64,000 nt of DNA, taken from Bacillus sp. 103mf. Lineage in GTDB: Bacteria > Bacillota > Bacilli > Bacillales > Bacillaceae_G. The DNA is taken from the NCBI RefSeq assembly GCF_900116295.1, contig NZ_FPAF01000012.1:47869-111868 (forward strand), written 5' to 3'. Position numbers and translations under genes: made by a program. Below the pieces are notes generated by a model. It ran no database searches, was not told the origin of the DNA, and was given only the letters and a program-made list of their open reading frames with translations. Every line of letters begins with the position of its first letter. Position 1 is the stretch's first letter. Shown piece by piece: positions 1 through 64,000 of this stretch.

Positions 1-768
1 ATTTTTGTTGATTTCTGCTAGTTCTAAGAACTTTTCATATGTTGCTGTATAACGTGACATTTTTGAAAATTCAAGATGGAAAATAACATTAACACATTTG
101 TTCATAAACTCTGTATCATGGGAAATTAAAAGGAACGCATGAGGATATTCCTTTAAATAGTTTGTTAACCATTGAATATGTTCAACGTCTAAATAGTTAG
201 TTGGCTCATCGAGTAATAGTACTTCAGGTTGCTCAAGCAATAGCTTTGCAAGCAATACTTTCGTACGTTGTCCCCCACTTAACGCCGAAACATCACGATC
301 TAAGCCAATTGCATCAATTCCAAGACCGCGTGCCGCTTCTTCAATTTTAATATCTAATAAATAGAAGCCGCCTGCTTCAAGTGCATCTTGCACTCCTGCC
401 ATTTTTTCAAGTAGTTCTTCTAATTCTTCTGGAGACGCTGTTGCCATGTTTTCAGCAATCGTATTTAATTCTTTTTCTTTTTCGAATAAAGGTAAGAACG
501 CATCTGTTAATACATCACGAATAGTTCGACCAGGTGTTAAAATTGTGTGCTGATCTAAATATCCATAATGGGTGCCAGGTGTCCATTCTACACGCCCTTG
601 ATCATGGATCAGTTGCCCTGTAATAATATTCATAAATGTTGATTTACCAACACCGTTTGCACCGACTAATCCAACATGTTCTCCTGCTAATAAACGCATT
701 GATACATCTTTAAATAGTGTACGATCACCAAAAGTATGACCTAGATTTTCAACTGTTAATAAGCTCAT
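1..768 (-). CDS. ABC-F family ATP-binding protein, 3' end cut by the window edge
   Basis: The visible 256 N-terminal residues begin MSLLTVENLG at an ATG preceded by GGAGGA. Walker A GANGVGKST is at residues 36-44. An LSGGQ signature lies near residue 160, Walker B LLLDEPTNYLD near 185 and a switch histidine in LLISHDTEF near 218. No membrane segments are seen. This soluble layout is that of ABC-F ATPases, which act on ribosomes as translation factors or in antibiotic resistance rather than as transporters. The second ATPase domain would lie outside the window. The subgroup cannot be fixed from half a protein. Confidence 0.85.
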   Translation of the reverse strand, partial: MSLLTVENLGHTFGDRTLFKDVSMRLLAGEHVGLVGANGVGKSTFMNIITGQLIHDQGRVEWTPGTHYGYLDQHTILTPGRTIRDVLTDAFLPLFEKEKELNTIAENMATASPEELEELLEKMAGVQDALEAGGFYLLDIKIEEAARGLGIDAIGLDRDVSALSGGQRTKVLLAKLLLEQPEVLLLDEPTNYLDVEHIQWLTNYLKEYPHAFLLISHDTEFMNKCVNVIFHLEFSKMSRYTATYEKFLELAEINKN

Positions 769-792
769 AGTGTCCTCCGCTCTGTTTGAAAT

Positions 793-975
793 ATATAAAT
801 CCATTTTAATTTTTTAACATAAAAGTTACTAATACGCAGCATAAAAAATGACCTGCATTCGCTTTCTCCCTTTGTTTTAACCCTTGCATATGGGAGGAAA
901 AGACCCTAGCATGGCCAGATGCTCTCATCTACCTAAAAAAAGAGGTTTTAGGTAAGTTTTTCAATTGCTATTTAT
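793..975 (+). repeat. bcr1-like dispersed repeat, copy A
   Basis: The copy starts with ATAAATCCATTTTAATTTTT, has the central block CATATGGGAGGAAAAGACC, and ends with a CCTAAAAAAAGAGGTTTTAGG hairpin. TTTAT follows at 971-975. Ten further copies lie in the window. Size, hairpin and TTTAT edge fit the bcr1 element of the B. cereus group; the family name is from memory. Confidence 0.75.
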
Positions 976-1086
976 AATAGTATCTTGAATCATGATACTA
1001 AATTCTTAAATATAATGCTATCTTTTATCTTTGAATTTTCACGTATTCCTTATGAAAAGGGCCTGTAACTTTATGGGATTTTTTCA

Positions 1087-1148
1087 TTACAACAATGTAA
1101 TGTTAGTGTAAGATAAATCGATAGTTGAGTCCTTGTATATATTATACA
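1087..1148 (+). promoter_or_regulatory. BceR-type operator with a downstream promoter, no intact gene behind it
   Basis: TTACA-ACAA-TGTAA at 1087-1100 fits the TNACA-N4-TGTAA motif recalled for BceR-like response regulators that sense peptide antibiotics. It is followed by AGTGTAAGA and AAATCGATAG, and by a TATACA -10 candidate at 1143-1148. The same blocks precede the yxeA-like gene at 57.96 kb. Downstream here only a 19-codon frame (ATG at 1182) is open, so the served gene may have been lost. Confidence 0.5.
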
Positions 1149-1316
1149 CTTTAGTTAGTAAGGCGGTACAAACGCTGTAAAGATGAGTAAGTATAATGAT
1201 AAAAATACAATAATGTGTGCTGTATACCAAGATAATAAATAGTCGTTAGTTTACTCATTTTATAATTGTTTAGAGAGTATAAAAACCCCCCTTGTTTTTA
1301 TGAAAAGACCCCTTGT

Positions 1317-1361
1317 AAAAAAGAGCAACTGTTCCTGTATTGGAAAGTTGCTCTTTTTTTT
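1317..1361. terminator. Bidirectional Rho-independent terminator
   Basis: AAGAGCAACT (1321-1330) pairs with AGTTGCTCTT (1346-1355), with an A run on the left and a T run on the right. It can end minus-strand transcripts of the glycosyltransferase gene and plus-strand transcripts from the left. Confidence 0.8.
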
Positions 1362-1431
1362 ATCCCGCATTAACGGGCTTTCCATCAGTAGGAAATCATG
1401 AAAACACCAACTGATGGTTAATTTCATTTTA
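1362..1431 (-). repeat. Stop-codon-associated hairpin element (family 2), short copy
   Basis: Read on the minus strand, it begins at the TAA of the glycosyltransferase gene (TAAAATGAAATTAA). A CCATCAGT/ACTGATGG stem follows, and it ends in TTAATGCGGGATAAA. The long middle part seen in full copies is missing. Confidence 0.65.
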
Positions 1432-2250
1432 TTTAAAGTATCCTCTAACAATCCCTTTTAAGCGATTTGTATGGAATTTTCGTTTATCATTAGAGATGTT
1501 TTGCATTGCACGGAATAAAGCAGCGGCAATGGCACGTAAAAAGTAAGGAAATCCATAATGTAAGCGAATGACTCTTCCGAAACCGCCGGCATAGGAAATA
1601 GCTCTTTTTAGTGATTGCTCATTAATAATCTCTTCTTTTACTGGATGATATACGAAAAGATCTTTCTTAAATAAACCTGTATAGCCATTCTTCATACCGC
1701 GAAGTACAAAATCGGTTTCTTCACCGGCTCCGTAAATTGTCCCTGCTCCAACTCCTAAGTTTTCATCAAATGTGCCTACATCTTGTACGAACTGCTTCGT
1801 AAAGAAAAGGGCAAAGGAAGGGCCCATGAATCCGTATTTGTTATTTAAAATAATATCTGTTTTAGGAGCATGTATTAAAGAGCCTGTCCCTTCTACATTT
1901 GTTGTATTGGTAGAAATAAAATGAATATTGTTATTTCGTTTAAACGTCTCCTGAATATTTTCTAACACGTTCGTTTCGTAAATACAGTCGTCATCTGGAA
2001 AAGCGATAACATCACCATCAGCTACTTTTAAACCTGTGTTTCGTGCACGGGAGAGTCCTTTGATTGGCGTGTATATATAATTGATTGGGAATTTTTCTTT
2101 ATAGTCAGTAAATAAATCAGCGATTGGTGTATCGTTTTGGTCGACTACAATGAGTTCAAAGCCTTTATATGTTTGTTTTTCTAATGATTTTAGTAAATCT
2201 ATAATATCATCACGTCTGCCGCAAGTCGCCATGATTAAAGAGAATTTCAA
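1429..2250 (-). CDS. Family 2 glycosyltransferase
   Basis: 273 residues beginning MKFSLIMATCGRRDD, with the GT-A N-terminal strand and the nucleotide-sugar segment ELIVVDQNDTP. The metal-binding acidic motif FPDDDC is near residue 90. No membrane segment precedes the catalytic domain, so it is probably cytoplasmic or peripheral. The start is TTG at 2250, 9 nt after AAAGGAG. It lies 66 nt downstream of the flippase gene on the same strand, which suggests one operon for building and exporting a surface glycan. The sugar added cannot be deduced. The stop codon merges with a family 2 hairpin element. Confidence 0.85.
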   Translation of the reverse strand: MKFSLIMATCGRRDDIIDLLKSLEKQTYKGFELIVVDQNDTPIADLFTDYKEKFPINYIYTPIKGLSRARNTGLKVADGDVIAFPDDDCIYETNVLENIQETFKRNNNIHFISTNTTNVEGTGSLIHAPKTDIILNNKYGFMGPSFALFFTKQFVQDVGTFDENLGVGAGTIYGAGEETDFVLRGMKNGYTGLFKKDLFVYHPVKEEIINEQSLKRAISYAGGFGRVIRLHYGFPYFLRAIAAALFRAMQNISNDKRKFHTNRLKGIVRGYFK

Positions 2251-2316
2251 TCGGAACAGCTCCTTTAAAGAAGTTTCATTCGCTTAAACATGCAAGATGG
2301 TGTTTTGTTACTTACA

Positions 2317-3771
2317 TCATTTTTTCTTCAGCTTTTCTTTAATTTTATCTAAAAACATAAACAATATCTCATCTTTTGTTATCAATAAAATCAAGGCATA
2401 TACACATCCGCATGTGATGATTGTAATAATAACAGAAAGGATTTTTCCTGTTATTGTTATATGGACGAGAAATGATAACGGTATAAATGTAAGTGAATAG
2501 AAGAGATATTTTAGTTTCGACATATCGAATAATGTGTAATTTACTTTTAGTTTCTTTTTTACATATATATATTCCAGTGTAATTAACAAGCAGTATGCAA
2601 TCGTAGTTGTGACAATTGCTGTTGTCGGTGTGAATACGTGAAAGACGATCAGCAAGATATTTAAAATAAGGTTTAGAAAACCACCAATGAATAAAAAACG
2701 TACTAAAATGTTTTCTTTCTTTTTTACGTAAATAATTTGATTCGATAAAATGGATTCGATACCTATTGCAATCATGTATAATGCAAAAGCAACTAATGTG
2801 CCACCAGCGTTAGCAAATTTATTTCCCCCGTAAATAACAACAGCCCCATGAGCGATAAGCATTAAGCCAATAGCTGCTGGAAATAATGTAATAAAGTACA
2901 CTTTTGAGATTTTATTTAATAATGTTTCATACTCTTTTTCATCTGCATTTCCTGATAAATAAGAGAGCCGCGGAATGGTAACTTGAATTACACTTAACAT
3001 AAGTGTATTAATAATTGTCATAATTTGAAAAGCCATGACATAGTAAGAAAGTTCGGATTTACCAGCATACTCCCCTAATAATAGTCGGTCTAATTGTGTA
3101 TATAGAATAGTTGCATTTGAAAAGATAACAACTAAAAATAATGGTTTTAAATGCCGAACAATGGTTATGTTTGAAAAATCGAACTTAACTTGACGTTTTA
3201 CATATACAAAACTGATAAAATGGTTTAAAAATGTTGATAAAACTAATAAACTTGCAAATTGTTTGTAATCATTTGCACCATGAATAAAAATAAATAGAAG
3301 GACAACATAAATGAGACGAACAACAATTGTTTTTTTCGCAATGAAATCATAATTTTCATGTGCTTCATTGTACCATTCTACATAAAATAAACTTGAAATA
3401 AAGTTGAACCCGAAAATAAGAAGAACAGGAAATTCCTCTTTATTTTCATATCCAATGTAACTAAAAAGTAAAAAGGCAATTAAAGCAAGGATACTAGTTG
3501 TAAAATTAATAAGATATAAATTTGTAAACAATTGGGAAGTTTTTTTTCTATCCTTTTTAACTAAGCTAATTTCGCGTAAACCATATTGATACACACCAAA
3601 TGTAGCAAACACAAAGAAAAAATTAAAAATTGTTTCGCTATTGTTAACTGTTCCCATTGAATGAGGCCCGAGCATTCGATATGCATAGGGGCCTACTAGA
3701 AGCGGAAGGATAATATTAAAGGTGTTGAGCAATAATTTATAAAAAATATTTGATCCAATTGATTTTTGCAT
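2317..3771 (-). CDS. Wzx-type oligosaccharide flippase (MOP superfamily)
   Basis: 484 residues with about 12-14 hydrophobic segments and the family opening SIGSNIFYKLLLNTFNIILP followed by GPYAYRMLGPHSMG, typical of polysaccharide flippases. Proteins of this type move lipid-linked repeat units across the membrane. The start chosen is ATG 3771, 5 nt after GGTGA; the ATG 15 nt upstream lacks a ribosome-binding site. It precedes the GT2 gene in a two-gene minus-strand unit. The nearest polymerase candidate is the O-antigen-ligase-like gene at 7.7 kb, not in the same operon. The exported polymer is unknown. Confidence 0.88.
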   Translation of the reverse strand: MQKSIGSNIFYKLLLNTFNIILPLLVGPYAYRMLGPHSMGTVNNSETIFNFFFVFATFGVYQYGLREISLVKKDRKKTSQLFTNLYLINFTTSILALIAFLLFSYIGYENKEEFPVLLIFGFNFISSLFYVEWYNEAHENYDFIAKKTIVVRLIYVVLLFIFIHGANDYKQFASLLVLSTFLNHFISFVYVKRQVKFDFSNITIVRHLKPLFLVVIFSNATILYTQLDRLLLGEYAGKSELSYYVMAFQIMTIINTLMLSVIQVTIPRLSYLSGNADEKEYETLLNKISKVYFITLFPAAIGLMLIAHGAVVIYGGNKFANAGGTLVAFALYMIAIGIESILSNQIIYVKKKENILVRFLFIGGFLNLILNILLIVFHVFTPTTAIVTTTIAYCLLITLEYIYVKKKLKVNYTLFDMSKLKYLFYSLTFIPLSFLVHITITGKILSVIITIITCGCVYALILLITKDEILFMFLDKIKEKLKKK

Positions 3772-3859
3772 AATTTCACCTTTCATCGATAGTTCTTGAA
3801 ATAAAATGCTTTTGTGTTTTCTATTGAAAGGAATTCAATATTAGAAGTCTAATTTGCGT

Positions 3860-4027
3860 TTTTAATCCTATAACTTTGACCGTCATGATCTGCACTCGCT
3901 GTCTATCTTTGCTTTAAGCCTTGCATGTGGCAAGAAAAGACCCTGACCGCTTCTATGTGCGGCCAGATGCTCTCTTCCCTCCTAAAAAGAAAAGGGTTTT
4001 TGTATCAGTTTTGTAACTTGTATATAT
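3860..4027 (+). repeat. bcr1-like repeat, copy B (degenerate 5' end)
   Basis: The core GCATGTGGCAAGAAAAGACC, the segment CTGACCGCTTCTATG and the terminal hairpin around CCTAAAAAGAAAAGG match the other copies. The first ~40 bases have drifted. The rest of the gap 3772-4236 is AT-rich with no gene. Confidence 0.7.
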
Positions 4028-4236
4028 AGCATAAGATTTTTTTATTGAGTGATATTCATGGAATGTTCCTCTGGCTAATAAGTTATATAAGTCAATTAAT
4101 TTTAAGTAATTACGGATATAAGTTTACCGCAGATAAACTTTGTAAAGCAACAGTGGATTCTTTTCTTAATTGCATTAAAAATGGCATACAATGTATGAAA
4201 ATAGCAGATAAGAAAGCTTAGTATTTCTTCATAATA

Positions 4237-4266
4237 TAAAAAACTTGGCGAATACATTCGCCAAGA
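4237..4266 (-). terminator. Terminator of the thioesterase gene
   Basis: CTTGGCGAA (4244-4252) pairs with TTCGCCAAG (4257-4265). On the minus strand it is followed by a T run. Confidence 0.8.
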
Positions 4267-4279
4267 AGAGGTTGTGGAA

Positions 4280-4792
4280 TTACACATTCCATGGTTTTTG
4301 AATTGTTAGTACTTCTGCCATTTCCTTACTTTTTAATCGGTTCATTTTTCGTTTTTCTGCACGTTCCCCGCCTGTGTTATATAACCAGATCTCTTCTTCT
4401 GTTTCAGCGATCACACCTGGTACAGAGGCTGGTTTTCCATCTTTTAATGCGACGAAAGTGATGAAGCAAGTAGCTGCAATACGGCGTTCTCCGCCTAATA
4501 AATCCTCTGCAACAATTTTTACGAATACTTCCATAGAAGATTTTCCTGTATAACAAACGAATGCTTCATAGCAAACAGAATCGGTTTGGTGAATTGGTGT
4601 TAAGAAGTCAACAGAATCGATAGAAGCAGTTACACAATGCTGACGGCTATGGCGTGCAGCAGCGATAGAAGCAATGCTGTCAATTTCCGCTAATAATTTT
4701 CCGCCAAATAATGTTTGATGGTTATTTAAGTCATTTGGAAAAACACGTGTTGTTTTTATCGCTCTTGACTCTCTCATAAATTTCTTTTCCAT
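4280..4792 (-). CDS. Acyl-CoA thioesterase, hotdog fold (YkhA type)
   Basis: 170 residues from ATG 4792, 8 nt after AGGAG. It carries a single hotdog domain with the family signature NHQTLFGGKLLAEIDSIA, in which the acidic residue after GGK is the usual catalytic one, followed by HCVTASIDSVDF. Members hydrolyse acyl-CoA thioesters to free acid and CoA in the cytosol, with broad chain-length range. It is monocistronic between the flippase operon and a divergent membrane glycosyltransferase gene. The physiological substrate is not deducible. Confidence 0.85.
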   Translation of the reverse strand: MEKKFMRESRAIKTTRVFPNDLNNHQTLFGGKLLAEIDSIASIAAARHSRQHCVTASIDSVDFLTPIHQTDSVCYEAFVCYTGKSSMEVFVKIVAEDLLGGERRIAATCFITFVALKDGKPASVPGVIAETEEEIWLYNTGGERAEKRKMNRLKSKEMAEVLTIQKPWNV

Positions 4793-5006
4793 ATTATCTA
4801 CTCCTGTTTTGTTTGTTCTTATGATATTCATCGGAACTTAATTTATTTCGTCCATCATTCGTTATAAACAGTGAACGAAAATTTCTCTGTATATAGATTG
4901 TAGTGTAAAAGAGATTTCGCTTACATTGCAAGGAGAATATATGATGTTACGAACTTTGTTATAGAAATAGGGTACCGGTATTCTCTTTATTCGTGATAAA
5001 ATCGTT

Positions 5007-5036
5007 TTGTTACAAATACGAAGTTAAGGGTATAGA
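5007..5036 (+). promoter_or_regulatory. Candidate sigma-A promoter for the gene at 5080
   Basis: TTGTTA (5007-5012), an 18-nt spacer and TATAGA (5031-5036) lie 43 nt before the start codon. The match is moderate. The rest of 4793-5079 shows nothing distinct. Confidence 0.35.
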
Positions 5037-5079
5037 TACCTATTAACAAGAGAAAAAAGAGGTGCGATAGAATAAAGTT

Positions 5080-6405
5080 ATGGACAAGATGCAGATAGGT
5101 TTTTCAGCTTTTTTTTACAAGGTAGTAGTTGGACTCATGTTCCTCTTTTTTGCATATTCCTTTTGGTATTCTTTTGGAGAGGTAAAAACTGTTTTTGATG
5201 TAAAATCTTCTAGTTTAGCGATTGTATTAGGTGTTTGTATCATTTTACTTTTGCTGACTACCTCTATTTTACAGTATCGATTTACGGATAAACAATTTAT
5301 TATTTTTCTCATTTCTGGTACTGTGTTACTCCGGTTTCTATCTATTGTGTTAATGAAAGCTCCGATCGAAAGTGATATGAATGTGATGTATGAAGCTGCT
5401 AAACAAGTTGCACAAGGAAATACTATTTTTAGCAGTCTAGAAACTGTAGTTCAATCTCCTTTTATTATGTACGAATCCTTTTTAATTCGTTTTTTCGGAG
5501 ATGCAACGTTTGTCTTAAAGGTATGTAATGTTTTATATTGCGGAGCTACCGCTTATTTTATTTATCAGCTTGCTTCAAAACTATTTCATGAAGAATGTGG
5601 CCGAATTGCAGCGGTATTATACGCTTTGTATATTCCTAATATTATGCTTTGTTCTGTTTTAACGAATGAGCATTTGGCAACATGTTTATTTTATTTTGCC
5701 TGTTACTTACTTATACATAAAGGATTAAGTCATTCGTATATGTGGGGAGTCGCCGTTGCTTTATTTGCTTTCAGTAATATGATTCGTCCATTAGGCTTAT
5801 TTTTAATTATAGTTCTTGTTTTGTATCTTGTATTAGTAGAAGTTTTGCAAAGTCCAGATAGAAAAGGAATGTTGATTAGACTAATAGGTGTATGTGTTAT
5901 ATTTTATGGTGTTCATTACGCAGTAAGTTATGCACTTGGAACATCAAGTAATTCGCGATACACTTTTACAAACGAAGGGTATATTCAATCTGTCCTAATA
6001 GGAAAAAATGAAAAAAGAGCAGAACAAGAGAAAAAAGAATATAATATGGATTTTATAAACAAAAAGTTGAATAAAATAGAGAAGGATCGTTTTTCTTCTA
6101 TTCAAATGAGTTTAGGAGAGCTAGAGAAACAAGAAATGAAAAACACCTTTATAAAAGGTGGATATTTTATATACATGATGATTACGATATTTACGGCAAT
6201 CTCTATGTTACATCTTCTAGCTCAAAAACAGGGAAATAGAAATTATATGCTGTTTCTACTCATAATTGCGAGCCATTTGTATACAAAGTTTATGAACATG
6301 CATATTGTATATGAGGGTGTATTAGTCCCAAGTCTATTGATATTACAAAGCTATGGGATATATATGATAAATCAATATTGTCAAAAGCTATTTTTTAAAA
6401 AGTAA
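5080..6405 (+). CDS. GT-C fold membrane glycosyltransferase (GT39/ArnT-like)
   Basis: 441 residues with about 10-11 membrane segments. An early extracytoplasmic loop contains PIESDMNVMYEAAKQ near residue 96, resembling the acidic motif of the PMT/ArnT superfamily, which transfers sugars from polyprenyl-phosphate donors on the outer face. A charged loop rich in K and E (about residues 305-355) precedes the last segments. GAGGTG lies rather far upstream of ATG 5080; ATG 5089 is an alternative. The acceptor may be a wall polymer, given the other glycan genes nearby, but this is inference. Confidence 0.7.
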   Translation: MDKMQIGFSAFFYKVVVGLMFLFFAYSFWYSFGEVKTVFDVKSSSLAIVLGVCIILLLLTTSILQYRFTDKQFIIFLISGTVLLRFLSIVLMKAPIESDMNVMYEAAKQVAQGNTIFSSLETVVQSPFIMYESFLIRFFGDATFVLKVCNVLYCGATAYFIYQLASKLFHEECGRIAAVLYALYIPNIMLCSVLTNEHLATCLFYFACYLLIHKGLSHSYMWGVAVALFAFSNMIRPLGLFLIIVLVLYLVLVEVLQSPDRKGMLIRLIGVCVIFYGVHYAVSYALGTSSNSRYTFTNEGYIQSVLIGKNEKRAEQEKKEYNMDFINKKLNKIEKDRFSSIQMSLGELEKQEMKNTFIKGGYFIYMMITIFTAISMLHLLAQKQGNRNYMLFLLIIASHLYTKFMNMHIVYEGVLVPSLLILQSYGIYMINQYCQKLFFKK

Positions 6406-6456
6406 AGTTCCTATGAGTGTGGATGGTTTTATTCCTCACTCATAGGAATTTTGTTT
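6406..6456 (+). terminator. Terminator of the GT-C glycosyltransferase gene
   Basis: TTCCTATGAGTG (6408-6419) pairs with CACTCATAGGAA (6437-6448), followed by TTTTGTTTT. The sequence just after (to about 6495) resembles the tail of family 2 elements. Confidence 0.8.
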
Positions 6457-6602
6457 TATCACGTTATTCGTGGATAGTAAAACCCCCTGCTGATCGTCAA
6501 TTTGTTTTATGAATCGCTTCTAATCTTTGTTTCTTTATTTATTATATCTATTTTTCTATACCTTATCTTTATATAAAACTCGAAGGATTTATGTAATATA
6601 TT

Positions 6603-6793
6603 ATGTATCCATTTAAATTTTTCAACATGTAATTCGCTGTCATGTAGAATAAAACATGACCTGCGCTAGCTTTCTCCTTTTGTTTTAAACGTCACATATG
6701 GTAGGGAAAGGTCCTGACCTGACTGTTTCTATGCGCTCTCGTTCCCCCTTAAATAGAAAGAAGATGTTTATGTTGTTTTTTAACTTGTATATA
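6603..6793 (+). repeat. bcr1-like repeat, copy C
   Basis: It runs from ATGTATCCATTTAAATTTTT to TTTTTTAACTTGTATATA, with the conserved CATATGGTAGGGAAAGGTCC core. A block containing GGCCAGATG is shortened. It sits between convergent genes. Confidence 0.72.
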
Positions 6794-6826
6794 AAAAAGG
6801 AGAATTCATGAAAGAATTCTCTTTTT
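6794..6826 (-). terminator. Terminator of the TRIC-like gene
   Basis: AGGAGAATTC/GAATTCTCTT stem with A and T runs on both sides (6794-6807 with 6814-6826). Confidence 0.8.
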
Positions 6827-6837
6827 ATAAAAATAGA

Positions 6838-7470
6838 TCAATGACCTTTATGGATTTTCGCATGTGTTTTAAAAAAGACTGGGAAATGTACATTATAGAT
6901 AAAAGTTACTACACGTATAACAAATGTTACGAGTAAACAAATATAGAAAGCTAATACGTGTGATCCCATTTCATAAGTAATAAGAAAGCTAATTGCACCT
7001 AGAATGGAGGCAATTGCATAAATTTCTTTACGAAAGACATATGGGATATCTTGCGCACACATATCACGTAAAATTCCACCGCCAATACCTGTGATAACTC
7101 CCATAGAAACAACTAAGAAAGAAGCATTCATGTGATGAGTAATGGCCGCATTTGCACCGATAGCAGTAAATACGCCTAAACCGACAGCGTCTGATAACAT
7201 AATAACAACTTGTAATTTATGAATTCGTTCAAAAAACATACAAGTAAATAATGCTGCTAGGATACTAATAAAAAAGTAAATTGGTTGAACAAATGCAACT
7301 GGAGGTAAGTTTCCAATCATAACATCTCGAATGATTCCGCCGCCAAGTGCTGTTGCTACAGACAAACAAAGGACACCAAATAAATCGAGTTCTTTTTTTA
7401 AACCTACTAATGTACCAGAAATGGCAGCTGCGATAATACCGAGAAATGTAAATACATCAATTAAAAACAT
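6838..7470 (-). CDS. TRIC-like trimeric cation channel (UPF0126)
   Basis: 210 residues, about seven membrane segments in an internally duplicated layout. Each half carries the family motif: GGGIIRD at 43-49 and GGGILRD near 130. Bacterial UPF0126 proteins are homologues of TRIC channels that conduct monovalent cations as trimers; B. subtilis YvgT is a relative. The gene stands alone on the minus strand with its own terminator. Its role in this organism is not known. Confidence 0.82.
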   Translation of the reverse strand: MFLIDVFTFLGIIAAAISGTLVGLKKELDLFGVLCLSVATALGGGIIRDVMIGNLPPVAFVQPIYFFISILAALFTCMFFERIHKLQVVIMLSDAVGLGVFTAIGANAAITHHMNASFLVVSMGVITGIGGGILRDMCAQDIPYVFRKEIYAIASILGAISFLITYEMGSHVLAFYICLLVTFVIRVVTFIYNVHFPVFFKTHAKIHKGH

Positions 7471-7695
7471 CGCTCCGATCCCTTCCTTCTAAAGATGTTC
7501 CAAGGAAAGAATATACACTAAAGTTATCAAAATAACAATTCCTGTTTCGCTACATGTAAAAAAAGCGAAAGAATAAGGAAAGAAAGCGTTTGAAAGTGTT
7601 GTTTTCAAAGTAAATACAATGGATATAGGAGAAAAGTGACGCCCTCAAAGATTTTATGATTCAATTAAAATCCCATCTAGTCAATTCATAACTTA

Positions 7696-7704
7696 TGCTA
7701 TAAT
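7696..7704 (+). promoter_or_regulatory. Extended -10 promoter for the ligase-like gene
   Basis: TGCTATAAT (TGn plus perfect TATAAT) lies 42 nt upstream of ATG 7746. No good -35 is present, which extended -10 promoters can tolerate. The rest of 7471-7745 shows no gene. Confidence 0.5.
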
Positions 7705-7745
7705 AGGTATTTGGAAAGAAGCAACAATATTTATGGGGGGTAAAA

Positions 7746-9125
7746 ATGTTAAATCACAATAGTTTAAGTTATAAATTTGAACGTTTTCTATTGATTTTTA
7801 TTATATTACAACCAATTATAGATTTACTTACATCATTTTGTATTTTAGAGCTAAAAATCGATGCAACGGTTGGAGTGATAACACGCTTATTTGTTATGGC
7901 TCTTGGTGGTATTTATATTCTTACGCAAGCCCGTATAAAAGAAAATCGAAAATATATTATATATTTACTTGGGTTAGGAATTGTCCTTGGATTAGGATTT
8001 TTAAATAACAAAATGATTAAGCATCCGATGTTACAAATGGAAGATCTTAAGTTTATAGCAAAGGCGTTATATCCATTTGTGATGATAAGTTGCTATATTC
8101 TCGTATTCAAGTCATTAAAGACGAAAGAAACAATGCATACAAAGATGAGAAACTATATAGCATATGCAGCTTTAATTATAAATGTAACTATGGTTGCAGC
8201 TATCGCAACTGGAACGGATTATAATAGTTATGACTATTTTAAAGAAGGTTCTCGCGGCTGGTTTTTTGCAGGGAATGAACTTGGATCAATTTTAGCGATT
8301 GTATGCCCAGTTGTTGTATTGTATTCTATTGAAAAAACAACAAGCTTAGCAAAAATTTATTTCTGGATTCCGTCTCTTTTAATTGTATTTTCATTGTTTG
8401 CAATTGGAACAAAAGTAGGGGCCGGTGCTATTGTTTGTACATTTGTTATTGCTATTTTTATGTGCTTTATACAAGCGTTTTTACAACGGAAAGAACGTAA
8501 TAAAAAGCCATATTTGTTAAATGGTTTAATCGCAACAGTTATATTTGCAGGAGTAGTAGGATATTTTCCATTCTCGCCAATATATAAAAATACAGGGATT
8601 CATCATCAAGTATTTGAAAAAGTACAAGAGGAAAAAAAGCAACATAATAACCATGTTAAACAAGAGGATACCGCAAAAGAGAAAGAAAAAGTGAAAGAAG
8701 AAGAGAAAAAGGCTGAGACACAGGCTCTCATTTTTAGTGGACGTGAATTATTTACAAAAACGTATGAAGACTTTTATAAACAAGCGCCTATGTCTCAGAA
8801 GTTACTTGGTATGGGATATGGTGGTAACTTTAAAGATGCCCCAAAATTAATTGAAAGAGATTTCCATGATTGGTTTTATACTTTTGGAATTATCGGTTTC
8901 ATTTTTCTTATGATTCCGTTTCTGTATTATGGTTTGAGAATTCTAATGGTGTTAATAACAAGGTTTCGTGAAGTATTTACGGTCAAGTACGCATTGTTAG
9001 CTGCTGGTCTTGGATTAGCATTAGGAATTGCTTTTACAGCAGGTCATGTGTTAACGGCACCAGGAGTAAGTATTTACTTTGTCGTATTATTAGCATATTT
9101 AATCGTTGATTTAGAAATAGAATAA
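7746..9125 (+). CDS. O-antigen ligase/polymerase-like membrane protein
   Basis: 459 residues, about 10-12 membrane segments, with a long extracytoplasmic region (about residues 285-360) that includes a K/E-rich stretch and FSGRELFTKTYEDFY. This is the Wzy_C/ligase architecture: polytopic, with one large loop between the last helices. Such proteins polymerise or ligate lipid-linked glycans at the outer face. The start follows GGGGGG by 5 nt. A terminator separates it from the downstream GT4 gene. Ligase versus polymerase cannot be distinguished by sequence. Confidence 0.75.
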   Translation: MLNHNSLSYKFERFLLIFIILQPIIDLLTSFCILELKIDATVGVITRLFVMALGGIYILTQARIKENRKYIIYLLGLGIVLGLGFLNNKMIKHPMLQMEDLKFIAKALYPFVMISCYILVFKSLKTKETMHTKMRNYIAYAALIINVTMVAAIATGTDYNSYDYFKEGSRGWFFAGNELGSILAIVCPVVVLYSIEKTTSLAKIYFWIPSLLIVFSLFAIGTKVGAGAIVCTFVIAIFMCFIQAFLQRKERNKKPYLLNGLIATVIFAGVVGYFPFSPIYKNTGIHHQVFEKVQEEKKQHNNHVKQEDTAKEKEKVKEEEKKAETQALIFSGRELFTKTYEDFYKQAPMSQKLLGMGYGGNFKDAPKLIERDFHDWFYTFGIIGFIFLMIPFLYYGLRILMVLITRFREVFTVKYALLAAGLGLALGIAFTAGHVLTAPGVSIYFVVLLAYLIVDLEIE

Positions 9126-9130
9126 TGGAA

Positions 9131-9167
9131 AAATAAAAGCTAGCACTATGTTAGCTTTTATTTTTTG
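9131..9167 (+). terminator. Terminator of the ligase-like gene
   Basis: AATAAAAGCTA (9132-9142) pairs with TAGCTTTTATT (9152-9162), followed by a T run. Confidence 0.8.
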
Positions 9168-9210
9168 CTATAGTAAAAAATAAGAAAATATATTTAATGG
9201 AGGAAAAAAG

Positions 9211-10341
9211 ATGAAAGTGTTACATATGAATGCTGGAGCAGAAACAGGTGGCGGAAAAACGCATATTATTTCACTTTTGTCACAATTTCCAAAAGATGTA
9301 GTAGAATTAGCGGTATTTGAAGAAGGTGCAATAGCCAGTGAGGCGAGAGCATTAGGAATAAAAGTACATGTTTTTTCACAATCATCTCGTTATGATATAT
9401 CCATTCTTTCAAAAATACGTTCTTTTATTAATAAAGAAGGTTTTGATATTGTCCATACCCACGGGGCAAGAGCCAACTTTTATCTTTCTTTATTAAGAAG
9501 AAAGATAAATGCCAAATGGGTTACAACCATTCACAGTGATCCAACATTGGATTTTATGAAACGTGGTTTAAAAGGTTGGGTTTTTACAAAGTTAAACTTG
9601 CGTTCGTTTAAGAAAGTTGATTTATTTTTTGCTATTACAGAACGTTTTAAGAGGAATACGGTAACGCTAGGTGTACCAGAAGAGAAAATTTGTACAATCT
9701 ATAACGGAATTAAATATGATCGTACGCCGGCCAAGCCTTATGATGTAAAGGAGAATTTTGGTATACAAGAAGATGTATTTACAGCAATTCAAGTAGCCCG
9801 TTTACATCCTGTTAAAGGACATGAAATATTATTTGAAGCGTTGCAAAATACAAAAATTCCTAAAATTAAAGTGCTGTTACTTGGTGATGGACCAATTGAG
9901 AATGAGTTAAAAGAAACAGTGAAACAAAAAGGGTTAGAAGATAAAGTTCTATTTTTAGGACATCGTGAAGATGCAAAGAATTTATATGCCGCAGTGCATA
10001 TAAATTTATTAACATCGTATAGTGAAAGTTTCCCCCTTGTTTTATTAGAAGGGGCGAATCAACGTTTAACCTCTATTGCTACAGATGTTGGCGATATGTC
10101 ACAACTTATTGTTGATGACGCATATGGCTGGATTATTCCAATTGGTGATGCTGCGGCGCTTACTCGTGCATTAGAAGAGGCATATGAAAAGTGGAAAAAT
10201 GGTGAATTAGTAGAGATGGGTGAGCGTTTGTATACCCATGCGTCTTCTCATTTTTCGTTACGGAATTTATATGAAAATACGTATGAAGCTTATGAGAAGG
10301 TTTTGTCTGGCAGTAATGAGTATGCAAAAATAAGAGGTTAG
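9211..10341 (+). CDS. Family 4 glycosyltransferase
   Basis: 376 residues, GT-B fold. The N-terminal domain opens MKVLHMNAGAETGGGKTHI. The C-terminal domain has the nucleotide-sugar signature ESFPLVLLE, i.e. the EX7E motif of GT4, near residue 275. It is a retaining glycosyltransferase acting in the cytoplasm on a lipid-linked or nucleotide acceptor. GGAGG precedes the ATG. It is followed after 48 nt by tagA on the same strand, so the two probably act in one pathway. Donor and acceptor are unknown. Confidence 0.87.
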   Translation: MKVLHMNAGAETGGGKTHIISLLSQFPKDVVELAVFEEGAIASEARALGIKVHVFSQSSRYDISILSKIRSFINKEGFDIVHTHGARANFYLSLLRRKINAKWVTTIHSDPTLDFMKRGLKGWVFTKLNLRSFKKVDLFFAITERFKRNTVTLGVPEEKICTIYNGIKYDRTPAKPYDVKENFGIQEDVFTAIQVARLHPVKGHEILFEALQNTKIPKIKVLLLGDGPIENELKETVKQKGLEDKVLFLGHREDAKNLYAAVHINLLTSYSESFPLVLLEGANQRLTSIATDVGDMSQLIVDDAYGWIIPIGDAAALTRALEEAYEKWKNGELVEMGERLYTHASSHFSLRNLYENTYEAYEKVLSGSNEYAKIRG

Positions 10342-10389
10342 AATAATCAGTAGTGGAAAAAGATATTTGAAATAGAGAGGATTGTAAAT

Positions 10390-11130
10390 ATGGCAGTGCA
10401 AACAGTTGATATTTTAGGCGTGCCTTTCTCAACGATGACAATGGCAGAAACAGTTCGGTATGTAATGCAGCAGCTGGAAAGGAAGCAAGAGAATACGTTT
10501 CAAGTTGTAACGGCCAATCCTGAAATTGTGATGTGTGCCAAAAAGGATACTGCGTTTCACCAAACACTTCTTCAGGTAGACCTTATTACACCAGACGGGA
10601 TTGGTGTTGTAAAGGCAAGCGGTATGCTAGGAACACCGTTAAAAGAACGTGTGGCAGGTTTTGATTTAATGTGTAATTTGTTTGAAACATTATCGCAAGA
10701 AAAGAAAGCTGTATCTGTCTTTTTACTTGGAGCAAAGCCGCACGTTATCGAAAGAGCAGCTCGAACTTTAACAGAAAGATATTCAGCGGTATCTATTGTT
10801 GGAACACAGGACGGATATTTTAAACAAGAGAAAGAAGAAGAAATTATTACACGTATTCAAGAAGTGAAGCCGGACATTTTACTGGTTGCACTTGGGTTTC
10901 CGAGACAGGAAAACTTTATTCAAAATAATAAACAGCGTTTACATGCAAAAGTAGCTGTTGGCGTTGGTGGTAGCTTTGATGTTTGGGCCGGAGAAGTAAA
11001 GCGTGCTCCAAAATGGATTCAAGCTATTCATTTAGAGTGGTTTTACCGTTTGTGCAGTAATCCAACGCGTTGGCGTCGTCAACTTGTATTAGTTGAATTT
11101 TTAAAAGATGTTGTTCGGTCGAAAAAGTAG
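10390..11130 (+). CDS. tagA: WecG/TagA/CpsF family glycosyltransferase
   Basis: 246 residues, GT26 family. TANPEIVMCAK at 41-51 and TPDGIGVV at 67-74 carry the conserved Thr and the proposed base Asp69. The C-terminal tail HLEWFYRL...RWRRQ is the appendage that closes the active site and contacts the membrane. TagA transfers N-acetylmannosamine from UDP-ManNAc to GlcNAc-PP-undecaprenol, the linkage unit of wall teichoic acid or of secondary cell-wall polysaccharide. B. cereus relatives lack classical poly-glycerol teichoic acid, so the second role is more likely here. GAGAGG precedes the ATG. Confidence 0.85.
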   Translation: MAVQTVDILGVPFSTMTMAETVRYVMQQLERKQENTFQVVTANPEIVMCAKKDTAFHQTLLQVDLITPDGIGVVKASGMLGTPLKERVAGFDLMCNLFETLSQEKKAVSVFLLGAKPHVIERAARTLTERYSAVSIVGTQDGYFKQEKEEEIITRIQEVKPDILLVALGFPRQENFIQNNKQRLHAKVAVGVGGSFDVWAGEVKRAPKWIQAIHLEWFYRLCSNPTRWRRQLVLVEFLKDVVRSKK

Positions 11131-11157
11131 CGAAATATCGCTGCTTTTTTCTTTTTT
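11122..11157 (+). terminator. Terminator of the GT4-tagA unit
   Basis: GTAGCGA/TCGCTGC stem with a loop of four, followed by TTTTTTCTTTTTT. Confidence 0.75.
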
Positions 11158-11210
11158 AAACAGCTATTTGTAGAGTCACCTTTTTACAGGGAGAATTCGT
11201 CTATTCATTG

Positions 11211-11241
11211 AAGAACGCCTATGTATGAGGTGTTTTTTTGT
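11211..11241 (+). terminator. Second terminator-like hairpin
   Basis: AACGCCT pairs with AGGTGTT (one G-T pair), followed by seven T residues. It is about 90 nt after tagA and may back up the first terminator. Confidence 0.55.
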
Positions 11242-11292
11242 GGAAATGATAAGAGTCATATGAGTAATGATTATTCTTACGTATAAATTGTT

Positions 11293-11317
11293 TTACTTAT
11301 ACGGTATACATATGTAA
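11293..11317 (+). promoter_or_regulatory. Imperfect palindrome at the niaP promoter
   Basis: TTACTTAT-N9-ATATGTAA, arms matching at 7 of 8 positions, overlaps the probable -10 TAAAAT 40 nt before niaP. In related bacilli niaP is controlled by the niacin-responsive repressor NiaR; whether this is its operator is inference. Confidence 0.3.
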
Positions 11318-11356
11318 AATGTGATGTAAAGACACCTGTATTGAGGAGGGCCTATA

Positions 11357-12556
11357 GTGGGAAAATTTAAAGAAATCTCGAATCGAAAGCTTCTCGGAAT
11401 TGCTGGGCTAGGTTGGCTATTTGATGCAATGGATGTTGGGATTCTTTCATTTATTATTGCTGCTTTGCAAAAAGAGTGGCAGCTTAGTGCACAGCAGATG
11501 GGATGGATTGGTAGTATTAACTCCATCGGAATGGCAGTCGGAGCGCTCGTATTTGGGATATTAGCAGATAAAATCGGACGCAAATCTGTTTTTATTATTA
11601 CATTATTATTATTTTCCGTTGGAAGCGGGTTAACGGCTTTATCAACAACATTAACCGTATTTCTTATACTTCGTTTTTGTATTGGAATGGGGCTTGGAGG
11701 AGAGCTTCCTGTTGCATCCACACTTGTATCTGAAAGTGTTGCAGCGCATGAACGTGGGAAAATCGTTGTTTTGTTAGAAAGCTTTTGGGCTGGTGGTTGG
11801 TTGATTGCTGCTCTCATTTCATATTTTATTATTCCAACATATGGTTGGCAAACAGCGATGGTTTTAAGTGCACTTCCAGCTTTTTATGCACTATATTTAC
11901 GATGGAGTTTACCTGATTCACCGCAATTTCAAAAAGTAAAACAAAAACAATCTGTATTTGCAAACATAAAGGCCGTTTGGTCAGGGGAGTACAGACGGGC
12001 GACTATTATGCTTTGGATTTTATGGTTTTGTGTTGTATTTTCATATTATGGAATGTTTCTTTGGCTTCCAAGTGTATTAGTGCTAAAAGGATTTAGTTTA
12101 ATTAAAAGCTTTCAATATGTATTGATTATGACATTTGCACAGCTTCCAGGTTATTTTACGGCCGCTTGGTTTATTGAACGTCTTGGCCGTAAGTTTGTGT
12201 TAATCACATACTTACTTGGAACGGCATGTAGCGCATATTTCTTTGGAGCGGCAGATTCAGTAATCACCCTAATGATTGCAGGAATGTTGCTTTCATTCTT
12301 TAATTTAGGAGCTTGGGGAGCATTGTATGCATATACACCGGAGCAGTATCCAACCGTCATTCGTGGTACAGGAGCTGGGATGGCAGCAGCATTTGGGCGC
12401 ATTGGTGGTATTTTAGGGCCATTATTAATTGGTTATCTTGTAGCTACACATGCTTCTCTCTCTTATATTTTTACAATCTTTTGTATGGCCATTGTAATAG
12501 GTGTTCTTGCTGTACTTGTGCTTGGGCAGGAAACAAAACAACGAGAATTAGTATAA
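11357..12556 (+). CDS. niaP: Niacin transporter NiaP (MFS)
   Basis: 399 residues, 12 membrane segments. The opening KLLGIAGLGWLFDAMDVGIL and the intracellular loop motif GILADKIGRK are typical of the AAHS/NiaP branch of the major facilitator superfamily. The helix-4 region RFCIGMGLGGELPVASTLVS and a central WFCVVFSYYGMFLWLPSV closely resemble remembered B. subtilis NiaP. It imports nicotinate for NAD salvage. The start is GTG 11357, 6 nt after GAGGAGGG. It is monocistronic with a strong terminator. A related aromatic-acid substrate is the main alternative. Confidence 0.78.
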   Translation: MGKFKEISNRKLLGIAGLGWLFDAMDVGILSFIIAALQKEWQLSAQQMGWIGSINSIGMAVGALVFGILADKIGRKSVFIITLLLFSVGSGLTALSTTLTVFLILRFCIGMGLGGELPVASTLVSESVAAHERGKIVVLLESFWAGGWLIAALISYFIIPTYGWQTAMVLSALPAFYALYLRWSLPDSPQFQKVKQKQSVFANIKAVWSGEYRRATIMLWILWFCVVFSYYGMFLWLPSVLVLKGFSLIKSFQYVLIMTFAQLPGYFTAAWFIERLGRKFVLITYLLGTACSAYFFGAADSVITLMIAGMLLSFFNLGAWGALYAYTPEQYPTVIRGTGAGMAAAFGRIGGILGPLLIGYLVATHASLSYIFTIFCMAIVIGVLAVLVLGQETKQRELV

Positions 12557-12592
12557 TGAAAAGGAAGCTGTGTATAGCTTCCTTTTCATTGT
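12555..12592 (+). terminator. Terminator of niaP
   Basis: Perfect 15-bp stem AATGAAAAGGAAGCT (12555-12569) with AGCTTCCTTTTCATT (12576-12590), overlapping the stop codon. Confidence 0.82.
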
Positions 12593-12711
12593 TTTCTGAC
12601 AAAAATATGGTATATTTGATAGAAAAATGGCTTGTAAAAAGGGATTATTTCTAAAAAAGCGAATGTATACAACAAGGCGTATGGACAAAAGGATTAGGTG
12701 GTTGGGCAGAC

Positions 12712-13428
12712 ATGAAAATTTTAATTGTAAACGAAAGAGAAGAAAACAGAGGTCAATTAATAGATTTTTTCACAGAACATGTAAACAATTTGGAATGCTT
12801 TGAAGCGAAATCGGGAATGGAATCATTGCAACTAGCGAAAAAGCATACGCCAGATTTTATTTTTTTAGATACACATTTGCCAGACGGAACAGGATTTGAA
12901 GTTGCAGGATTGCTGCGCCAATTAACATTAAGCACAAAATTTATATTCACAGGAAATAATATAAAAGATGCGATTGCATCATTTCGTTTCCATGCTTTCT
13001 ATTATTTGTTGCAACCATTTGAACAGGAAGACTTGCAATTTTTACTGCATAGTATTGAGCAAGAAAAAATAAAACAAGTGAAGAATCGATTGCAAAAGCT
13101 TCCTATCGAGAGTCATGAAGGAATTTCATATATTCTTCCAGATGATATTGTATACATAAGCAAGAATAAAGAAAATAAAACAGTTTCTATTTATACAAAT
13201 AATAATCAATATATTTCCACATATACATTACAAGAATTAGAAGGTAAGTTAGCGGCATATGATTTTTTACGTGTGCATAAAAGTTATCTTATTAATGTTA
13301 TTTATGTGAAAGAATTAAAGCCTTATTATAACGGGACGTATAATCTATATTTGGAAAGGTATGATAATCAACCAATTCCTGTCAGCCGAAATTATGTAAA
13401 ACGGCTTCGAAATAAAATTGAATTGTAG
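12712..13428 (+). CDS. LytTR-family response regulator
   Basis: 238 residues. The receiver domain (1-120) has phosphoacceptor Asp53 in FIFLDTHLPDG. The LytTR DNA-binding domain (about 140-238) shows ILPDDIVYIS, FLRVHKSYLINV and PVSRNYVKRLR. The gene lies 124 nt upstream of a CstA-family transporter on the same strand. This mirrors E. coli BtsR/YpdB control of CstA-type pyruvate carriers, and the same target is proposed here. No histidine kinase is adjacent, so the partner kinase must be elsewhere. The ribosome-binding site (AGGTGG) is somewhat far from the ATG. Confidence 0.85.
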   Translation: MKILIVNEREENRGQLIDFFTEHVNNLECFEAKSGMESLQLAKKHTPDFIFLDTHLPDGTGFEVAGLLRQLTLSTKFIFTGNNIKDAIASFRFHAFYYLLQPFEQEDLQFLLHSIEQEKIKQVKNRLQKLPIESHEGISYILPDDIVYISKNKENKTVSIYTNNNQYISTYTLQELEGKLAAYDFLRVHKSYLINVIYVKELKPYYNGTYNLYLERYDNQPIPVSRNYVKRLRNKIEL

Positions 13429-13460
13429 CAGGTCGTGGAAGAATTTGGTCATGTTAAATT

Positions 13461-13517
13461 AGGAAATATTCATCATAAGGAATATTATTTTTAATTATTC
13501 TGAAAATTTAGTACAAT
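13461..13517 (+). promoter_or_regulatory. cstA control region: direct repeat, CodY-like box and -10
   Basis: Direct repeat AGGAAATATT (13461-13470) and AGGAATATT (13478-13486) is a candidate LytTR-regulator site. ATTATTCTGAAAATT (13494-13508) matches the CodY consensus AATTTTCWGAAAATT at 13 of 15 positions. It abuts a TACAAT -10 candidate (13512-13517). The -35 is weak, as expected of an activated promoter. The assignment is inference. Confidence 0.45.
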
Positions 13518-13552
13518 TCCCTCTAGGACATAACAATAGGAGGGGATTATGT

Positions 13553-15628
13553 TTGAAAGCATGGAAGTCTATTTTACTTTGGGGTGTGATTACGGCTTTA
13601 GGAGCAGTGGGATTTGCTGTGTTAGCTTTATCTCGCGGTGAAACCATTAATGCGGTTTGGCTACTTGTTGCTGCTGTTTCTGTATATGCTATTGCGTATC
13701 GGTTTTATAGTAAATTTATTGCAAGGAAAGTCTTTGAATTGGACGACAATCGAAAAACACCAGCAGAACTTTTGAATGATGGGAAAGATTATGTTCCAAC
13801 AAATAAATGGGTTTTATTTGGACACCATTTTGCTGCAATTGCTGGAGCTGGTCCATTAGTTGGTCCCATTTTGGCTGCACAGATGGGGTATTTACCAGGA
13901 ACACTTTGGATTATTGTTGGAGTTGTTTTAGCTGGAGCTGTCCAAGATTTTGTGATTTTGTTCGCATCTATGCGCCGCAACGGAAAGTCACTTGGTGAAA
14001 TGATTAAGGAAGAGATTGGTCCTGTAACAGGCTTTATTGCAATGATCGGGATTTTAGGCATTATGATTATTTTATTAGCAGTATTAGCTCTTGTTGTGGT
14101 AAAAGCGCTTGTAGGAAGTCCATGGGGAATGTTTACAATTGCAGCAACCATTCCAATTGCTATTTTAATGGGTGTATATATGCGTTACATTCGCCCAGGT
14201 CATGTTGGAGAAGGTTCAGTTATCGGTATTATTTTACTTCTTTTATCGATTGTAGCAGGTCAATATGTAGCGGGAAATCCAGCGCTTGCGACTATGTTTA
14301 CATTTAAAGGTGAAACAATTGCTATTATGCTAGTCATTTATGGATTTATCGCTTCTGCATTGCCTGTTTGGTTATTACTTGCACCGCGTGATTATTTAAG
14401 TACGTTTTTAAAGATTGGAACAATTGTTGGTTTAGCGATCGGTATCATAATTGTTGCGCCAAATTTACAAATGCCGGCAGTTTCAAAATTTATTGATGGA
14501 ACGGGTCCGGTATTTGCAGGGAATTTATTCCCATTTTTATTTATTACAATCGCTTGCGGAGCTGTATCTGGTTTCCATGCGCTTGTTTCTTCTGGTACAA
14601 CTCCAAAAATGATAGAGCGGGAAGGACATGCACAGCCGATTGGTTACGGTGCTATGCTTATGGAATCATTCGTCGCAGCAATGGCAATGATTGCAGCTTG
14701 TGTACTAACACCAGGTACATACTTTGCAATTAATAGTCCACCGGCAATCATTGGAACGGATGTAACACAGGCAGCACAAGTAATTAGTTCTTGGGGTTTT
14801 ACTGTGACGCCAAATGAGTTGAAGGAACTGGCTGTAAACGTCGGAGAACAAACGATATTATCTCGTACAGGCGGGGCACCATCGTTCGCAATTGGGATGG
14901 CTCAGATTTTCTCTCAAGTAATTGGCGGAAAAGCATTAATGGCATTTTGGTATCACTTTGCAATTTTATTTGAAGCGCTCTTTATCTTAACAACGATTGA
15001 TGCAGGAACGCGTGTTGGTCGGTTTATGATTCAAGATATTTTAGGGCACGTTTATAAACCATTTGCAAAAACAGATTCAATGTTTTCTAATATTGTTGCA
15101 ACAACACTTTGTGTACTAGGATGGGGATATTTCTTATATCAAGGGGTAATTGACCCACTTGGCGGTATTAATACGTTATGGCCGCTCTTTGGAATCGCAA
15201 ATCAAATGTTAGCTGGGATTGCATTATTACTAGGAACGACGGTTTTGTTTAAAATGGGGAAAAAGGCATACGTTTGGGTGACACTCGTGCCGACAACATG
15301 GTTACTGATTGTTACAATGACAGCAGGCTACCAAAAGTTATTTCATGAAAATCCGAAAATTGGATTCCTCTCTCATGCAAAAGTATTCCAAAGTACACTA
15401 GATAAAGGGAAACTGTTAGCACCAGCGAAAAACGTAGCACAGATGAAACAAATTATTCTTAATGATTATATTGATGCGGCACTTTGTGGAATTTTTATGC
15501 TTGTTGTGATCGCGGTACTAATATCGTCTATTAGAATATGGATACAAGTATTGAATAATAAAGCAACGCCTTTAAAAGAAGCAGCGTATGTTCCGCGTGA
15601 TGAAAGCGAGGCGCAGCATTATGCTTAA
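13553..15628 (+). CDS. cstA: CstA-family transporter (pyruvate/peptide carrier)
   Basis: 691 residues with about 16-18 membrane segments. The family signatures are strong: VPTNKWVLFGHHFAAIAGAG, GPILAAQMGYLPG and CGAVSGFHALVSSGTTPKM. In E. coli, CstA and BtsT are pyruvate-proton symporters induced on starvation; older work links CstA to peptide uptake. The start is TTG 13553, 7 nt after AGGAGGGG; the nearby ATG at 13549 is out of frame and soon meets a stop. Its last 8 nt overlap the ybdD-like gene. An upstream LytTR regulator gene and a CodY-like box suggest nutrient control. Confidence 0.9.
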   Translation: MKAWKSILLWGVITALGAVGFAVLALSRGETINAVWLLVAAVSVYAIAYRFYSKFIARKVFELDDNRKTPAELLNDGKDYVPTNKWVLFGHHFAAIAGAGPLVGPILAAQMGYLPGTLWIIVGVVLAGAVQDFVILFASMRRNGKSLGEMIKEEIGPVTGFIAMIGILGIMIILLAVLALVVVKALVGSPWGMFTIAATIPIAILMGVYMRYIRPGHVGEGSVIGIILLLLSIVAGQYVAGNPALATMFTFKGETIAIMLVIYGFIASALPVWLLLAPRDYLSTFLKIGTIVGLAIGIIIVAPNLQMPAVSKFIDGTGPVFAGNLFPFLFITIACGAVSGFHALVSSGTTPKMIEREGHAQPIGYGAMLMESFVAAMAMIAACVLTPGTYFAINSPPAIIGTDVTQAAQVISSWGFTVTPNELKELAVNVGEQTILSRTGGAPSFAIGMAQIFSQVIGGKALMAFWYHFAILFEALFILTTIDAGTRVGRFMIQDILGHVYKPFAKTDSMFSNIVATTLCVLGWGYFLYQGVIDPLGGINTLWPLFGIANQMLAGIALLLGTTVLFKMGKKAYVWVTLVPTTWLLIVTMTAGYQKLFHENPKIGFLSHAKVFQSTLDKGKLLAPAKNVAQMKQIILNDYIDAALCGIFMLVVIAVLISSIRIWIQVLNNKATPLKEAAYVPRDESEAQHYA

Positions 15629-15824
15629 AACAATCAGTAACATGTGGAGATATCGAAAACAATTTATTAGTTTGCTTGTTGGTGTACCAAGTTATGAAAA
15701 GTATGTTGCGCATATGAAACAATACCATCCAAATGAAAAAGTATTATCTCGAAAACAATTTTTTTCTGAAGCACAAGAGGCAAGATTTAATGCAAAGGGC
15801 GGTAAAGTTTCGAGATGTTGTTAG
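15621..15824 (+). CDS. YbdD/YjiX family small protein
   Basis: 67 residues from ATG 15621, which overlaps the cstA stop by 8 nt, implying translational coupling. The pattern VPSYEKYVAHMKQYHP, then QFFSEAQEARF, then a GGK...CC end matches E. coli YbdD and YjiX, which also sit directly behind cstA and btsT. YbdD is thought to be a partner needed for transport by CstA. The C-terminal Cys pair is kept. Confidence 0.87.
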   Translation: MLKTISNMWRYRKQFISLLVGVPSYEKYVAHMKQYHPNEKVLSRKQFFSEAQEARFNAKGGKVSRCC

Positions 15825-15836
15825 CGAGGTTATAGT

Positions 15837-15867
15837 GAAAAAGGGCGAGATTTCGCTCTTTTTTTGT
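15837..15867 (+). terminator. Terminator of cstA-ybdD
   Basis: AAAAAGGGCGA pairs with TCGCTCTTTTT (one G-T pair), followed by further T residues. Confidence 0.8.
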
Positions 15868-15872
15868 TTGAA

Positions 15873-15888
15873 AGTTTCACGTGAAACA
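15873..15888. promoter_or_regulatory. parS-like centromere site (Spo0J/ParB binding)
   Basis: AGTTTCACGTGAAACA contains the perfect palindrome GTTTCACGTGAAAC and matches the Bacillus parS consensus TGTTNCACGTGAAACA at all but the first base. It is intergenic, just after the cstA-ybdD terminator. Spo0J/ParB loads here and spreads to organise the origin region. The surrounding gene order corresponds to the ~330-340 degree region of B. subtilis, where parS sites are known. Confidence 0.82.
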
Positions 15889-15922
15889 TAAGTTGTAGAA
15901 AGGCCAGGTATATGTTTATACC

Positions 15923-16109
15923 ATATAAATCCATTTTAATTTTTCGACATATAAGTCGTTATTATGCAGAATACAATATAACCTGTACCCTGCTTCCTCC
16001 TTTTGTTTTAAACTTCGCATGTGGCAGGAAAAGGCCCTGACCGCTTCTATGCAACTCGTCCTCCCCTAAAAAGAAAGGGGTTTTTAGGTCGTTTTTTTAA
16101 CTTATATAG
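15923..16109 (+). repeat. bcr1-like repeat, copy D
   Basis: A near-complete copy from ATATAAATCCATTTTAATTT to AACTTATATA, with core GCATGTGGCAGGAAAAGGCC and hairpin CCCCTAAAAAGAAAGGGG. TTTAT flanks it at 15915-15919. The block GCATGGCCAGATGCTC is shortened. Between it and 16205 nothing else is seen. Confidence 0.78.
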
Positions 16110-16205
16110 AGAGACGAACTATTTATTCATACAACGATTATTCTTTCCTTTATTTTTGTTGGGGGGTCAACTCTTAAACGATATTTTATTAAAAGAGTCA
16201 TTCAT

Positions 16206-16244
16206 AAAAAATAAAGTCACCACGTATGGCGACTTTATTTTTTA
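16206..16244 (-). terminator. Terminator of pdxK
   Basis: AAAAATAAAGTC.CC pairs with GG.GACTTTATTTTT around a short loop. The stem includes the pdxK stop codon. Confidence 0.8.
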
Positions 16245-17066
16245 TACAAGTTCTTTTCCAGCGCCAAATTTACGATATGCACCGTGATGTGTTGGCCCTA
16301 CATATTCATTTAATTTGAAAGAATGAAGAATAGCAGCCGTAATAAATTCTTTTGCTACTTGAACTGCTTCTTTTACAGATTTTCCTTTAGCTAGCTCTGC
16401 TGTAATTGCAGCAGCATATGTACAACCTGCGCCATGCGTATATGTTGTTTCAATTTTTTCAGATTCTAAAATATCAAATGTTTCTCCATCGTATAATAAA
16501 TCAATTGCTTTTTCTGTTCCTAGCTTGCTACCGCCTTTAATAAGTACATATTTTGTCCCTAAAGCATGGATTTTTTCAGCAGCTTGCTTCATATCTTCAA
16601 GTGAGCTAATTTTGACGCCACTCAGTTGATACGCTTCAAATAAGTTTGGTGTTACAATTAAAGCTTTTGGAACGAGTTTGTCACGTAAGCAGTCATTTGT
16701 TTCTGGATGAAGTGCTTCATCTGCGCCCTTGCATACCATAACTGGGTCTACTACTACGTTTTGTAGATTATGCTTCTCAATTGTTTCAGCAACAAGTTCA
16801 ATAATTTCAACAGAGCCAAGCATACCTGTTTTTAATGCATCAACGCCAACGCCTTCAATTGTTGTTTCTAATTGTGGTTTTAATGTAGACGCAGGAATTG
16901 GGAACACGTTATGTGCCCAACCGTTATGCGGGTCCATTGTTACGATTGTTGTAAGAGCTGTCATACCGTATACACCAAGCTCTTGGAATGTTTTTAAGTC
17001 TGCTTGCATACCAGCGCCGCCGCTCGTATCCGATCCAGCAATTGTAAGTGCTTTATTTAATGACAT
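16242..17066 (-). CDS. pdxK: Pyridoxal kinase of the ThiD-like type
   Basis: 274 residues from ATG 17066 after AGGGGGC. It is a ribokinase-fold protein with the opening ALTIAGSDTSGGAGMQADLK, substrate segment VVDPVMVCKG and the catalytic anion-hole motif THGAGCTYAAAI near the C-terminus, where the Cys is characteristic of this dual group. B. subtilis PdxK (YwdB) phosphorylates pyridoxal and related B6 vitamers, and can also act on the thiamin precursor HMP. The neighbourhood is the ywd region where B. subtilis pdxK lies, which supports PdxK over ThiD. Confidence 0.83.
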   Translation of the reverse strand: MSLNKALTIAGSDTSGGAGMQADLKTFQELGVYGMTALTTIVTMDPHNGWAHNVFPIPASTLKPQLETTIEGVGVDALKTGMLGSVEIIELVAETIEKHNLQNVVVDPVMVCKGADEALHPETNDCLRDKLVPKALIVTPNLFEAYQLSGVKISSLEDMKQAAEKIHALGTKYVLIKGGSKLGTEKAIDLLYDGETFDILESEKIETTYTHGAGCTYAAAITAELAKGKSVKEAVQVAKEFITAAILHSFKLNEYVGPTHHGAYRKFGAGKELV

Positions 17067-17178
17067 TGTGAAAGCCCCCTCGGGTGATAGAATGAAAACT
17101 ACATTTTTAATTATTATATCAATGTTATGAGGAAGTACAAAGCGAAAAAAGAAAGTAGTTAAATATGTTTTAATTAAC

Positions 17179-17229
17179 AAAACAAGCAGTACCAACGCTT
17201 TTATAGCGGTAGTACTGCTTGTTTATTTT
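17179..17229 (-). terminator. Long hairpin, terminator between the ClC gene and pdxK
   Basis: AAACAAGCAGTAC pairs with GTACTGCTTGTTT, with an inner CGCT/AGCG pairing. T residues follow on either side. It probably ends minus-strand transcripts of the ClC gene. Confidence 0.65.
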
Positions 17230-17313
17230 CTTACTGCCCGTAAAAGCCCGATTGGGCGGGCTTTCCATCAGTGGGAGATGAAAAAACTCTCCACTGATGG
17301 AAGTTTCACTTTA
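17230..17313 (-). repeat. Stop-codon-associated hairpin element (family 2), short copy
   Basis: On the minus strand it starts at the ClC stop as TAAAGTGAAACTTCCATCAG. It forms a CCATCAGTGG-type stem and ends in GCCCGCCCAATCGGGCTTTT and CTGCCCG-type segments. Confidence 0.72.
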
Positions 17314-18558
17314 TTTTTGTTCCATCTCCTCTTGTTTATTCTCATTATGATTAGGAAGTGGAAAAAGATTACCAATCATTGCAGCTCCAATCATTGGTAA
17401 CAATAAATTAATTGGGAAGAACATAAGTAATAATAATGTAATAGCGATTGGTTTTCGTACTGCATAGCTTGAAATGGCTGTTGTCACAATAGCTACAGAA
17501 GCAACTGGGTCTAACGGTATGACAGTAGCCACAGCATATCCAATACTTGCACCAGCAAATATAATCGGAAAAATATGTCCACCACGCCAACCTGTACTTA
17601 AACAGACTGCCGTTACACATAATTTTAAAACTCCTGAAAGAAGCAGCATCCAAAATGATAATGCTGTCCATTCATGGACTAAGTCTTTTAATTGATGTTC
17701 TCCTGAAAACATTGTATAGGGTAGTAAAGTTCCAGCAATCCCTAAAAGAATGCCACCTATAATTCCCAATATGACTTTATATTCTTGAAAAGGATGAACG
17801 ATTTTTTCAAATATATATTCTATCTTGAAATAAAAATAGCCTACGCCAGCTCCTATACAAATCAGAGGTAAAAAGGCAATCCATTCCTGAAGTGAAAAAG
17901 ACCCTTTCCCAAAATCAACAATAAAAGATCCTCGATTATCAAACTTACTAAGTAATAAATAAACAGAAAAACCAGCAAAAGTAGTAGCGAGATATACAAT
18001 AGTTTTTTTTCCTTTGGAAATTTCGTCAATTGGTTTATTCTCATTTTCACTCGGAGCTAAATAACCGAATAATGGCGCATTAAAAATAACACTTAAAGTA
18101 GCACCAATTCCAATTTCAGTTAATCCCTTCATTCCTTTTAAAGCGAAATGAAAACGATCTCCAACCCAAGTACAAAGTCCACCGATAATTCCAACAAGTG
18201 CTGCTTCCGGTCCTAAGCTTGCACCAAATATTAAAACAATAATAGCTGTTAACGTAGATTTATGTACAAAATTATACTCAATTCTACCTGTTTTTTTATA
18301 TTCGCCCATTACTTCTGGCATTAAACGCGGGTATGTACCGAAGTATTTCTGTGACAGTCCGACAAGAACACCGCCAATCATTGTTATACAAATTGTATAA
18401 TAAGGTGGTAATGAAAATTCTTTGGGTAAATATCCCCAAATAAAGTGAATTCCAGCATTTGTGGTAACTAAAAATAACCAGACTGTAGCACCAACTATAG
18501 AACCTAGAAACATACCGTACATGATAAGTAAAGAATGCATGCCTCTTCTAATAGTCAT
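17311..18558 (-). CDS. ClC-type chloride channel/transporter
   Basis: 415 residues, about 10-12 membrane segments. The helix-F region FGASLGPEAALVGIIGG (112-128) carries the gating glutamate Glu118, and a GWRGGHIFPIIFAG segment lies in the second half. ClC proteins conduct chloride or exchange it for protons; Glu118 is the external gate in both. AGGAGGCAT precedes the ATG. The protein ends soon after the last helix with a short K/E-rich tail and no CBS domains. It stands alone on the minus strand. Physiological role is unknown. Confidence 0.85.
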   Translation of the reverse strand: MTIRRGMHSLLIMYGMFLGSIVGATVWLFLVTTNAGIHFIWGYLPKEFSLPPYYTICITMIGGVLVGLSQKYFGTYPRLMPEVMGEYKKTGRIEYNFVHKSTLTAIIVLIFGASLGPEAALVGIIGGLCTWVGDRFHFALKGMKGLTEIGIGATLSVIFNAPLFGYLAPSENENKPIDEISKGKKTIVYLATTFAGFSVYLLLSKFDNRGSFIVDFGKGSFSLQEWIAFLPLICIGAGVGYFYFKIEYIFEKIVHPFQEYKVILGIIGGILLGIAGTLLPYTMFSGEHQLKDLVHEWTALSFWMLLLSGVLKLCVTAVCLSTGWRGGHIFPIIFAGASIGYAVATVIPLDPVASVAIVTTAISSYAVRKPIAITLLLLMFFPINLLLPMIGAAMIGNLFPLPNHNENKQEEMEQK

Positions 18559-19004
18559 TTTTATGCCTCCTTTATGTTACATTCTTGTTATGAAAAATTT
18601 AGAGATTCTGATACGAGAATAATTATGCTTATATATGTTATGACAGCTCTTTTTTACATTTTTGTAAAAAGACTTACTGAAGAGTAATTTATATAAAAGA
18701 TAGAGAATTACTTATAGTGTTTAATATTAAAGGATTTATATGAATTTTATTTGAAATTCAAATGAAAAATGTGCAGGAGTGCAGCAACATAGTTATTAAG
18801 TTAGGTTTTTAATCCCCATAAAGAAAAAATATCACTTTATAATAAGTGATGTGGCAACATTTGTATAAGTAGCGTTGTGAAAAATAGCATTTTCAAGGTT
18901 ACCTTAATGAATTAAATATAACTCTTTCATTTTACATAGTAAGTAAGGTTTTTTAAATGTATTTTTGGTCTTTAAATAGAACATTTCCTGTATTTTTTCA
19001 AATT
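18559..19004. other. AT-rich intergenic stretch without a recognisable gene
   Basis: It contains a TTTTTACA/TGTAAAAA hairpin near 18652-18672 and a perfect ATCACTT-N6-AAGTGAT inverted repeat at 18831-18850, neither followed by a T run. No coding frame with a ribosome-binding site was seen. The ClC promoter should lie at its left end. Confidence 0.4.
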
Positions 19005-19290
19005 TATCCCGCTATTTGTGGGCAGTAAGACCTCCACCTCAAGATTCAGAGAGAAAGTATTGTCCAGTTCCAGTGGCTAGAATATTCGGTGGCTTCGCTT
19101 CTTCCTACGAGGTAAAATACACCTCTACGTCAGAAGCTCCATCCCCCTCACATTCTGGACGAGCCACTTCTACTTTTCTAAAGAAGATAGGCGGGGAAGT
19201 CAAAGGCCTGATTGGGCGGTTTTTTTAATCAGTAAGGAATGAAAAATCCCCCACTTCAAGAGGCATTGGCCGATAAGTGGGGGTAGTTCA
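19005..19290 (-). repeat. Composite repeat: family 2 element interrupted by a family 3 element
   Basis: Outer sequences are family 2 (TTATCCCGCTATTTGTGGGC at the left, a CCCCCACTT/AAGTGGGGG hairpin at 19248-19283 and GTAGTTCAA at the right). Roughly 19045-19190 is a family 3 repeat in inverse orientation (CAGTGGCTAGAATATTCGG, GTGGCTTCGCTTC, CATCCCCCTCACATTCTGG). The family 2 hairpin can also terminate the maoC-like gene. Confidence 0.7.
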
Positions 19291-19292
19291 AA

Positions 19293-19664
19293 TTATTGAC
19301 GAATAATCCCTTGGAAGGATCCTTCCAACACTTTTTTACCATTTTGATTAAAGCATTCTGCCTTTGAAACAGCAATTATTCGATCTGCTTGTTTTTCATG
19401 ATGAATAAGTGTGACTTCACATCGAACAGTATCTCCGGTAAAGACTGGGCGTAAGAAAGTAAGCTCCACATCTCTTGCAATAAAATTTAAATCGCCGCCA
19501 ATTTTTGTAGGTAATGTTGCAACGAGTAATCCTTGTACCATTACGCGTCCATGTTCATCTGGAACAACATGATGTTCACCAGCATCACCAGAAATTTTAC
19601 TAAATAGCTCTACATCCTCTCTCGTAAATGATTTTTCAAAAGTTAAAATTTCTCCGACTTTCAT
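19293..19664 (-). CDS. MaoC-like hotdog dehydratase/hydratase domain protein
   Basis: 123 residues, a single hotdog domain. The hydratase-2 motif is visible as FSKISGDAGEHHV (residues about 21-33), with Asp and His spaced as the catalytic pair of (R)-specific enoyl-CoA hydratases. It may hydrate trans-2-enoyl-CoA or act on another acyl thioester. GGAGGCGAT precedes the ATG. It stands alone, divergent from the metY operon. The substrate is unknown. Confidence 0.78.
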   Translation of the reverse strand: MKVGEILTFEKSFTREDVELFSKISGDAGEHHVVPDEHGRVMVQGLLVATLPTKIGGDLNFIARDVELTFLRPVFTGDTVRCEVTLIHHEKQADRIIAVSKAECFNQNGKKVLEGSFQGIIRQ

Positions 19665-19788
19665 GTAGCTATCGCCTCCTATTGGTTTATGAATGAGTTA
19701 TCATTCATACTTTTAATTTTACAGAATATTCTTTATTTGGTAAAGTTCAGCGGTAGAGGGAATGAAATAGTTAATGAAATACTTTAGA

Positions 19789-19835
19789 AATATTCAGAAA
19801 AATATATTGACATGAGGAAATAGTTTCTATAAAAT
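19789..19835 (+). promoter_or_regulatory. metY promoter with adjacent CodY-like box
   Basis: TTGACA (19807-19812), a 17-nt spacer and TAAAAT (19830-19835) form a good sigma-A promoter. AATATTCAGAAAAAT (19789-19803) matches the CodY box AATTTTCAGAAAATT at 13 of 15 positions and ends 4 nt before the -35. Confidence 0.65.
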
Positions 19836-19853
19836 CATCGGTAATTGCATAAG

Positions 19854-20024
19854 TCTTATCAAGAATAGGTGGAGGGAACGGGCCCTATGAAACCTTGGCA
19901 ACAGCCGTAAATCGGAATTGTGCCAAATCCTGCAGGTATTTCCTGAAAGATAAGAAAGGCTACATGGCGAGCGTTTATCTAAGCTGCTTCTTTCTTATTT
20001 AGGAAAGAAGCAGTTTTTTATTTT
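19854..20024 (+). promoter_or_regulatory. SAM-I (S-box) riboswitch with terminator
   Basis: The P1 stem is TCTTATC (19854-19860) with GATAAGA (19949-19955). The conserved core GGTGGAGGGAACGGGCCC, TGAAACCTTGGCAACA and the GTGCCAAATCC block are all present. An intrinsic terminator AGCTGCTTCTTTC/GAAAGAAGCAG plus T run spans 19981-20024. High S-adenosylmethionine should favour termination before metY. Confidence 0.96.
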
Positions 20025-20048
20025 ATATAAAAGAAAGGGGTTTGGGAA

Positions 20049-21341
20049 ATGGGAGAATCATGGGGAAAAGGAACGATTTGCGTGCAAGGTGGCTATACGC
20101 CGAAAAATGGTGAACCGCGTGTTTTGCCGCTTTATCAAAGTACGACGTATAAATACGACACTTCTGACGATTTAGCGGCTCTCTTTAATTTGGAGGCAGA
20201 AGGATATATTTATACGCGTATCGGCAACCCGACACTTGCGGCATTTGAGCAGAAGTTGACAGAGTTAGAGGGCGGTGTTGGTGCGGTTGCAACCGCATCA
20301 GGGCAAGCTGCGATTATGCTAGCGGTATTAAATATTTGTAACAGCGGCGATCATTTGCTCTGCTCATCAACAGTATATGGTGGTACATTTAATTTATTTG
20401 CAGTTAGTCTTAAGAAGCTTGGGATTGAGGTTACGTTCTTTAATCCAAACTTATCTGCTGATGAAATTGTTGCCCTCGCAAATGAGAAAACAAAGCTTGT
20501 GTATGCGGAATCGCTTGGAAATCCTGCGATGAATGTACTGAATTTTAAAGAGTTTTCTGATGCGGCAAAAGAGCTTGGAATACCGTTTATTGTGGATAAT
20601 ACGTTAGCGACACCGTATTTATGTCATGCATTTGAACATGGTGCAAACATTGTTGTTCATTCTACAACGAAATATATTGATGGTCATGCAAGCTCACTTG
20701 GCGGCATTGTCATTGATGGAGGAAATTTCGATTGGAGTAAATTTCCTGAATTTGTTGAACCAGATCCGAGCTATCATGGTGTGAGCTATGTGAAAAAGTT
20801 CGGGCAAGCAGCATACATTGTGAAAGCTCGTGTACAGTTATTAAGAGACTATGGAAATTGTATGAGCCCATTCAATGCGTACATGAGCAATATTGGCTTA
20901 GAAACGTTGCATCTTCGTATGGAGCGTCATAGTCACAATGCATTAGCTGTTGCACAGTGGTTATCGCAGCATGAGCGCGTTGATTGGGTCAATTATCCTG
21001 GACTTCAAAATAATGAAAATTATGCATTGGCGCAAAAATATTTACCGAAAGGTGCGAGTGGTGTTTTGACATTTGGAGTAAAAGGAGGTCTTGAATCTGC
21101 TAAACAGTTTATTAAAGATGTGAAGCTTGCCACATTGGTGACGCATGTTGCAGATGTAAGAACTTGTGTCATTCACCCTGCAAGCACAACGCATCGTCAG
21201 CTTACAGAAGAGCAGCAGTGTTTAGCAGGTGTAACGCCTGATTTAATTCGATTATCGGTTGGTATTGAAGATGCGGCGGATATTATTGCTGATTTAAAAG
21301 CAGCACTTTCTGGAGGAAAACAGTATGCCGATCATCATTGA
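20049..21341 (+). CDS. metY: O-acetylhomoserine sulfhydrylase
   Basis: 430 residues, Cys/Met-metabolism PLP enzyme. The PLP Schiff-base lysine is Lys208 in [22 protein letters not shown] and ATASGQAAI contribute cofactor binding. The length of ~430 and the insertion pattern fit MetY rather than the ~380-residue cystathionine enzymes. It converts O-acetylhomoserine and sulfide to homocysteine. Transcription is gated by the SAM riboswitch directly upstream. The ATG follows AAAGGGG, and its 3' end overlaps metA by 17 nt, so both form one operon. Confidence 0.93.
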
Positions 21342-22230
21342 TAAAGATTTACCAACTCGTAAAGTATTACAAAATGAAAATATTTTTGTGATGACGAAAG
21401 AGCGAGCAGAAACGCAAGATATTCGTGCCTTGAAGATTGCTATTTTAAATTTAATGCCAACAAAACAAGAAACAGAAACGCATTTGCTTCGTTTAATTGG
21501 AAATACACCGCTTCAACTCGATGTCCATTTACTTCATATGGGGTCCCATACATCAAGAAATGTAACTCAGGAGCATTTAACAAGCTTTTATAAGACATTT
21601 CATGATATTGAAGGAGAAAAATTTGACGGGCTCATCATTACGGGTGCTCCGGTTGAAACACTTCCTTTCGAAGAGATAGATTATTGGGAAGAACTGGAGA
21701 AAATTATGGCTTATTCGAAGACACATGTTACATCAACGCTTCATATTTGCTGGGGGGCACAAGCTGGATTGTATTATCACTACGGCGTTCCGAAATATTT
21801 GCTAGAGCAAAAGATGTTTGGGGTATTTGAGCATGAAGTGCAGCAGGAGCATGTGAAATTATTACGCGGTTTTGATGAAAGCTTTTTTGCACCGCATTCT
21901 CGTTATACAGAAGTCCGTGCATCTGATATTCAAAAAGTAGAGGAGCTTGATTTGTTAGCGACATCTGAAGAAGCCGGTGTGCATATCGTTATGAATAAAG
22001 ATGGAAAGCATATTTTTGTTCTTGGTCATAGTGAATACAGCTGTGAGACATTAAAGCAAGAATACGAGCGTGATCAGCAAAGAGGACTGGATATTCCTAT
22101 TCCCAAAAACTATTTTAAACATGACGATCCTCTAGAAAAACCAGTAGTAAAGTGGCGTAGCCATGGAAATTTACTATTCTCAAATTGGTTGAATTACTAT
22201 GTGTATCAGGAAACCCCGTATATTTTGTAA
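21325..22230 (+). CDS. metA: Homoserine O-acetyltransferase (MetA/HTS fold)
   Basis: 301 residues. Catalytic Cys142 (HICWGAQAG), His235 and Glu237 (LGHSEYS) are in place. Residue 111 is Glu in [11 protein letters not shown]. Published work on Bacillus cereus MetA showed that Glu111 gives acetyl-CoA specificity, whereas Gly there gives succinyl-CoA, so this enzyme should make O-acetylhomoserine despite the family name homoserine O-succinyltransferase. That is the substrate needed by MetY, whose gene overlaps it by 17 nt. GGAGG lies inside the metY end. Confidence 0.94.
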
Positions 22231-22282
22231 AGGAAGATGTGCATAACACTTGGTAACGTTTTCTTTGTAAAGAACAATCTTT

Positions 22283-22335
22283 ATTATTCAGAATGTTCTA
22301 AATACATTGTTTTTTGCGATTTTACCTTATATAAT
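22283..22335 (+). promoter_or_regulatory. hom-thrC-thrB promoter with a weak CodY-like box
   Basis: TTGTTT (22307-22312), a 17-nt spacer and TATAAT (22330-22335) form the promoter. Upstream, ATTATTCAGAATGTT (22283-22297) matches a CodY box at 11 of 15 positions. It overlaps one arm of an AGAACA-N17-TGTTCT inverted repeat (22271-22299). Confidence 0.55.
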
Positions 22336-22373
22336 GGCACCTAAATACAATTTTTAGAGGGGTGGACAGTACT

Positions 22374-23669
22374 ATGAACGAAATTCAAGTCGGCCTATTA
22401 GGTCTTGGAACTGTAGGAAGCGGCGTGGTGCGCATTATTGAAGATCATCAAGATCGTTTAGCGCACCAAATCGGTTGTCCTGTCAAAGTGGCAAAAGTAT
22501 TAGTACAAAATTTAGAAAAAGAACGAGAGGTCCAAGTAACCCCTACATTATTAACGAAAAATCCCAATGAAATTATAAATAATCCAGATGTTGATGTTGT
22601 GATTGAAGTGATGGGCGGTATAGAAGATGCAAAAGCATATATTTTACAATCCCTGCAAAACGGTAAGCACATTGTCACAGCAAATAAAGATTTAATGGCA
22701 CTTCACGGTGCAGAACTTCTTACTGTAGCAAAAGAAAATCAAGCAGATTTGTTTTATGAAGCAAGTGTAGCCGGTGGTATTCCAATTCTACGAAGCATTG
22801 TGGAGGGCCTTTCTTCTGATCGGATTACGAAAATGATGGGCATTGTGAACGGAACAACAAATTTTATTTTGACAAAAATGTCTGACGAAGGGAGAGCGTA
22901 TGACGACGTGTTAAATGAAGCGCAGCAGCTTGGATTTGCAGAAGCAGATCCAACATCGGATGTTGAAGGTTTAGATGCGGCACGAAAGATGACAATCTTA
23001 GCGACACTTGGATTTTCTACGAATGTAGAACTTCATGATGTGAATGTAAAAGGAATTACATCTATTACGGAGGAGGACATTACGTATAGTAAGAGTCTAG
23101 GCTATACAATTAAGTTAATCGGTGTAGCTAAGCGTGATGGTGAAAAATTAGAGGTAACGGTAGAACCAACATTGTTACCAAATACACACCCGCTTGCAGC
23201 TGTTCAAAACGAATATAATGCAGTATATGTATATGGTGAAGCGGTAGGAGAAACAATGTTTTACGGACCAGGTGCGGGAAGTTTGCCAACAGCAACAGCT
23301 GTTGTATCTGATTTAGTAGCGGTTATGAAAAATGTACGCCTTGGTGTAACAGGAAATAGTGCAGTAACCCCGCAATATGAGAAAGTATTAAAAGCAGAAG
23401 ACGAAATTTACGTGAAGAAGTTTCTACGCCTGCATGTAAAGGATGAAGTAGGGGTGTTTGCGAAAATTACATCGCTATTCTCTGAACGCGGCGTAAGCTT
23501 TGAAAAGATTATTCAAATGCCATTACAAAAGAAAGGAGCAGCTGAGATTGTTATTGTTACACACCGTGCATCCCTTGCAGATTATACGTACATTCTAGAA
23601 ACACTAGAGACGTATGAAGAAGTAGATTGTGTGAAAGCAAACTACCGTATTGAAGGAGATGCTCGCTAA
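22374..23669 (+). CDS. hom: Homoserine dehydrogenase
   Basis: 431 residues from ATG 22374, 11 nt after GAGGGG; an in-frame GTG 12 nt earlier falls in the ribosome-binding site. The N-terminal Rossmann motif is [11 protein letters not shown]. The catalytic domain holds [12 protein letters not shown] and [13 protein letters not shown]-terminal ACT domain ([20 protein letters not shown]) suggests feedback control by threonine. It reduces aspartate semialdehyde to homoserine for threonine and methionine. The stop overlaps the thrC start (TAATG). Confidence 0.95.
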
Positions 23670-24727
23670 TGTGGAACGGATTACTTGCTGCTTATAAAGA
23701 ATACTTACCGATTACTGAGCAAACACCGTCGCTTTCACTATCAGAAGGAAATACACCACTGATTTTATTAGAGAACCTTTCAGAAAAATGGGGTGTTTCT
23801 GTTTACGCGAAAGTAGAAGGTGCAAACCCGACGGGTTCTTTTAAAGATCGCGGGATGGTTATGGCTGTAGCAAAAGCAAAGGAAGCTGGCAGCAAAACGG
23901 TTATTTGCGCTTCAACAGGAAATACATCTGCGTCGGCAGCTGCTTATGCAGCGCGCGCAGGTTTATCTTGCATTGTTATGATTCCAAATGGAAAAATCGC
24001 TTACGGCAAGTTAGCGCAGGCAGTCATGTACGGGGCTGAAATTATTAGTATTGATGGGAACTTTGATCATGCCTTACAGATGGTACGAAAGCTTAGCGAC
24101 GCAGCGCCGATTATCCTAGTGAATTCAGTGAATCCATATCGCATTGAAGGACAAAAAACAGCAGCATTTGAAGTTTGTGATGCACTTGGAAAAGCGCCTG
24201 ATATTTTAGCCATTCCAGTTGGAAATGCGGGGAATATTACAGCGTATTGGAAAGGTTTTATAGAATATAACGATAAGCATGGAACAGGATTACCAGAAAT
24301 GCGAGGTTTCGAAGCGGAAGGATCGGCGGCGATTGTGCGTGGATATAAAATTGAGAAGCCGGAGACAGTTGCTACTGCAATACGTATTGGGAATCCGGCA
24401 AGCTGGGATAAAGCCGTCGCTGCTGCACATGACTCAAATGGGAAAATTGATGAGGTAACAGATGCAGAAATTCTTCAGGCATATGAATGGCTTGCTAAGT
24501 ATGAAGGAATTTTTGCGGAGCCTGCTTCTTGTGCATCGCTTGCTGGAATTTACAAGCAAGTACAAACAGGAGAAATAACAACAGGAAGTAGCATTGTTGC
24601 TGTTTTAACAGGAAATGGTTTAAAGGACCCTAACATTGCAATTGATACGAAAAAAATTCAGCCACTTGTGTTGCCAAATGATGAAAAGAGTGTGTTTGAG
24701 CATATTCAAGGAGCTGTCCTTCGATGA
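23669..24727 (+). CDS. thrC: Threonine synthase
   Basis: 352 residues, fold-type II PLP enzyme. The PLP lysine is Lys59 in [11 protein letters not shown]. The phosphate-binding loop is [13 protein letters not shown] and the glycine-rich cofactor site [14 protein letters not shown]. It converts O-phosphohomoserine to threonine. The start overlaps hom by one base and the end overlaps thrB by 4 (ATGA), a tightly coupled operon. Length is normal for the Bacillus type. Confidence 0.95.
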
Positions 24728-25647
24728 AGGCGGCTCCTATGTTTACAATTCGTGTGCCAGCTAGTACAGCAAATCTTGGGCCAGGCTTTGATTCAATTGG
24801 TCTTGCGGTAAGTAAATATTTAACGGTAGATGTATGTTCACATTCTAGCTGGGAGTGTACGGCAAAAACAACGATTCTTCAAGGGATTCCAAAAGATGAG
24901 AAGAATTTACTCATTCACACAGCGCGCCAGGCAGCTGTTCGTTATAATAAGGAACTTCCTTATTGTCATCTTCATCTAGACAGTGATATTCCATTAGCGC
25001 GCGGACTTGGAAGTAGTGCCTCGGCAATTATTGCGGGGATTGAACTTGCGAATCAGCTTTGTGAATTACGTTTATCTAGAAGAGAAAAGCTATTGATTGC
25101 AACGGAAATCGAAGGACATATCGATAATGTTGGAGCAGCATTATATGGCGGACTTATGATAGGAACATATGATGGAAAAGATATTTCATTTTTGTCACAA
25201 CCTATTTATGATATAGAACTTGTAGCGGTTATTCCTTCATATGAACTAAAAACAGTTCATTCGAGGGACGTGCTTCCGAGGACGTTACAGTATATGGATG
25301 GCATTCGCGGCAGCGGTGTTGCCAATGTACTTGTAGCGGCTTTATGTAAAGAGGACTGGGTGCTTGCGGGTGAAATGATGAAACAGGATATGTTTCATGA
25401 ACCATACCGGAAAGAGCTCGTACCAGAACTGCAAAAGCTTCAAGAATTAGAACATGAAAATTTATATGGTGTTTCTTTAAGCGGCGCTGGGCCAACTGTG
25501 CTTTGTTATGTGAAAAAAGGAAGTGCTGAAGAAGTAAGGGTATGGCTGCAATCGATTTTCAGCCATTGCGTAGTAGAAAAGCTTCAAGTTGTGAACGAAG
25601 GGGTTCATATTATATATGAACAACAAAAGCCCATTGAAAGTATATAA
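24724..25647 (+). CDS. thrB: Homoserine kinase
   Basis: 307 residues, GHMP kinase. [18 protein letters not shown] (11-28) and the ATP-binding loop [13 protein letters not shown] (89-101) are present, with a C-terminal [13 protein letters not shown] motif. It phosphorylates homoserine for ThrC. AAGGAG lies 9 nt before ATG 24724; ATG 24739 is an alternative that would trim five residues. Its last codons form half of a bidirectional terminator shared with the convergent gene. Confidence 0.94.
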
Positions 25648-25661
25648 CTTTCAATGGGCTT
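25627..25661. terminator. Bidirectional terminator inside two convergent gene ends
   Basis: AAGCCCATTGAAAGT (25627-25641) and ACTTTCAATGGGCTT (25647-25661) form a perfect 15-bp stem with loop ATATA. It covers the last codons and stop of thrB and the stop of the opposing membrane protein gene. Confidence 0.85.
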
Positions 25662-26271
25662 CTTGCGTACGACAACTTTGTAATGCTTTTGTACCAACTT
25701 GAATAAATGTTTGAATGAGCCAGCCAGTTGTAAAAGAGAGAATAATGGTGCCGAAATAAATAGGACCATTTAGCATGAAACTAGCAGTTAGAAATAAACA
25801 AGCTAGAGAAATTTCAGTTTTTTGAAAGGACCATTTTGTTTTTTCCGAGATTGTTAATACAAATGCTTCTTGCGGTGCAGTCCCAAGCTGTGATGAAACA
25901 TAGATACCAATACCTGCGCCGACAGATACATTTCCGCATATGAGTGTTATATACTTTGGAAGAGCTCGAATGCCATCCATTATAACTGTAACTGAGCCAA
26001 TCATATCAACAAAAACAGAGATTAGCACCATCGTCACGATTGTCCCAATTGTAATACGCTTTCGATTCATACACAGTACGATAAGAGTAAAAATCAAATT
26101 AATAATAAACATCCAAGAGCCGATGCTTAAACCAAAGTTTTGATATAAAGCAATGAAAAGGGAATCATATGGGCTAAGGCCAAATGAAGTAATGGTTGTC
26201 ATCATATTGATTCCGAGAGAAAGTAATAGTAATCCACCTATGAAAAAGATATGCTCTAATTTTAAGGTCAT
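25651..26271 (-). CDS. YczE/YitT-type integral membrane protein
   Basis: 206 residues with about five to six hydrophobic segments. The segment FGLSPYDSLFIALYQNFGLS and the later LGTAPQEAFVLTIS resemble the YczE/YyaS family, whose repeated G-x-x-P-x-D/E patterns suggest a duplicated transporter-like fold. No function is established. It is monocistronic and convergent with thrB, sharing its terminator. A bcr1-like repeat lies just upstream of its start. Confidence 0.7.
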   Translation of the reverse strand: MTLKLEHIFFIGGLLLLSLGINMMTTITSFGLSPYDSLFIALYQNFGLSIGSWMFIINLIFTLIVLCMNRKRITIGTIVTMVLISVFVDMIGSVTVIMDGIRALPKYITLICGNVSVGAGIGIYVSSQLGTAPQEAFVLTISEKTKWSFQKTEISLACLFLTASFMLNGPIYFGTIILSFTTGWLIQTFIQVGTKALQSCRTQEAH

Positions 26272-26299
26272 AATAAAATATCAATCCTTTCTTATTTAT

Positions 26300-26493
26300 A
26301 TTTACAAGTTAAAAAACGACATAAAAACCCCTTTCTTTTTAGGTGGACGAGAGTATCTGGCTGCGCATAGAAACGGTCAAGGCCTTTTCCTGCCACATGC
26401 AAGGTTTAAAACAAAAGGAGAAAGCAAGTAGCGGTCATGTTATATTCTGCATAGCCGCGACTTATATGTCGAAAATTTAAAATGGATATATAG
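26300..26493 (-). repeat. bcr1-like repeat, copy E
   Basis: A complete inverse copy from ACAAGTTAAAAAACGACATA to AAAATGGATATAT, with CCTGCCACATGCAAGG in the core and CCCCTTTCTTTTTAGG as hairpin half. TTTAT flanks at 26295-26299. It fills most of the gap between two divergent genes. Confidence 0.78.
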
Positions 26494-26589
26494 TCTGCTA
26501 GCACAGGATATAATGTGGAAAGCTTACCAGGTCAAGGGGCATTTCTAAATTTTTTTGTATGCGGTAATATGGGAGAAGGAGGTGTTATG

Positions 26590-27567
26590 ATGTCAAATAT
26601 AAAAAAAATCGCAGAAATGGCAGGGGTTTCGATTTCTACTGTTTCTCGCGTTTTAAATAATCATCCTTATGTAAATGAACAGAAACGAAAAGAGATATTA
26701 GCCATTATTGAAAAGTTAAATTACACGCAAAATTCAAATGCGATTCATTTAGTACGTGGAAGAACCAATGCGATTGGTGTGCTTCTCCCGTTCGTCAATA
26801 ATCAGTATTACAGCGCCATTATAGAAGGTATTTCAAGAGAGGCTGCAAAGCATAATTACAATATGATGCTCTGTCAAACGGGTTATAACACTGATAAAGA
26901 GATAGAAGTTTTGAATATGTTAAAGATGAAAAAATTGGACGGGGTTATTATATGTTCGAAAATAAATGCTTGTGAGGAGATTGAAAAGTACGCAACATTT
27001 GGCCCGGTTGTGACGTGTGAAGATACGATATCCAATACAATTTCTAGTATTCATATTGATCACTACAAAACGTTTGCTTTAGGAATGGAGTATTTAATAG
27101 AAAAGGGACATACACAAATCGGTTACTGCATTGGACGAAGTGATAGTTTTAATAGCCAAAATCGAAAAAGAGCTTACGCAGATGCCTTATCATCTATTTA
27201 CGTTACGCCGCGAGAAGAGTGGCAATTTGTAGACTGTTTTACAGTAGAAGATGGGGCTCGGATTGTTCAATCATTACTTCGTATGAAAGAGCGTTTAACA
27301 GCTCTTCTTGTGTCTTGTAATCATATTGCAGCTGGGATTGTAACAGCTGCTCAAAAAAGCGGTCTTTCCATTCCAGAGGATCTCACAATTATTGGGTGCG
27401 ATGATCAGCAGGTTGCAGAAATATTAGATATTACAACCATTGCTCATTCAAGCGTGGAAGTTGGTGCAGGTGCATTTACAATTTTGCACGACCAAATTAT
27501 GAATAGAGAAGCAGAAGTAAAACGAATTGAGTTATTTGCGAAGTTAACGGAAAGACTGACAACATAA
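26590..27567 (+). CDS. LacI-family transcriptional regulator
   Basis: 325 residues from ATG 26590, 7 nt after AAGGAGG; the adjacent ATG 26587 is also possible. The N-terminal helix-turn-helix reads IKKIAEMAGVSISTVSRVLN, with the hinge helix near residue 50. A periplasmic-binding-like sugar domain follows (TNAIGVLLPFVNNQYYSAII). It should repress sugar-use genes until an effector binds. No sugar gene is adjacent, so the target is unknown. Confidence 0.88.
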   Translation: MSNIKKIAEMAGVSISTVSRVLNNHPYVNEQKRKEILAIIEKLNYTQNSNAIHLVRGRTNAIGVLLPFVNNQYYSAIIEGISREAAKHNYNMMLCQTGYNTDKEIEVLNMLKMKKLDGVIICSKINACEEIEKYATFGPVVTCEDTISNTISSIHIDHYKTFALGMEYLIEKGHTQIGYCIGRSDSFNSQNRKRAYADALSSIYVTPREEWQFVDCFTVEDGARIVQSLLRMKERLTALLVSCNHIAAGIVTAAQKSGLSIPEDLTIIGCDDQQVAEILDITTIAHSSVEVGAGAFTILHDQIMNREAEVKRIELFAKLTERLTT

Positions 27568-27570
27568 ACG

Positions 27571-27607
27571 AAAAGCACAATCTTAATTAAAATGATTGTG
27601 CTTTTGT
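27571..27607 (+). terminator. Terminator of the LacI-family gene
   Basis: AAAAGCACAATC (27571-27582) pairs with GATTGTGCTTTT (27594-27605). Confidence 0.8.
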
Positions 27608-27643
27608 CATAAGAGAATGAAAATCGCTTTTCAAATTTCCGTT

Positions 27644-27652
27644 TGGTATAAT
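27644..27652 (+). promoter_or_regulatory. Extended -10 promoter for the hydrolase-ABC operon
   Basis: TGGTATAAT (TGn plus TATAAT) lies 26 nt upstream of the hydrolase ATG. A -35 is not clear. Confidence 0.5.
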
Positions 27653-27678
27653 ATGGTCAATCTATAAGGGGGGGTAGC

Positions 27679-28488
27679 ATGAGACCGAAATTTGTGAAAG
27701 TTATTTTATTCGTTGCACTAGCATCTTTTTGTTTATTTGCATACGGATTTATTACTAGTGTGAGTGATGTTTTAAATCCGAAAACTTCTAAGCTAACTCC
27801 TACCGTGCAAAAAGAAGCTAAAGGGAAACAACAAAAGGAAACATTGCAAGTTGTTAGTTTAGGTGATTCGTTAACACGTGGTGTTGGAGATAAAGAAGGT
27901 ATTGGATATATTGGACGGATGAAGAATGAACTGCAAACAAAATACAAACAAAAGGTAGCGCTCACAAACTTGGCGGTGAGCGGTGCGAAAATGCCAGATT
28001 TATTAAAACAAATGGAAAGCAGCGGTGCCGGGTATGCAATTAAGCAAGCTGATGTGCTTGTTTTGACAATTGGCGGAAATGATTTATTTCCAGGATGGGA
28101 ATCACTTGGAAACTTAGATTTAACGACATATCGTCCTGATACCGCAACATTTCAAGCTAATGCAAAGAAAATTTTGGAACAATTAAGGAGTTTAAATCCA
28201 AACAGTCCGATTTTTTGGATTGGCTTGTATAATCCATTTGAAGATGTAGAAGAGTTAAAAGGCTCGTCTCCAATTGTTGTCGATTGGAACGGATCATTAG
28301 AAAAGCTTGCGCTTAGTTATGCAAATGTATACGTTGTTCCAACGTTTGATATGTTCCAAAATCGCGGTAAGGATTTATTATATTCTGATCACTTCCACCC
28401 GAATGAAACTGGCTATACATTGATAGCAGATCGTTTATTACAAAACGTTGTTAGTCAGTTAGAACTAGCTGGAGGTGAGAAAAAATGA
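27679..28488 (+). CDS. Membrane-anchored SGNH/GDSL hydrolase
   Basis: 269 residues. An N-terminal hydrophobic segment (8-27) serves as signal or anchor and is followed by a T/K-rich linker. The SGNH blocks are GDSLTRG with nucleophile Ser64, the Gly around SGAK (102), GGND with Asn134, and DHFHP with Asp237 and His240. It is an extracytoplasmic esterase or lipase of unknown substrate. The ribosome-binding site of the next gene is within its end, and its stop overlaps the ABC ATPase start (ATGA), so hydrolase and ABC exporter are co-translated. Confidence 0.88.
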   Translation: MRPKFVKVILFVALASFCLFAYGFITSVSDVLNPKTSKLTPTVQKEAKGKQQKETLQVVSLGDSLTRGVGDKEGIGYIGRMKNELQTKYKQKVALTNLAVSGAKMPDLLKQMESSGAGYAIKQADVLVLTIGGNDLFPGWESLGNLDLTTYRPDTATFQANAKKILEQLRSLNPNSPIFWIGLYNPFEDVEELKGSSPIVVDWNGSLEKLALSYANVYVVPTFDMFQNRGKDLLYSDHFHPNETGYTLIADRLLQNVVSQLELAGGEKK

Positions 28489-29402
28489 CGATGGTCCTAT
28501 CTGTCCGGAATTTAAAGAAGGTTATTAAGAAAAAAACGCTCGTTGAAGATGTATCATTTGATATACAGCAAGGAGAAGTATTTGGATTTTTAGGACCAAA
28601 TGGAGCAGGGAAGACAACGACGATTCGGATGCTTGTTGGTCTCATTACAGCAACAGAGGGAAGTATTTCAATTGGTGGTTATGACATAAAAGAAAATTTT
28701 CGCGGTGCGATGCGACAAATTGGAAGCATTGTTGAAAACCCTGAATTGTATACATACTTAACGGGATTTGAAAATTTAAAGCAATTTGCCCGTATGTTAG
28801 GGGGAATTTCCGATGAGCGGATTATGGAAATTGTCAAAATGGTACATCTTGATGAACGCATTCACGATAAAGTGAAAACATATTCACTTGGGATGAAGCA
28901 ACGTCTTGGGATTGCACAAGCTCTTCTTGGCAGTCCGAAACTCCTTATATTAGATGAGCCGACAAATGGTCTTGATCCGGCTGGCATTCGAGAACTTCGT
29001 GAATTTGTGCATACACTTGTGAAGGAAGAAAACATGAGCGTATTTATTTCCAGCCATTTATTAAGTGAAGTACAAATGATTTGTGACCGCGTGGCGATTA
29101 TTAATAAAGGAAAAGTAATTACGGTAGCAAGAGTTGAAGAGTTAGTGAAACAAGCAAGCGACCGCGTGGAGTGGGTTGTGACGCCGCTTGATAAAGCGAA
29201 AGCGTTGCTTGAAGAGTCGGGTGAAGTGACAGAACTTGTCGTAGAAGAAGGACGACTATTATGCCGCATGAGTCAAGAACGTGTAAGTTTTTATAATAAG
29301 CAGTTAGTTGAGCACGCTGTAGACGTTCATAGTGTAAAACAAGTTGTATTTACATTGGAAGATTTGTTTATGGAACTGACAAAGGGGGAGCAACATGAGT
29401 GA
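28485..29402 (+). CDS. ABC transporter ATPase
   Basis: 305 residues. Walker A GPNGAGKTTT near residue 38, signature YSLGMKQRLG near 133, Walker B LLILDEPTNGLDP and the switch SSHLLSE are intact. A C-terminal extension of ~80 residues follows, as in DrrA/BcrA-type exporters. It overlaps the SGNH hydrolase by 4 nt and the permease by 8 nt. It is expected to power the permease encoded next; the exported compound is unknown, with small lipophilic molecules or peptides typical for this type. Confidence 0.9.
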   Translation: MTMVLSVRNLKKVIKKKTLVEDVSFDIQQGEVFGFLGPNGAGKTTTIRMLVGLITATEGSISIGGYDIKENFRGAMRQIGSIVENPELYTYLTGFENLKQFARMLGGISDERIMEIVKMVHLDERIHDKVKTYSLGMKQRLGIAQALLGSPKLLILDEPTNGLDPAGIRELREFVHTLVKEENMSVFISSHLLSEVQMICDRVAIINKGKVITVARVEELVKQASDRVEWVVTPLDKAKALLEESGEVTELVVEEGRLLCRMSQERVSFYNKQLVEHAVDVHSVKQVVFTLEDLFMELTKGEQHE

Positions 29403-30387
29403 ATTTGCGAACCTCGTCTATAATGAGGCGGAGAAAATATATCGAAAGAAACGTATTGTAGTAGTCATGCTCATTTTGGCGATTTTAATTCCGATTTTTG
29501 TTTATGCACAGTACCGAGAAGTACAGACGACTGTAAAGCGTCTTGGTACGAGTGATTGGAAGGTATCCTTACAGCAGCAAATCGTTGATTCACAAAACCG
29601 TTTAAATAATTCGCGTCTTCCCGAAGAATGGAAATCGTGGTTAAAGATAAGAGTGCAGCAGCAACAATATTATTTAGATCACAATATTAATCCAAGTGCG
29701 CCAGGAGCCCCGACATTTGTACGTATGTTTATTGAACAAGGAATTACGTTATTTATCCCGCTCCTTATCATGATTGTAGCCATTGATATTGTATCGGGAG
29801 AGCGGAGCGATGGCACGATGAAAATGCTTCTTACTCGGCCGATTCGGCGCTGGAAAATTCTTTTAAGTAAATATGTGACGATGGTGCTGTTTATTTCATT
29901 TATTTTGTTGCTTGCCTCTGTTCTTTCCTATGTGTTATCAGGCATTGTATTTGGTTATGCTGGGTGGAATTTGCCGGTGTTGACAGGGTTTATTACGGAG
30001 AAAGAGACGTTAAACACAAGTTTTGTTCATCTTATTCCGCAGTGGCAATACATTGTTATGGCTTACGGACTTGCTTGGTTTGTAGCAATTGTTGTTGGCA
30101 CAATCTCATTTATGGTTTCAGTACTGATTCGCAATACACCAGCTGGTATGGGAATTATGCTGGCAGCGTTAATTGCTGGAGGTATCTTAAATAATTTTGC
30201 AACGTCCTGGGAAGGTGCAAAATATATTTTTAGTGTCAATTTATCGTTAACGGATTATTTATCAGGACAGTTACCAGCGCTGCAAGGATTGTCGATGAGT
30301 TTTTCGTTAATGAATCTCACGATATGGGCAGCTGTATCACTCATTATTGCTTTTGCAGTATTTACAAAACAAGACATGGTGAATTAA
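29395..30387 (+). CDS. ABC-2 type permease
   Basis: 330 residues. The first membrane segment (about 20-37) is followed by a ~80-residue extracytoplasmic domain, then five more segments; [20 protein letters not shown] is the typical ABC-2 cytoplasmic coupling motif. Start ATGAGTGA overlaps the ATPase stop. With the ATPase it forms an exporter of the BcrAB/YhcHI kind. The linked SGNH hydrolase may act on the exported compound or the envelope; this is inference. Confidence 0.87.
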
Positions 30388-30406
30388 TACGATAGGAAGT
30401 GAAAGA

Positions 30407-31084
30407 ATGGAACAATTACTAAAGAATGATTGGGCACCACTATTAGCACCTGAATTTGAAAAACCATATTATCAACAATTACAATCATTTTTAAAAGAAG
30501 AGTATCATACACATGTTGTGTATCCAAAGCAGGAAGATGTTTTTAATGCTTTGCGTTATACAGGCTATCAAGATACAAAGGTACTTATTTTAGGACAGGA
30601 TCCATATCATGGACCAAATCAAGCGCATGGTTTAAGTTTTTCGGTGCAACCTGGTGTACGCACGCCGCCGTCATTGCAAAATATGTACAAAGAGCTGCAG
30701 GATGATCTTGGCTATCCAATTCCGAATAACGGTTATTTAGTAAAATGGGCAGAGCAAGGTGTTCTTTTATTAAATACTGTATTAACGGTGCGTCAAGGAG
30801 AGGCTAATTCTCACAAAGGAAAAGGGTGGGAAGTTTTCACGGATCGTATTATTGAGTTGTTAAATGAACGGGAAAAACCAGTTATCTTTGTATTATGGGG
30901 GCGTCCTGCACAGGCGAAGAAGAAGCTTATTACAAATCCTAATCATCATATTATTGAATCTGTTCATCCAAGTCCATTATCAGCACGCCGAGGATTCTTT
31001 GGCAGCAAACCATTTTCAAAAATAAATCATTTCTTAGCGAATAATGGAAAACAGGAGATTGATTGGCAAATTCCGAATCTATGA
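30407..31084 (+). CDS. ung: Uracil-DNA glycosylase
   Basis: 225 residues, family 1. The water-activating motif is LGQDPYHGP with Asp65 and His68. The leucine-intercalation loop is [14 protein letters not shown] with the catalytic His. FVLWGRPAQ is the uracil-binding strand segment. It removes uracil from DNA at the start of base excision repair. The gene lies 19 nt after the permease gene and could be co-transcribed with it. A strong terminator follows. Confidence 0.96.
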
Positions 31085-31093
31085 ATTGTATGC

Positions 31094-31130
31094 AAAAACA
31101 GACCACTACAGGTGTAGCGGTCTGTTTTTT
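31094..31130. terminator. Bidirectional terminator after ung
   Basis: AAAAACAGACC pairs with GGTCTGTTTTT, with CTAC/GTAG extending the stem. It serves ung and the convergent DUF3817 gene. Confidence 0.84.
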
Positions 31131-31425
31131 ATTTATTCTCTTCTTGTTTTAATTTTGCATCTAGTACGAACGTACCAAATGGAATAACAGATGCAACAAG
31201 CGCACCAAACGCCCATGACTTTGACTTATTATGAATCATAGTTACTTGAATAACAGCGAAGATGAATAGTATAAACAGGACACCGTGTGCCATACCTGCT
31301 ACAGTAACGGCTTTTGAAAAGCCTGCAAAATACTTCAGCGGCATTGCAATGAATAGAAGGATTAGAAAAGAAATCCCTTCAAGTAATCCAATGACTCTTA
31401 AACGTCCAATCGGTGTTGATAACAT
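31129..31425 (-). CDS. DUF3817 integral membrane protein
   Basis: 98 residues with three hydrophobic segments (about 12-28, 40-60, 70-88). The opening RLRVIGLLEGISFLILLFIA followed by KYFAG and a G-x-x-HG pair matches the DUF3817 family, known for small integral membrane proteins. No function is established. GGAGG precedes the ATG. It is monocistronic and convergent with ung. Confidence 0.78.
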   Translation of the reverse strand: MLSTPIGRLRVIGLLEGISFLILLFIAMPLKYFAGFSKAVTVAGMAHGVLFILFIFAVIQVTMIHNKSKSWAFGALVASVIPFGTFVLDAKLKQEENK

Positions 31426-31582
31426 AAAATGGCCTCCTTAATTATGTAAGCTTGTATATGATAAATTTGTATTCCTTTTGTAAATAAAATAGCCTAGTTT
31501 ATTTCATTATAATCAAAAATGAACTTTACACTATGGTAATAGTGCAAAGTTCAAAATATCTTCACAAGCTGATACATATAAA

Positions 31583-31621
31583 AAATAAATCGCGCCTAAG
31601 TATTTGACTCGGGCGCGATTT
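31583..31621 (-). terminator. Terminator of the HAD phosphatase gene
   Basis: AAATCGCGCC pairs with GGCGCGATTT. On the minus strand it is followed by ATTTTTT. Confidence 0.78.
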
Positions 31622-31656
31622 TATGAATGATTGTTCTCTTCAATGTAAAAATTGTT

Positions 31657-32478
31657 CTATACCAGTACTTCGCTGTTCAAAACAAATTGTTCTACGACTT
31701 TTGCAACACCATCATTCATGTTTGTATCTGTTACATGATTCGCAATTGCTTTAATATCATCAGGTGCATTGCCCATTGCAACGCCAAGGCCGGCAAATTC
31801 AATCATAGCCTGGTCATTATAACTATCGCCCATCGCAATTACTTCTTCGCGTGTAATACCAAGTTTTTGGATGAGTTGGTGTAAGCTTGTTCCTTTTGTT
31901 ACACCATATTCTGTGAATTCTAAGAAGAATGGCTTAGAACGCATAACACTTAGTTGTCCTTCAAATTCTTGTTGCAATTTCTTTTCAACTTCTGCAAGAC
32001 GTTCAGGTGCCTTCATCATTAATACTTTTACAACAGGTTCTTTCACTGCACTTACAAAATTATTAACCTCTATAATTGGCATACCTGTAATATGACCTTC
32101 AACTTCTGTATATTCATTATTCTCCTCTGTCACAATATCATCGCCAATGTACGTATGAATCCAAACATCTTCGTTTTGACTTGTTTTATATAAATTATGA
32201 ACAATTTCAGGTGATAATGTGCTGCTAAATAATTCTTCTTTTGTTTTACAATTAATGATTTTTGCGCCGTTAAACGATAAAATGAAGCTGCCGTATTCTT
32301 CTAACTTCAGTTCTTTTGCAATTGGCCACATCGCAAATGTTGGACGGCCAGAAGCTAGAACAACTTTTACACCGTGCTCTTGGGCGTTCATTAGGGCTTC
32401 TTTTGTACGCGGTGAAATCGTATGATCATCGCGAAGTAATGTATCATCTAAATCTAGTACAATCATTTTATAAGACAT
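31657..32478 (-). CDS. Cof-type HAD-IIB sugar-phosphate phosphatase (YidA-like)
   Basis: 273 residues. HAD motif I is IVLDLDDTLL with the nucleophile Asp near residue 9 and acid Asp two further on. Motif II is LASGRP, and motif III/IV EVIAMGDSYNDQAMIEFAG. The cap region (about 85-190) is of the C2B type. Such enzymes dephosphorylate small sugar phosphates, flavin or PLP precursors. The gene stands alone with its own terminator. Substrate cannot be read from sequence. Confidence 0.87.
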   Translation of the reverse strand: MSYKMIVLDLDDTLLRDDHTISPRTKEALMNAQEHGVKVVLASGRPTFAMWPIAKELKLEEYGSFILSFNGAKIINCKTKEELFSSTLSPEIVHNLYKTSQNEDVWIHTYIGDDIVTEENNEYTEVEGHITGMPIIEVNNFVSAVKEPVVKVLMMKAPERLAEVEKKLQQEFEGQLSVMRSKPFFLEFTEYGVTKGTSLHQLIQKLGITREEVIAMGDSYNDQAMIEFAGLGVAMGNAPDDIKAIANHVTDTNMNDGVAKVVEQFVLNSEVLV

Positions 32479-32562
32479 TTGGTTAATCCTTCCTTACTAT
32501 GAATTTATAATATGAAATAAATCGTAAGACATCGAACCTCTCCGAAGATGGAATCGATTCTA

Positions 32563-32758
32563 CATATAAGCAAGTTAAAAAACGACATAACCCCCCTTCT
32601 TTTTAGGGAGACGAGAGCATTTAGCCACGCATAGAAATGGTCATGGCCTTTTCCTGCCACATGCTAGGTTTAAAAAACAAAAGGAGGAATCGAGTACAGG
32701 TCATGTTATATTCTGCGTAGCAGCGATTTATATGTCGAAAAATTAAAATGGATATATA
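32563..32758 (-). repeat. bcr1-like repeat, copy F
   Basis: An inverse copy from ATATAAGCAAGTTAAAAAAC to AAAATGGATATATATG, with the core TTTTCCTGCCACATGCTAGG and CGAGAGCATTTAGCC. A 3-4 base insert in the A run distinguishes it from copy E. Confidence 0.77.
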
Positions 32759-32839
32759 TGTTTCTATTATCGTAACAATTCTTAAAATAGACTGCAACGC
32801 TTGAAGTTTGCCAATTTTGTTTACGTTTTGTGTCGATTA

Positions 32840-33013
32840 GTTAAACTTCCATAAATAGGAAAAAATTACTACTTATGAAAGTTTCGCCTTATCCCGCCCA
32901 AACAGTCGGTAAGAGGTTAAGCAAAGGAGCGAGAAGCAAACCGTCTGTAAGGACCCGATTGGTTCAACTAATCCTCAACGAGAAATCCGTTCGTTGAGGA
33001 AATTTTCACTTTA
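32840..33013 (-). repeat. Stop-codon-associated hairpin element (family 2), long copy
   Basis: On the minus strand it starts at the ywdJ stop (TAAAGTGAAAATT). Hairpin TCCTCAACGAACGG...TCGTTGAGGA follows, then the box TTAGTTGAACCAATCGGGTC, an AACCTCTTACCGACTG segment pairing back to CAGACGGTTTGC, and GGGCGGGATAA. A further AAACTTCCATAAATAG hairpin lies at 32842-32885. Confidence 0.75.
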
Positions 33014-34297
33014 CCCTGCTTGTCTGTCTGGTGAACGAGAGAATAATATTTCTAGTATAATCGCCATTACAGAGCCAAGTACAAGGCCGTTGCTTAAGAA
33101 GGATGCAAGGAATGGCGGCAGTGAAGAAAAGGCTCCTGATGGGATGAACATGACGCCAATTCCGGTAAAGAGAGCGAGGCCCGCAACTTTGAATAAGCGT
33201 TCTTTATCTTTCACAGTTTCATATTCTCGAAAAGCTAACCCAATCATACTTGCAAATACCGGATAAATAGCTGCATAGCCAACTGCTACTGGAATTGCTG
33301 CAATGAATGAAGTAACCTTTGGAAATAGGCTCATAAGAATAATAAAGGACGAACCAAGAATAAACGGTAATCGTTTGTAAATGCTCGTTGTCGCAATAAA
33401 GCCGGCTGATCCAGAAATAGCAACAGGCCCAATTGCTGAAAATAGACCGCCAAGGAGCTGATTAATACCAGTTATCATTCCAGCTTGTTTAAATCGATTT
33501 TGCGGTGCAACGTCTTCGTATTTCGAAACTACTTGTTGAACAACGCGAATACTTGCTAACATATTAGTTAGTAGTAATAACGTAACGAAGAAAATAGTAA
33601 TAACCATATTCCATTCTAAGCGAGGTGTGCCAAATACAAAGATAGATGGTATGCGGATAATATCTGTTACAGGTGTAATTGGGTTTGATAGACCGAAACA
33701 TGCAAATAAAACCCACCCAACTACAATACTGCATAGTACAGAATATTGACCGATAATAGGTAGTTTCATGATAAAGAAAGATAAAACAATAATGATAAGA
33801 GAAAGAATAAAGACTTTCCCTTGAACAGCTGTATGCTGTTCGTTAAGCCCAAACATGCCTTTTAAAAATGATCCACTTAGCTGTGCGACGAGTAAAAATA
33901 AGTAGGTTCCAATAACAGTGGGTGTAAAATAGCGGACAAGTTTATCAATAAGTCCAAATGTACTAAGAAGAATGCAAATAATACCACTTAATAAGAAGGA
34001 ATATTGCAGTACACGAAGCGTTTCACTGTTTGAACCAAATAATACAACGCCTAAGCTTGCATACAAGGAAAAGATGCCCCACCAAAGTCCTGCAGGTCCT
34101 TCTTGAATTGGCAAGCGGTGACCAAAGAAAGCTTGTAAAATACCTGCAAATCCAAGAACAAATAATGTTCGTTGGACGAATGCGATTGCTTCTGCGCCTT
34201 CCAGTCCGTAGTTAGCGGCGACACTAATTGGAACGATTAGGCTGCCGGCCAAAATAAATAATGCCCATTGCAGGGCAGAAAGAAATGTTTTCATCAT
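33011..34297 (-). CDS. ywdJ: NCS2-family purine/uracil permease (YwdJ-like)
   Basis: 428 residues, 12-14 membrane segments. The NCS2 features include a Q-rich helix near the centre and SGSAGFIATTSIYKRLPF with the preceding AIGPVA, replacing the more usual QNxGxxxxT motif. NCS2 carriers import xanthine, uracil or guanine with protons. AGAGGTTGAT precedes two adjacent ATG codons; the first is used here. Neighbours ywdI and ywdK are as in B. subtilis, which supports the orthology. The substrate is unproven. A family 2 repeat begins at the stop codon. Confidence 0.8.
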   Translation of the reverse strand: MMKTFLSALQWALFILAGSLIVPISVAANYGLEGAEAIAFVQRTLFVLGFAGILQAFFGHRLPIQEGPAGLWWGIFSLYASLGVVLFGSNSETLRVLQYSFLLSGIICILLSTFGLIDKLVRYFTPTVIGTYLFLLVAQLSGSFLKGMFGLNEQHTAVQGKVFILSLIIIVLSFFIMKLPIIGQYSVLCSIVVGWVLFACFGLSNPITPVTDIIRIPSIFVFGTPRLEWNMVITIFFVTLLLLTNMLASIRVVQQVVSKYEDVAPQNRFKQAGMITGINQLLGGLFSAIGPVAISGSAGFIATTSIYKRLPFILGSSFIILMSLFPKVTSFIAAIPVAVGYAAIYPVFASMIGLAFREYETVKDKERLFKVAGLALFTGIGVMFIPSGAFSSLPPFLASFLSNGLVLGSVMAIILEILFSRSPDRQAG

Positions 34298-34487
34298 ATA
34301 TCAACCTCTTTCTTGTATTCCATTTCTAGTATATATGTATTTGATTTGTTGTGGCAAAAATTGAACATAGAGAAAAGAAATGAAAGAATATCATGAGTGC
34401 ACGTAAACAATTAATTATTGCAATTATATGTATGTATTTTATGGTGATTATTGGATAAAACAGGTTTGTGATTATAGAAGAGAGATG

Positions 34488-34520
34488 AAAAAACTCTCCA
34501 CTGATGGAAGTTTCACTTTA
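34488..34520 (-). repeat. Family 2 element fragment
   Basis: AACTCTCCACTGATGGAAGT and TTCACTTTA are nearly identical to the element end at 17287-17313 behind the ClC gene, but here no gene stop is attached. Confidence 0.6.
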
Positions 34521-34624
34521 TTTCAGGCAATGCGGAAAAACTAGCAGAACGTGATATGATAATAGTATTTGGTCCAGTAGAGAAGTTGGAGCAATTTGAG
34601 AAAGAATTACAATACATGAGGTGA
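34505..34624 (+). pseudogene. 3' remnant of a lost gene, possibly with a TrkA-C-like end
   Basis: An open frame without a start codon ends GNAEKLAERDMIIVFGPVEK and then LEQFEKELQYMR, with its stop at 34622-34624, 6 nt before ywdI. The pattern of a hydrophobic strand, then FGPVEKL, then an amphipathic helix resembles the end of RCK/TrkA-C domains. The frame starts inside the family 2 fragment, as if the repeat and a deletion removed the rest. The coding nature is inferred from composition and the clean join to ywdI. Confidence 0.45.
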
Positions 34625-34630
34625 GAAAAT

Positions 34631-34912
34631 ATGCAAATATCTAGCGATAAGATTTTAAATAAAATGGCAAGTGAAATTGCAAAAGCGAAAGGGAGTGAAT
34701 CACATAAAGCAAAAGAACATCTTTTAGTTGTTCGTGCATTATGTGATCTATTACTTGAAGAACAGACAGAAGCTTCTGTATATGTTGAACCAAAATTACA
34801 AGCACATGTTATAGCGCCGCAAATGCCTGTCCAACCAATTGCTTCATTTTCAGGAGAGCCTGTATATGTGAAAGAAGATGATGCAAACGGAAACTCTCTC
34901 TTGGATTTTTAG
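34631..34912 (+). CDS. ywdI: YwdI family protein (DUF5327)
   Basis: 93 residues. The N-terminal half is helical and charged (ISSDKILNKMASEIAKAKGS), with KAKEHLLVVRALCDLLLEEQ as the conserved core. The C-terminal half is P/V-rich and probably disordered, ending NSLLDF. Its B. subtilis homologue sits in the same place before ywdK; no function is known. GAGGTGAG precedes the ATG and overlaps the end of the upstream remnant. Confidence 0.8.
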   Translation: MQISSDKILNKMASEIAKAKGSESHKAKEHLLVVRALCDLLLEEQTEASVYVEPKLQAHVIAPQMPVQPIASFSGEPVYVKEDDANGNSLLDF

Positions 34913-34974
34913 ATGCTAAATAGTTGGATTGTGTGTGGAAATTTTTTATTATAAAAGTAAAAAGGGGAATTCTA

Positions 34975-35343
34975 ATGAAAATTTTCTTCTTATTGGGTTG
35001 TATTACGGCAGCATTATCTGTTGTACTTGGTGCATTTGGAGCACATGGACTTGAAGGGAAAATCTCAGCAAAAATGTTAGATGTATGGAAAACAGGTGTT
35101 ACATATCAAATGTTTCATGCAGGTGGATTATTTATTGTTGCTTTATTAATGGATAAGATTCAATCTTCTCTTGTAAGCGCAGCAGGCTGGTGTATGGTAG
35201 CAGGTATTATTATGTTTTCCGGAAGCTTATATGCATTAAGTACAACTGGTATAAAATTTTTTGGACCAATTACTCCGCTTGGCGGCGTAGCGTTTATTGT
35301 AGGCTGGATTTTACTGGGAACTGCGATTGTAAAAGGTTTATAA
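34975..35343 (+). CDS. ywdK: DUF423 membrane protein YwdK
   Basis: 122 residues from ATG 34975, 5-6 nt after AAAGGGGA. It has four membrane segments. The family signature LSVVLGAFGAHGLEGKIS near residue 15 and TGVTYQMFHAGGLF near 41 identify DUF423, a widespread small inner-membrane family of unknown role. The gene follows ywdI by 62 nt, as in B. subtilis. Its stop TAA is directly the start of a family 2 element. Confidence 0.85.
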   Translation: MKIFFLLGCITAALSVVLGAFGAHGLEGKISAKMLDVWKTGVTYQMFHAGGLFIVALLMDKIQSSLVSAAGWCMVAGIIMFSGSLYALSTTGIKFFGPITPLGGVAFIVGWILLGTAIVKGL

Positions 35344-35470
35344 AGTGAAACTTCTTCTTGGGAAACGTTTTTCTTCCCAAGAGGTTAGTTGAACCAATCG
35401 GGCCCTTACAGATGGTTTGTACTTTACTTCCTTGTCTAACCTCTTACCAGCTGTTTGGGCTGGATAAAAA
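35341..35470 (+). repeat. Stop-codon-associated hairpin element (family 2), long copy
   Basis: TAAAGTGAAACTTC starts at the ywdK stop. The hairpin TCTTGGGAA/TTCCCAAGA follows, then the box TTAGTTGAACCAATCGGGCC. ACAGATGGTT is set against AACCTCTTACCAGCTG, and the end is GGGCTGGATAAAA. The first stem has a sequence unlike the other copies yet is fully paired. Confidence 0.78.
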
Positions 35471-35476
35471 TAAAAC

Positions 35477-35503
35477 AAAAGCTGGCATTTGCCAGCTTTT
35501 TCT
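35477..35503 (-). terminator. Terminator of cwlJ-gerQ
   Basis: AAAAGCTGGC (35477-35486) pairs with GCCAGCTTTT (35491-35500) around ATTT. Confidence 0.85.
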
Positions 35504-35505
35504 TA

Positions 35506-35922
35506 TCATCTTGGAGGGTAAGTTGCTGGTTGTTGTGTTGGGAAGTAGATGATCTCTCCTGGAAATTCTACATAATCAAGATAAATCATAAGCAGTAAAT
35601 AACGCTTTCCAGACTTAGGATCACTTATAATGACGTGATCGCGTCCTGCAGCCTCAATGATGCCTGTATAGGATTGTGTACCAAGTGTGCTGCCGCGCTC
35701 ATATGTCATAAATAGAGTTGCTGGTTTTCCTTTGTTTAAACGAAGGATATTTTCAATATATGATTGCTCAAGTGGAAGCATCCCTTGAGAAGCAGCAAGT
35801 TGTGCTTGCGTAGCTTGCTGCGTCGGCATTTGCTGCCCTTGTTGTCCCGGCTGCGGTTGCATATATCCGCCAGATGGCTGGTAAAATCCTCCTCCATAGT
35901 ATGGGTTTTGTTGCTGTGCCAT
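35506..35922 (-). CDS. gerQ: Spore coat protein GerQ
   Basis: 138 residues. A Q/G/Y/P-rich N-terminal half (1-45) precedes the conserved domain with YIENILRLNKGKPATLFMTY and IIEAAGRDHVIISDP. GerQ is a coat protein needed for germination; it holds CwlJ in the coat and is cross-linked by transglutaminase. In B. subtilis the cross-linked lysines are recalled to be at positions 2, 4 and 5; here the first lysine is only near residue 64, while glutamines abound. AGGAGGGATTTC precedes the ATG. It lies 26 nt after cwlJ in one sporulation operon. Confidence 0.9.
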   Translation of the reverse strand: MAQQQNPYYGGGFYQPSGGYMQPQPGQQGQQMPTQQATQAQLAASQGMLPLEQSYIENILRLNKGKPATLFMTYERGSTLGTQSYTGIIEAAGRDHVIISDPKSGKRYLLLMIYLDYVEFPGEIIYFPTQQPATYPPR

Positions 35923-35948
35923 ACGAAATCCCTCCTCTTTTCAGTTCG

Positions 35949-36371
35949 CTAATACACACCTGGACAGTCTTCACCACTTGGCTGGAAAAAGCAATGGTTT
36001 TTAAAACGGCCAGAAATTTCTTGATTAAACCAAGTTGGTGGACAATCACCTACTGGTCGGAAAAACCATAAAGAAAAATTAGCGGGCCAGAAGCGTTCAC
36101 CTTGAATCGTACGTCTTGCCATAGCGATATCACTTTCACGGGCACGCTGATAGAAGTAACCTTTTTGCGTAGCCTCAAATCCACCAGGACTTTGAAATAC
36201 CATTTGACGAAGGTTTCGAATTTTTTTAAAGTCCAGGCAATTCCCTCTTACGCGATTGACGCCGACATTTCCAACCAGAAGCATTCCTTTAGGTCCTTCT
36301 CCTTCTGCCTCTGCCCGCATTAATCTTGCGAGTAGTTTTACGTGTTCTTCTGTATATGCAATAACACCCAT
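35949..36371 (-). CDS. cwlJ: Spore cortex-lytic hydrolase CwlJ
   Basis: 140 residues from ATG 36371, preceded by GAGAGGTG. It is a SleB/CwlJ-type hydrolase domain: EEHVKLLARLMRAEAEGEGP includes the catalytic glutamate and MLLVGNVGVNRV is the conserved helix. PPTWFNQEISGRFKNHCFF closes the domain. No signal peptide is present, as expected for a coat-loaded enzyme made in the mother cell. It degrades cortex peptidoglycan in response to Ca-dipicolinate. It is followed by gerQ. Confidence 0.92.
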   Translation of the reverse strand: MGVIAYTEEHVKLLARLMRAEAEGEGPKGMLLVGNVGVNRVRGNCLDFKKIRNLRQMVFQSPGGFEATQKGYFYQRARESDIAMARRTIQGERFWPANFSLWFFRPVGDCPPTWFNQEISGRFKNHCFFQPSGEDCPGVY

Positions 36372-36431
36372 CTGTTTCACCTCTCTTATTACTCCGCTAG
36401 AGAAAAGAAAGTGTAGAATAATTACTAATTC

Positions 36432-36462
36432 ATAGGTATGAAAAAAAAGGGGCAGATATGAC
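36432..36462 (-). promoter_or_regulatory. Sigma-E-type promoter of cwlJ-gerQ
   Basis: On the minus strand, GTCATATC as -35, a 14-nt spacer and CATACCTA as -10 closely follow the mother-cell sigma-E consensus. It lies about 60 nt upstream of the cwlJ ATG. Confidence 0.65.
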
Positions 36463-36492
36463 AACCAAACCATGTTTTAATATGTATCTCTA

Positions 36493-36684
36493 TAGATATT
36501 AGTTGAAAAATTGAAATAAAACCCCCTTTTTTTAGGGGGCGAGAGCATCTGGCCATGCATAGAGGCGGTCAGGGCCTTTTCCTGCCACATGCAACGTTTA
36601 AAACAAAGGGCGAAAGCAAGTAGCGGACATTTTCTTGCTGCATAGCAGGGACTTATATGTTGAAAAATTAAAATGGATTTATAT
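36493..36684 (-). repeat. bcr1-like repeat, copy G
   Basis: An inverse copy with ACCCCCTTTTTTTAGGGGGC as the hairpin, TTTTCCTGCCACATGC in the core and AAAATGGATTTAT at the end (TTTAT 36678-36682). It lies just upstream of the cwlJ promoter. Confidence 0.77.
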
Positions 36685-36724
36685 CACTACTCACAAGAGG
36701 TAAGGATTATTCTGAGAGGGAATT

Positions 36725-36766
36725 GGATAATAAAAAGCTAGCAAATCTGCTAGCTCTTTATTATCC
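36725..36766 (-). terminator. Terminator of the D,D-carboxypeptidase gene
   Basis: GGATAATAAAAAGCTAGC pairs with GCTAGCTCTTTATTATCC around AAATCT. The stop codon lies in the stem. Confidence 0.83.
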
Positions 36767-38035
36767 GAATAATTTTGACCACATATTAGAGAAGAAATCT
36801 CCAATGGATCGCATTGTTAATACGAACCAATTTGCTTGTTCTACTTCCTGTGTTGTTTTTACATCGAATTTAGTTTGTTTATTTCCATCAAGGAAACCAT
36901 ATTGATCAGTAGATTCTAAAACAAGTGAGCCTACTTTGGCATTCTTTTTCACAGGTGCAACTAAGTTTCCGTCTTCGGAGATTGATTTGTTTGCTTCATA
37001 GGAAATTTTGTAAGGTGGTTTACTTCCTTTTTTTGTGACTACCGTTATCTCTTTTTCAGGTGTCACAGCTACAGTATCTTCTTTTCCTTTTACGACAGGA
37101 ATTGTATTATTTGTATCTATTTTCAATTTCTGTTTTTCAAAGTTTTTGAAACCGTAATCCATTAATGCACGGGATTCTATGAAACGCTCATCCATTGATT
37201 TTGTTTTAATAATAACGGAGATTAGGCGTAAATCACCGCGTTTGGCTGTAATGGTAAAGCAATATCCAGCTGTATCAGAACTTCCTGTTTTTAAGCCGTC
37301 TGTTCCTTCATACGCAAATGCAGCGCCTGGTAACATCCAGTTCCAGTTTTCCATACGAATTGGGCGCGGATGATTATCTGGGAAGTTTCTGAATCTTTGT
37401 TTTGTATCCTCCAATATTTCTGGATATTTTGTGATAATTGTTCTAGATAAGATTGCCATGTCTCTAGCTGATAAAGAGTTTTCACCGTTCGGATCTGTTC
37501 CTTCCGGATGCTTTCCTTTTAAATCAGCATTATTTAATCCTGTAGCATTTACAAATTTATATTTCTTTAACCCTAGTCTTTTTGCGTGTTCATTTGCGAG
37601 ATTTAAGAAATTCTTTTCACTTCCAGCGAGAAGTTCGGCAAGTGCAACGCTTGACCCGTTTGCTGAGGAGACAAGAATAGAATGATATAATTCTCTAACT
37701 GTATATTGTCGTCCTTTTTCAAATGGAACATTGGAAAATTCGTTGTTACGGGAAATCTCGTAAGCATAATCAGAGATATTTACTTTTGTATCCCAAGTGA
37801 TTTTTCCTTCTTTAATGGCTTCTAAAACGGAGTACACAACCATGAGTTTTGACATACTAGCAATTGCAAGTAATTCATCGGGGTTTTGTTCGTGTAGTAT
37901 TTTTCCTGTATCTGCATCAAACAGAATAGCAGCAGCGGCTTCGACATGTATATCTTCTTTTGCATAAGAGGGGGTTGCTCCTATGAAAGAAAACATGAGT
38001 GTAAGCCCTAATAAAATAGATAGCATTTTCCTCAT
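36761..38035 (-). CDS. D-alanyl-D-alanine carboxypeptidase (PBP5/DacA type)
   Basis: 424 residues. A signal peptide (about 1-25, ATPSYA) is followed by the serine-peptidase domain with SMSK (nucleophile Ser60, Lys63), SAN (124-126) and KTG (249-251). A C-terminal beta domain (about 300-390) follows. A final amphipathic helix (FVLTMRSIGDFFSNMWSKLF) anchors it to the membrane. It trims the terminal D-Ala from peptidoglycan stem peptides. It is monocistronic. Whether it is the vegetative or a sporulation member cannot be told without a tree. Confidence 0.9.
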   Translation of the reverse strand: MRKMLSILLGLTLMFSFIGATPSYAKEDIHVEAAAAILFDADTGKILHEQNPDELLAIASMSKLMVVYSVLEAIKEGKITWDTKVNISDYAYEISRNNEFSNVPFEKGRQYTVRELYHSILVSSANGSSVALAELLAGSEKNFLNLANEHAKRLGLKKYKFVNATGLNNADLKGKHPEGTDPNGENSLSARDMAILSRTIITKYPEILEDTKQRFRNFPDNHPRPIRMENWNWMLPGAAFAYEGTDGLKTGSSDTAGYCFTITAKRGDLRLISVIIKTKSMDERFIESRALMDYGFKNFEKQKLKIDTNNTIPVVKGKEDTVAVTPEKEITVVTKKGSKPPYKISYEANKSISEDGNLVAPVKKNAKVGSLVLESTDQYGFLDGNKQTKFDVKTTQEVEQANWFVLTMRSIGDFFSNMWSKLFG

Positions 38036-38178
38036 AATAAATTATCACCTTCGCATCGTTATTAGCATATAGCCTGTACTATTCTAACATGAGTTTGAAT
38101 ATGGAAAGATTACAATTTTGTAAGCAATTTGGATAATTTTTCTATTTTTTTTAGAGTTTCCTATTATGTAAAACAGCA

Positions 38179-38205
38179 AAAAAAGGGCAATTTTTGCCCT
38201 TTTTA
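38179..38205 (-). terminator. Terminator of hemQ
   Basis: AAAAAGGGCAA pairs with TTGCCCTTTTT around a 3-base loop. Confidence 0.85.
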
Positions 38206-38208
38206 CTA

Positions 38209-38952
38209 TTATATGTGTAAAAATTTTGCGACTTTTTCGCTTGGTAAAATGTTTCCAACGAAGAATGTTCCAAATTCACCGTAGCGTGCACTTACTTCAT
38301 CAAAGCGCATTTCGTATACAAGTTTCTTAAATTGAAGAACATCATCGGCAAATAATGTTACGCCCCATTCGTAATCGTCAAAACCAACAGAACCAGTAAT
38401 GATTTGACGTACTTTTCCTGCATATTGACGACCGATTTTTCCGTGGCTATACATTAATTTTTTGCGTTCTTCCATCGGTAACATGTACCAGTTGTCTTCA
38501 CCTTGACGACGTTTGTCCATTGGATAGAAACAAACGTGGTTTGCTTTTGGCAACGTTGGGTATAGACGCGCAAGAATTTGTGGATTTTGATATGGATCTT
38601 CTTCAGCAGGAAGATAATTACTTAGTTCCACAACAGATACGTAAGAGTATGTAGGAAGCATGTACTCCGCTAATGTTGTTTTATTGAATTCGGCTTCAAT
38701 TTCATTTAATTCTTCCATTGTTGGACGTAAAATCATGAACATAATATCAGCCTTTTGTCCAACGATTGTATATAGGGCATGGCTACCTTGTTTTGCAACT
38801 TCTGTTTTATTCCATTTTTCAACGATGTTTAAAAATTCGAACATTGCTTGCTGACGTTCATCACTAGATAATGTTTTCCATGCTGCCCAGTCCATAGAAC
38901 GGAAATCATGTAAACAATACCAACCATCTAACGTTTTTGCTGCTTCACTCAT
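38209..38952 (-). CDS. hemQ: Coproheme decarboxylase HemQ
   Basis: 247 residues from ATG 38952 after GAGGTGA; a GTG 9 nt earlier lies in that site. It is a chlorite-dismutase-like fold. Tyr143 in CFYPMDKRR is the radical-forming tyrosine and His170 in [13 protein letters not shown] the proximal ligand. The Arg that chlorite dismutases use distally is not in its usual context, consistent with HemQ. It converts iron-coproporphyrin III to heme b, the last step of the coproporphyrin-dependent pathway. Divergent from pta, as in B. subtilis (ywfI). Confidence 0.94.
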
Positions 38953-39176
38953 TAGATTCACCTCGAATAGTCAAGTTTTACACGTTAACTATATCATATA
39001 TAGATGAAAAAGCATGTATCTTAGTTTCAGGCGCACAAAATTGTCACATTTCATAGCAGAATTTTGGGAAAATATAATCATTTTTATTTTATCAATTTTT
39101 TAGAAGCAATAAGTTTAAAATAGAGGTAAAAAGCGGTATTCTTAAATATGGATTTCAATTCGTAGGAGGGTTATTG

Positions 39177-40148
39177 GTGAGCGATTTATTTACAACAGTA
39201 AAAGAAAAAGTTCAAGGTAAAGGCATTTCTATCGTACTTCCTGAAGGTACTGATGAAAGAATTTTAGGCGCTGCAGAGCGTTTAGCAAAAGAAGAATTAG
39301 TAAAACCAATCTTAGTTGGTAATCAAGAAGAAATTAGCGCGAAAGCTGCTAGTATGAACTTAACATTAGCAGGTGTTGATATTTATGACCCAGCTACATA
39401 CGAAGAAATGGATGCAATGGTAGCATCTTTCGTTGAACGCCGTAAAGGAAAAGCAACAGAAGAAGCTGCTCGTGAAATCTTAAAAGACGAAAACTATTTC
39501 GGTACTATGCTTGTATACATGGGTAAGGCACACGGTTTAGTAAGCGGTGCAGCGCATTCTACAGCTGATACAGTTCGTCCAGCACTTCAAATCATTAAAA
39601 CAAAACCAGGCGTTACAAAGACTTCTGGCGTATTTATCATGGTACGCGGTGATGAGAAGTATGTCTTTGCTGATTGCGCAATCAACATTGCACCAAACAG
39701 CCAAGATTTAGCTGAAATTGGTATTGAAAGTGCAAAAACTGCTGAGTTATTCGGCATCGATCCACGCGTTGCAATGTTAAGCTTCTCTACAAAAGGTTCT
39801 GCGAAATCTCCAGAAACAGAGAAAGTTGTAGAAGCAACTCGCATCGCGAAAGAAATGGCTCCTGAATTAACATTAGACGGTGAGTTCCAATTTGATGCTG
39901 CATTCGTACCATCTGTAGCAGAAAAGAAAGCACCAGGTTCTGTTATTAAAGGTGATGCTAACGTATTTGTATTCCCAAGCTTAGAAGCTGGTAATATTGG
40001 CTACAAAATTGCACAACGTTTAGGTAACTTCGAAGCAGTGGGACCAATCTTACAAGGCTTAAACATGCCAGTAAATGATTTATCTCGCGGTTGTAACGAA
40101 GAAGAAGTGTACAAGCTTGCTTTAATTACAGCAGCACAAGCACTATAA
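39177..40148 (+). CDS. pta: Phosphate acetyltransferase
   Basis: 323 residues from GTG 39177, 6 nt after AGGAGGG; a TTG directly before it is too close. The single PTA domain opens SDLFTTVKEKVQGKGISIVL with PEGTDERI. It includes GLVSGAAHSTADTVRPALQI for CoA and phosphate binding and ends with GPILQGLNMPVNDLSRGC. It interconverts acetyl-CoA and acetyl phosphate for overflow metabolism and acetate use. Codon choice (frequent GTA, CGC) looks like that of a well-expressed gene. Confidence 0.96.
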   Translation: MSDLFTTVKEKVQGKGISIVLPEGTDERILGAAERLAKEELVKPILVGNQEEISAKAASMNLTLAGVDIYDPATYEEMDAMVASFVERRKGKATEEAAREILKDENYFGTMLVYMGKAHGLVSGAAHSTADTVRPALQIIKTKPGVTKTSGVFIMVRGDEKYVFADCAINIAPNSQDLAEIGIESAKTAELFGIDPRVAMLSFSTKGSAKSPETEKVVEATRIAKEMAPELTLDGEFQFDAAFVPSVAEKKAPGSVIKGDANVFVFPSLEAGNIGYKIAQRLGNFEAVGPILQGLNMPVNDLSRGCNEEEVYKLALITAAQAL

Positions 40149-40154
40149 TTATGA

Positions 40155-40183
40155 AAAAATCCCCGCATTTGCGGGGATTTTTA
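40155..40183. terminator. Bidirectional terminator between pta and lipL
   Basis: AAAAATCCCCGC (40155-40166) and GCGGGGATTTTT (40171-40182) form a perfect 12-bp stem. Confidence 0.9.
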
Positions 40184-41026
40184 ACTTTCTAACCCAAGTG
40201 ATTTGTTATTGCGATCAATCATGCGCTGTAAGTGATGTTCATATAGCGGTACTTCATCTACTGTAAGTTGTGATGGTGTTAATTTGGGTGCAAAGTGCTG
40301 TAATGTTTGTAAAAGGCGCATCATTAAATCTTGAACAGTAATTGTTTCACCAAGTAGTTCAGATAATGAAGCCATTGTACTTGGGACAATTTCAGGATAC
40401 GTAAATCTAGTTTCTTCATCTTGAATTGCTAGGTTATAAAAATCACGAACAAGAGCTGCGCGTGCGGAGCCGCTTCCTGTAGCACATAAGTAAATTTGAA
40501 CAGCTACGCCGCCGCGAATACGGCGTTGTGAAATACCAGCAAATTTTTTATCGTTAATACTTAAGTCATAGCTGCCAGGACAATAGGAGCCAACGATTTC
40601 TTTTGCTTCAATAGTAACATGGTAATCTTTTAGCATTTCCTTAATTAAATGCCACATTGTATCATAGCCAAGGTCGATATCGATACCTTTATCTGTTTCT
40701 TGGAATAGAAGTGAGACGTTTAGAACTCCTTCATCTAATACAACAGCAAGTCCACCTGAATTGCGGACGATAACATGGAAGTCTTTCTTTTTCAGAAATT
40801 CAATTCCCTGCTGTAAGTAAGGTAATCGTGTATCTTGAATGCCAAGGACAATTGTATTGTAATGAACCCAAGATCGCATTGTTGCAGCGGATGTACCATT
40901 TCCGACTGTGGTACATAACGTATCATCCATTGCGAAAGACTGTAGCGCATGAAATTGTGGACCTAAGCTTGATTGGTCAACAATGCGCCATTCTGATTGA
41001 GATAAAATCGAACGAGAATCGCTCAT
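40181..41026 (-). CDS. lipL: Octanoyl-[GcvH]:protein N-octanoyltransferase
   Basis: 281 residues, biotin/lipoate A/B ligase fold. [16 protein letters not shown] (86-101) forms the lipoyl pocket, [11 protein letters not shown] carries the catalytic Cys149 and [10 protein letters not shown] the conserved lysine. B. subtilis LipL (YwfL) moves octanoate from GcvH to the E2 subunits of oxo-acid dehydrogenases by a Cys-thioester intermediate. Its place next to pta is the same. The enzyme is distinct from LipM, which lacks this context. Confidence 0.88.
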
Positions 41027-41082
41027 GTAACTAACCCCTTATATATAAAATGACAATATTTATTATAGCAAAAAAGATTGAT

Positions 41083-41259
41083 TTTATAAAAACGGGTATA
41101 AAAGCCCTTTTCTTTTAGGAGGGCGAGAGGAACTGGCTATGCATAGAATCAGTCAGGGCCCTTTTCTGCCACATGCCAGGATTAAAACAAAGAGCGAAAA
41201 CGAGTGGAGGTCACTTTTTGTTTTAGTAGGCGGTAATTTATACGTTGAAAAGCCAAAAT
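41083..41259 (-). repeat. bcr1-like repeat, copy H
   Basis: A diverged inverse copy with hairpin GCCCTTTTCTTTTAGGAGGGC, core TTTTCTGCCACATGCCAGG and a decayed ATTTATACGTTGAAAAGCC tail. TTTAT lies at 41083-41087. Confidence 0.68.
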
Positions 41260-41288
41260 AAAAAGGATGCTATCATAGCATCCTTTTT
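41260..41288 (-). terminator. Terminator of rsfA
   Basis: AAAAAGGATGCTA pairs with TAGCATCCTTTTT around TCA. Confidence 0.86.
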
Positions 41289-41967
41289 ATTCTGCAATCT
41301 TTTCTAAATTTCCGTTTCGATCCATGCGAAAGGATGTTTGTGTACGTTCTTCATCGTCCATTAATGCCAGTTTACGTGCACGGTTCATAATTTTCATGAG
41401 CGTCTCGTAATCTTCTTGAACGGTTGTTGATTGCTGTTCTAATTTTTCAACTTTCTTTTCTAGCTCAGCATTTTTTCTCATATATTCAGCGATGTCTTGT
41501 TTCAATCTCTCATTCTCTCTTTCGAGTGCGGATACTTTTACATTAGAAGTTCCGAGAGTTTGTAGAAAACGGATAACGTCATGCATTGCAATGGAAGAAT
41601 TTGTTGGCATTGCTGGCGTAGTTTGCATAGGTTGAACAGGTTGCTGGGTATCAATACTAATCTTTTCATCCACTGTTACAGTAGATGGAATCGGCGGTGT
41701 ATATAAAAGGCGTTTTTTCGCTGGTTCGCCCCCATTTGCACGCATTTTATCTTTGCGATGTTTTTTCGCAAGTTGTAATGCTTGATCGTAACTATAGCGT
41801 ACGACAGCATTCCAGCGAAATCCGCAGGCTGCTGATGTGCGATTTAATTTATCACCAACTTCTTCAAAGGCATTTAATTGTGTACTTCCTTCGCGGACGT
41901 GACGTAAAACGGTTTCAGCAAGAAGTAAATCATCTTCTTCAGTCCAAGCATCTTGTCTTACTTTCAT
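41287..41967 (-). CDS. rsfA: Prespore-specific regulator RsfA
   Basis: 226 residues from ATG 41967 after GGGAGAT. A Myb/SANT-like DNA-binding domain (1-60: [34 protein letters not shown]) is followed by a P/T-rich linker (about 80-130) and a long coiled coil (145-195). In B. subtilis RsfA is made in the forespore under sigma-F and tunes that regulon. Place and architecture match ywfN/rsfA. Paralogues exist in the B. cereus group, so exact orthology rests on context. Confidence 0.85.
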
Positions 41968-42203
41968 AGATTCATCTCCCTTTCTTTTTATCAATATCTT
42001 ATTTTTAGAATGGACAAAATGAATTACTTTTATACAAAGCTGCCAAAATTATGGTAGATTTTGAGTGAAAATATGTTTGTATGCCACTTGTTTCTTGCAG
42101 GAAGAAAACTTGCATCACATCGAAAAGAAAGGTAAAATACCATTTAGTGTTTATTGTTATATGTACTTGAGAAAAGTTTCAAATAGAGGAAGTGTTATAT
42201 ACA

Positions 42204-42428
42204 ATGGGAAACGAATTTCGTGTGTGTGATGATTGTCAGGCAACGAATATTAAAACGTTAGTACCGCGTTTAAAGAAAGTAGATGAATGTGCAGATATTA
42301 AAATCGGCTGTCAATCATATTGTGGTCCTGGTCGTAAAAAATCATTTGCATTTGTAAATAATCGTCCAGTTGCAGCTCCAAATGAAGATGAGTTAATTAA
42401 AAAAATTGAATCGAAGTTAAACAAGTAA
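42204..42428 (+). CDS. YuzB family protein (DUF1450)
   Basis: 74 residues from ATG 42204 after GAGGAAG. It has four or more conserved cysteines: CDDCQATN at the start, then [20 protein letters not shown]. The pattern suggests a thioredoxin-like/ferredoxin-like small iron-sulfur or redox protein, which is the usual description of DUF1450, but no function is proven. It stands alone with its own terminator, next to the Fur-controlled importer but upstream of that promoter. Confidence 0.8.
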
Positions 42429-42455
42429 AAAGATGCGATGTCGTATCTTTTTTTG
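42427..42455 (+). terminator. Terminator of the YuzB-like gene
   Basis: AAAAAGATGCGA/TCGTATCTTTTT stem with one G-T pair, followed by T residues. Confidence 0.78.
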
Positions 42456-42497
42456 TTTTGTGAAATGTAAAAAAGTTTTATATAACAAAATTATTGG

Positions 42498-42557
42498 TTG
42501 ACAAATTTTAGTTTGCATTTGTAGAATAAAAGACAATGATATTGATAATCATTATCG
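42498..42557 (+). promoter_or_regulatory. Promoter with Fur box for the siderophore importer
   Basis: TTGACA (42498-42503), an 18-nt spacer and TAGAAT (42522-42527) form the promoter. TGATAATCATTATCG (42543-42557) matches the Bacillus Fur 7-1-7 box TGATAATNATTATCA in all but the last base and covers the transcription start. Iron-replete Fur should repress. Confidence 0.85.
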
Positions 42558-42599
42558 AAAATCGAGTTATATTCTTGATTTTCTTTTTTGTTTATTAAT

Positions 42600-42618
42600 G
42601 AGAATGAATTTCATTTTC
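42600..42618 (+). promoter_or_regulatory. Second Fur-box-like palindrome
   Basis: GAGAATGAATTTCATTTTC, a 19-bp palindrome with one mismatch, lies between the first Fur box and the first permease gene. It resembles the classical GATAATGATAATCATTATC box. Confidence 0.6.
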
Positions 42619-42651
42619 TTGTTATACATATTGAAAGTTAGGATGTTATAG

Positions 42652-43710
42652 ATGGAAGTGAGTATGAGAAAGGTTTACGAAAAAGAATCGGTAGACATAA
42701 AAGAGATAAAAAGTCGTCCGCTTATTGCCTTGATAATTTTAATCGTTGGAACTGCTTTATTAGCTTTAAGTATGGCAGCTTCTATTTCATTTGGTGCTGC
42801 TGATATTAGTTTGAAAACAGTATGGCAAGCTGTATTTCAGTTTGATGCATCTACGACATATCATAGTGTAATTCAAGAATTGCGTCTTCCAAGGGCAATT
42901 GGGGGAGCAGCTGTAGGGGCATTTCTAGCAGTATCTGGCGCAATTATGCAAGGGATGACGCGAAATCCACTTGCATCTCCATCACTTATGGGAATTACAG
43001 ATGGAGCGGTATTTGGCATTGCAATCATGTTTGCATTCTTCCCCAACTCGCCATATTTCATGTTTGTAATTGCTTCTTTTATCGGGGCAGCATTTGGTGC
43101 AAGTATTGTATACGGAATTGGTGCAGCATCTCCGGGCGGACTAACACCAATTAAATTAGCATTATCTGGAGCAGCAATTAGTGCCTTACTAGGCGCAATT
43201 TCATCTGGGATTGCCTTATATTTTAATCTAGCGCAAGAGGTTAGTATGTGGCACGCAGGAGGCGTTGCTGGCGTAAAATGGACGAGTTTAAACATGTTAC
43301 TTCCAGTTGGTCTTGTTTGTCTTATTATCGCGATTATGCTAGCGAGGTATATTACGATTTTAAGTTTTGGTGAAGGAATTGCCATTGGTCTTGGACAAAA
43401 TACAAAGCTCATTAAGTTTATTGGAACCATTCTTGTACTTGTATTAACAGGTAGTGCCGTTTCTATAGCTGGATCTGTTGGATTTGTTGGTCTTGTTATT
43501 CCACATTTAACACGTTTTCTTGTGGGATCAGATTATCGCTGGATAATCCCATGTTCTGCCGTTCTAGGCGGGTTACTTATTGAGTGTGCTGATATGATCT
43601 CACGTATTATGAATCCGCCGTTTGAAACGCCAATTGGAGCTGTAACAGCGATGGTCGGCGTACCATTCTTCCTCTACTTAGCACGTAAAGAAGGGAGAGG
43701 GAAAATGTGA
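42652..43710 (+). CDS. FecCD-type ferric-siderophore permease, first subunit
   Basis: 352 residues, 9-10 membrane segments. The BtuC/FecCD signature LRLPRAIGGAAVGAFLAVSG, GAIMQGMTRNPLASPSLMGI and the coupling region GVAFGLGQ-like EGIAIGLGQNTK are present, ending in IPHLTRFLVGSDYRWIIP. It forms the import channel with the next gene product. ATG 42652 has a modest AGGATG upstream; ATG 42664 is an alternative. It is preceded by two Fur boxes. The next gene overlaps it by 4 nt. Confidence 0.9.
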   Translation: MEVSMRKVYEKESVDIKEIKSRPLIALIILIVGTALLALSMAASISFGAADISLKTVWQAVFQFDASTTYHSVIQELRLPRAIGGAAVGAFLAVSGAIMQGMTRNPLASPSLMGITDGAVFGIAIMFAFFPNSPYFMFVIASFIGAAFGASIVYGIGAASPGGLTPIKLALSGAAISALLGAISSGIALYFNLAQEVSMWHAGGVAGVKWTSLNMLLPVGLVCLIIAIMLARYITILSFGEGIAIGLGQNTKLIKFIGTILVLVLTGSAVSIAGSVGFVGLVIPHLTRFLVGSDYRWIIPCSAVLGGLLIECADMISRIMNPPFETPIGAVTAMVGVPFFLYLARKEGRGKM

Positions 43711-44717
43711 GGAAAGGAATGTTAACGAGAAAAAACGTATCAATTCTATCTAGTATTGGTATGTTAATTTGCATCGTATTTTTAATTAGCTTATATACAG
43801 GTACGTTCAAAATTTCACCAGTTGAAGTGTTGAAAACGCTCGTTGGATTTGGGTCAGAAGAGCAAACAACAATTTTATTTGATTTTCGGATGCCGCGAAT
43901 GATTGTTGCTCTTTTAGTAGGGTCAGCTTTAGCAGTATCCGGTGCAATTATGCAAGGATTATCACGAAATCCACTTGCCGATCCAGGAATTATTGGTATT
44001 AACGCTGGATCGGGATTATCAGTTGTAATCTTTGTTTATTTCTTCTTTGGAAAAGTAACGATGACTTCGTTTTTATCTGTATTCATTTTGCCGTTTTTTG
44101 CTTTAGTTGGTGCAATATTAGCGGCGGTTATTATTTATGCACTTGCTTGGAAAGATGGTGTTTCGCCGGTTCGTTTAGTTCTGGTTGGGATTGCAGTGGC
44201 AGCTGGGTTCAGTGCTGTGAGCTTAGTATTCTCGATGAAAATGACAGCGAATGACTTCCGTTTTGCTACGATTTGGTTATCGGGAAGCTTATGGGTGACA
44301 GATTGGAAATTCGTATTAAGTGCGCTGCCATGGATGCTTATTTTCTTACCAATTGCTTTTATGAAAGCGCATGTTTTGAATGTAATGAATTTAGGAGATG
44401 CGGCGGCAACGGGTCTCGGTCTGAACGTGGAGAAAGAACGCCGTAAGCTATTATTTATCGCTGTTTGCTTAGCTGGTGCGTCTGTTGCAGTTGCAGGGGG
44501 AATCAGTTTTATTGGATTAATGGCACCGCATCTTGCCCGCCGCTTAGTAGGCGGAAAATATCAAATTATGATACCAACCGCTGCGTTACTCGGAACATTA
44601 TTGCTATTGTTTTCTGATCTTCTTTCGCGCAGCTTACTTACAACATCAGAAATACCGGTCGGTCTTGTCATTTCAGTAATTGGCGCGCCGTATTTCATTT
44701 ATTTACTTATAAAGTGA
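43707..44717 (+). CDS. FecCD-type ferric-siderophore permease, second subunit
   Basis: 336 residues, 9-10 membrane segments. The signatures FRMPRMIVALLVGSALAVSG, AIMQGLSRNPLADPGIIGIN and GLMAPHLARRLVGG are clear. GTG 43707 overlaps the previous stop; ATG 43719 with GAGGAAAGG upstream is an alternative. It pairs with the first permease. The stop TGA lies inside the AAAGTGAAACTT box of a family 2 repeat, which separates it by 171 nt from the ATPase gene. Confidence 0.9.
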   Translation: MRKGMLTRKNVSILSSIGMLICIVFLISLYTGTFKISPVEVLKTLVGFGSEEQTTILFDFRMPRMIVALLVGSALAVSGAIMQGLSRNPLADPGIIGINAGSGLSVVIFVYFFFGKVTMTSFLSVFILPFFALVGAILAAVIIYALAWKDGVSPVRLVLVGIAVAAGFSAVSLVFSMKMTANDFRFATIWLSGSLWVTDWKFVLSALPWMLIFLPIAFMKAHVLNVMNLGDAAATGLGLNVEKERRKLLFIAVCLAGASVAVAGGISFIGLMAPHLARRLVGGKYQIMIPTAALLGTLLLLFSDLLSRSLLTTSEIPVGLVISVIGAPYFIYLLIK

Positions 44718-44867
44718 AACTTTAATCAGCGGGGGGGCTTCATCCCCCACTGATTATTAGTTGAACCAATCGGGCTTTTACGGGCAGTTTATCTCCCACC
44801 TAACTCCCTTGCTTTTGCCGAATTTTGAGGTGGGAGTATTACTGCCCGCGAATAGCGGGATAAAAAC
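44713..44867 (+). repeat. Stop-codon-associated hairpin element (family 2), longest copy
   Basis: AAAGTGAAACTT at the permease stop, hairpin AATCAGCGGGGG/CCCCCACTGATT, box TTAGTTGAACCAATCGGGC, then a nested stem in which CGGGCAGTTTATCTCCCACC pairs with GGTGGGAG and TACTGCCCG. It ends with AGCGGGATAAAA. It lies inside the importer gene string. Confidence 0.82.
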
Positions 44868-44888
44868 AAGATAAGGGAGACGATTTGT

Positions 44889-45680
44889 ATGCCATCTTTA
44901 TCAGTTGAGTTGATATCTGTTGGATATAGTGAAAATTTAATTATTGATGGGTTGTCTGTTGAAATACCTGAAGGGAAAATTACGACCATCATTGGTCCAA
45001 ACGGATGCGGGAAATCTACGCTTTTGAAAACAGCATCGCGTATTTTAAAAGCAAAACGAGGTACTGTTTATTTGGACGGAAAAGCAATTGAGAAACAGCC
45101 AACAAAGGAAATTGCGAGAAAGATGGCAATTTTGCCACAGACAGCAGAAGTGCCAACAGGTCTTACTGTATTTGAACTTGTTTCATATGGACGTTTCCCA
45201 CATCAAAAAGGGTTTGGCACGTTATCAGAAGAAGACTATCATTACATTCGCTGGGCGCTTGATATGACTGGTATGAAGGAATTTGCTAATCGTCCAGCTG
45301 AGGCGCTTTCAGGCGGTCAACGTCAACGTGTTTGGATCGCAATGGCATTAGCACAAGGAACGGACTTGCTTGTACTAGATGAGCCAACAACATATCTTGA
45401 TATGGCACATCAACTTGAAGTACTGAACTTATTAAAAAAGTTAAATGAAGAAGAAGGAAGAACAATTGTAATGGTTATTCATGATCTAAATCACGCTTCT
45501 CGTTTTTCTGATTATATGATTGCGTTAAAAGATGGAAATTTAATGAAACAAGGAGCGCCAGATGAAGTCATGACATCTGAAACGCTTCGCGAAGTGTTTG
45601 AAATTGAAGCACAAATCGTTCCGTGTCCTGTTGGTGGCAAACCAATTTGTCTTACTTACGATTTAATGACAAGTGTGTAG
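44889..45680 (+). CDS. FecE-type siderophore importer ATPase
   Basis: 263 residues. Walker A GPNGCGKSTLLK near 38, signature LSGGQRQRVWIAMALAQ near 140, Walker B LLVLDEPTTYLD and switch MVIHDLNHA are intact. It powers the FecCD-type permease pair upstream. GGGAGACGA precedes the ATG. Family 2 type hairpins lie both before and after the gene, so its expression relative to the permeases may differ from a plain operon. Confidence 0.92.
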   Translation: MPSLSVELISVGYSENLIIDGLSVEIPEGKITTIIGPNGCGKSTLLKTASRILKAKRGTVYLDGKAIEKQPTKEIARKMAILPQTAEVPTGLTVFELVSYGRFPHQKGFGTLSEEDYHYIRWALDMTGMKEFANRPAEALSGGQRQRVWIAMALAQGTDLLVLDEPTTYLDMAHQLEVLNLLKKLNEEEGRTIVMVIHDLNHASRFSDYMIALKDGNLMKQGAPDEVMTSETLREVFEIEAQIVPCPVGGKPICLTYDLMTSV

Positions 45681-45757
45681 ACGGGCTTAATGTTGTTCTA
45701 GCGGGCAGTAAATTACTGATGATAAAGCTTAAGGTTTACTGCCTGCTAGAACGGGAA
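45680..45757 (+). repeat. Long hairpin related to the family 2 tail
   Basis: TTCTAGCGGGCAGTAAA (45696-45712) pairs with TTTACTGCCTGCTAGAA (45734-45750), 17 bp with one G-T. It uses the GGGCAGTA motif of family 2 elements and starts at the ATPase stop. No T run follows. Confidence 0.6.
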
Positions 45758-45849
45758 AAAATTTAAAATTCTATAAATTTTTATATATGGTTGTTTTGTC
45801 GAGAGAGCTCTTGCAGCACTTTCACTACAACGGATAAGGAGAGAGAAAT

Positions 45850-46791
45850 ATGAAAAAAGTCAAACCTACCCTACTAGTTTTCGTATTAGCGATTACTTCC
45901 ATATTATTTGCTGCATGTTCTTCTGATAAGAAAGAAGAAAAGAAAGCAGACGCAAAAAGTGAAGAGCGTGTTGTAAAACATGCAAAAGGGGAAATGAAAA
46001 TACCTGCAAATCCGAAGAAAATTGCGGACTTAAGTGGATCAACAGAAGAGTTATTAATTTTAGGTATGAAGCCGGTTATTACGGCAAATACGACGCAAGA
46101 AAAAATTGATCCACATATTGCAGATAAATTAAAAGGCGTACAACCAGTTGGTTCTGCTTGGGGAGATAAAATTAACATTGAAGCAGTAGCCGCTGCAAAA
46201 CCGGATTTAATTTTAGTCAATAACCGCCAAGAAAAAATTTATGATCAGTTATCTAAAATTGCACCAACAGTCATGTTAAGTACTCCATTAGATCAATGGC
46301 GTCCGAAGTTTGAAGAAGTAGGAGAAATCTTCGGTAAAGAAAAAGAGACGGCTGCATGGCTAAAGAAATACGATGAAAAAGCGAGTAATTTACATGACAA
46401 AATCGTTGCAAAGACTGGTGATGCAAAATTCATGGTAATGGCTGCATATCCGAATGCATTCCGTGTGTACGGTGACTACGGTTACGGTAGTATTTTATTT
46501 AAGGATTTAAAATTACCAGCAGTTAATGGTACACCAACAGACAAGCCGTTAGTACAATTACAAAAAGAAGCATTACTTAATTACAATCCAGACTTCTTAT
46601 TTGTATTCACAACAGGTGACGGTGCCCAGCGTCTAAAAGAATTTCAAGAAGAAACCATTTGGAAAAATATGAACGCTGTAAAAAACAATCATGTGTATAT
46701 GATTAAAAACGAAGATTTAAATAAAGGATATTTCCCACTTGGTAAAGAGATGTTATTAGACGAACTATCTACGTTTATTTTAGGAAAATAA
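45850..46791 (+). CDS. Ferric-siderophore-binding lipoprotein
   Basis: 313 residues. A lipobox LFAACSS with Cys23 anchors the mature protein to the membrane; a K/E/D-rich linker (24-42) follows. The FhuD/FeuA-type binding fold shows IADLSGSTEELLILGMKPV, NIEAVAAAKPDLILVN and a C-terminal NHVYMI. It captures a ferric siderophore for the importer encoded just upstream. GGAGAGAG precedes the ATG. The ligand (hydroxamate, catecholate or citrate type) cannot be assigned by eye. Confidence 0.9.
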   Translation: MKKVKPTLLVFVLAITSILFAACSSDKKEEKKADAKSEERVVKHAKGEMKIPANPKKIADLSGSTEELLILGMKPVITANTTQEKIDPHIADKLKGVQPVGSAWGDKINIEAVAAAKPDLILVNNRQEKIYDQLSKIAPTVMLSTPLDQWRPKFEEVGEIFGKEKETAAWLKKYDEKASNLHDKIVAKTGDAKFMVMAAYPNAFRVYGDYGYGSILFKDLKLPAVNGTPTDKPLVQLQKEALLNYNPDFLFVFTTGDGAQRLKEFQEETIWKNMNAVKNNHVYMIKNEDLNKGYFPLGKEMLLDELSTFILGK

Positions 46792-46800
46792 TAATGATAG

Positions 46801-46840
46801 AGAAAATCACCTTTGTTTTTTGAAGGTGATTTTCTTTTCA
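46801..46840 (+). terminator. Terminator of the siderophore importer genes
   Basis: AGAAAATCACCTT pairs with AAGGTGATTTTCT, followed by TTTT. Confidence 0.82.
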
Positions 46841-46929
46841 TGCAGTAATATACAGTCTTTCATTTCTTTCTGTTTCACCTTTCGTTTATAATAGGAGTAA
46901 GAACTTATAATGGAGGGCGGTGAATTTTA

Positions 46930-48234
46930 ATGGCATATGTAAGCGATAAATTAAATGAAACGAAAGTGTTTAAAGACCCGGTGCATAAATATGTGCATGT
47001 GCGCGATCGCGTGATTTGGGATTTAATCGGAACGAAAGAGTTTCAACGTCTGCGCCGTATTAAGCAGTTAGGGACGACATTTTTTACATTTCACGGTGCG
47101 GAGCATAGTCGCTTTACTCATTCACTAGGTGTCTATGAAATTATTCGCCGCATGATTGATGATGTGTTTGATGGAAGACCGGATTGGAATGCTGAAGATC
47201 GTTTGTTGTGTTTATGTGCAGCACTTCTGCACGATGTAGGGCATGGTCCTTTTTCTCATTCATTTGAAAAAGTCTTTAAATTAAACCATGAAAAATTTAC
47301 ACAAGCAATTATTGTCGGTGATACAGAAATTCATGAGGTGTTAAGCCGAGTTGATCATGAGTTTCCACAAAAAGTAGCGGATGTCATTGCGAAAACTTCT
47401 ACTAATAAATTAGCGATTAGTATGATTTCTAGTCAAATTGATGCAGATCGCATGGACTATTTATTACGAGATGCGTACTTTACAGGTGTGAAATATGGAA
47501 ACTTTGATATGGAACGGATATTACGGGTAATGCGTCCATTTAATAATCAAGTTGTGATTAAATATAGCGGAATGCATGCTGTTGAGCATTATATTATGAG
47601 CCGTTATCAAATGTATTGGCAAGTATATTTTCACCCAGTCACGCGCAGTGCTGAAGTGATTTTAACAAAAATTTTGCACCGTGCGAAAGCGTTGCATGAA
47701 CAATACTATACATTTAAATATCATCCCGTTCATTTCTATTCTTTATTTGAAGGAGAAGTAACGGTAGAGGATTATTTAAAGTTAGACGAGAATGTCATGT
47801 ATTATTACTTCCAAGTATGGCAAGAAGAAGAGGATGCTATTTTAAGTGATTTATGCCGCCGTTTTATGAACCGTAACTTGTTCAAATGCGTCGATTTTAC
47901 AGAAAAGCATGGGTTAAACAATTGGTTAGAATTAAATAGTTTATTTAAGAAGATTGGGCTTGATCCAGAATATTATTTAGTAGTAGATTCTACGTCAGAC
48001 CTGCCGTATGACTTTTACCGTGCAGGTGAAGAGGAAGAGCGCCTGCCGATTTTACTGCTTATGCCAAATGGAGAACTGCGCGAATTATCTCGTGAGTCGG
48101 ACATTGTGGAAGCAATTACAGGTAAAAAGAGAACAGATCAGAAGCTATTTTATCCGCATGATTTACTGTATGAAGATGGACGAAAAGGGAAAGTAAAAGA
48201 AAAAATTATTCGTTTATTAGAAGGAAAGGAGTAA
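46930..48234 (+). CDS. ywfO: HD-domain phosphohydrolase YwfO
   Basis: 434 residues. The metal-binding HD motif is LLHDVGHGPFSH with His101 and Asp102; further ligands are His64 in RFTHSLG and Asp in SSQIDADRMDYLLRD. This is the dNTPase/SAMHD1-like layout. YwfO of B. subtilis belongs to it; relatives hydrolyse dNTPs, and the precise substrate here is open. GGAGGG precedes the ATG. The C-terminal ~120 residues form a separate region. Location next to ywhB matches Bacillus synteny. Confidence 0.88.
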   Translation: MAYVSDKLNETKVFKDPVHKYVHVRDRVIWDLIGTKEFQRLRRIKQLGTTFFTFHGAEHSRFTHSLGVYEIIRRMIDDVFDGRPDWNAEDRLLCLCAALLHDVGHGPFSHSFEKVFKLNHEKFTQAIIVGDTEIHEVLSRVDHEFPQKVADVIAKTSTNKLAISMISSQIDADRMDYLLRDAYFTGVKYGNFDMERILRVMRPFNNQVVIKYSGMHAVEHYIMSRYQMYWQVYFHPVTRSAEVILTKILHRAKALHEQYYTFKYHPVHFYSLFEGEVTVEDYLKLDENVMYYYFQVWQEEEDAILSDLCRRFMNRNLFKCVDFTEKHGLNNWLELNSLFKKIGLDPEYYLVVDSTSDLPYDFYRAGEEEERLPILLLMPNGELRELSRESDIVEAITGKKRTDQKLFYPHDLLYEDGRKGKVKEKIIRLLEGKE

Positions 48235-48262
48235 GAGAAGCAGCTGTGCTGCTTCTCTTATA
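48232..48262. terminator. Bidirectional terminator after ywfO
   Basis: TAAGAGAAGCAGC pairs with GCTGCTTCTCTTA around a 3-base loop, overlapping the stop codon. Confidence 0.8.
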
Positions 48263-48269
48263 TCAATGA

Positions 48270-48458
48270 TTACTCTTGGTCGCTTAAGCGTTTTCCACCA
48301 ATTGCGTAATGATTTTTAGACATTTCTTCAATGAATACAACGATTTTTTCTTCTGGAGCACCAGTAGTTTCACTTACTGCAGCTGTTACCTTTTCAGCAA
48401 GGGCTTTCTTTTGCTCTTCTGTGCGGCCTTCTAACATTTTCACTGTTACGTATGGCAT
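48270..48458 (-). CDS. 4-oxalocrotonate tautomerase family protein (YwhB)
   Basis: 62 residues from ATG 48458 after AAGGAGCG. Removal of Met exposes the catalytic Pro of MPYVTVKMLEGRTEEQKKAL; the family Arg is in EGRTEEQ. Members ketonise 2-hydroxymuconate-like enols as hexamers. In B. subtilis ywhB it has this activity in vitro but no known pathway. Position beside ywhC-ywhD is conserved. Confidence 0.87.
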   Translation of the reverse strand: MPYVTVKMLEGRTEEQKKALAEKVTAAVSETTGAPEEKIVVFIEEMSKNHYAIGGKRLSDQE

Positions 48459-48567
48459 ATGTATCGCTCCTTTTATGTAGATTACAGTACTATTATAACG
48501 GATTCTTGAAAAGAACAATCAGAAAATGAAAGATTTTTTGTTTAGATAATTAAGAGGGAGATGAAGT

Positions 48568-49242
48568 ATGGATAATTTCTTTAGATACCCATTGCATGAG
48601 TTACCGTTGTTAGCTCTTGCAGTTGCAATAGCACTCTCTGTACATGAGTTTGCACATGCATATGTTGCTTATAAATTTGGAGATTTAACAGCGAAAAATC
48701 AAGGGCGTTTAACAATATCGCCCCTTTCTCATATCGATCCGATTGGCGCAATTGCATTCTTGTTTATCGGTTTTGGGTGGGCACGCCCTGTACCGGTAAA
48801 TCCATATAACTTTAAGCGTCCGCGTCTTGCGGGAATTTGCGTTTCGATTGCGGGGCCAATTAGTAACTTATTACTAGGTGCTTTCGGACTTACTGCCTGG
48901 TATAGCTTGCTGAAATTTGGAATTATTGAGGCGGTTCCGGTAGCAGTAGGAGAGACACTATTTCAGTTCTTTCAAATTTTTATTGGGATTAATATAGTTC
49001 TGTTTGTTTTTAACTTGTTACCAATCCCGCCGCTAGATGGTTACCGTGTTGTGGAAGATTTAGCGCCGACCAGCATACGCGCGAAAATGACGCAATATGA
49101 AAAATACGGTTCGATCCTTTTATTAATTCTTGTCATTACACCGTTAGATCGATATACGATTCAACCAATATTTCAAGTTGTCATTCCGCACATTTTAGGT
49201 ATATTGCATAATATAATTGGACCATTATTCGGATTGTATTAG
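48568..49242 (+). CDS. Site-2 protease-like membrane metalloprotease (YwhC)
   Basis: 224 residues, about six membrane segments. The zinc motif HEFAH is at 26-30 and the third-ligand motif LLPIPPLDGYRV is near 150. It belongs to the M50B family without PDZ domain. It may process membrane-bound regulators within the bilayer; no substrate is known. GAGGGAGATG precedes the ATG. ywhD follows after 16 nt, as in B. subtilis. Confidence 0.88.
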   Translation: MDNFFRYPLHELPLLALAVAIALSVHEFAHAYVAYKFGDLTAKNQGRLTISPLSHIDPIGAIAFLFIGFGWARPVPVNPYNFKRPRLAGICVSIAGPISNLLLGAFGLTAWYSLLKFGIIEAVPVAVGETLFQFFQIFIGINIVLFVFNLLPIPPLDGYRVVEDLAPTSIRAKMTQYEKYGSILLLILVITPLDRYTIQPIFQVVIPHILGILHNIIGPLFGLY

Positions 49243-49258
49243 AAGAGGAGGCTTTTCT

Positions 49259-49768
49259 ATGGCAGAGAAAAAGAAACAAATCGGTTTTAATATTATTAAA
49301 AATGATTCTACAGATGGACACGGCGGCTTTGGAGTCGGCGCATTAAGTCTTGAAAATATTTCTCCTGTTATTATTGATGTAACAGAAGGAACAGCAGTTG
49401 TAGATATCGGAGCAATGCATGCACGCAGTGCTGTTGAAAAAGGAATTAAATTTTTAATCAATAAAGAAGAAGTACCAAATGCAAAACCGTACTGGCTCGT
49501 TTGGGTAACAATTGAGCGCACGGAAAAAGGTGCGTATTATGCAGGTGTAACTGCATGTGAGATGACAGTAGACCGTGAAATTCGCCGCGGTTATAAATCA
49601 CTTCCTGAGCATGTAAATAAAATGGATAAATCATTAAAGCGTCACATTATGGTTGATCATATGGATGAACCTTCTAAAAAAGTGCTTGGAACATTCTTAA
49701 AAGAGCATAATGAGGAGCTATGGAATCTTTCTAGTGAGAAATTACGTAGTGAATTGTTAGGAGAATAA
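49259..49768 (+). CDS. YwhD family protein
   Basis: 169 residues from ATG 49259 after AGAGGAGG. A soluble domain beginning KKKQIGFNIIKNDSTDGHGG, followed by TVAVVDIGAMHARSAVEKGI-like text and LVWVTIERTEKGAYYAGVTA. This is a conserved Bacillus family without assigned function. It is co-transcribed with the M50 protease gene, which may point to a joint role, though this is only context. Confidence 0.82.
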   Translation: MAEKKKQIGFNIIKNDSTDGHGGFGVGALSLENISPVIIDVTEGTAVVDIGAMHARSAVEKGIKFLINKEEVPNAKPYWLVWVTIERTEKGAYYAGVTACEMTVDREIRRGYKSLPEHVNKMDKSLKRHIMVDHMDEPSKKVLGTFLKEHNEELWNLSSEKLRSELLGE

Positions 49769-49773
49769 TAGGC

Positions 49774-49803
49774 ACCCCTTTCTTATTGAAAGGGGTTTTT
49801 TGT
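49774..49803 (+). terminator. Terminator of ywhC-ywhD
   Basis: ACCCCTTTC (49774-49782) pairs with GAAAGGGGT (49788-49796), followed by T residues. Confidence 0.85.
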
Positions 49804-49849
49804 TTGTTTGAAAACATCCTTTTAATTGAATAGTGCAGGAAATGCTGAT

Positions 49850-49864
49850 ATTTGTCAGAAAATA
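49850..49864 (+). promoter_or_regulatory. CodY-like box before the acetyltransferase gene
   Basis: ATTTGTCAGAAAATA matches AATTTTCAGAAAATT at 12 of 15 positions and lies 38 nt before the start codon. Confidence 0.35.
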
Positions 49865-49902
49865 TATATTTAAATAGAAAATTAAGCGGTAGAGGTGGAA
49901 AT

Positions 49903-50448
49903 ATGAGAATGAGTGGAGATTCTATTTTTGTAAAAAGTTTAGAAGAATGTGATGCAGAAGCTATGATGCATTTGGAATCGAAAAACCGAGATTTTTTTCA
50001 ACTGTATGCAGCATTACGAGAGGATAATTTTTATACGCTAGAGGGTCAAAAGGAGCATATTAGGAAAGGGAATGAAAAGCAGGAACTTGATGAGCAGTAT
50101 TCATTTGGCATTTATCTAAATGAAACTGGAGAATTAATCGGATCTGTTACATTGTTTGAAGTAATACGCGGCCCTTTGCAAAGGTGTTTTATTGGATATA
50201 CCTTAGATAAACATCATAATGGGAAAGGATATATGACAGAGGCTGTTAAGCTAGTCGTGTCTTACGCATTCGATGAGCTAAAGTTTCATCGGATTGAGGC
50301 GGGCGTTATGCCGCATAATATAGGGTCAATAAAAGTTTTAGAGAAATCAGGGTTTCATAAAGAGGGAATTGCAAGGAAAAATGTAAAGATAAATGGAAGA
50401 TGGGAAGACCATCAAGTATTAGCGATTGTAAATGATAATGATGAATAG
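49903..50448 (+). CDS. GNAT acetyltransferase of the RimJ/RimL type
   Basis: 181 residues from ATG 49903 after AGAGGTGG; ATG 49909 is equally possible. The acetyl-CoA loop HHNGKGYMTEAVKLVVSYAF near residue 105 and the terminal VLEKSGFHKEGIARKNVKIN with RWEDH are typical of ribosomal-protein N-acetyltransferase relatives. Targets may be ribosomal protein N-termini, other proteins or small amines. It is monocistronic. Confidence 0.85.
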   Translation: MRMSGDSIFVKSLEECDAEAMMHLESKNRDFFQLYAALREDNFYTLEGQKEHIRKGNEKQELDEQYSFGIYLNETGELIGSVTLFEVIRGPLQRCFIGYTLDKHHNGKGYMTEAVKLVVSYAFDELKFHRIEAGVMPHNIGSIKVLEKSGFHKEGIARKNVKINGRWEDHQVLAIVNDNDE

Positions 50449-50466
50449 AAGCGTCATGTAAGAAAG

Positions 50467-50500
50467 AAAAGGGAACGTGAGAAATAACGCTCCCTTTTCG
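50467..50500. terminator. Terminator between the acetyltransferase and pbpG
   Basis: AAAAGGGAACGT pairs with ACGCTCCCTTTT with one mismatch. A GGTTTCACTTTA remnant of a family 2 end follows at 50506-50517. Confidence 0.72.
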
Positions 50501-50527
50501 ATTAAGGTTTCACTTTATACATTTTCA

Positions 50528-52585
50528 TCACCAAGGAAAATACTTTTTCCACCAGCTTGGTTTATTTTTTTCTTTCTCTTTTAGCACTGCCTCAAATTCA
50601 TCTTTTTCATCAATATGATCCATACAGTACTCCGTTGGCTCAGTCCCTTTTACAAAATACATTTTGACAGAAACAGGGCACCCTTTCGTGGCGATTTTCC
50701 CGTTTTCAGGGTTAATGTTTAATGCGACTACATTGGCTGGTTTTTTAAAGTCTTGTTTTGGAGTTTCTTCTAACCCTTGCTCCATAATCGCTGCCCACAT
50801 ATTTTTTGCATAGACTTGCTCAGCTGGGTTAGAGATTGTTTTTTGTTTATCATAGCCGACCCAAACGCCTGTTACGAGATCTGGTGTAAAGCCAATCATC
50901 CAGCTATCTGTCTCGGTTGAACCGGATTTTCCAGCGTATGTGCGGGATAACTTTGGAATAAGGGTTTGTCCAGTGACGGAGGCGTAGCTATTTAGCTTTT
51001 TATTAAACATGCCCGTCATCATTTCTTCCATTACAAAGGCATTGTTCTCATCAAGAATTTGTTTATTTTCTAAATGAGAATCATACAAAATGTTGCCGTC
51101 ATGATCGACAACACGCCGAATAAATGTTGGTTTCACTTGTTTGCCGCCGTTAGCAAGCATGCTATAAGCGTTTACCATTTCAAGAGGCTTTACAGGAGAT
51201 GTTCCGAGCGCAAGTGATGGGACATCTTTTAATGAACTTGTAATTCCAAATTGCTTCGCCGTTTTTACGAGTGATTCTTCTCCTAAGAAAAGATGTGTTT
51301 TTACAGCGTATACATTGTCGGAAACAGCAATTGCTTGCATCATTGTAATGAAATTATCGGCGTAGTAGTTTTTATAATTGGTCGGCTTATATTTTGAAAC
51401 ACCATCGCCTAATGTGAACACAGTATACTCACTTTTTAAGCGAGTTGCTGGTGTAAATCCTTGTTCAAGAGCGGCGTAATATAAAAAGGGTTTAAACGTG
51501 GAACCTGGTTGCCGGTATGCTTGTGTTGCCCGGTTGAATTGGCTTTTTTTATAATCACGTCCGCCGACAAGAGACATTACTTCGCCGGTTTGAGGATTTA
51601 TAGATACAATAGCTGTTTCTATCTCCGTTGTACTTGGAATTGTGTTGTTTACTGTACTTTCAGCAATTGTTTGAAGTTTCGGATCTAGTGTTGTGTATAC
51701 ACGCAGGCCGCCGCGTGCTACCGTTTGCTCATCAAGACCAGCAGCATTGATGAGGGAAGCTTGCACGGCATCTTGAAAGTAAGGCGCTATTTCTGCTACT
51801 TCTTCTTTTTCAAGTGAAGCAAAGCTGAGTTGTTCTTGTTTTGCCGCTGCAGCTTCTTTTTTGGTGATATATCCTTGTTCTACCATTTCATTTAAAATAA
51901 GAGCTTGTCTTTCTTGAGCCCGGCTTTTATGCAAATAGGGAGAATACAAACTTGGTCCTTTTGGAATACCTGCAAGCATACTGGCTTCTGCTAAATTTAA
52001 ATCTTTCGCATTTTTATTAAAATAGAGACGTGCCGCTGCCTCGATTCCGTAGGCACCGTGCCCGTAGTAAATTGTGTTTAAATATCCTTGTAAAATATCA
52101 TTTTTATTGTAATTCACTTCTAGGCGAATGGTGTACATTGCTTCTAACAGCTTTCGTTTCCATGTTTTATCGTGATCCAAATATAAATTACGTGCGTATT
52201 GCTGCGTAATTGTACTTGCGCCCTGTACTTTTCCCATCGCTTTAATGTCGGCAATCACTGCCCCGCCTATGCGCTTTAAATCAAAGCCATGATGTTTATA
52301 AAAGCGCTGATCTTCAATAGAAAGTGTTGCCTCCCTTACGTAAGGTGAAATATGATCGAGTGATACGTTATAACGTTCCTGCGCCCCGTGACTTTGCCCC
52401 ATAACTGAGTCGTCATTTGCATAAAAGATAGTTGTTTGTGGAACCGCAACAGGTGGTGGTCCTAAAATTTTCGCAACGAGTAACAAAATAAAAATAGTGA
52501 AAACAAAGAAAAGGACACCTGATAGTAGTGCAGTAAGGAAAAAGCGCATATATTTCGCATGTTTTTCATTTGCCGTAAGTTCCAT
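50528..52585 (-). CDS. pbpG: Class A penicillin-binding protein (PbpG type)
   Basis: 685 residues from ATG 52585, 8 nt after GGGGTGA. A cytoplasmic tail and membrane anchor (about 13-40) precede the GT51 glycosyltransferase domain with catalytic Glu91 in SIEDQRFYKHHG and GASTITQQYARN. The transpeptidase domain has STFK (Ser362), a SDN motif and KSG in place of KTG. Synteny with B. subtilis (between ywhD and speE) points to pbpG, which helps make germ-cell wall peptidoglycan in the forespore. Confidence 0.87.
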   Translation of the reverse strand: MELTANEKHAKYMRFFLTALLSGVLFFVFTIFILLLVAKILGPPPVAVPQTTIFYANDDSVMGQSHGAQERYNVSLDHISPYVREATLSIEDQRFYKHHGFDLKRIGGAVIADIKAMGKVQGASTITQQYARNLYLDHDKTWKRKLLEAMYTIRLEVNYNKNDILQGYLNTIYYGHGAYGIEAAARLYFNKNAKDLNLAEASMLAGIPKGPSLYSPYLHKSRAQERQALILNEMVEQGYITKKEAAAAKQEQLSFASLEKEEVAEIAPYFQDAVQASLINAAGLDEQTVARGGLRVYTTLDPKLQTIAESTVNNTIPSTTEIETAIVSINPQTGEVMSLVGGRDYKKSQFNRATQAYRQPGSTFKPFLYYAALEQGFTPATRLKSEYTVFTLGDGVSKYKPTNYKNYYADNFITMMQAIAVSDNVYAVKTHLFLGEESLVKTAKQFGITSSLKDVPSLALGTSPVKPLEMVNAYSMLANGGKQVKPTFIRRVVDHDGNILYDSHLENKQILDENNAFVMEEMMTGMFNKKLNSYASVTGQTLIPKLSRTYAGKSGSTETDSWMIGFTPDLVTGVWVGYDKQKTISNPAEQVYAKNMWAAIMEQGLEETPKQDFKKPANVVALNINPENGKIATKGCPVSVKMYFVKGTEPTEYCMDHIDEKDEFEAVLKEKEKNKPSWWKKYFPW

Positions 52586-52653
52586 TTCTTTTGTCACCCC
52601 TCATAGCATACTTTTACTAGTATTGAGGTTTTTGGTTGTTTTTAAACTATAGA

Positions 52654-52902
52654 AAGTGAAACTTCTATTAGTGGGGAGGTTCTTCATCCTCCACCTATCT
52701 TCTTTAGAAAAGCTGAAGCGGCTCGTTCAGAATCGCAGGATAAATTCATTTTAATTTTTTAAAATATAAGCCGCTGCTATGCAAAGCAACATGTCCGCTA
52801 CTTTCTTTATTTATTTTAACCTTGTAAGTGGCAGGAAAAGGTCCTGATTGGTCCTATGCCTGGCCGGATGCTCTTGCGTCGTTTTTTCATTATGTATTTA
52901 TA
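52654..52902 (+). repeat. Composite repeat tract: family 2, family 3 fragment, bcr1-like copy I
   Basis: AAAGTGAAACTTCTATTAGT and a GTGGGGAGG/CCTCCAC hairpin (52654-52695, family 2) are followed by AGAAAAGCTGAAGCGGCTCG (family 3 start, about 52696-52735). Then comes a bcr1-like copy (52739-52902) that lacks the CCTAAAAAGAAAGG hairpin. TTTAT is at 52897-52901. It fills the gap between pbpG and the phosphodiesterase gene. Confidence 0.7.
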
Positions 52903-52905
52903 TCA

Positions 52906-52934
52906 AAAAGAGCTTCTTATTAAGAAAGAAGCTC
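52906..52934 (-). terminator. Terminator of the glycerophosphodiesterase gene
   Basis: AAGAGCTTCTT pairs with AAGAAGCTC (A-bulge). On the minus strand TTTTT follows. The stem covers the last codons. Confidence 0.72.
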
Positions 52935-53639
52935 AAAGGCACGTGTTGGCCAGTCGGTAATGATGACATCGACGCCGTAATCTATTATCTTTTGTAAATC
53001 TTCGTATTCATTAATTGTATAGGGGCGGAATATGAATCCTTGCTCTTGAGCTGTTTGTACAAACTCTTTTGTAAGTAATTCAAAGTTTGGATGGAGGCCA
53101 TTAGCCTGTCTTTTCTTTGCTTCAGCAATTGGATCCGCAAGCGGTTCATCGTATAAAATCGCACGGGGAATTTCTGGTGCTAAAGCTGCAAGGAGAGCAA
53201 CCGATTCATGATTAAACGAAGAAAATACAATTCGATTAGTAAGATGGAATTCACGAACAAGATCTACGACTTTCTCTTCTATGCCAGGATAACGAATGAC
53301 ATCTGTTTTTAATTCAATATTTAATTGCAGTGTTGTTGTAGAAAGCCAAATAAGCACTTCGCGGAGCGTTGGAATTTTCGCCTCATGAAAGGAAGAATCC
53401 CTACCGGCATCGAGTGCTTGTAATTGCTCGGCGGTTTGTTCACAGACAAGCCCTGTTCCATTTGTTGTTCGGTTCACAGTTTCATCGTGAATCACAACAA
53501 GTTCGCCATCTTTTGATACATGTACATCAAGCTCAATGCCATGCGCACCAACGCGCTCTGCTTCTTGAAAAGCAATCATTGTATTTTCGGGATGTGTACT
53601 TCTCACACCGCGATGCGCAAAAATAAGTGGTTGTTTCAT
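52920..53639 (-). CDS. Glycerophosphodiester phosphodiesterase (UgpQ/GlpQ type)
   Basis: 239 residues, TIM-barrel GDPD. AHRGVRSTHPENTMIAF near the start carries the His-Arg-Gly and Glu motif. GIELDVHVSKDGELVVIHD contains the metal-binding Glu-Asp and catalytic His. No signal peptide is present, so it is cytoplasmic. It splits glycerophosphodiesters into glycerol 3-phosphate and alcohol. GGAGAGC precedes the ATG. Monocistronic. Confidence 0.92.
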   Translation of the reverse strand: MKQPLIFAHRGVRSTHPENTMIAFQEAERVGAHGIELDVHVSKDGELVVIHDETVNRTTNGTGLVCEQTAEQLQALDAGRDSSFHEAKIPTLREVLIWLSTTTLQLNIELKTDVIRYPGIEEKVVDLVREFHLTNRIVFSSFNHESVALLAALAPEIPRAILYDEPLADPIAEAKKRQANGLHPNFELLTKEFVQTAQEQGFIFRPYTINEYEDLQKIIDYGVDVIITDWPTRAFELLS

Positions 53640-53703
53640 ATGTAATGAGCTCTCCTTCTTATTTGTTTTAACTCAATTATGAAACTGAGTAATTCAAAAG
53701 ACA

Positions 53704-53759
53704 ACCTTTGTAGGAAAAATTTACAAAGGTGTAATAGTTGCATAAAAGTTAACGTTAAC
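53704..53759 (+). promoter_or_regulatory. Putative operator of the MerR-MFS operon
   Basis: ACCTTTGTA-N9-TACAAAGGT (53704-53730) is a perfect inverted repeat and GTTAACGTTAAC (53748-53759) a perfect 12-bp palindrome. Both lie just upstream of the regulator gene and are candidates for autoregulatory binding. Which one overlaps the promoter is unclear. Confidence 0.45.
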
Positions 53760-53791
53760 GTAAAATGTAATAATATTAAGGGGGAATGGAC

Positions 53792-54193
53792 GTGTATAAA
53801 ATTGAGGAAGTTACAAAACAAACGGGTTTAACAAAGCGGACTCTTCGTTATTATGAGGAAATTGGTTTAATTCATCCACCAGAGCGCAGCGAAGGAAATA
53901 TTCGCTTATATACGGACGAAGATGTGGAGCAAATTAAAAAAATTGTAGAAGCGAAAGAAGTATTAGGGATTACGCTTCAAGAAATGCAGTATTTCTTATC
54001 ACTTAAAGAACGGATGGAGCAAAGAAAAAATAGCGATAATCCGCGTGACCGGGAAGTTATTCAAGAAATCGCAAACATGCTTGCCAATCAAATCGAGACG
54101 CTAGATAAGAAAATGTTACAAATGAAGCGTGTGAAAGAAGAATTAGAACATAGCTTGGAAAGAGCAACGAAGTTTTTAGAAAAAGGAGAATGA
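53792..54193 (+). CDS. MerR-family transcriptional regulator
   Basis: 133 residues from GTG 53792, 6-7 nt after AAGGGGGA; an in-frame ATG 53786 abuts that site and is less likely. The N-terminal winged helix reads YKIEEVTKQTGLTKRTLRYY with EEIGLI. A long coiled coil (about 75-128) follows and there is no large effector domain or metal-binding Cys. Such short MerR proteins often respond to drugs or stress. It overlaps the region of the MFS gene start and is probably its regulator. Confidence 0.88.
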   Translation: MYKIEEVTKQTGLTKRTLRYYEEIGLIHPPERSEGNIRLYTDEDVEQIKKIVEAKEVLGITLQEMQYFLSLKERMEQRKNSDNPRDREVIQEIANMLANQIETLDKKMLQMKRVKEELEHSLERATKFLEKGE

Positions 54194-54198
54194 TTCAT

Positions 54199-55353
54199 AT
54201 GGAGAGTAAACAACGACTTGGAAGACTTATTACAGTAGTCGCTACGTTTCTTGCCTTTTCGGGCATTGGAGTAGTCGATCCAATTTTGCCAATCATTGCA
54301 GAGAAGATTGGGGCAACGCATTGGCAAGTAGAAATGCTATTTACAGCTTATATTTTAACGATGGCTATTATGATGCTGCCTGCTGGCCTTCTTGCAGCAA
54401 GGTTTGGTGATAAGCGTATGATGACAATTGGTCTTGCAATTGTAACAGTATTTGCGTGTATTTGCGGGTTATCACAAACAATTGCGCAGTTATCCATTTT
54501 TCGTGCTGGCTGGGGTTTAGGGAATGCAATGTTTTTTGCAACAGCGATGACATTATTAATTGCGCTGAGCAAAGAAGTACATGAAGCAGTTGGATTGTAT
54601 GAGGCTGCGATTGGTTTAGGTATGGCGGGAGGTCCGTTGTTAGGTGGTTTATTAGGTGGACACTCTTGGCGTTATCCGTTTTTTGCGACAAGTGTTTTAA
54701 TTGGTTTAGCATTTATTCTCGTTTTCTTTTTTGTAAAAGAACCAGAGCGCAAAGTGAAACGTCAATCAGCTGGATTGAAAGAATTACTTAACTTAGTGAA
54801 ATATAAACCTTTCATACAAGGTGCCATTTCCGGGATGTTATATTACTATGCTTTCTTTGTTGTTTTAGCGTATTCACCGCTTATTTTACATTTATCTGCT
54901 ATTCAGCTTGGGTTTGTCTTTTGCGGCTGGGGTCTTGCATTAGCGTATGGTTCTGCTGTGCTTGCACACCAATTAGAAGGAAAATACGAACCAAAAATGT
55001 TACTACGTTTTAGCTTACTTGTATTTGCTGGCTTTTTAATTTTATTATTCTTCGTACAAGTAATGTGGTTACAAATTGCACTGATAATTTTATCAGGATT
55101 AGCGTCTGGTCTTAATAATGCATTATTTACAAGTTACGTAATGGATATTTCTCCTTATGAAAGATCCATTACATCTGGTGTATATAACTTTGTTCGTTGG
55201 TTAGGCGGAGCAATTGCACCAATTTTATCTGGAATTCTCGGTCACGTGATTTCACCGCAAAGTCCGTTTTTAGTAGGAGGAATTGTGGCGCTAGTTGGAT
55301 GTGTGATGATTTGCATACCAGTTCGTGAAAATGAAAGCAAAACCCTTTCCTAG
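54199..55353 (+). CDS. MFS drug-efflux-type transporter
   Basis: 384 residues from ATG 54199, 10 nt after AAGGAG; ATG 54190 would be too close. Twelve membrane segments with the DHA1 features: GIGVVDPILPIIAEKIGATH in helix 1, loop motif ARFGDKRMM, and motif C-like GLGMAGGPLLGGLLGG in helix 5, which marks antiporters that export drugs. It follows a MerR gene by 5 nt. Substrate unknown. Confidence 0.86.
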   Translation: MESKQRLGRLITVVATFLAFSGIGVVDPILPIIAEKIGATHWQVEMLFTAYILTMAIMMLPAGLLAARFGDKRMMTIGLAIVTVFACICGLSQTIAQLSIFRAGWGLGNAMFFATAMTLLIALSKEVHEAVGLYEAAIGLGMAGGPLLGGLLGGHSWRYPFFATSVLIGLAFILVFFFVKEPERKVKRQSAGLKELLNLVKYKPFIQGAISGMLYYYAFFVVLAYSPLILHLSAIQLGFVFCGWGLALAYGSAVLAHQLEGKYEPKMLLRFSLLVFAGFLILLFFVQVMWLQIALIILSGLASGLNNALFTSYVMDISPYERSITSGVYNFVRWLGGAIAPILSGILGHVISPQSPFLVGGIVALVGCVMICIPVRENESKTLS

Positions 55354-55366
55354 GAAAGGGTTTTCT
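55339..55366 (+). terminator. Terminator of the MerR-MFS operon
   Basis: AAAACCCTTTCC and GGAAAGGGTTTT form a perfect 12-bp stem around the TA of the stop codon. Confidence 0.83.
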
Positions 55367-55538
55367 TACTGTTTTATACATAATTAACTAAATATACGAA
55401 CAAAAACAACTTGTTTCAAATATATTTACGGTATTTTTATAATTTTTAACTATACATTTTATATGTTTTGTTTTATTTTTGTTAGGGGACATTAATGGTG
55501 TCCACATTATAAATTGCAATGAAAGGCGTGATCGCACA

Positions 55539-56366
55539 ATGGAACTATGGTTCACGGAAAAACAAACAAAGCATTTTGGAATTACAGCGCGTATTAACCG
55601 CACTTTACATACGGAGCAAACAGAATTTCAAAAGCTTGATATGGTTGAAACGGAAGAATTCGGTAACATGCTTATTTTAGATGGCATGGTTATGACAACA
55701 CAAAAGGATGAGTTCGTATATCACGAAATGGTAGCGCACGTACCATTATTTACACATCCAAACCCTGAAAACGTTCTAGTTGTTGGCGGCGGTGATGGCG
55801 GTGTTATTCGTGAAGTATTAAAACACCCAAGCGTGAAAAAAGCGACACTTGTTGAAATCGATGGAAAAGTAATCGAGTACTCTAAAAAGTACTTACCAGA
55901 AATTGCTGGTGAATTAGAAAACCCGCGCGTAGATGTAAAAGTAGGCGATGGCTTTATGCACATTGCTGAAAGTGAAAATGAGTATGACGTAATTATGGTT
56001 GATTCTACAGAGCCAGTAGGTCCAGCTGTAAACTTATTTACAAAAGGATTCTATGCTGGAATCTCTAAAGCGTTAAAAGAAGATGGTATTTTCGTAGCGC
56101 AAACGGACAATCCTTGGTTCACACCAGAATTAATTTCAAACGTGTTTAAAGACGTAAAAGAAATTTTCCCAATTACACGTTTATACACAGCAAACATTCC
56201 AACATACCCAAGCGGACTTTGGACATTCACAATTGGATCTAAGAAGCATGATCCATTAGAAGTAAGTGAAGAGCGTTTCCACGAAATCGAAACGAAATAT
56301 TATACAAAAGAGCTTCACAAAGCAGCATTTGCATTACCGAAGTTCGTTGGCGATTTAATTAAGTAA
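55539..56366 (+). CDS. speE: Spermidine synthase
   Basis: 275 residues from ATG 55539 after AAAGGCGTG. The aminopropyltransferase motif [17 protein letters not shown] (81-97) binds decarboxylated SAM, with the acidic pair in [11 protein letters not shown]. It transfers the aminopropyl group to putrescine. Together with speB next door it forms the agmatine route to spermidine. It is followed by a family 3 repeat before speB, a 221-nt gap, so the operon is longer-spaced than usual. Confidence 0.95.
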
Positions 56367-56510
56367 GAAAAGCGGAAGTGGCTTGCTCAGAATGAGAGGG
56401 GGATGGAGCTCCTGAGAGAGAGGCGTTTTTTGCCTCAGAGGAAGGCGCGAAGCCACCGAGCATTCTAGCCACTGAAGCTAGACAGTAAGAAGAACGTGGT
56501 AAATCGATAA
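56367..56510 (+). repeat. Family 3 repeat between speE and speB
   Basis: GAAAAGCGGAAGTGGCTTGC, GAGAGGGGGATGGAGCTCC, GCGCGAAGCCACCGAGC and ATTCTAGCCACTGAAGC recur, with variation, at 19045-19190 and, in part, at 57464-57597. An internal GAGGCG-N-CGCCTC-like hairpin (AGAGGCGTTTTTTGCCTC) is present. It starts at the speE stop. Confidence 0.7.
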
Positions 56511-56587
56511 AGAGGAGCAAATGGCTCCAAATTTGAGACAAAATGAAAGGTTGGGATACCTTAAGTTCCAGATAGGAGGAAAAGAAT

Positions 56588-57463
56588 ATGCGTTTTGATG
56601 AAGCTTATTCAGGTAAAGTATTTATTAAAAGTCATCCAAGTTTTGAAGATGCTGAGGCAGTTATTTACGGGATGCCAATGGATTGGACAGTAAGTTATCG
56701 TCCAGGTTCTCGTTTCGGCCCAGCACGTATTCGTGAAGTATCAATTGGACTAGAAGAATATAGTCCATATTTAGATCGTGAACTAGAGGAAGTTAAATAT
56801 TTTGATGCTGGTGATATTCCGCTTCCTTTCGGTAATGCACAGCGTAGCTTAGACATGATCGAAGAATATGTAACAAAACTATTAGATGCTGGTAAGTTTC
56901 CGCTAGGTCTTGGCGGTGAGCACTTAGTGTCTTGGCCAATTTTTAAGGCGATGGCCAAAAAATATCCAGATTTAGCAATCATCCACATGGATGCTCATAC
57001 AGATTTACGTGAGTCTTATGAAGGTGAGCCTTTATCTCACTCTACACCAATTCGTAAAGTGTGTGATTTAATTGGCCCAGAAAACGTATATTCTTTCGGT
57101 ATTCGTTCTGGTATGAAAGAAGAATTCGAATGGGCAAAAGAAGTTGGTATGAACTTATACAAATTTGATGTATTAGAACCATTAAAGAAAGTATTGCCAA
57201 CACTTGCAGGACGCCCAGTCTATGTCACAATTGACATTGACGTATTAGACCCAGCTCATGCTCCTGGCACAGGAACGTTAGAAGCTGGCGGTATCACATC
57301 AAAAGAACTATTAGATTCCATTGTTGCAATTGCAAATTCAAATATAAACGTAGTTGGAGCAGACTTAGTAGAAGTAGCTCCTGTATATGATCACAGTGAT
57401 CAAACACCGGTCGCAGCAAGTAAATTTGTGCGCGAAATGTTACTTGGATGGGTGCAAAAATAA
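56588..57463 (+). CDS. speB: Agmatinase
   Basis: 291 residues, ureohydrolase fold. Manganese ligands are visible in GGEH (109-112), HMDAHTD with Asp135, His137 and Asp139, and DIDVLDPAHAPG with Asp-x-Asp. It hydrolyses agmatine to putrescine and urea, feeding SpeE. AGGAGG precedes the ATG. Downstream, the stop TAA joins a repeat beginning AGTGAAGCC. Confidence 0.95.
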   Translation: MRFDEAYSGKVFIKSHPSFEDAEAVIYGMPMDWTVSYRPGSRFGPARIREVSIGLEEYSPYLDRELEEVKYFDAGDIPLPFGNAQRSLDMIEEYVTKLLDAGKFPLGLGGEHLVSWPIFKAMAKKYPDLAIIHMDAHTDLRESYEGEPLSHSTPIRKVCDLIGPENVYSFGIRSGMKEEFEWAKEVGMNLYKFDVLEPLKKVLPTLAGRPVYVTIDIDVLDPAHAPGTGTLEAGGITSKELLDSIVAIANSNINVVGADLVEVAPVYDHSDQTPVAASKFVREMLLGWVQK

Positions 57464-57597
57464 AGTGAAGCCGACTGTTTAGGCCTGGGGGCTAAGGTTC
57501 TTAGACGCGAGGGCCTAGGAGGCGCAGCTAGATAAAAATAAAAGCGAAGCTACCGAGTATTCTAGTTACTAAAATTAGATGAAAAGTAAGCTTTCTA
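57464..57597 (+). repeat. Family 3-like repeat after speB
   Basis: AGTGAAGCCGACTG directly after the speB TAA recalls the family 2 start. The remainder (GCGAAGCTACCGAGTATTCT, AGTTACTAAAATTAGATG) matches the family 3 end, so the copy looks hybrid. Confidence 0.6.
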
Positions 57598-57637
57598 AAA
57601 AGGCTATTTCGAATGAATTCGAAATAGCCTTTTTTTG
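57597..57637 (+). terminator. Terminator of speE-speB
   Basis: AAAAAGGCTATTTCGAA pairs with TTCGAAATAGCCTTTTT around TGAA, 17 bp, followed by T residues. Confidence 0.9.
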
Positions 57638-57647
57638 TGTTGTTTTT

Positions 57648-57842
57648 ATATAAATCCATTTTGATTTTTCGACATATAGATTGCTGCTATGCAGAAAAAA
57701 AGGATCCTGCACTTGCTTTCTCCCTTTGTTTAAACTTCGCATGTGGCAGAAAAAGGACCTGACTGCTTCTATGCATGGCTAGATGCTCTTGCCTACCGAA
57801 AAAGAATGGTTTTATGTCGTTTTTAAAATTTCGATTTATATA
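57648..57842 (+). repeat. bcr1-like repeat, copy J
   Basis: ATATAAATCCATTTTGATTT to AAATTTCGATTTATATA, core GCATGTGGCAGAAAAAGGACC and GCATGGCTAGATGCTC. TTTAT occurs at both edges (57645-57649 and 57835-57839), as a target duplication would leave. Confidence 0.8.
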
Positions 57843-57853
57843 GTTAACTTTCC

Positions 57854-57917
57854 TTACAATGATGTAAGGAAAGTGTAAGAAAAATCGATAGAGACTATCT
57901 TTTGTACATTTTATACT
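57854..57917 (+). promoter_or_regulatory. BceR-type operator and promoter of the yxeA-like gene
   Basis: TTACA-ATGA-TGTAA (57854-57867), extended to an 11-bp stem CTTTCCTTACA/TGTAAGGAAAG, is followed by AGTGTAAGA, AAATCGATAG and TATACT (57912-57917). The same ordered blocks occur at 1087-1148. The motif fits TNACA-N4-TGTAA of BceR-like regulators. Confidence 0.6.
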
Positions 57918-57960
57918 GAAGATAATATAAGGAAGTATTATGTAAGAGGTGAAAAGCTTT

Positions 57961-58320
57961 ATGCGTATGATGTTAAAAGTTGTAACGGTATTTGTTATTT
58001 TATGCGGGGCAGGAGCCTTTTATTTACAATCAAAAACAGAAGGTGTGCAAGCCTTTGTAGATAACTTTTTTTCAAGTAAGGAAGTAAAGGAATGTTATGC
58101 TGTCATAAATCAAGGTGAGAAAAAAGGGGATCAGTATTTGTATGCCTTTACTGCTTATGATAGAGAAGGGAATAAGCAAGTTGTGAAAAAAATGATAAAT
58201 CGTGAACTGCGACGTGGAGAATATTTGAAAATCTATGCAAAAGGTAGCCAAGCAAAAGGTTGGGCAGAAGCGCGGGAGAATGAAGTACCAGTGAAAGTGC
58301 TAGAAAAGCTGAAGAAATAA
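57961..58320 (+). CDS. YxeA family protein (DUF1093)
   Basis: 119 residues from ATG 57961, 9 nt after AGAGGTGA. An N-terminal membrane segment or signal (about 3-20) precedes a small OB-like beta domain with ECYAVINQGEKKGDQYLYAF and LRRGEYLKIYAKG. In B. subtilis yxeA belongs to the yxdLM-yxeA operon controlled by the BceR-like YxdJ, which fits the operator seen upstream. Here no ABC transporter genes accompany it. Function is unknown; a role in peptide-antibiotic stress is inference. Confidence 0.8.
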   Translation: MRMMLKVVTVFVILCGAGAFYLQSKTEGVQAFVDNFFSSKEVKECYAVINQGEKKGDQYLYAFTAYDREGNKQVVKKMINRELRRGEYLKIYAKGSQAKGWAEARENEVPVKVLEKLKK

Positions 58321-58322
58321 TA

Positions 58323-58356
58323 AAAACTCCAAGTTTATAATGAACTTGGGGTTTAA
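58323..58356 (+). terminator. Terminator of the yxeA-like gene
   Basis: AAACTCCAAGTT pairs with AACTTGGGGTTT (G-T pair), followed by few T residues. Confidence 0.68.
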
Positions 58357-58520
58357 TGTTTTACAAGGATAATGGTTATAAATTGTTTTTTGAAATACAG
58401 CTTTTGTTAGGTTTCCTAATATTTCAGCAGACAGAAACTGCACTTTTTTGATATGATAGGAAAAGTGATTTATTATAAGTTTTATGTAATATCTATAACA
58501 TTTTGAAAGGTGTGCAGGAC

Positions 58521-58958
58521 GTGGAGAAGCAACTTGCAGGCTTACCAGTACAAGTTCAATTTGTAACGGAAGTTCGTGAGGGAGTTCGAAAGGAAACTAT
58601 TGCTTTTGATGCAAATGGTCTATACTATGTAAAAGGTCAAAGTACATATGTAACGTTTCAAGAGCCGAACGAACAAGGCGAAGTGAAGACAATTATTAAA
58701 ATCCAAGATGATCAAGTTCTTATTATGCGTTCGGGTGCTGTTTCGATGCGCCAAACTCATAAAAAAGGTGAGTGGACAACAGGAACGTATACGAGTGAAC
58801 TTGGAACGTTTGCGTTGCAAACGAAAACGGATAACGTCCTTTTTAAATGGTCGGAAGAAAAGAAAAAGGGACAACTCTTTCTAACGTATGCATTGCTTCT
58901 AAGTGAACAAGAAGCAGGCCGATATACAATTACCATTAATCTTAAGGAGGCAAAATAA
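58521..58958 (+). CDS. ywiB: YwiB family beta-barrel protein (DUF1934)
   Basis: 145 residues from GTG 58521, 8 nt after AAAGGTG; upstream in-frame TTG/GTG codons overlap that site. It is an all-beta lipocalin-like domain ([39 protein letters not shown]). Its stop overlaps the argS ATG (TAATG), as in B. subtilis, where ywiB precedes argS. Function is unknown. Confidence 0.85.
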
Positions 58959-60628
58959 TGAACTCTTTAGAACAAGTAAAAGAACTCATTAAAGAGGAAG
59001 TTAAAGCTGCTGTAGTAAAAGCAGAATTAGCGACAGAAGAACAAATTACAAACGTTGTATTAGAAACACCAAAAGATAAAACACACGGTGATTTCTCGAC
59101 AAACATGGCGATGCAACTGGCACGTGTAGCCAAAAAAGCACCTCGTATGATTGCAGAAGAATTAATTGCAAACTTTGATAAAGCAAAAGCTTCTATTGAA
59201 AAGATCGAAATTGCTGGCCCTGGTTTTATTAACTTTTACATGGATAACAGCTATTTAACAGATTTAATTCCAACAATTATCACAGCTGGTGAAGCTTATG
59301 GTGAAACAAACGCAGGTAAAGGTGAAAAAGTACAAGTTGAGTTCGTATCTGCAAACCCAACAGGTGACCTTCACTTAGGACATGCACGCGGCGCAGCAGT
59401 TGGTGATACGTTATGTAACGTATTAGCAAAAGCAGGTTACGATGTATCTCGTGAGTATTACATTAACGATGCGGGTAACCAAATTCATAACTTAGCGCTT
59501 TCTGTTGAAGCACGTTACATGCAAGCGTTAGGTTTAGAAAAAGAAATGCCAGAAGATGGTTACCATGGTGCTGATATTATTGGTATTGGTAAGCGACTTG
59601 CAGAAGAATTCGGCGATCATTACGTGCATGCAGATGCAGAAGAAAGCTATGAATTCTATCGTCAGTACGGTTTAAAATATGAATTAGAAAAGCTTCAAAA
59701 GGACTTAGCAAGCTTCCGCGTTAACTTTGACGTTTGGTATTCTGAAACATCATTATACAAAAACGGTAAAATCGATGAAGCTCTTGCAGTATTAAAAGAG
59801 CGCGGGGAAGTGTTTGAAGAAGAGGGCGCAACATGGTTCCGCTCTACAACTTACGGCGACGATAAAGACCGTGTATTAATTAAAAATGATGGTTCTTACA
59901 CATACTTAACGCCAGATATTGCGTATCACCGTGATAAATTAGGGCGTGGTTTTGATAAATTAATTAACATTTGGGGTGCTGACCACCACGGTTACATTCC
60001 TCGTATGAAAGCAGCAATTCAAGCGCTTGGATATGATAAAGATACATTAGAAGTAGAAATCATCCAAATGGTACAATTATATCAAAATGGTGAAAAAGTA
60101 AAAATGAGTAAACGTACAGGTAAAGCTGTTACACTTCGTGAGCTTATGGAAGAGGTAGGCGTGGACGCAATGCGTTACTTCTTTGCAATGCGCAGCGGTG
60201 ACTCTCATTTAGACTTTGATATGGACTTAGCGGTATCAAAATCAAATGAAAACCCTGTATATTATGCACAATACGCACATGCACGCGTATGCAGTATTCT
60301 TCGTCAAGGTGAAGAACTCGGCTTAGCTGCAGGCGGCGATGTGAATTATAAGCTTGTTGCTTCTGAGAAAGAAGTAGACTTATTAAAGAAACTAGGCGAA
60401 TTCCCAGCAGCAGTTGCAGAAGCAGCACAAAAACGTCTGCCGCACCGCATTACAAGCTATGCATTTGATTTAGCAGCAGCACTTCATAGCTTCTATAATG
60501 CAGAGAAAGTATTAAACCAAGATAATTTAGAATTAAGTAAAGCTCGTTACGATTTAATGCGTGCAGTACGTATTACACTTCAAAATGCATTAGCATTAGT
60601 TGGAGTATCTGCACCAGAGAAGATGTAA
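58958..60628 (+). CDS. argS: Arginyl-tRNA synthetase
   Basis: 556 residues. The N-terminal Add1 domain (1-115) is followed by the class I catalytic core with the HIGH variant HLGHARG near 135, preceded by SANPTGD. KMSKRTG near 378 is the KMSKS loop. A helical anticodon-binding domain (about 430-556) ends [13 protein letters not shown]. It charges tRNA-Arg. AGGAGG precedes the ATG. It overlaps ywiB by one nt. A family 2 element begins a few bases after its stop. Confidence 0.96.
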
Positions 60629-60631
60629 TGA

Positions 60632-60727
60632 ATAAAGTGAAACTTCCATCAGTGGAGAGCTTTTTTATCTCCCACTGATGGTTATCCCGCCCAATCGAGG
60701 TCTTACTGCTCGTTAATGCGGGATAAA
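60632..60727 (+). repeat. Stop-codon-associated hairpin element (family 2), short copy
   Basis: AATAAAGTGAAACTTCCATC, stem CCATCAGTGG/CCCACTGATGG, then ATCCCGCCCAATCGAGGTC and CTGCTCGTTAATGCGGGATA. It starts 4 nt after the argS stop. Confidence 0.77.
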
Positions 60728-60746
60728 AGGGGAAATACCCCTTTTA
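60725..60746 (+). terminator. Terminator-like hairpin after argS
   Basis: AAAAGGGG (60725-60732) pairs with CCCCTTTT (60738-60745) directly behind the repeat. Confidence 0.6.
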
Positions 60747-60775
60747 CTTAGAAGTGATTACAAGTTGATATAAAA

Positions 60776-60807
60776 ATATCTGATCAGTCTATAGGCTGAT
60801 CAGATAT
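60776..60807. repeat. Perfect 12-bp inverted repeat
   Basis: ATATCTGATCAG and CTGATCAGATAT separated by 8 nt. No T run follows, so it is not a clear terminator. The stretch to 61017 holds no recognised gene. Confidence 0.5.
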
Positions 60808-61017
60808 TAAAGAAATAAGAACTTTGGAAAGCTTAAGCAGAAAAACGATAAAAAAGCCATCTTTAAGAAATCGATTTCAGTTTTCTATTCTAAATATATT
60901 TGTCAAAAATGTGTTATATTGATAAGGAAAAATGGGAAATAGTGCTTGATTATTGCTTTTTTGTAATTGTTTTAGAATAATAGGTTGTGGGAATGATTTC
61001 TTTTTTCGGGAGGGGAT

Positions 61018-61185
61018 ATGATTAGAAAATTGTCTAATTGTTGCAAATGATGTTGTTACAGCTACGCCAAATATTTAAAATAACACTTCATCTAACCAAG
61101 AGTCTAAACTATTAGTAAGTAATCTTGAAAACTTCCAACCTAGTCAAGAAACTAGGGGTTACATGTCTAAAATATATAAATACAA
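61018..61185 (+). pseudogene. Broken small gene truncated by a bcr1-like repeat
   Basis: GGGAGGGG precedes ATG 61018, but the frame ends after ten codons. Another frame then reads IVANDVVTATPNI, a TAA, and NNTSSNQESKLLVSNLENFQ followed by PSQETRGYMSKIYKYK into repeat copy K. The composition looks protein-like, suggesting a frameshift plus a nonsense change. No family was recognised. Confidence 0.35.
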
Positions 61186-61372
61186 ATTAAAAAACGACAT
61201 AAAAACCCTCTTTTTTAGGTAGGCGAGAGCATCTGGCCATGCATAGAGGCAATCAAGGCCTTTTTCTGCCACATGCAAGGGTGAAAACAAAGCGAGAAAA
61301 CGCAGGGTCCAGGTCATGCTTTGTTCTGCATAGCAGCGACTTATGTGTTGAAAAATCAAAATGAATTTATAC
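61172..61372 (-). repeat. bcr1-like repeat, copy K
   Basis: A complete inverse copy from ACAAATTAAAAAACGACATA to AAAATGAATTTAT (TTTAT 61366-61370), with TTTTTCTGCCACATGCAAGG in the core and GCGAGAGCATCTGGCCATGC. Confidence 0.78.
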
Positions 61373-61556
61373 AGTACATGCGGTACAATTTAATTTTTTG
61401 TGATTTGATAAGAGTAATGAAAGGATATAAATCTCTCAGATTCGATATTATCATCAATTATATAGATATGTCAATATTTTAACATTTGGATTTATTGTCT
61501 TTTTAGAAAAACTAACGATTCTTATCAAGTAGATGAAACGTATATATAAGTTTAGT

Positions 61557-62231
61557 TTAATTCCTCGACATAGACATGGAACCAATTAGGCGAAGCACAT
61601 TTTCTCGACACTCATTTATATACTCCAAAAATGAAAAGACCGACTTTCGTATTTCTGTACGATGCGTATGCACTCGGTTGGCAATTACACTCTTTTTTTA
61701 TTACCCCAAAATTTGTTCTACTATATTCAGATTTGGAGAATATGACTTTCATCCACATAGACAAATAATACTTATTATAACGCTGAGGTTGAAATACTTC
61801 TTGTTTTTCTTGTCAGTTTGTTTCAGTGTGTAGGTCGGTTGTGTATCTAAACATAAGACGTTTTAACAAATGACTGATTTCACCTCGATTCATGGTCACA
61901 GAAAACGTATCTTCAATGACATTCTTTAGTATACTAGCACGTTTTAAAGCTACGATTTTTTTCGGCTTGTGTCATACGCTACAGTGCTTGTTCATCTTCA
62001 GGGGAATAAGTATGGAAGTTGACTAGATGCATATTTGTTGTGAAATAGCTAATCATATTGCCCACGCTAAATTTTTTTACGTACCTAGCAATCATTTTGT
62101 GATGAATGTGAAGAAGTTTTGCAATCTCTACGACATAATACCCTTGCATAATAAGACGAATGATTGTCATGAAGGCTTTTAAAATTTCCTTTTCCTTACT
62201 TTGAATTTGTTCTATTGTTCGTTCATTCGCT
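61557..62231 (-). pseudogene. Decayed IS630-family transposase with internal deletion
   Basis: On the minus strand fragments read in order: ERTIEQIQSKEKEILKAF, then the HTH MQGYYVVEIAKLLHIHHKMI and ARYVKKFSVGN, TYSPEDEQAL (stop), MTQAEKNRS, a shifted TMNRGEISHLLKRLMFRYT, then PTYTLKQTDKK, FVYVDESHI (first DDE aspartate), and directly SPNLNIVEQ followed by SVIANRVHTHRTEIRKSVFS and FLEYINECRENVLRLIGSMS. The middle of the catalytic domain is missing and several frameshifts and stops are present. It cannot make a functional transposase. Confidence 0.78.
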
Positions 62232-62489
62232 TATTTGTCCTTGTTAAATCGTACAGATCAGAAATTTCACCGTTTAGATGTATTGGAAAAAATCAGATGA
62301 ATTTATATAAAAGTTAAATTTCAAGTTTCTAAGCAATGGGAGGAGTGAAGAAAGAGAAAAAGATGATAATGGCTATTGAAAATATGTAAGTAAAATAGCG
62401 CAATGACATTGAATAATAGAGGCTTTGCTACAGTCTGTTTATTCCAAAATTTTTCTATATTGTAATTAATAAGGAGGTTAGCATAGGGC
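62232..62489. other. Intergenic region before the adhesin gene
   Basis: AT-rich, no gene seen. AAGGAGG at 62471-62477 is the adhesin ribosome-binding site, about 12 nt from its ATG, a long spacing. The transposase remnant ends at the left border. No clear promoter could be chosen. Confidence 0.4.
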
Positions 62490-64000
62490 ATGTATTTAAA
62501 AAGAATCACTTCGATTTTCTCAATTATAATGATTTTTATATTTACTATAGGTCAGAGTTTGATGCCTATAATAGCAAATGCACAAGAGTTAAATACAGCA
62601 GGACTTGTGGATAGTTTTAAGATAGGTAAAACAGATCTACAGAGCGGAGAAGTGACTAAAGTAACTATAAACTTCAGTGAAAAAAATGGAGTTAGGCTGA
62701 AACCTGGAGACACACTAACATTAACATTGCCTCCAGAATTAAAAGGATTAGATACAACGTTTAATTTAGATGATTATGGTACTTGTACAGTTACTGCAGG
62801 TACTGTGGTATGTACATTTAATGATAAAGTGAATAACTATCAAAATATTAAAGGGTATCTAAACTTTAAAGTGCAAGCTACTAATGTAGGAAAGGATCAA
62901 AAGAAAGAGGTTGAAACCAATTTTGGTACAAATTTAGATAAGCAAACTGTAATAATTACCGGTCCAAACGGTGGTGGTGGTACAGATCCTGGAGAGAAAC
63001 CGTTTTTTTATAAAACTGGTGATATGCTCTCAGGTAAGGACAATGAAGTGCGTTGGTTCTTGAATATAAACTTAAACAAAGAATATTTAAGTCGTGATAT
63101 TGTTGTGACTGATAGCTTACAAGAAGGTCAAACACTTAATAAAGATAGTTTCTATATAACTATTGATAATTACACAGGCCGTTCATCCTTATCACTTCAA
63201 GAATTTGTAACTAAACGTTATGGAACTATTACGTTTAATAGTGATAACTCATTTAAAGTTGTGATTTATAAGGATAAAGCACATGCTACCGCATTTACGA
63301 TTGGTTATACAACTACTATAGCGGAAAGCGGAAAGAAGCAGGAATATTTTAAGAATGACTATAAAATTGATTACCAAATTCTATACAAAGACCCAGTTTC
63401 TGATTCGGGTAGTTACCAAGTCGAAAATATGACAGCTGGCGGTGGTGCAGAAGGTAACAAGGTTCCAAAAGGAACGCTAAGAATTGTTAAACATATTGAA
63501 GGAAATGAAGAAAAAGTAATACCAAACGTTTCGTTTAAGTTGTATAAAGAGTCGGGTGAACAAGTTGGAGATGTATATACAACAGATGGACAAGGTATGA
63601 TTGAAATCACTAATTTACAACCAGGAAAATATTATGTGCAAGAAGTTTCAGCTCCAAACTATATTGATTTTGATCCTCAGGCAAAAGTAGATTTTGAAGT
63701 TAAATCAGGTGATGTAAACGGAATTAAGTTGCCGATTTCGAATAAAGTAAAAACTACATCCGTTACAGGAACAAAAACTTGGAATGACAACAATGCGAAA
63801 GATCGTCCAAGCACAATTAAAGTAGACCTACTACAAAACGGTAAAGTAGTAGATACGAAAGAAGTAACAGCGACAACAAATTGGAAGTACACGTTCGAAA
63901 ATCTCCAAGCATACGACGCAAATGGAGTAGCATACAAGTATGAAGTGAAAGAACAACCAGTAGACGGATATCAAACAGAAGTAAAAGGTTATGACATTAC
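62490..64000 (+). CDS. Collagen-adhesin-like surface protein, 3' end beyond the window
   Basis: At least 503 residues, open to the window edge. A signal peptide (about 1-31, ending IIANA) is followed by two Ig-like adhesin domains: the first (about 32-165) with DSFKIGKTDLQSGEVTKVTI, then linker GPNGGGGTDPGEKP, then a collagen-binding-type domain (about 175-320) with EVRWFLNINLNKEYLS. A SpaA/prealbumin-like domain (about 328-410: GTLRIVKHIEGNEE, YYVQEVSAPNYI) and a Cna B repeat (about 420-500: TGTKTWNDNN, YKYEVKEQPVDGY) follow. Lys and Glu of both repeats suit internal isopeptide bonds. A C-terminal sorting motif is expected outside. Confidence 0.88.
   Translation, partial: MYLKRITSIFSIIMIFIFTIGQSLMPIIANAQELNTAGLVDSFKIGKTDLQSGEVTKVTINFSEKNGVRLKPGDTLTLTLPPELKGLDTTFNLDDYGTCTVTAGTVVCTFNDKVNNYQNIKGYLNFKVQATNVGKDQKKEVETNFGTNLDKQTVIITGPNGGGGTDPGEKPFFYKTGDMLSGKDNEVRWFLNINLNKEYLSRDIVVTDSLQEGQTLNKDSFYITIDNYTGRSSLSLQEFVTKRYGTITFNSDNSFKVVIYKDKAHATAFTIGYTTTIAESGKKQEYFKNDYKIDYQILYKDPVSDSGSYQVENMTAGGGAEGNKVPKGTLRIVKHIEGNEEKVIPNVSFKLYKESGEQVGDVYTTDGQGMIEITNLQPGKYYVQEVSAPNYIDFDPQAKVDFEVKSGDVNGIKLPISNKVKTTSVTGTKTWNDNNAKDRPSTIKVDLLQNGKVVDTKEVTATTNWKYTFENLQAYDANGVAYKYEVKEQPVDGYQTEVKGYDI

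Follow-up and report, generated by a model that had tools for sequence, protein, structure and literature searches.

Bcr repeats have been described as specific to the B. cereus group and as mostly chromosomal (PMC8725734, 2021). Among them, bcr1, which together with bcr2 and bcr3 makes up the group A repeats, appears in three papers as a folded, MITE-like repeat of 147 or 167 bp that is associated with TTTAT, is present in many copies and is mostly located on the chromosome (PMC2267715, PMC3446304, PMC6542083). Insertion sequences of the IS200/IS605 family are the second system of interest; they are described as having no terminal inverted repeats and no target site duplications, as inserting 3' of a tetra- or pentanucleotide and as preferring the lagging-strand template (PMC7290912, PMC6006769).

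The window, by which we mean the whole stretch of 64,000 nucleotides of Bacillus sp. 103mf that was analysed, holds several copies of an element that resembles bcr1 in its length of about 150 bp, its MITE-like character, the TTTAT motif, its abundance, its fold and its mostly chromosomal location. The motif stands at each end of the unit, and the window copy that starts at 44709 has both. In Okstad's work of 2004, TTTAT is reportedly found to flank each end of bcr1. Judged by described features and not by sequence, the element is very likely bcr1, or else bcr2 or bcr3. So far, bcr1 has been treated as a repeat of the B. cereus group with an unknown mover. The copies are almost certainly those of a mobile element, and this is probably a non-coding, non-autonomous element of about 150 bp that represents one branch of a Bacillales-wide family of the ends-only IS200/IS605 type.

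Copies of the element in the window

The unit of about 150 bp consists of ATAAA, the first box GTGAAACTT, a hairpin, the second box TTAGTTGAACCAATCGGG, a second stem, GCGGG and again ATAAA. A covariance model of the element (R1), derived from an alignment of 62 relatives, recovered all seven copies that the first-pass annotation had listed in the window, with E-values of at most 2.1e-4 (Table 1). The copies starting at 44709, 35340 and 32888 were included in this alignment and match by construction, and those starting at 60632, 17169, 1359 and 19003 are independent of the training set. The best R1 match beyond these seven had an E-value of 0.054. Four of the seven copies lie on the minus strand and three on the plus strand, and the long copies measure 127-156 bp.

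The counts of both boxes in the window exceed the shuffled expectation. The first box occurs five times exactly and 16 times with up to two mismatches (mean of shuffled sequences 6.2, largest value 14), while the 18-base second box was found three times, always exactly, with 0.09 occurrences expected at up to three mismatches. The three fragments that had been listed earlier each have a first box with no more than one mismatch. A search of the window against Rfam returned a SAM riboswitch only and no match for the element, the best score in the 44709 region being 25.1 bits as compared to a gathering score of 115. The SAM riboswitch lies at 19853-19956 on the plus strand (86.9 bits).

Table 1. 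Copies and fragments of the element in the window, and features associated with them
Feature	Position	Strand	Remarks
Given copy: ATAAA, first box, hairpin 1, second box, second stem, TGGATAAA	35340..35468	+	R1 match
TAA of the 35340 copy	35341..35343	+	Stop codon of ORF 34924-35343
Second box TTAGTTGAACCAATCGGG of the given copy	35385..35402	+	
Long copy, best preserved	44709..44864	+	R1 match, 147 bits
ORF ending in the 44709 copy	43707..44717		Stop codon TGA within the first box
Second domain of the 44709 copy, TTTAT strand	44783..44846	-	IS200/IS605 left-end model R3, 22.4 bits, E 0.0056
Long copy, ends GTAAA and ATAAG	32888..33014	-	R1 match
ORF ending in the 32888 copy	33011..34297	-	Stop codon within the first box
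Decayed second hairpin unit	32840..32891	-	Adjoins copy 32888-33014; TAAGGCGAAACTT at 32879-32891
Short copy, second box replaced	60632..60727	+	3 nt past the stop codon of ORF 58958-60628
Copy without the start of the second box	17169..17314	-	First box holds the stop codon of ORF 17311-18558 (-)
Degenerate short copy	1359..1432	-	R1 E 1.2e-4; overlaps the stop codon of ORF 1429-2250 (-)
Degenerate copy, mainly the 3' half	19003..19103	-	R1 E 2.1e-4
Fragment: exact first box and part of hairpin 1	34508..34520	-	
Fragment: first box with one mismatch	50505..50517	-	10 nt past the stop codon of ORF 50528-52597 (-)
Fragment: first box with one mismatch and hairpin remnant	52652..52664	+	

Conservation of the fold

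It had been proposed from the window alone that the structure of the element is kept while the sequence of the stem is free. The stems on which this proposal was based are all present, with a single C.A mismatch in the stem of the 44709 copy, and the proposal is upheld for two of three stems when relatives are considered. Out of 76 non-redundant elements 62 were aligned, and the RNAalifold consensus of these has three helices: 11 pairs form hairpin 1, six form the outer stem of the second domain and five form a short helix, GTGAAAC/GTTGAAC. Changes on both sides were found at 17 of the 22 pairs, which are all pairs of hairpin 1 and the outer stem. The five pairs of the GTGAAAC/GTTGAAC helix hardly vary, and this helix therefore says little about covariation. 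Among the 62 relatives, 96.2% of the cells were paired as compared to 83.0% in shuffled alignments, and 142 cells had changed on both sides as compared to 29. The observed values were above those of all 500 shuffles, and shifting the partner by one to three columns destroyed the signal.

Insertion at ATAAA and local growth of arrays

Filled and empty sites were found in two genera. In three Lysinibacillus loci (L217, L218 and L219), a gene ending in ATAAA, which by our reading is ArsR-like, is followed by arrays of three, three and five units, the array of L217 adjoining a masked gap. The same gene ends in TATAAATAG in four other loci (L220-L223), where no element is present. In one Psychrobacillus locus (L390), CTTC-ATAAA and ATAAA-GGAG enclose two units in tandem; the empty site in L392 reads CTTC-ATAAA-GGAG, with exactly one ATAAA, and three more empty sites (L391, L393 and L394) have AAAAA, ACAAA and AAAAAA at this position. 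The net gain amounts to the unit plus five bases. The comparison of flanking loci without the element, which the first-pass annotation had suggested as a check, thus shows in both genera an insertion into one ATAAA.

ATAAA is present on both sides of 76 out of 105 elements, and at one or both sides of 103. Of the remaining 29 elements, 16 vary at the 3' side only, 11 at the 5' side only and two at both sides but differently, so the same variant was found on both sides in none of them. A target site duplication of variable sequence was rejected on these grounds, there being no mirrored variants in the 105 elements found by the ATAAA-tolerant search; very different targets or ends would be missed, because the patterns used to find the elements were tolerant only around ATAAA. 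In the 83 and 81 flanks compared, no conserved target sequence was detected beyond ATAAA.

The units of tandem arrays share ATAAA between them. They are 94.5% alike within arrays as compared to 80.7% between loci, which indicates that arrays grow locally and speaks against an origin by random insertion.

These observations bear on the possibility that the element is circularised and moved by a site-specific recombinase, ATAAA being the short crossover shared by both partners. Such a route would be in line with ATAAA at both ends and one ATAAA at the empty site, with the shared ATAAA in tandem arrays and with the existence of carriers that have no Y1 transposase gene. However, no conserved sequence extends the target in the flanks mentioned above, and the left end of the element is like that of IS200/IS605 elements (see below). 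We therefore regard movement by a recombinase as quite unlikely.

A classical MITE moved by a DDE transposase would likewise be small, non-coding and dispersed, with a short flanking direct repeat. However, the ends of the element, GTGAAAC and CCCGC (reverse), do not form inverted repeats, and the five flanking bases are oriented and near-constant. A classical MITE with terminal inverted repeats is ruled out by the difference between the ends.

Stop codons and gene context

The first-pass annotation had noted that stop codons lie within or directly beside the first box. In the window this link is strong. Six copies have a first box (at most two mismatches) and a hairpin. Four of them hold within the box the stop codon of an open frame that lies upstream and has 80 codons or more, and in the other two such a stop codon starts 6 or 12 nt ahead of the box. 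As for the other copies and fragments, the 1359 copy has a stop codon in its box, those at 52652 and 19003 have none, and the fragment at 34508 holds the stop codon of a 131-codon open frame that is possibly no gene. Outside the window the link is weaker. There, the stop codon lies inside the box in 28 of 145 copies and shortly before it in three of 145, and the difference between the window (4/6) and these copies (28/145) has a p-value of 0.019. One genome (the G790 regions) stands out with eight of 17 copies. When composite loci were dropped, 92 copies remained, and in 10 of these the TAA of the terminal ATAAA served as the stop codon of an ORF with 80 or more codons, as compared to 77 of 1803 background sites (p-value of 0.008). 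Stop codon overlap outside the window is an excess, yet it concerns a minority of copies, and the counts of 10/92 and 28/145 rule out beyond the window that all copies sit at stop codons. In the lineage of the window, there may be selection for copies at gene ends.

Since the target ATAAA contains TAA, an insertion that lands on a stop codon leaves the protein nearly intact. The presence of copies at stop codons can thus be attributed to the TAA in the target together with the loss of harmful insertions. The gene context of the copies was examined for 102 non-tandem copies from the window and 119 retrieved loci, of which 81 lie between two assigned genes, 17 at locus edges and four inside ORFs. 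The flanking genes fall into orientation classes of 29, 23, 17 and 12, which is not different from the 496, 515, 370 and 229 counted for intergenic ATAAA sites (chi-square p-value of 0.77).

The suggestion of a mobile or selected 3'-UTR structure is borne out in its first part by the filled and empty sites, but the 3'-UTR structure is not supported as the main reading. A selected RNA element that acts as terminator, stabiliser or protein-binding RNA could account for the six out of six boxed hairpin copies in the window that have a stop codon inside or at most 12 nt from the first box, for the overlap above background outside the window and for the strong covariation of the stems, and a part of the bcr repeats (84/165 and 62/155) is transcribed according to an RNA-decay study in B. 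cereus (PMC3446304). However, the copies do not differ from intergenic ATAAA sites in their gene context, and the copies in the genomes G200, G790 and G006 run mostly against the prevailing gene direction. Moreover, in the same study transcript half-life is linked with bcr3 only, and no effect is reported there for bcr1 or bcr2 (PMC3446304). When the window was scanned from 32700 to 35700, no terminator-like site, with a G+C-rich hairpin and a T-run after it, was called on the own strand of the long copies at 35340 and 32888. A separate terminator-like site occupies 35500-35477 of the minus strand, and another match, at 32972-33000 on the plus strand, is on the strand opposite to the 32888 copy. 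A selected 3'-UTR element is very improbable on this evidence, and a 3'-UTR role need not be invoked. Apparent 3'-UTR regulatory hairpins in genomes of this kind may be insertions that a TAA-containing target puts on stop codons.

Distribution of the family

The exact 18-base second box was found in at least 119 stretches, and the matches listed include records named Paenibacillus, Lysinibacillus, Sporosarcina, Siminovitchia, Cytobacillus, Peribacillus, Neobacillus and others. When one mismatch was tolerated, 82 out of 397 genomes from a single order contained it; among the matches listed, its backward control gave one match in each of two genomes. R1 matched 43 of 398 genomes of the class at E-values of at most 1e-8, in a set in which the window's own flank was matched only at 69-81%. 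The element thus differs from bcr1 as described in that the same boxes and structure occur across the Bacillales (82/397 and 43/398 genomes), a statement that applies to the wider family and not to the window copies. Among the matches listed in the open-access literature, to which the search was confined, no paper dealt with the family outside the B. cereus group, nor with a kinship of the family to IS200/IS605.

Copy numbers can be high. At one mismatch the first box was found 328 times in genome G001 and 257 times in G009, its backward control giving 8 to 13 matches in four genomes, and G021 has 46 second boxes. Siminovitchia thermophila (L013, L074, L083, L090, L092 and L112) has 257 first boxes, several short tandem arrays and no Y1 match.

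The location of the element is mostly chromosomal, and six distinct records out of 72,556 plasmids carry it. Phages gave no match and no viral contig contained the second box; a looser pattern picked up four viral stretches, two of them with weak model matches (E-values of 0.002-0.003). A good copy is found in the record of the Klebsiella grimontii plasmid pNY3A (L277, CP079755.1, 215561-227653). The GC content of this stretch is 30-33%, so that the plasmid may in fact belong to a member of the Bacillales that was present in a mixed culture. In a Bacillus arachidis plasmid (L279), a decayed copy (3958-4121) follows about 180 bp after the end of a site-specific integrase gene (2606-3778).

Resemblance to the left ends of IS200/IS605 elements

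A decayed tnpA-tnpB element in genome G022 (L148/L414) has TTTAT followed by the layout of the second half of our element. Taken alone, this left end scored 21 in local alignment, as compared to a background mean of 22 and a maximum of 32. The comparison with a single insertion sequence thus failed its background control, and a family model was used in its place. Starting from the other side gave little as well: with a covariance model of the element's second half (R2), the left ends of insertion sequences reached E-values of 0.33 and 1.3 only, and with a sequence profile of this half E-values of 1.3 and more; the left end of L148/L414 was recovered by neither of the two.

Upstream of 30 TnpB genes, a recurring order was found of TTTAT or TTTAA, an outer stem, letters similar to GAAGACTCCC, TCAA, GGNGGAGATGAAT and a closing stem. 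The family model (R3) was built solely from 11 left ends of TnpB/TnpA elements, with no bcr1-like copy included; the likeness that it measures may be somewhat inflated, because these ends were picked by eye and partly for likeness. In the window and 65 loci (579 kb), the best R3 match was another such end (L031, E-value of 2.4e-19), and matches to the repeats followed with E-values of 8.9e-7, 6.9e-6 and 1.8e-5 onward, including the window match in Table 1. A profile of the left ends that uses sequence only gave 94 matches on the 123 elements of the list, of which 91 fall on the TTTAT strand and three on the other. Its best element had an E-value of 0.0016 (window and 119 loci), and 66 more matches fell outside the element list, some of them being unlisted copies. 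Applied to 2 Mb from seven genomes, R3 gave 11 matches at E-values of at most 0.1. Five of these overlap R1 copies, all five on the TTTAT strand, one is the place of a building sequence itself (L365), two are weak others, and the remaining three are strong ends located at TTTAT, of which two precede TnpB-like frames by our reading.

The second half of the element, read on the TTTAT strand, thus resembles IS200/IS605 left ends. The R3 matches and the 91 of 94 profile matches on this strand lead us to read the element as consisting only of IS200/IS605 ends that are moved in trans, and an IS200/IS605-type mechanism is quite likely. Well-preserved IS200/IS605-like left ends at TTTAT were also seen at L031:1937-2022 (+) and L302:8576-8663 (+) with no recognised transposase frame after them, and these are perhaps other ends-only elements.

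In IS608, the guide bases pair with the target bases at positions -3, -4 and -1, by our reading of two papers (PMC5934647, PMC8266576). From this rule AAnA is predicted as the guide for TTTAT. Indeed, the bases that immediately precede the inner stem read AAnA in 39 of 57 elements (AAGA in 27 and AATA in seven), and the 44709 copy has AATA as guide. Of the left ends of insertion sequences, 11 of 13 fit their own target, as judged by eye with the foot of the hairpin placed by us; TTTAT goes with AAnA, TTTAA with AAGT or AATT, and TCTAT with AGTA, while the ends in L187 and L198 do not fit the guide rule. No clear guide was found at the right end of the element.

With IS200/IS605 elements and the related PATEs the element shares the absence of terminal inverted repeats, a fixed and oriented pentanucleotide, hairpins near both ends, the layout of the left end with its AAnA guide and, in some genomes, a possible bias to the lagging template. 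It differs from a PATE in its abundance, with up to 328 first boxes per genome as compared to the single PATE-like sequence reported in PMC7290912. It also differs from IS200/IS605 elements in its tandem arrays and composite forms and probably in its right end (GTGAAACTT and hairpin 1), for which no IS counterpart was found on the right side of the one insertion sequence read there (L414), where nothing like GTGAAACTT was seen with TTTAT.

The strand on which the resemblance lies also bears on a spread via RNA, by a reverse-transcriptase or intron-like retroelement that starts from a transcript of the GTGAAAC strand. Only on that strand can the near-invariant GTGAAAC and GTTGAAC pair, by our reading on either side of a tandem G.A, as would suit an RNA intermediate. 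The likeness to IS200/IS605 left ends, however, is on the opposite strand, and a spread via RNA appears extremely improbable.

Replication-strand bias and proposed mechanism

Leading and lagging strands were assigned in seven genomes from sampled GC skew. Of 141 loci, 95 have the TTTAT strand on the side of the lagging template (p-value of 4.5e-5), with shares of 13/14 in G200, 15/18 in G790, 32/46 in G006, 5/7 in G013, 10/17 in G022, 19/37 in G810 and 1/2 in G018, where 15 were ambiguous. The bias is strong in two to three of the seven genomes, weak in G022 and absent in G810. In G006, G200 and G790 the genes lean opposite to the bias of the element, and intergenic ATAAA and TTTAT sites are about equally frequent or lean against it. 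The local skew around 92 copies gave 50:42 (p-value of 0.47), and the window has a positive skew throughout, with three plus and four minus copies and no bias. A genuine IS605 family is reported to have no strand preference (10/22; PMC7290912). The strand bias thus supports a single-strand reading in some genomes only.

From the ends, the target and the strand of the left-end resemblance we infer the enzyme and a single-stranded step of transposition. The element inserts in a single orientation at ATAAA, which reads TTTAT on the opposite strand, and has ATAAA on both sides afterwards. Read on the TTTAT strand, its second half is arranged and spelled like an IS200/IS605 left end, with TTTAT, an outer stem, AAGA and an inner CTCCC...GGGAG stem. 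A HUH (Y1) transposase supplied in trans may fold the single TTTAT strand, exposed for example in the lagging-strand template, and would then join the strand 3' of TTTAT with AAGA as guide.

For bcr1, the evidence tilts slightly towards a TTTAT-specific IS200/IS605 TnpA as its mover. Under this proposal, bcr1 would be the local branch of a superfamily that extends across the Bacillales and consists of ends-only single-strand transposons; this superfamily keeps a folded left end with its guide, builds head-to-tail arrays and nested composites, and far outnumbers its coding relatives. With a family present in many genera, an IS200/IS605-like left end and clear empty sites, the mover becomes testable in hosts that are harmless.

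Candidate transposases in carrier genomes

Y1 (PF01797) is present in 24 of 29 carrier genomes and absent from five, including G009 and G021. The absence of TnpA from five of 29 carriers would be compatible with the proposed mechanism if the mover was lost later. When 60 Y1/RAYT loci with flanks of about 1.5 kb were searched with R1, one locus (L143) had a partial element (E-value of 7e-7) at a distance of 1.1 kb from a broken piece of Y1, and in another the IS left end of L148 was matched at an E-value of 0.007, while the other loci gave no match at E-values of up to 1. TnpB (PF07282) is absent from four of the ten genomes checked, and three of 24 TnpB loci had short element-like matches to R1. 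A resident mover was sought by scanning Y1, TnpB and RAYT-like loci for the element and by comparing the presence of Y1 and RAYT genes, and none of these candidates fits.

REP/BIME sequences are high-copy hairpins as well, and RAYT-like genes are common in the hosts of the element, with RAYT-like Y1 proteins in 229 of the 397 genomes of the order set. They are slightly commoner in genomes that have the second box (56/82) than in those that do not (173/315; p-value of 0.03), as might be expected if a RAYT-like, REP-associated protein and not an IS200/IS605 TnpA moved the element as single-stranded DNA. However, RAYT-like genes are absent from 26 of the 82 carriers, including the high-copy genomes G050, G021 and G015, and they are not flanked by copies, the 40 RAYT-like loci searched giving no R1 match at E-values of up to 1. 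The element also differs from REP/BIME in its length of about 150 bp, its two stems and its ends, which are defined at ATAAA, and its left end resembles IS200/IS605 and not REP. Movement by a RAYT-like protein is therefore unlikely.

Composite and shortened forms

A composite form, in which an element sits in reverse orientation within a second one, at TTAGT (or TTAGC) immediately past hairpin 1, was observed in L032, L042, L043, L053, L080, L101, L102, L104, L108 and L109, with the same arrangement in several genera. The nested end is mostly TGTAT, with TTTAT in L102 and TGTAG in L080. Covariation of the guide in this form was considered and set aside; the composite form is one ancestral arrangement and therefore counts as one event.

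Forms of 52-54 bp recur at L098:520 (-), L099:6102 (+), L156:1501 (+), L167:1501 (+) and L171:1501 (+). They keep both ends, with the GTGGGG of hairpin 1 joined to that of the inner stem, and look like the result of a deletion between short direct repeats. Lastly, some copies (L159, L168, L037, L038 and L089) contain a further structured module that is apparently a second repeat family.
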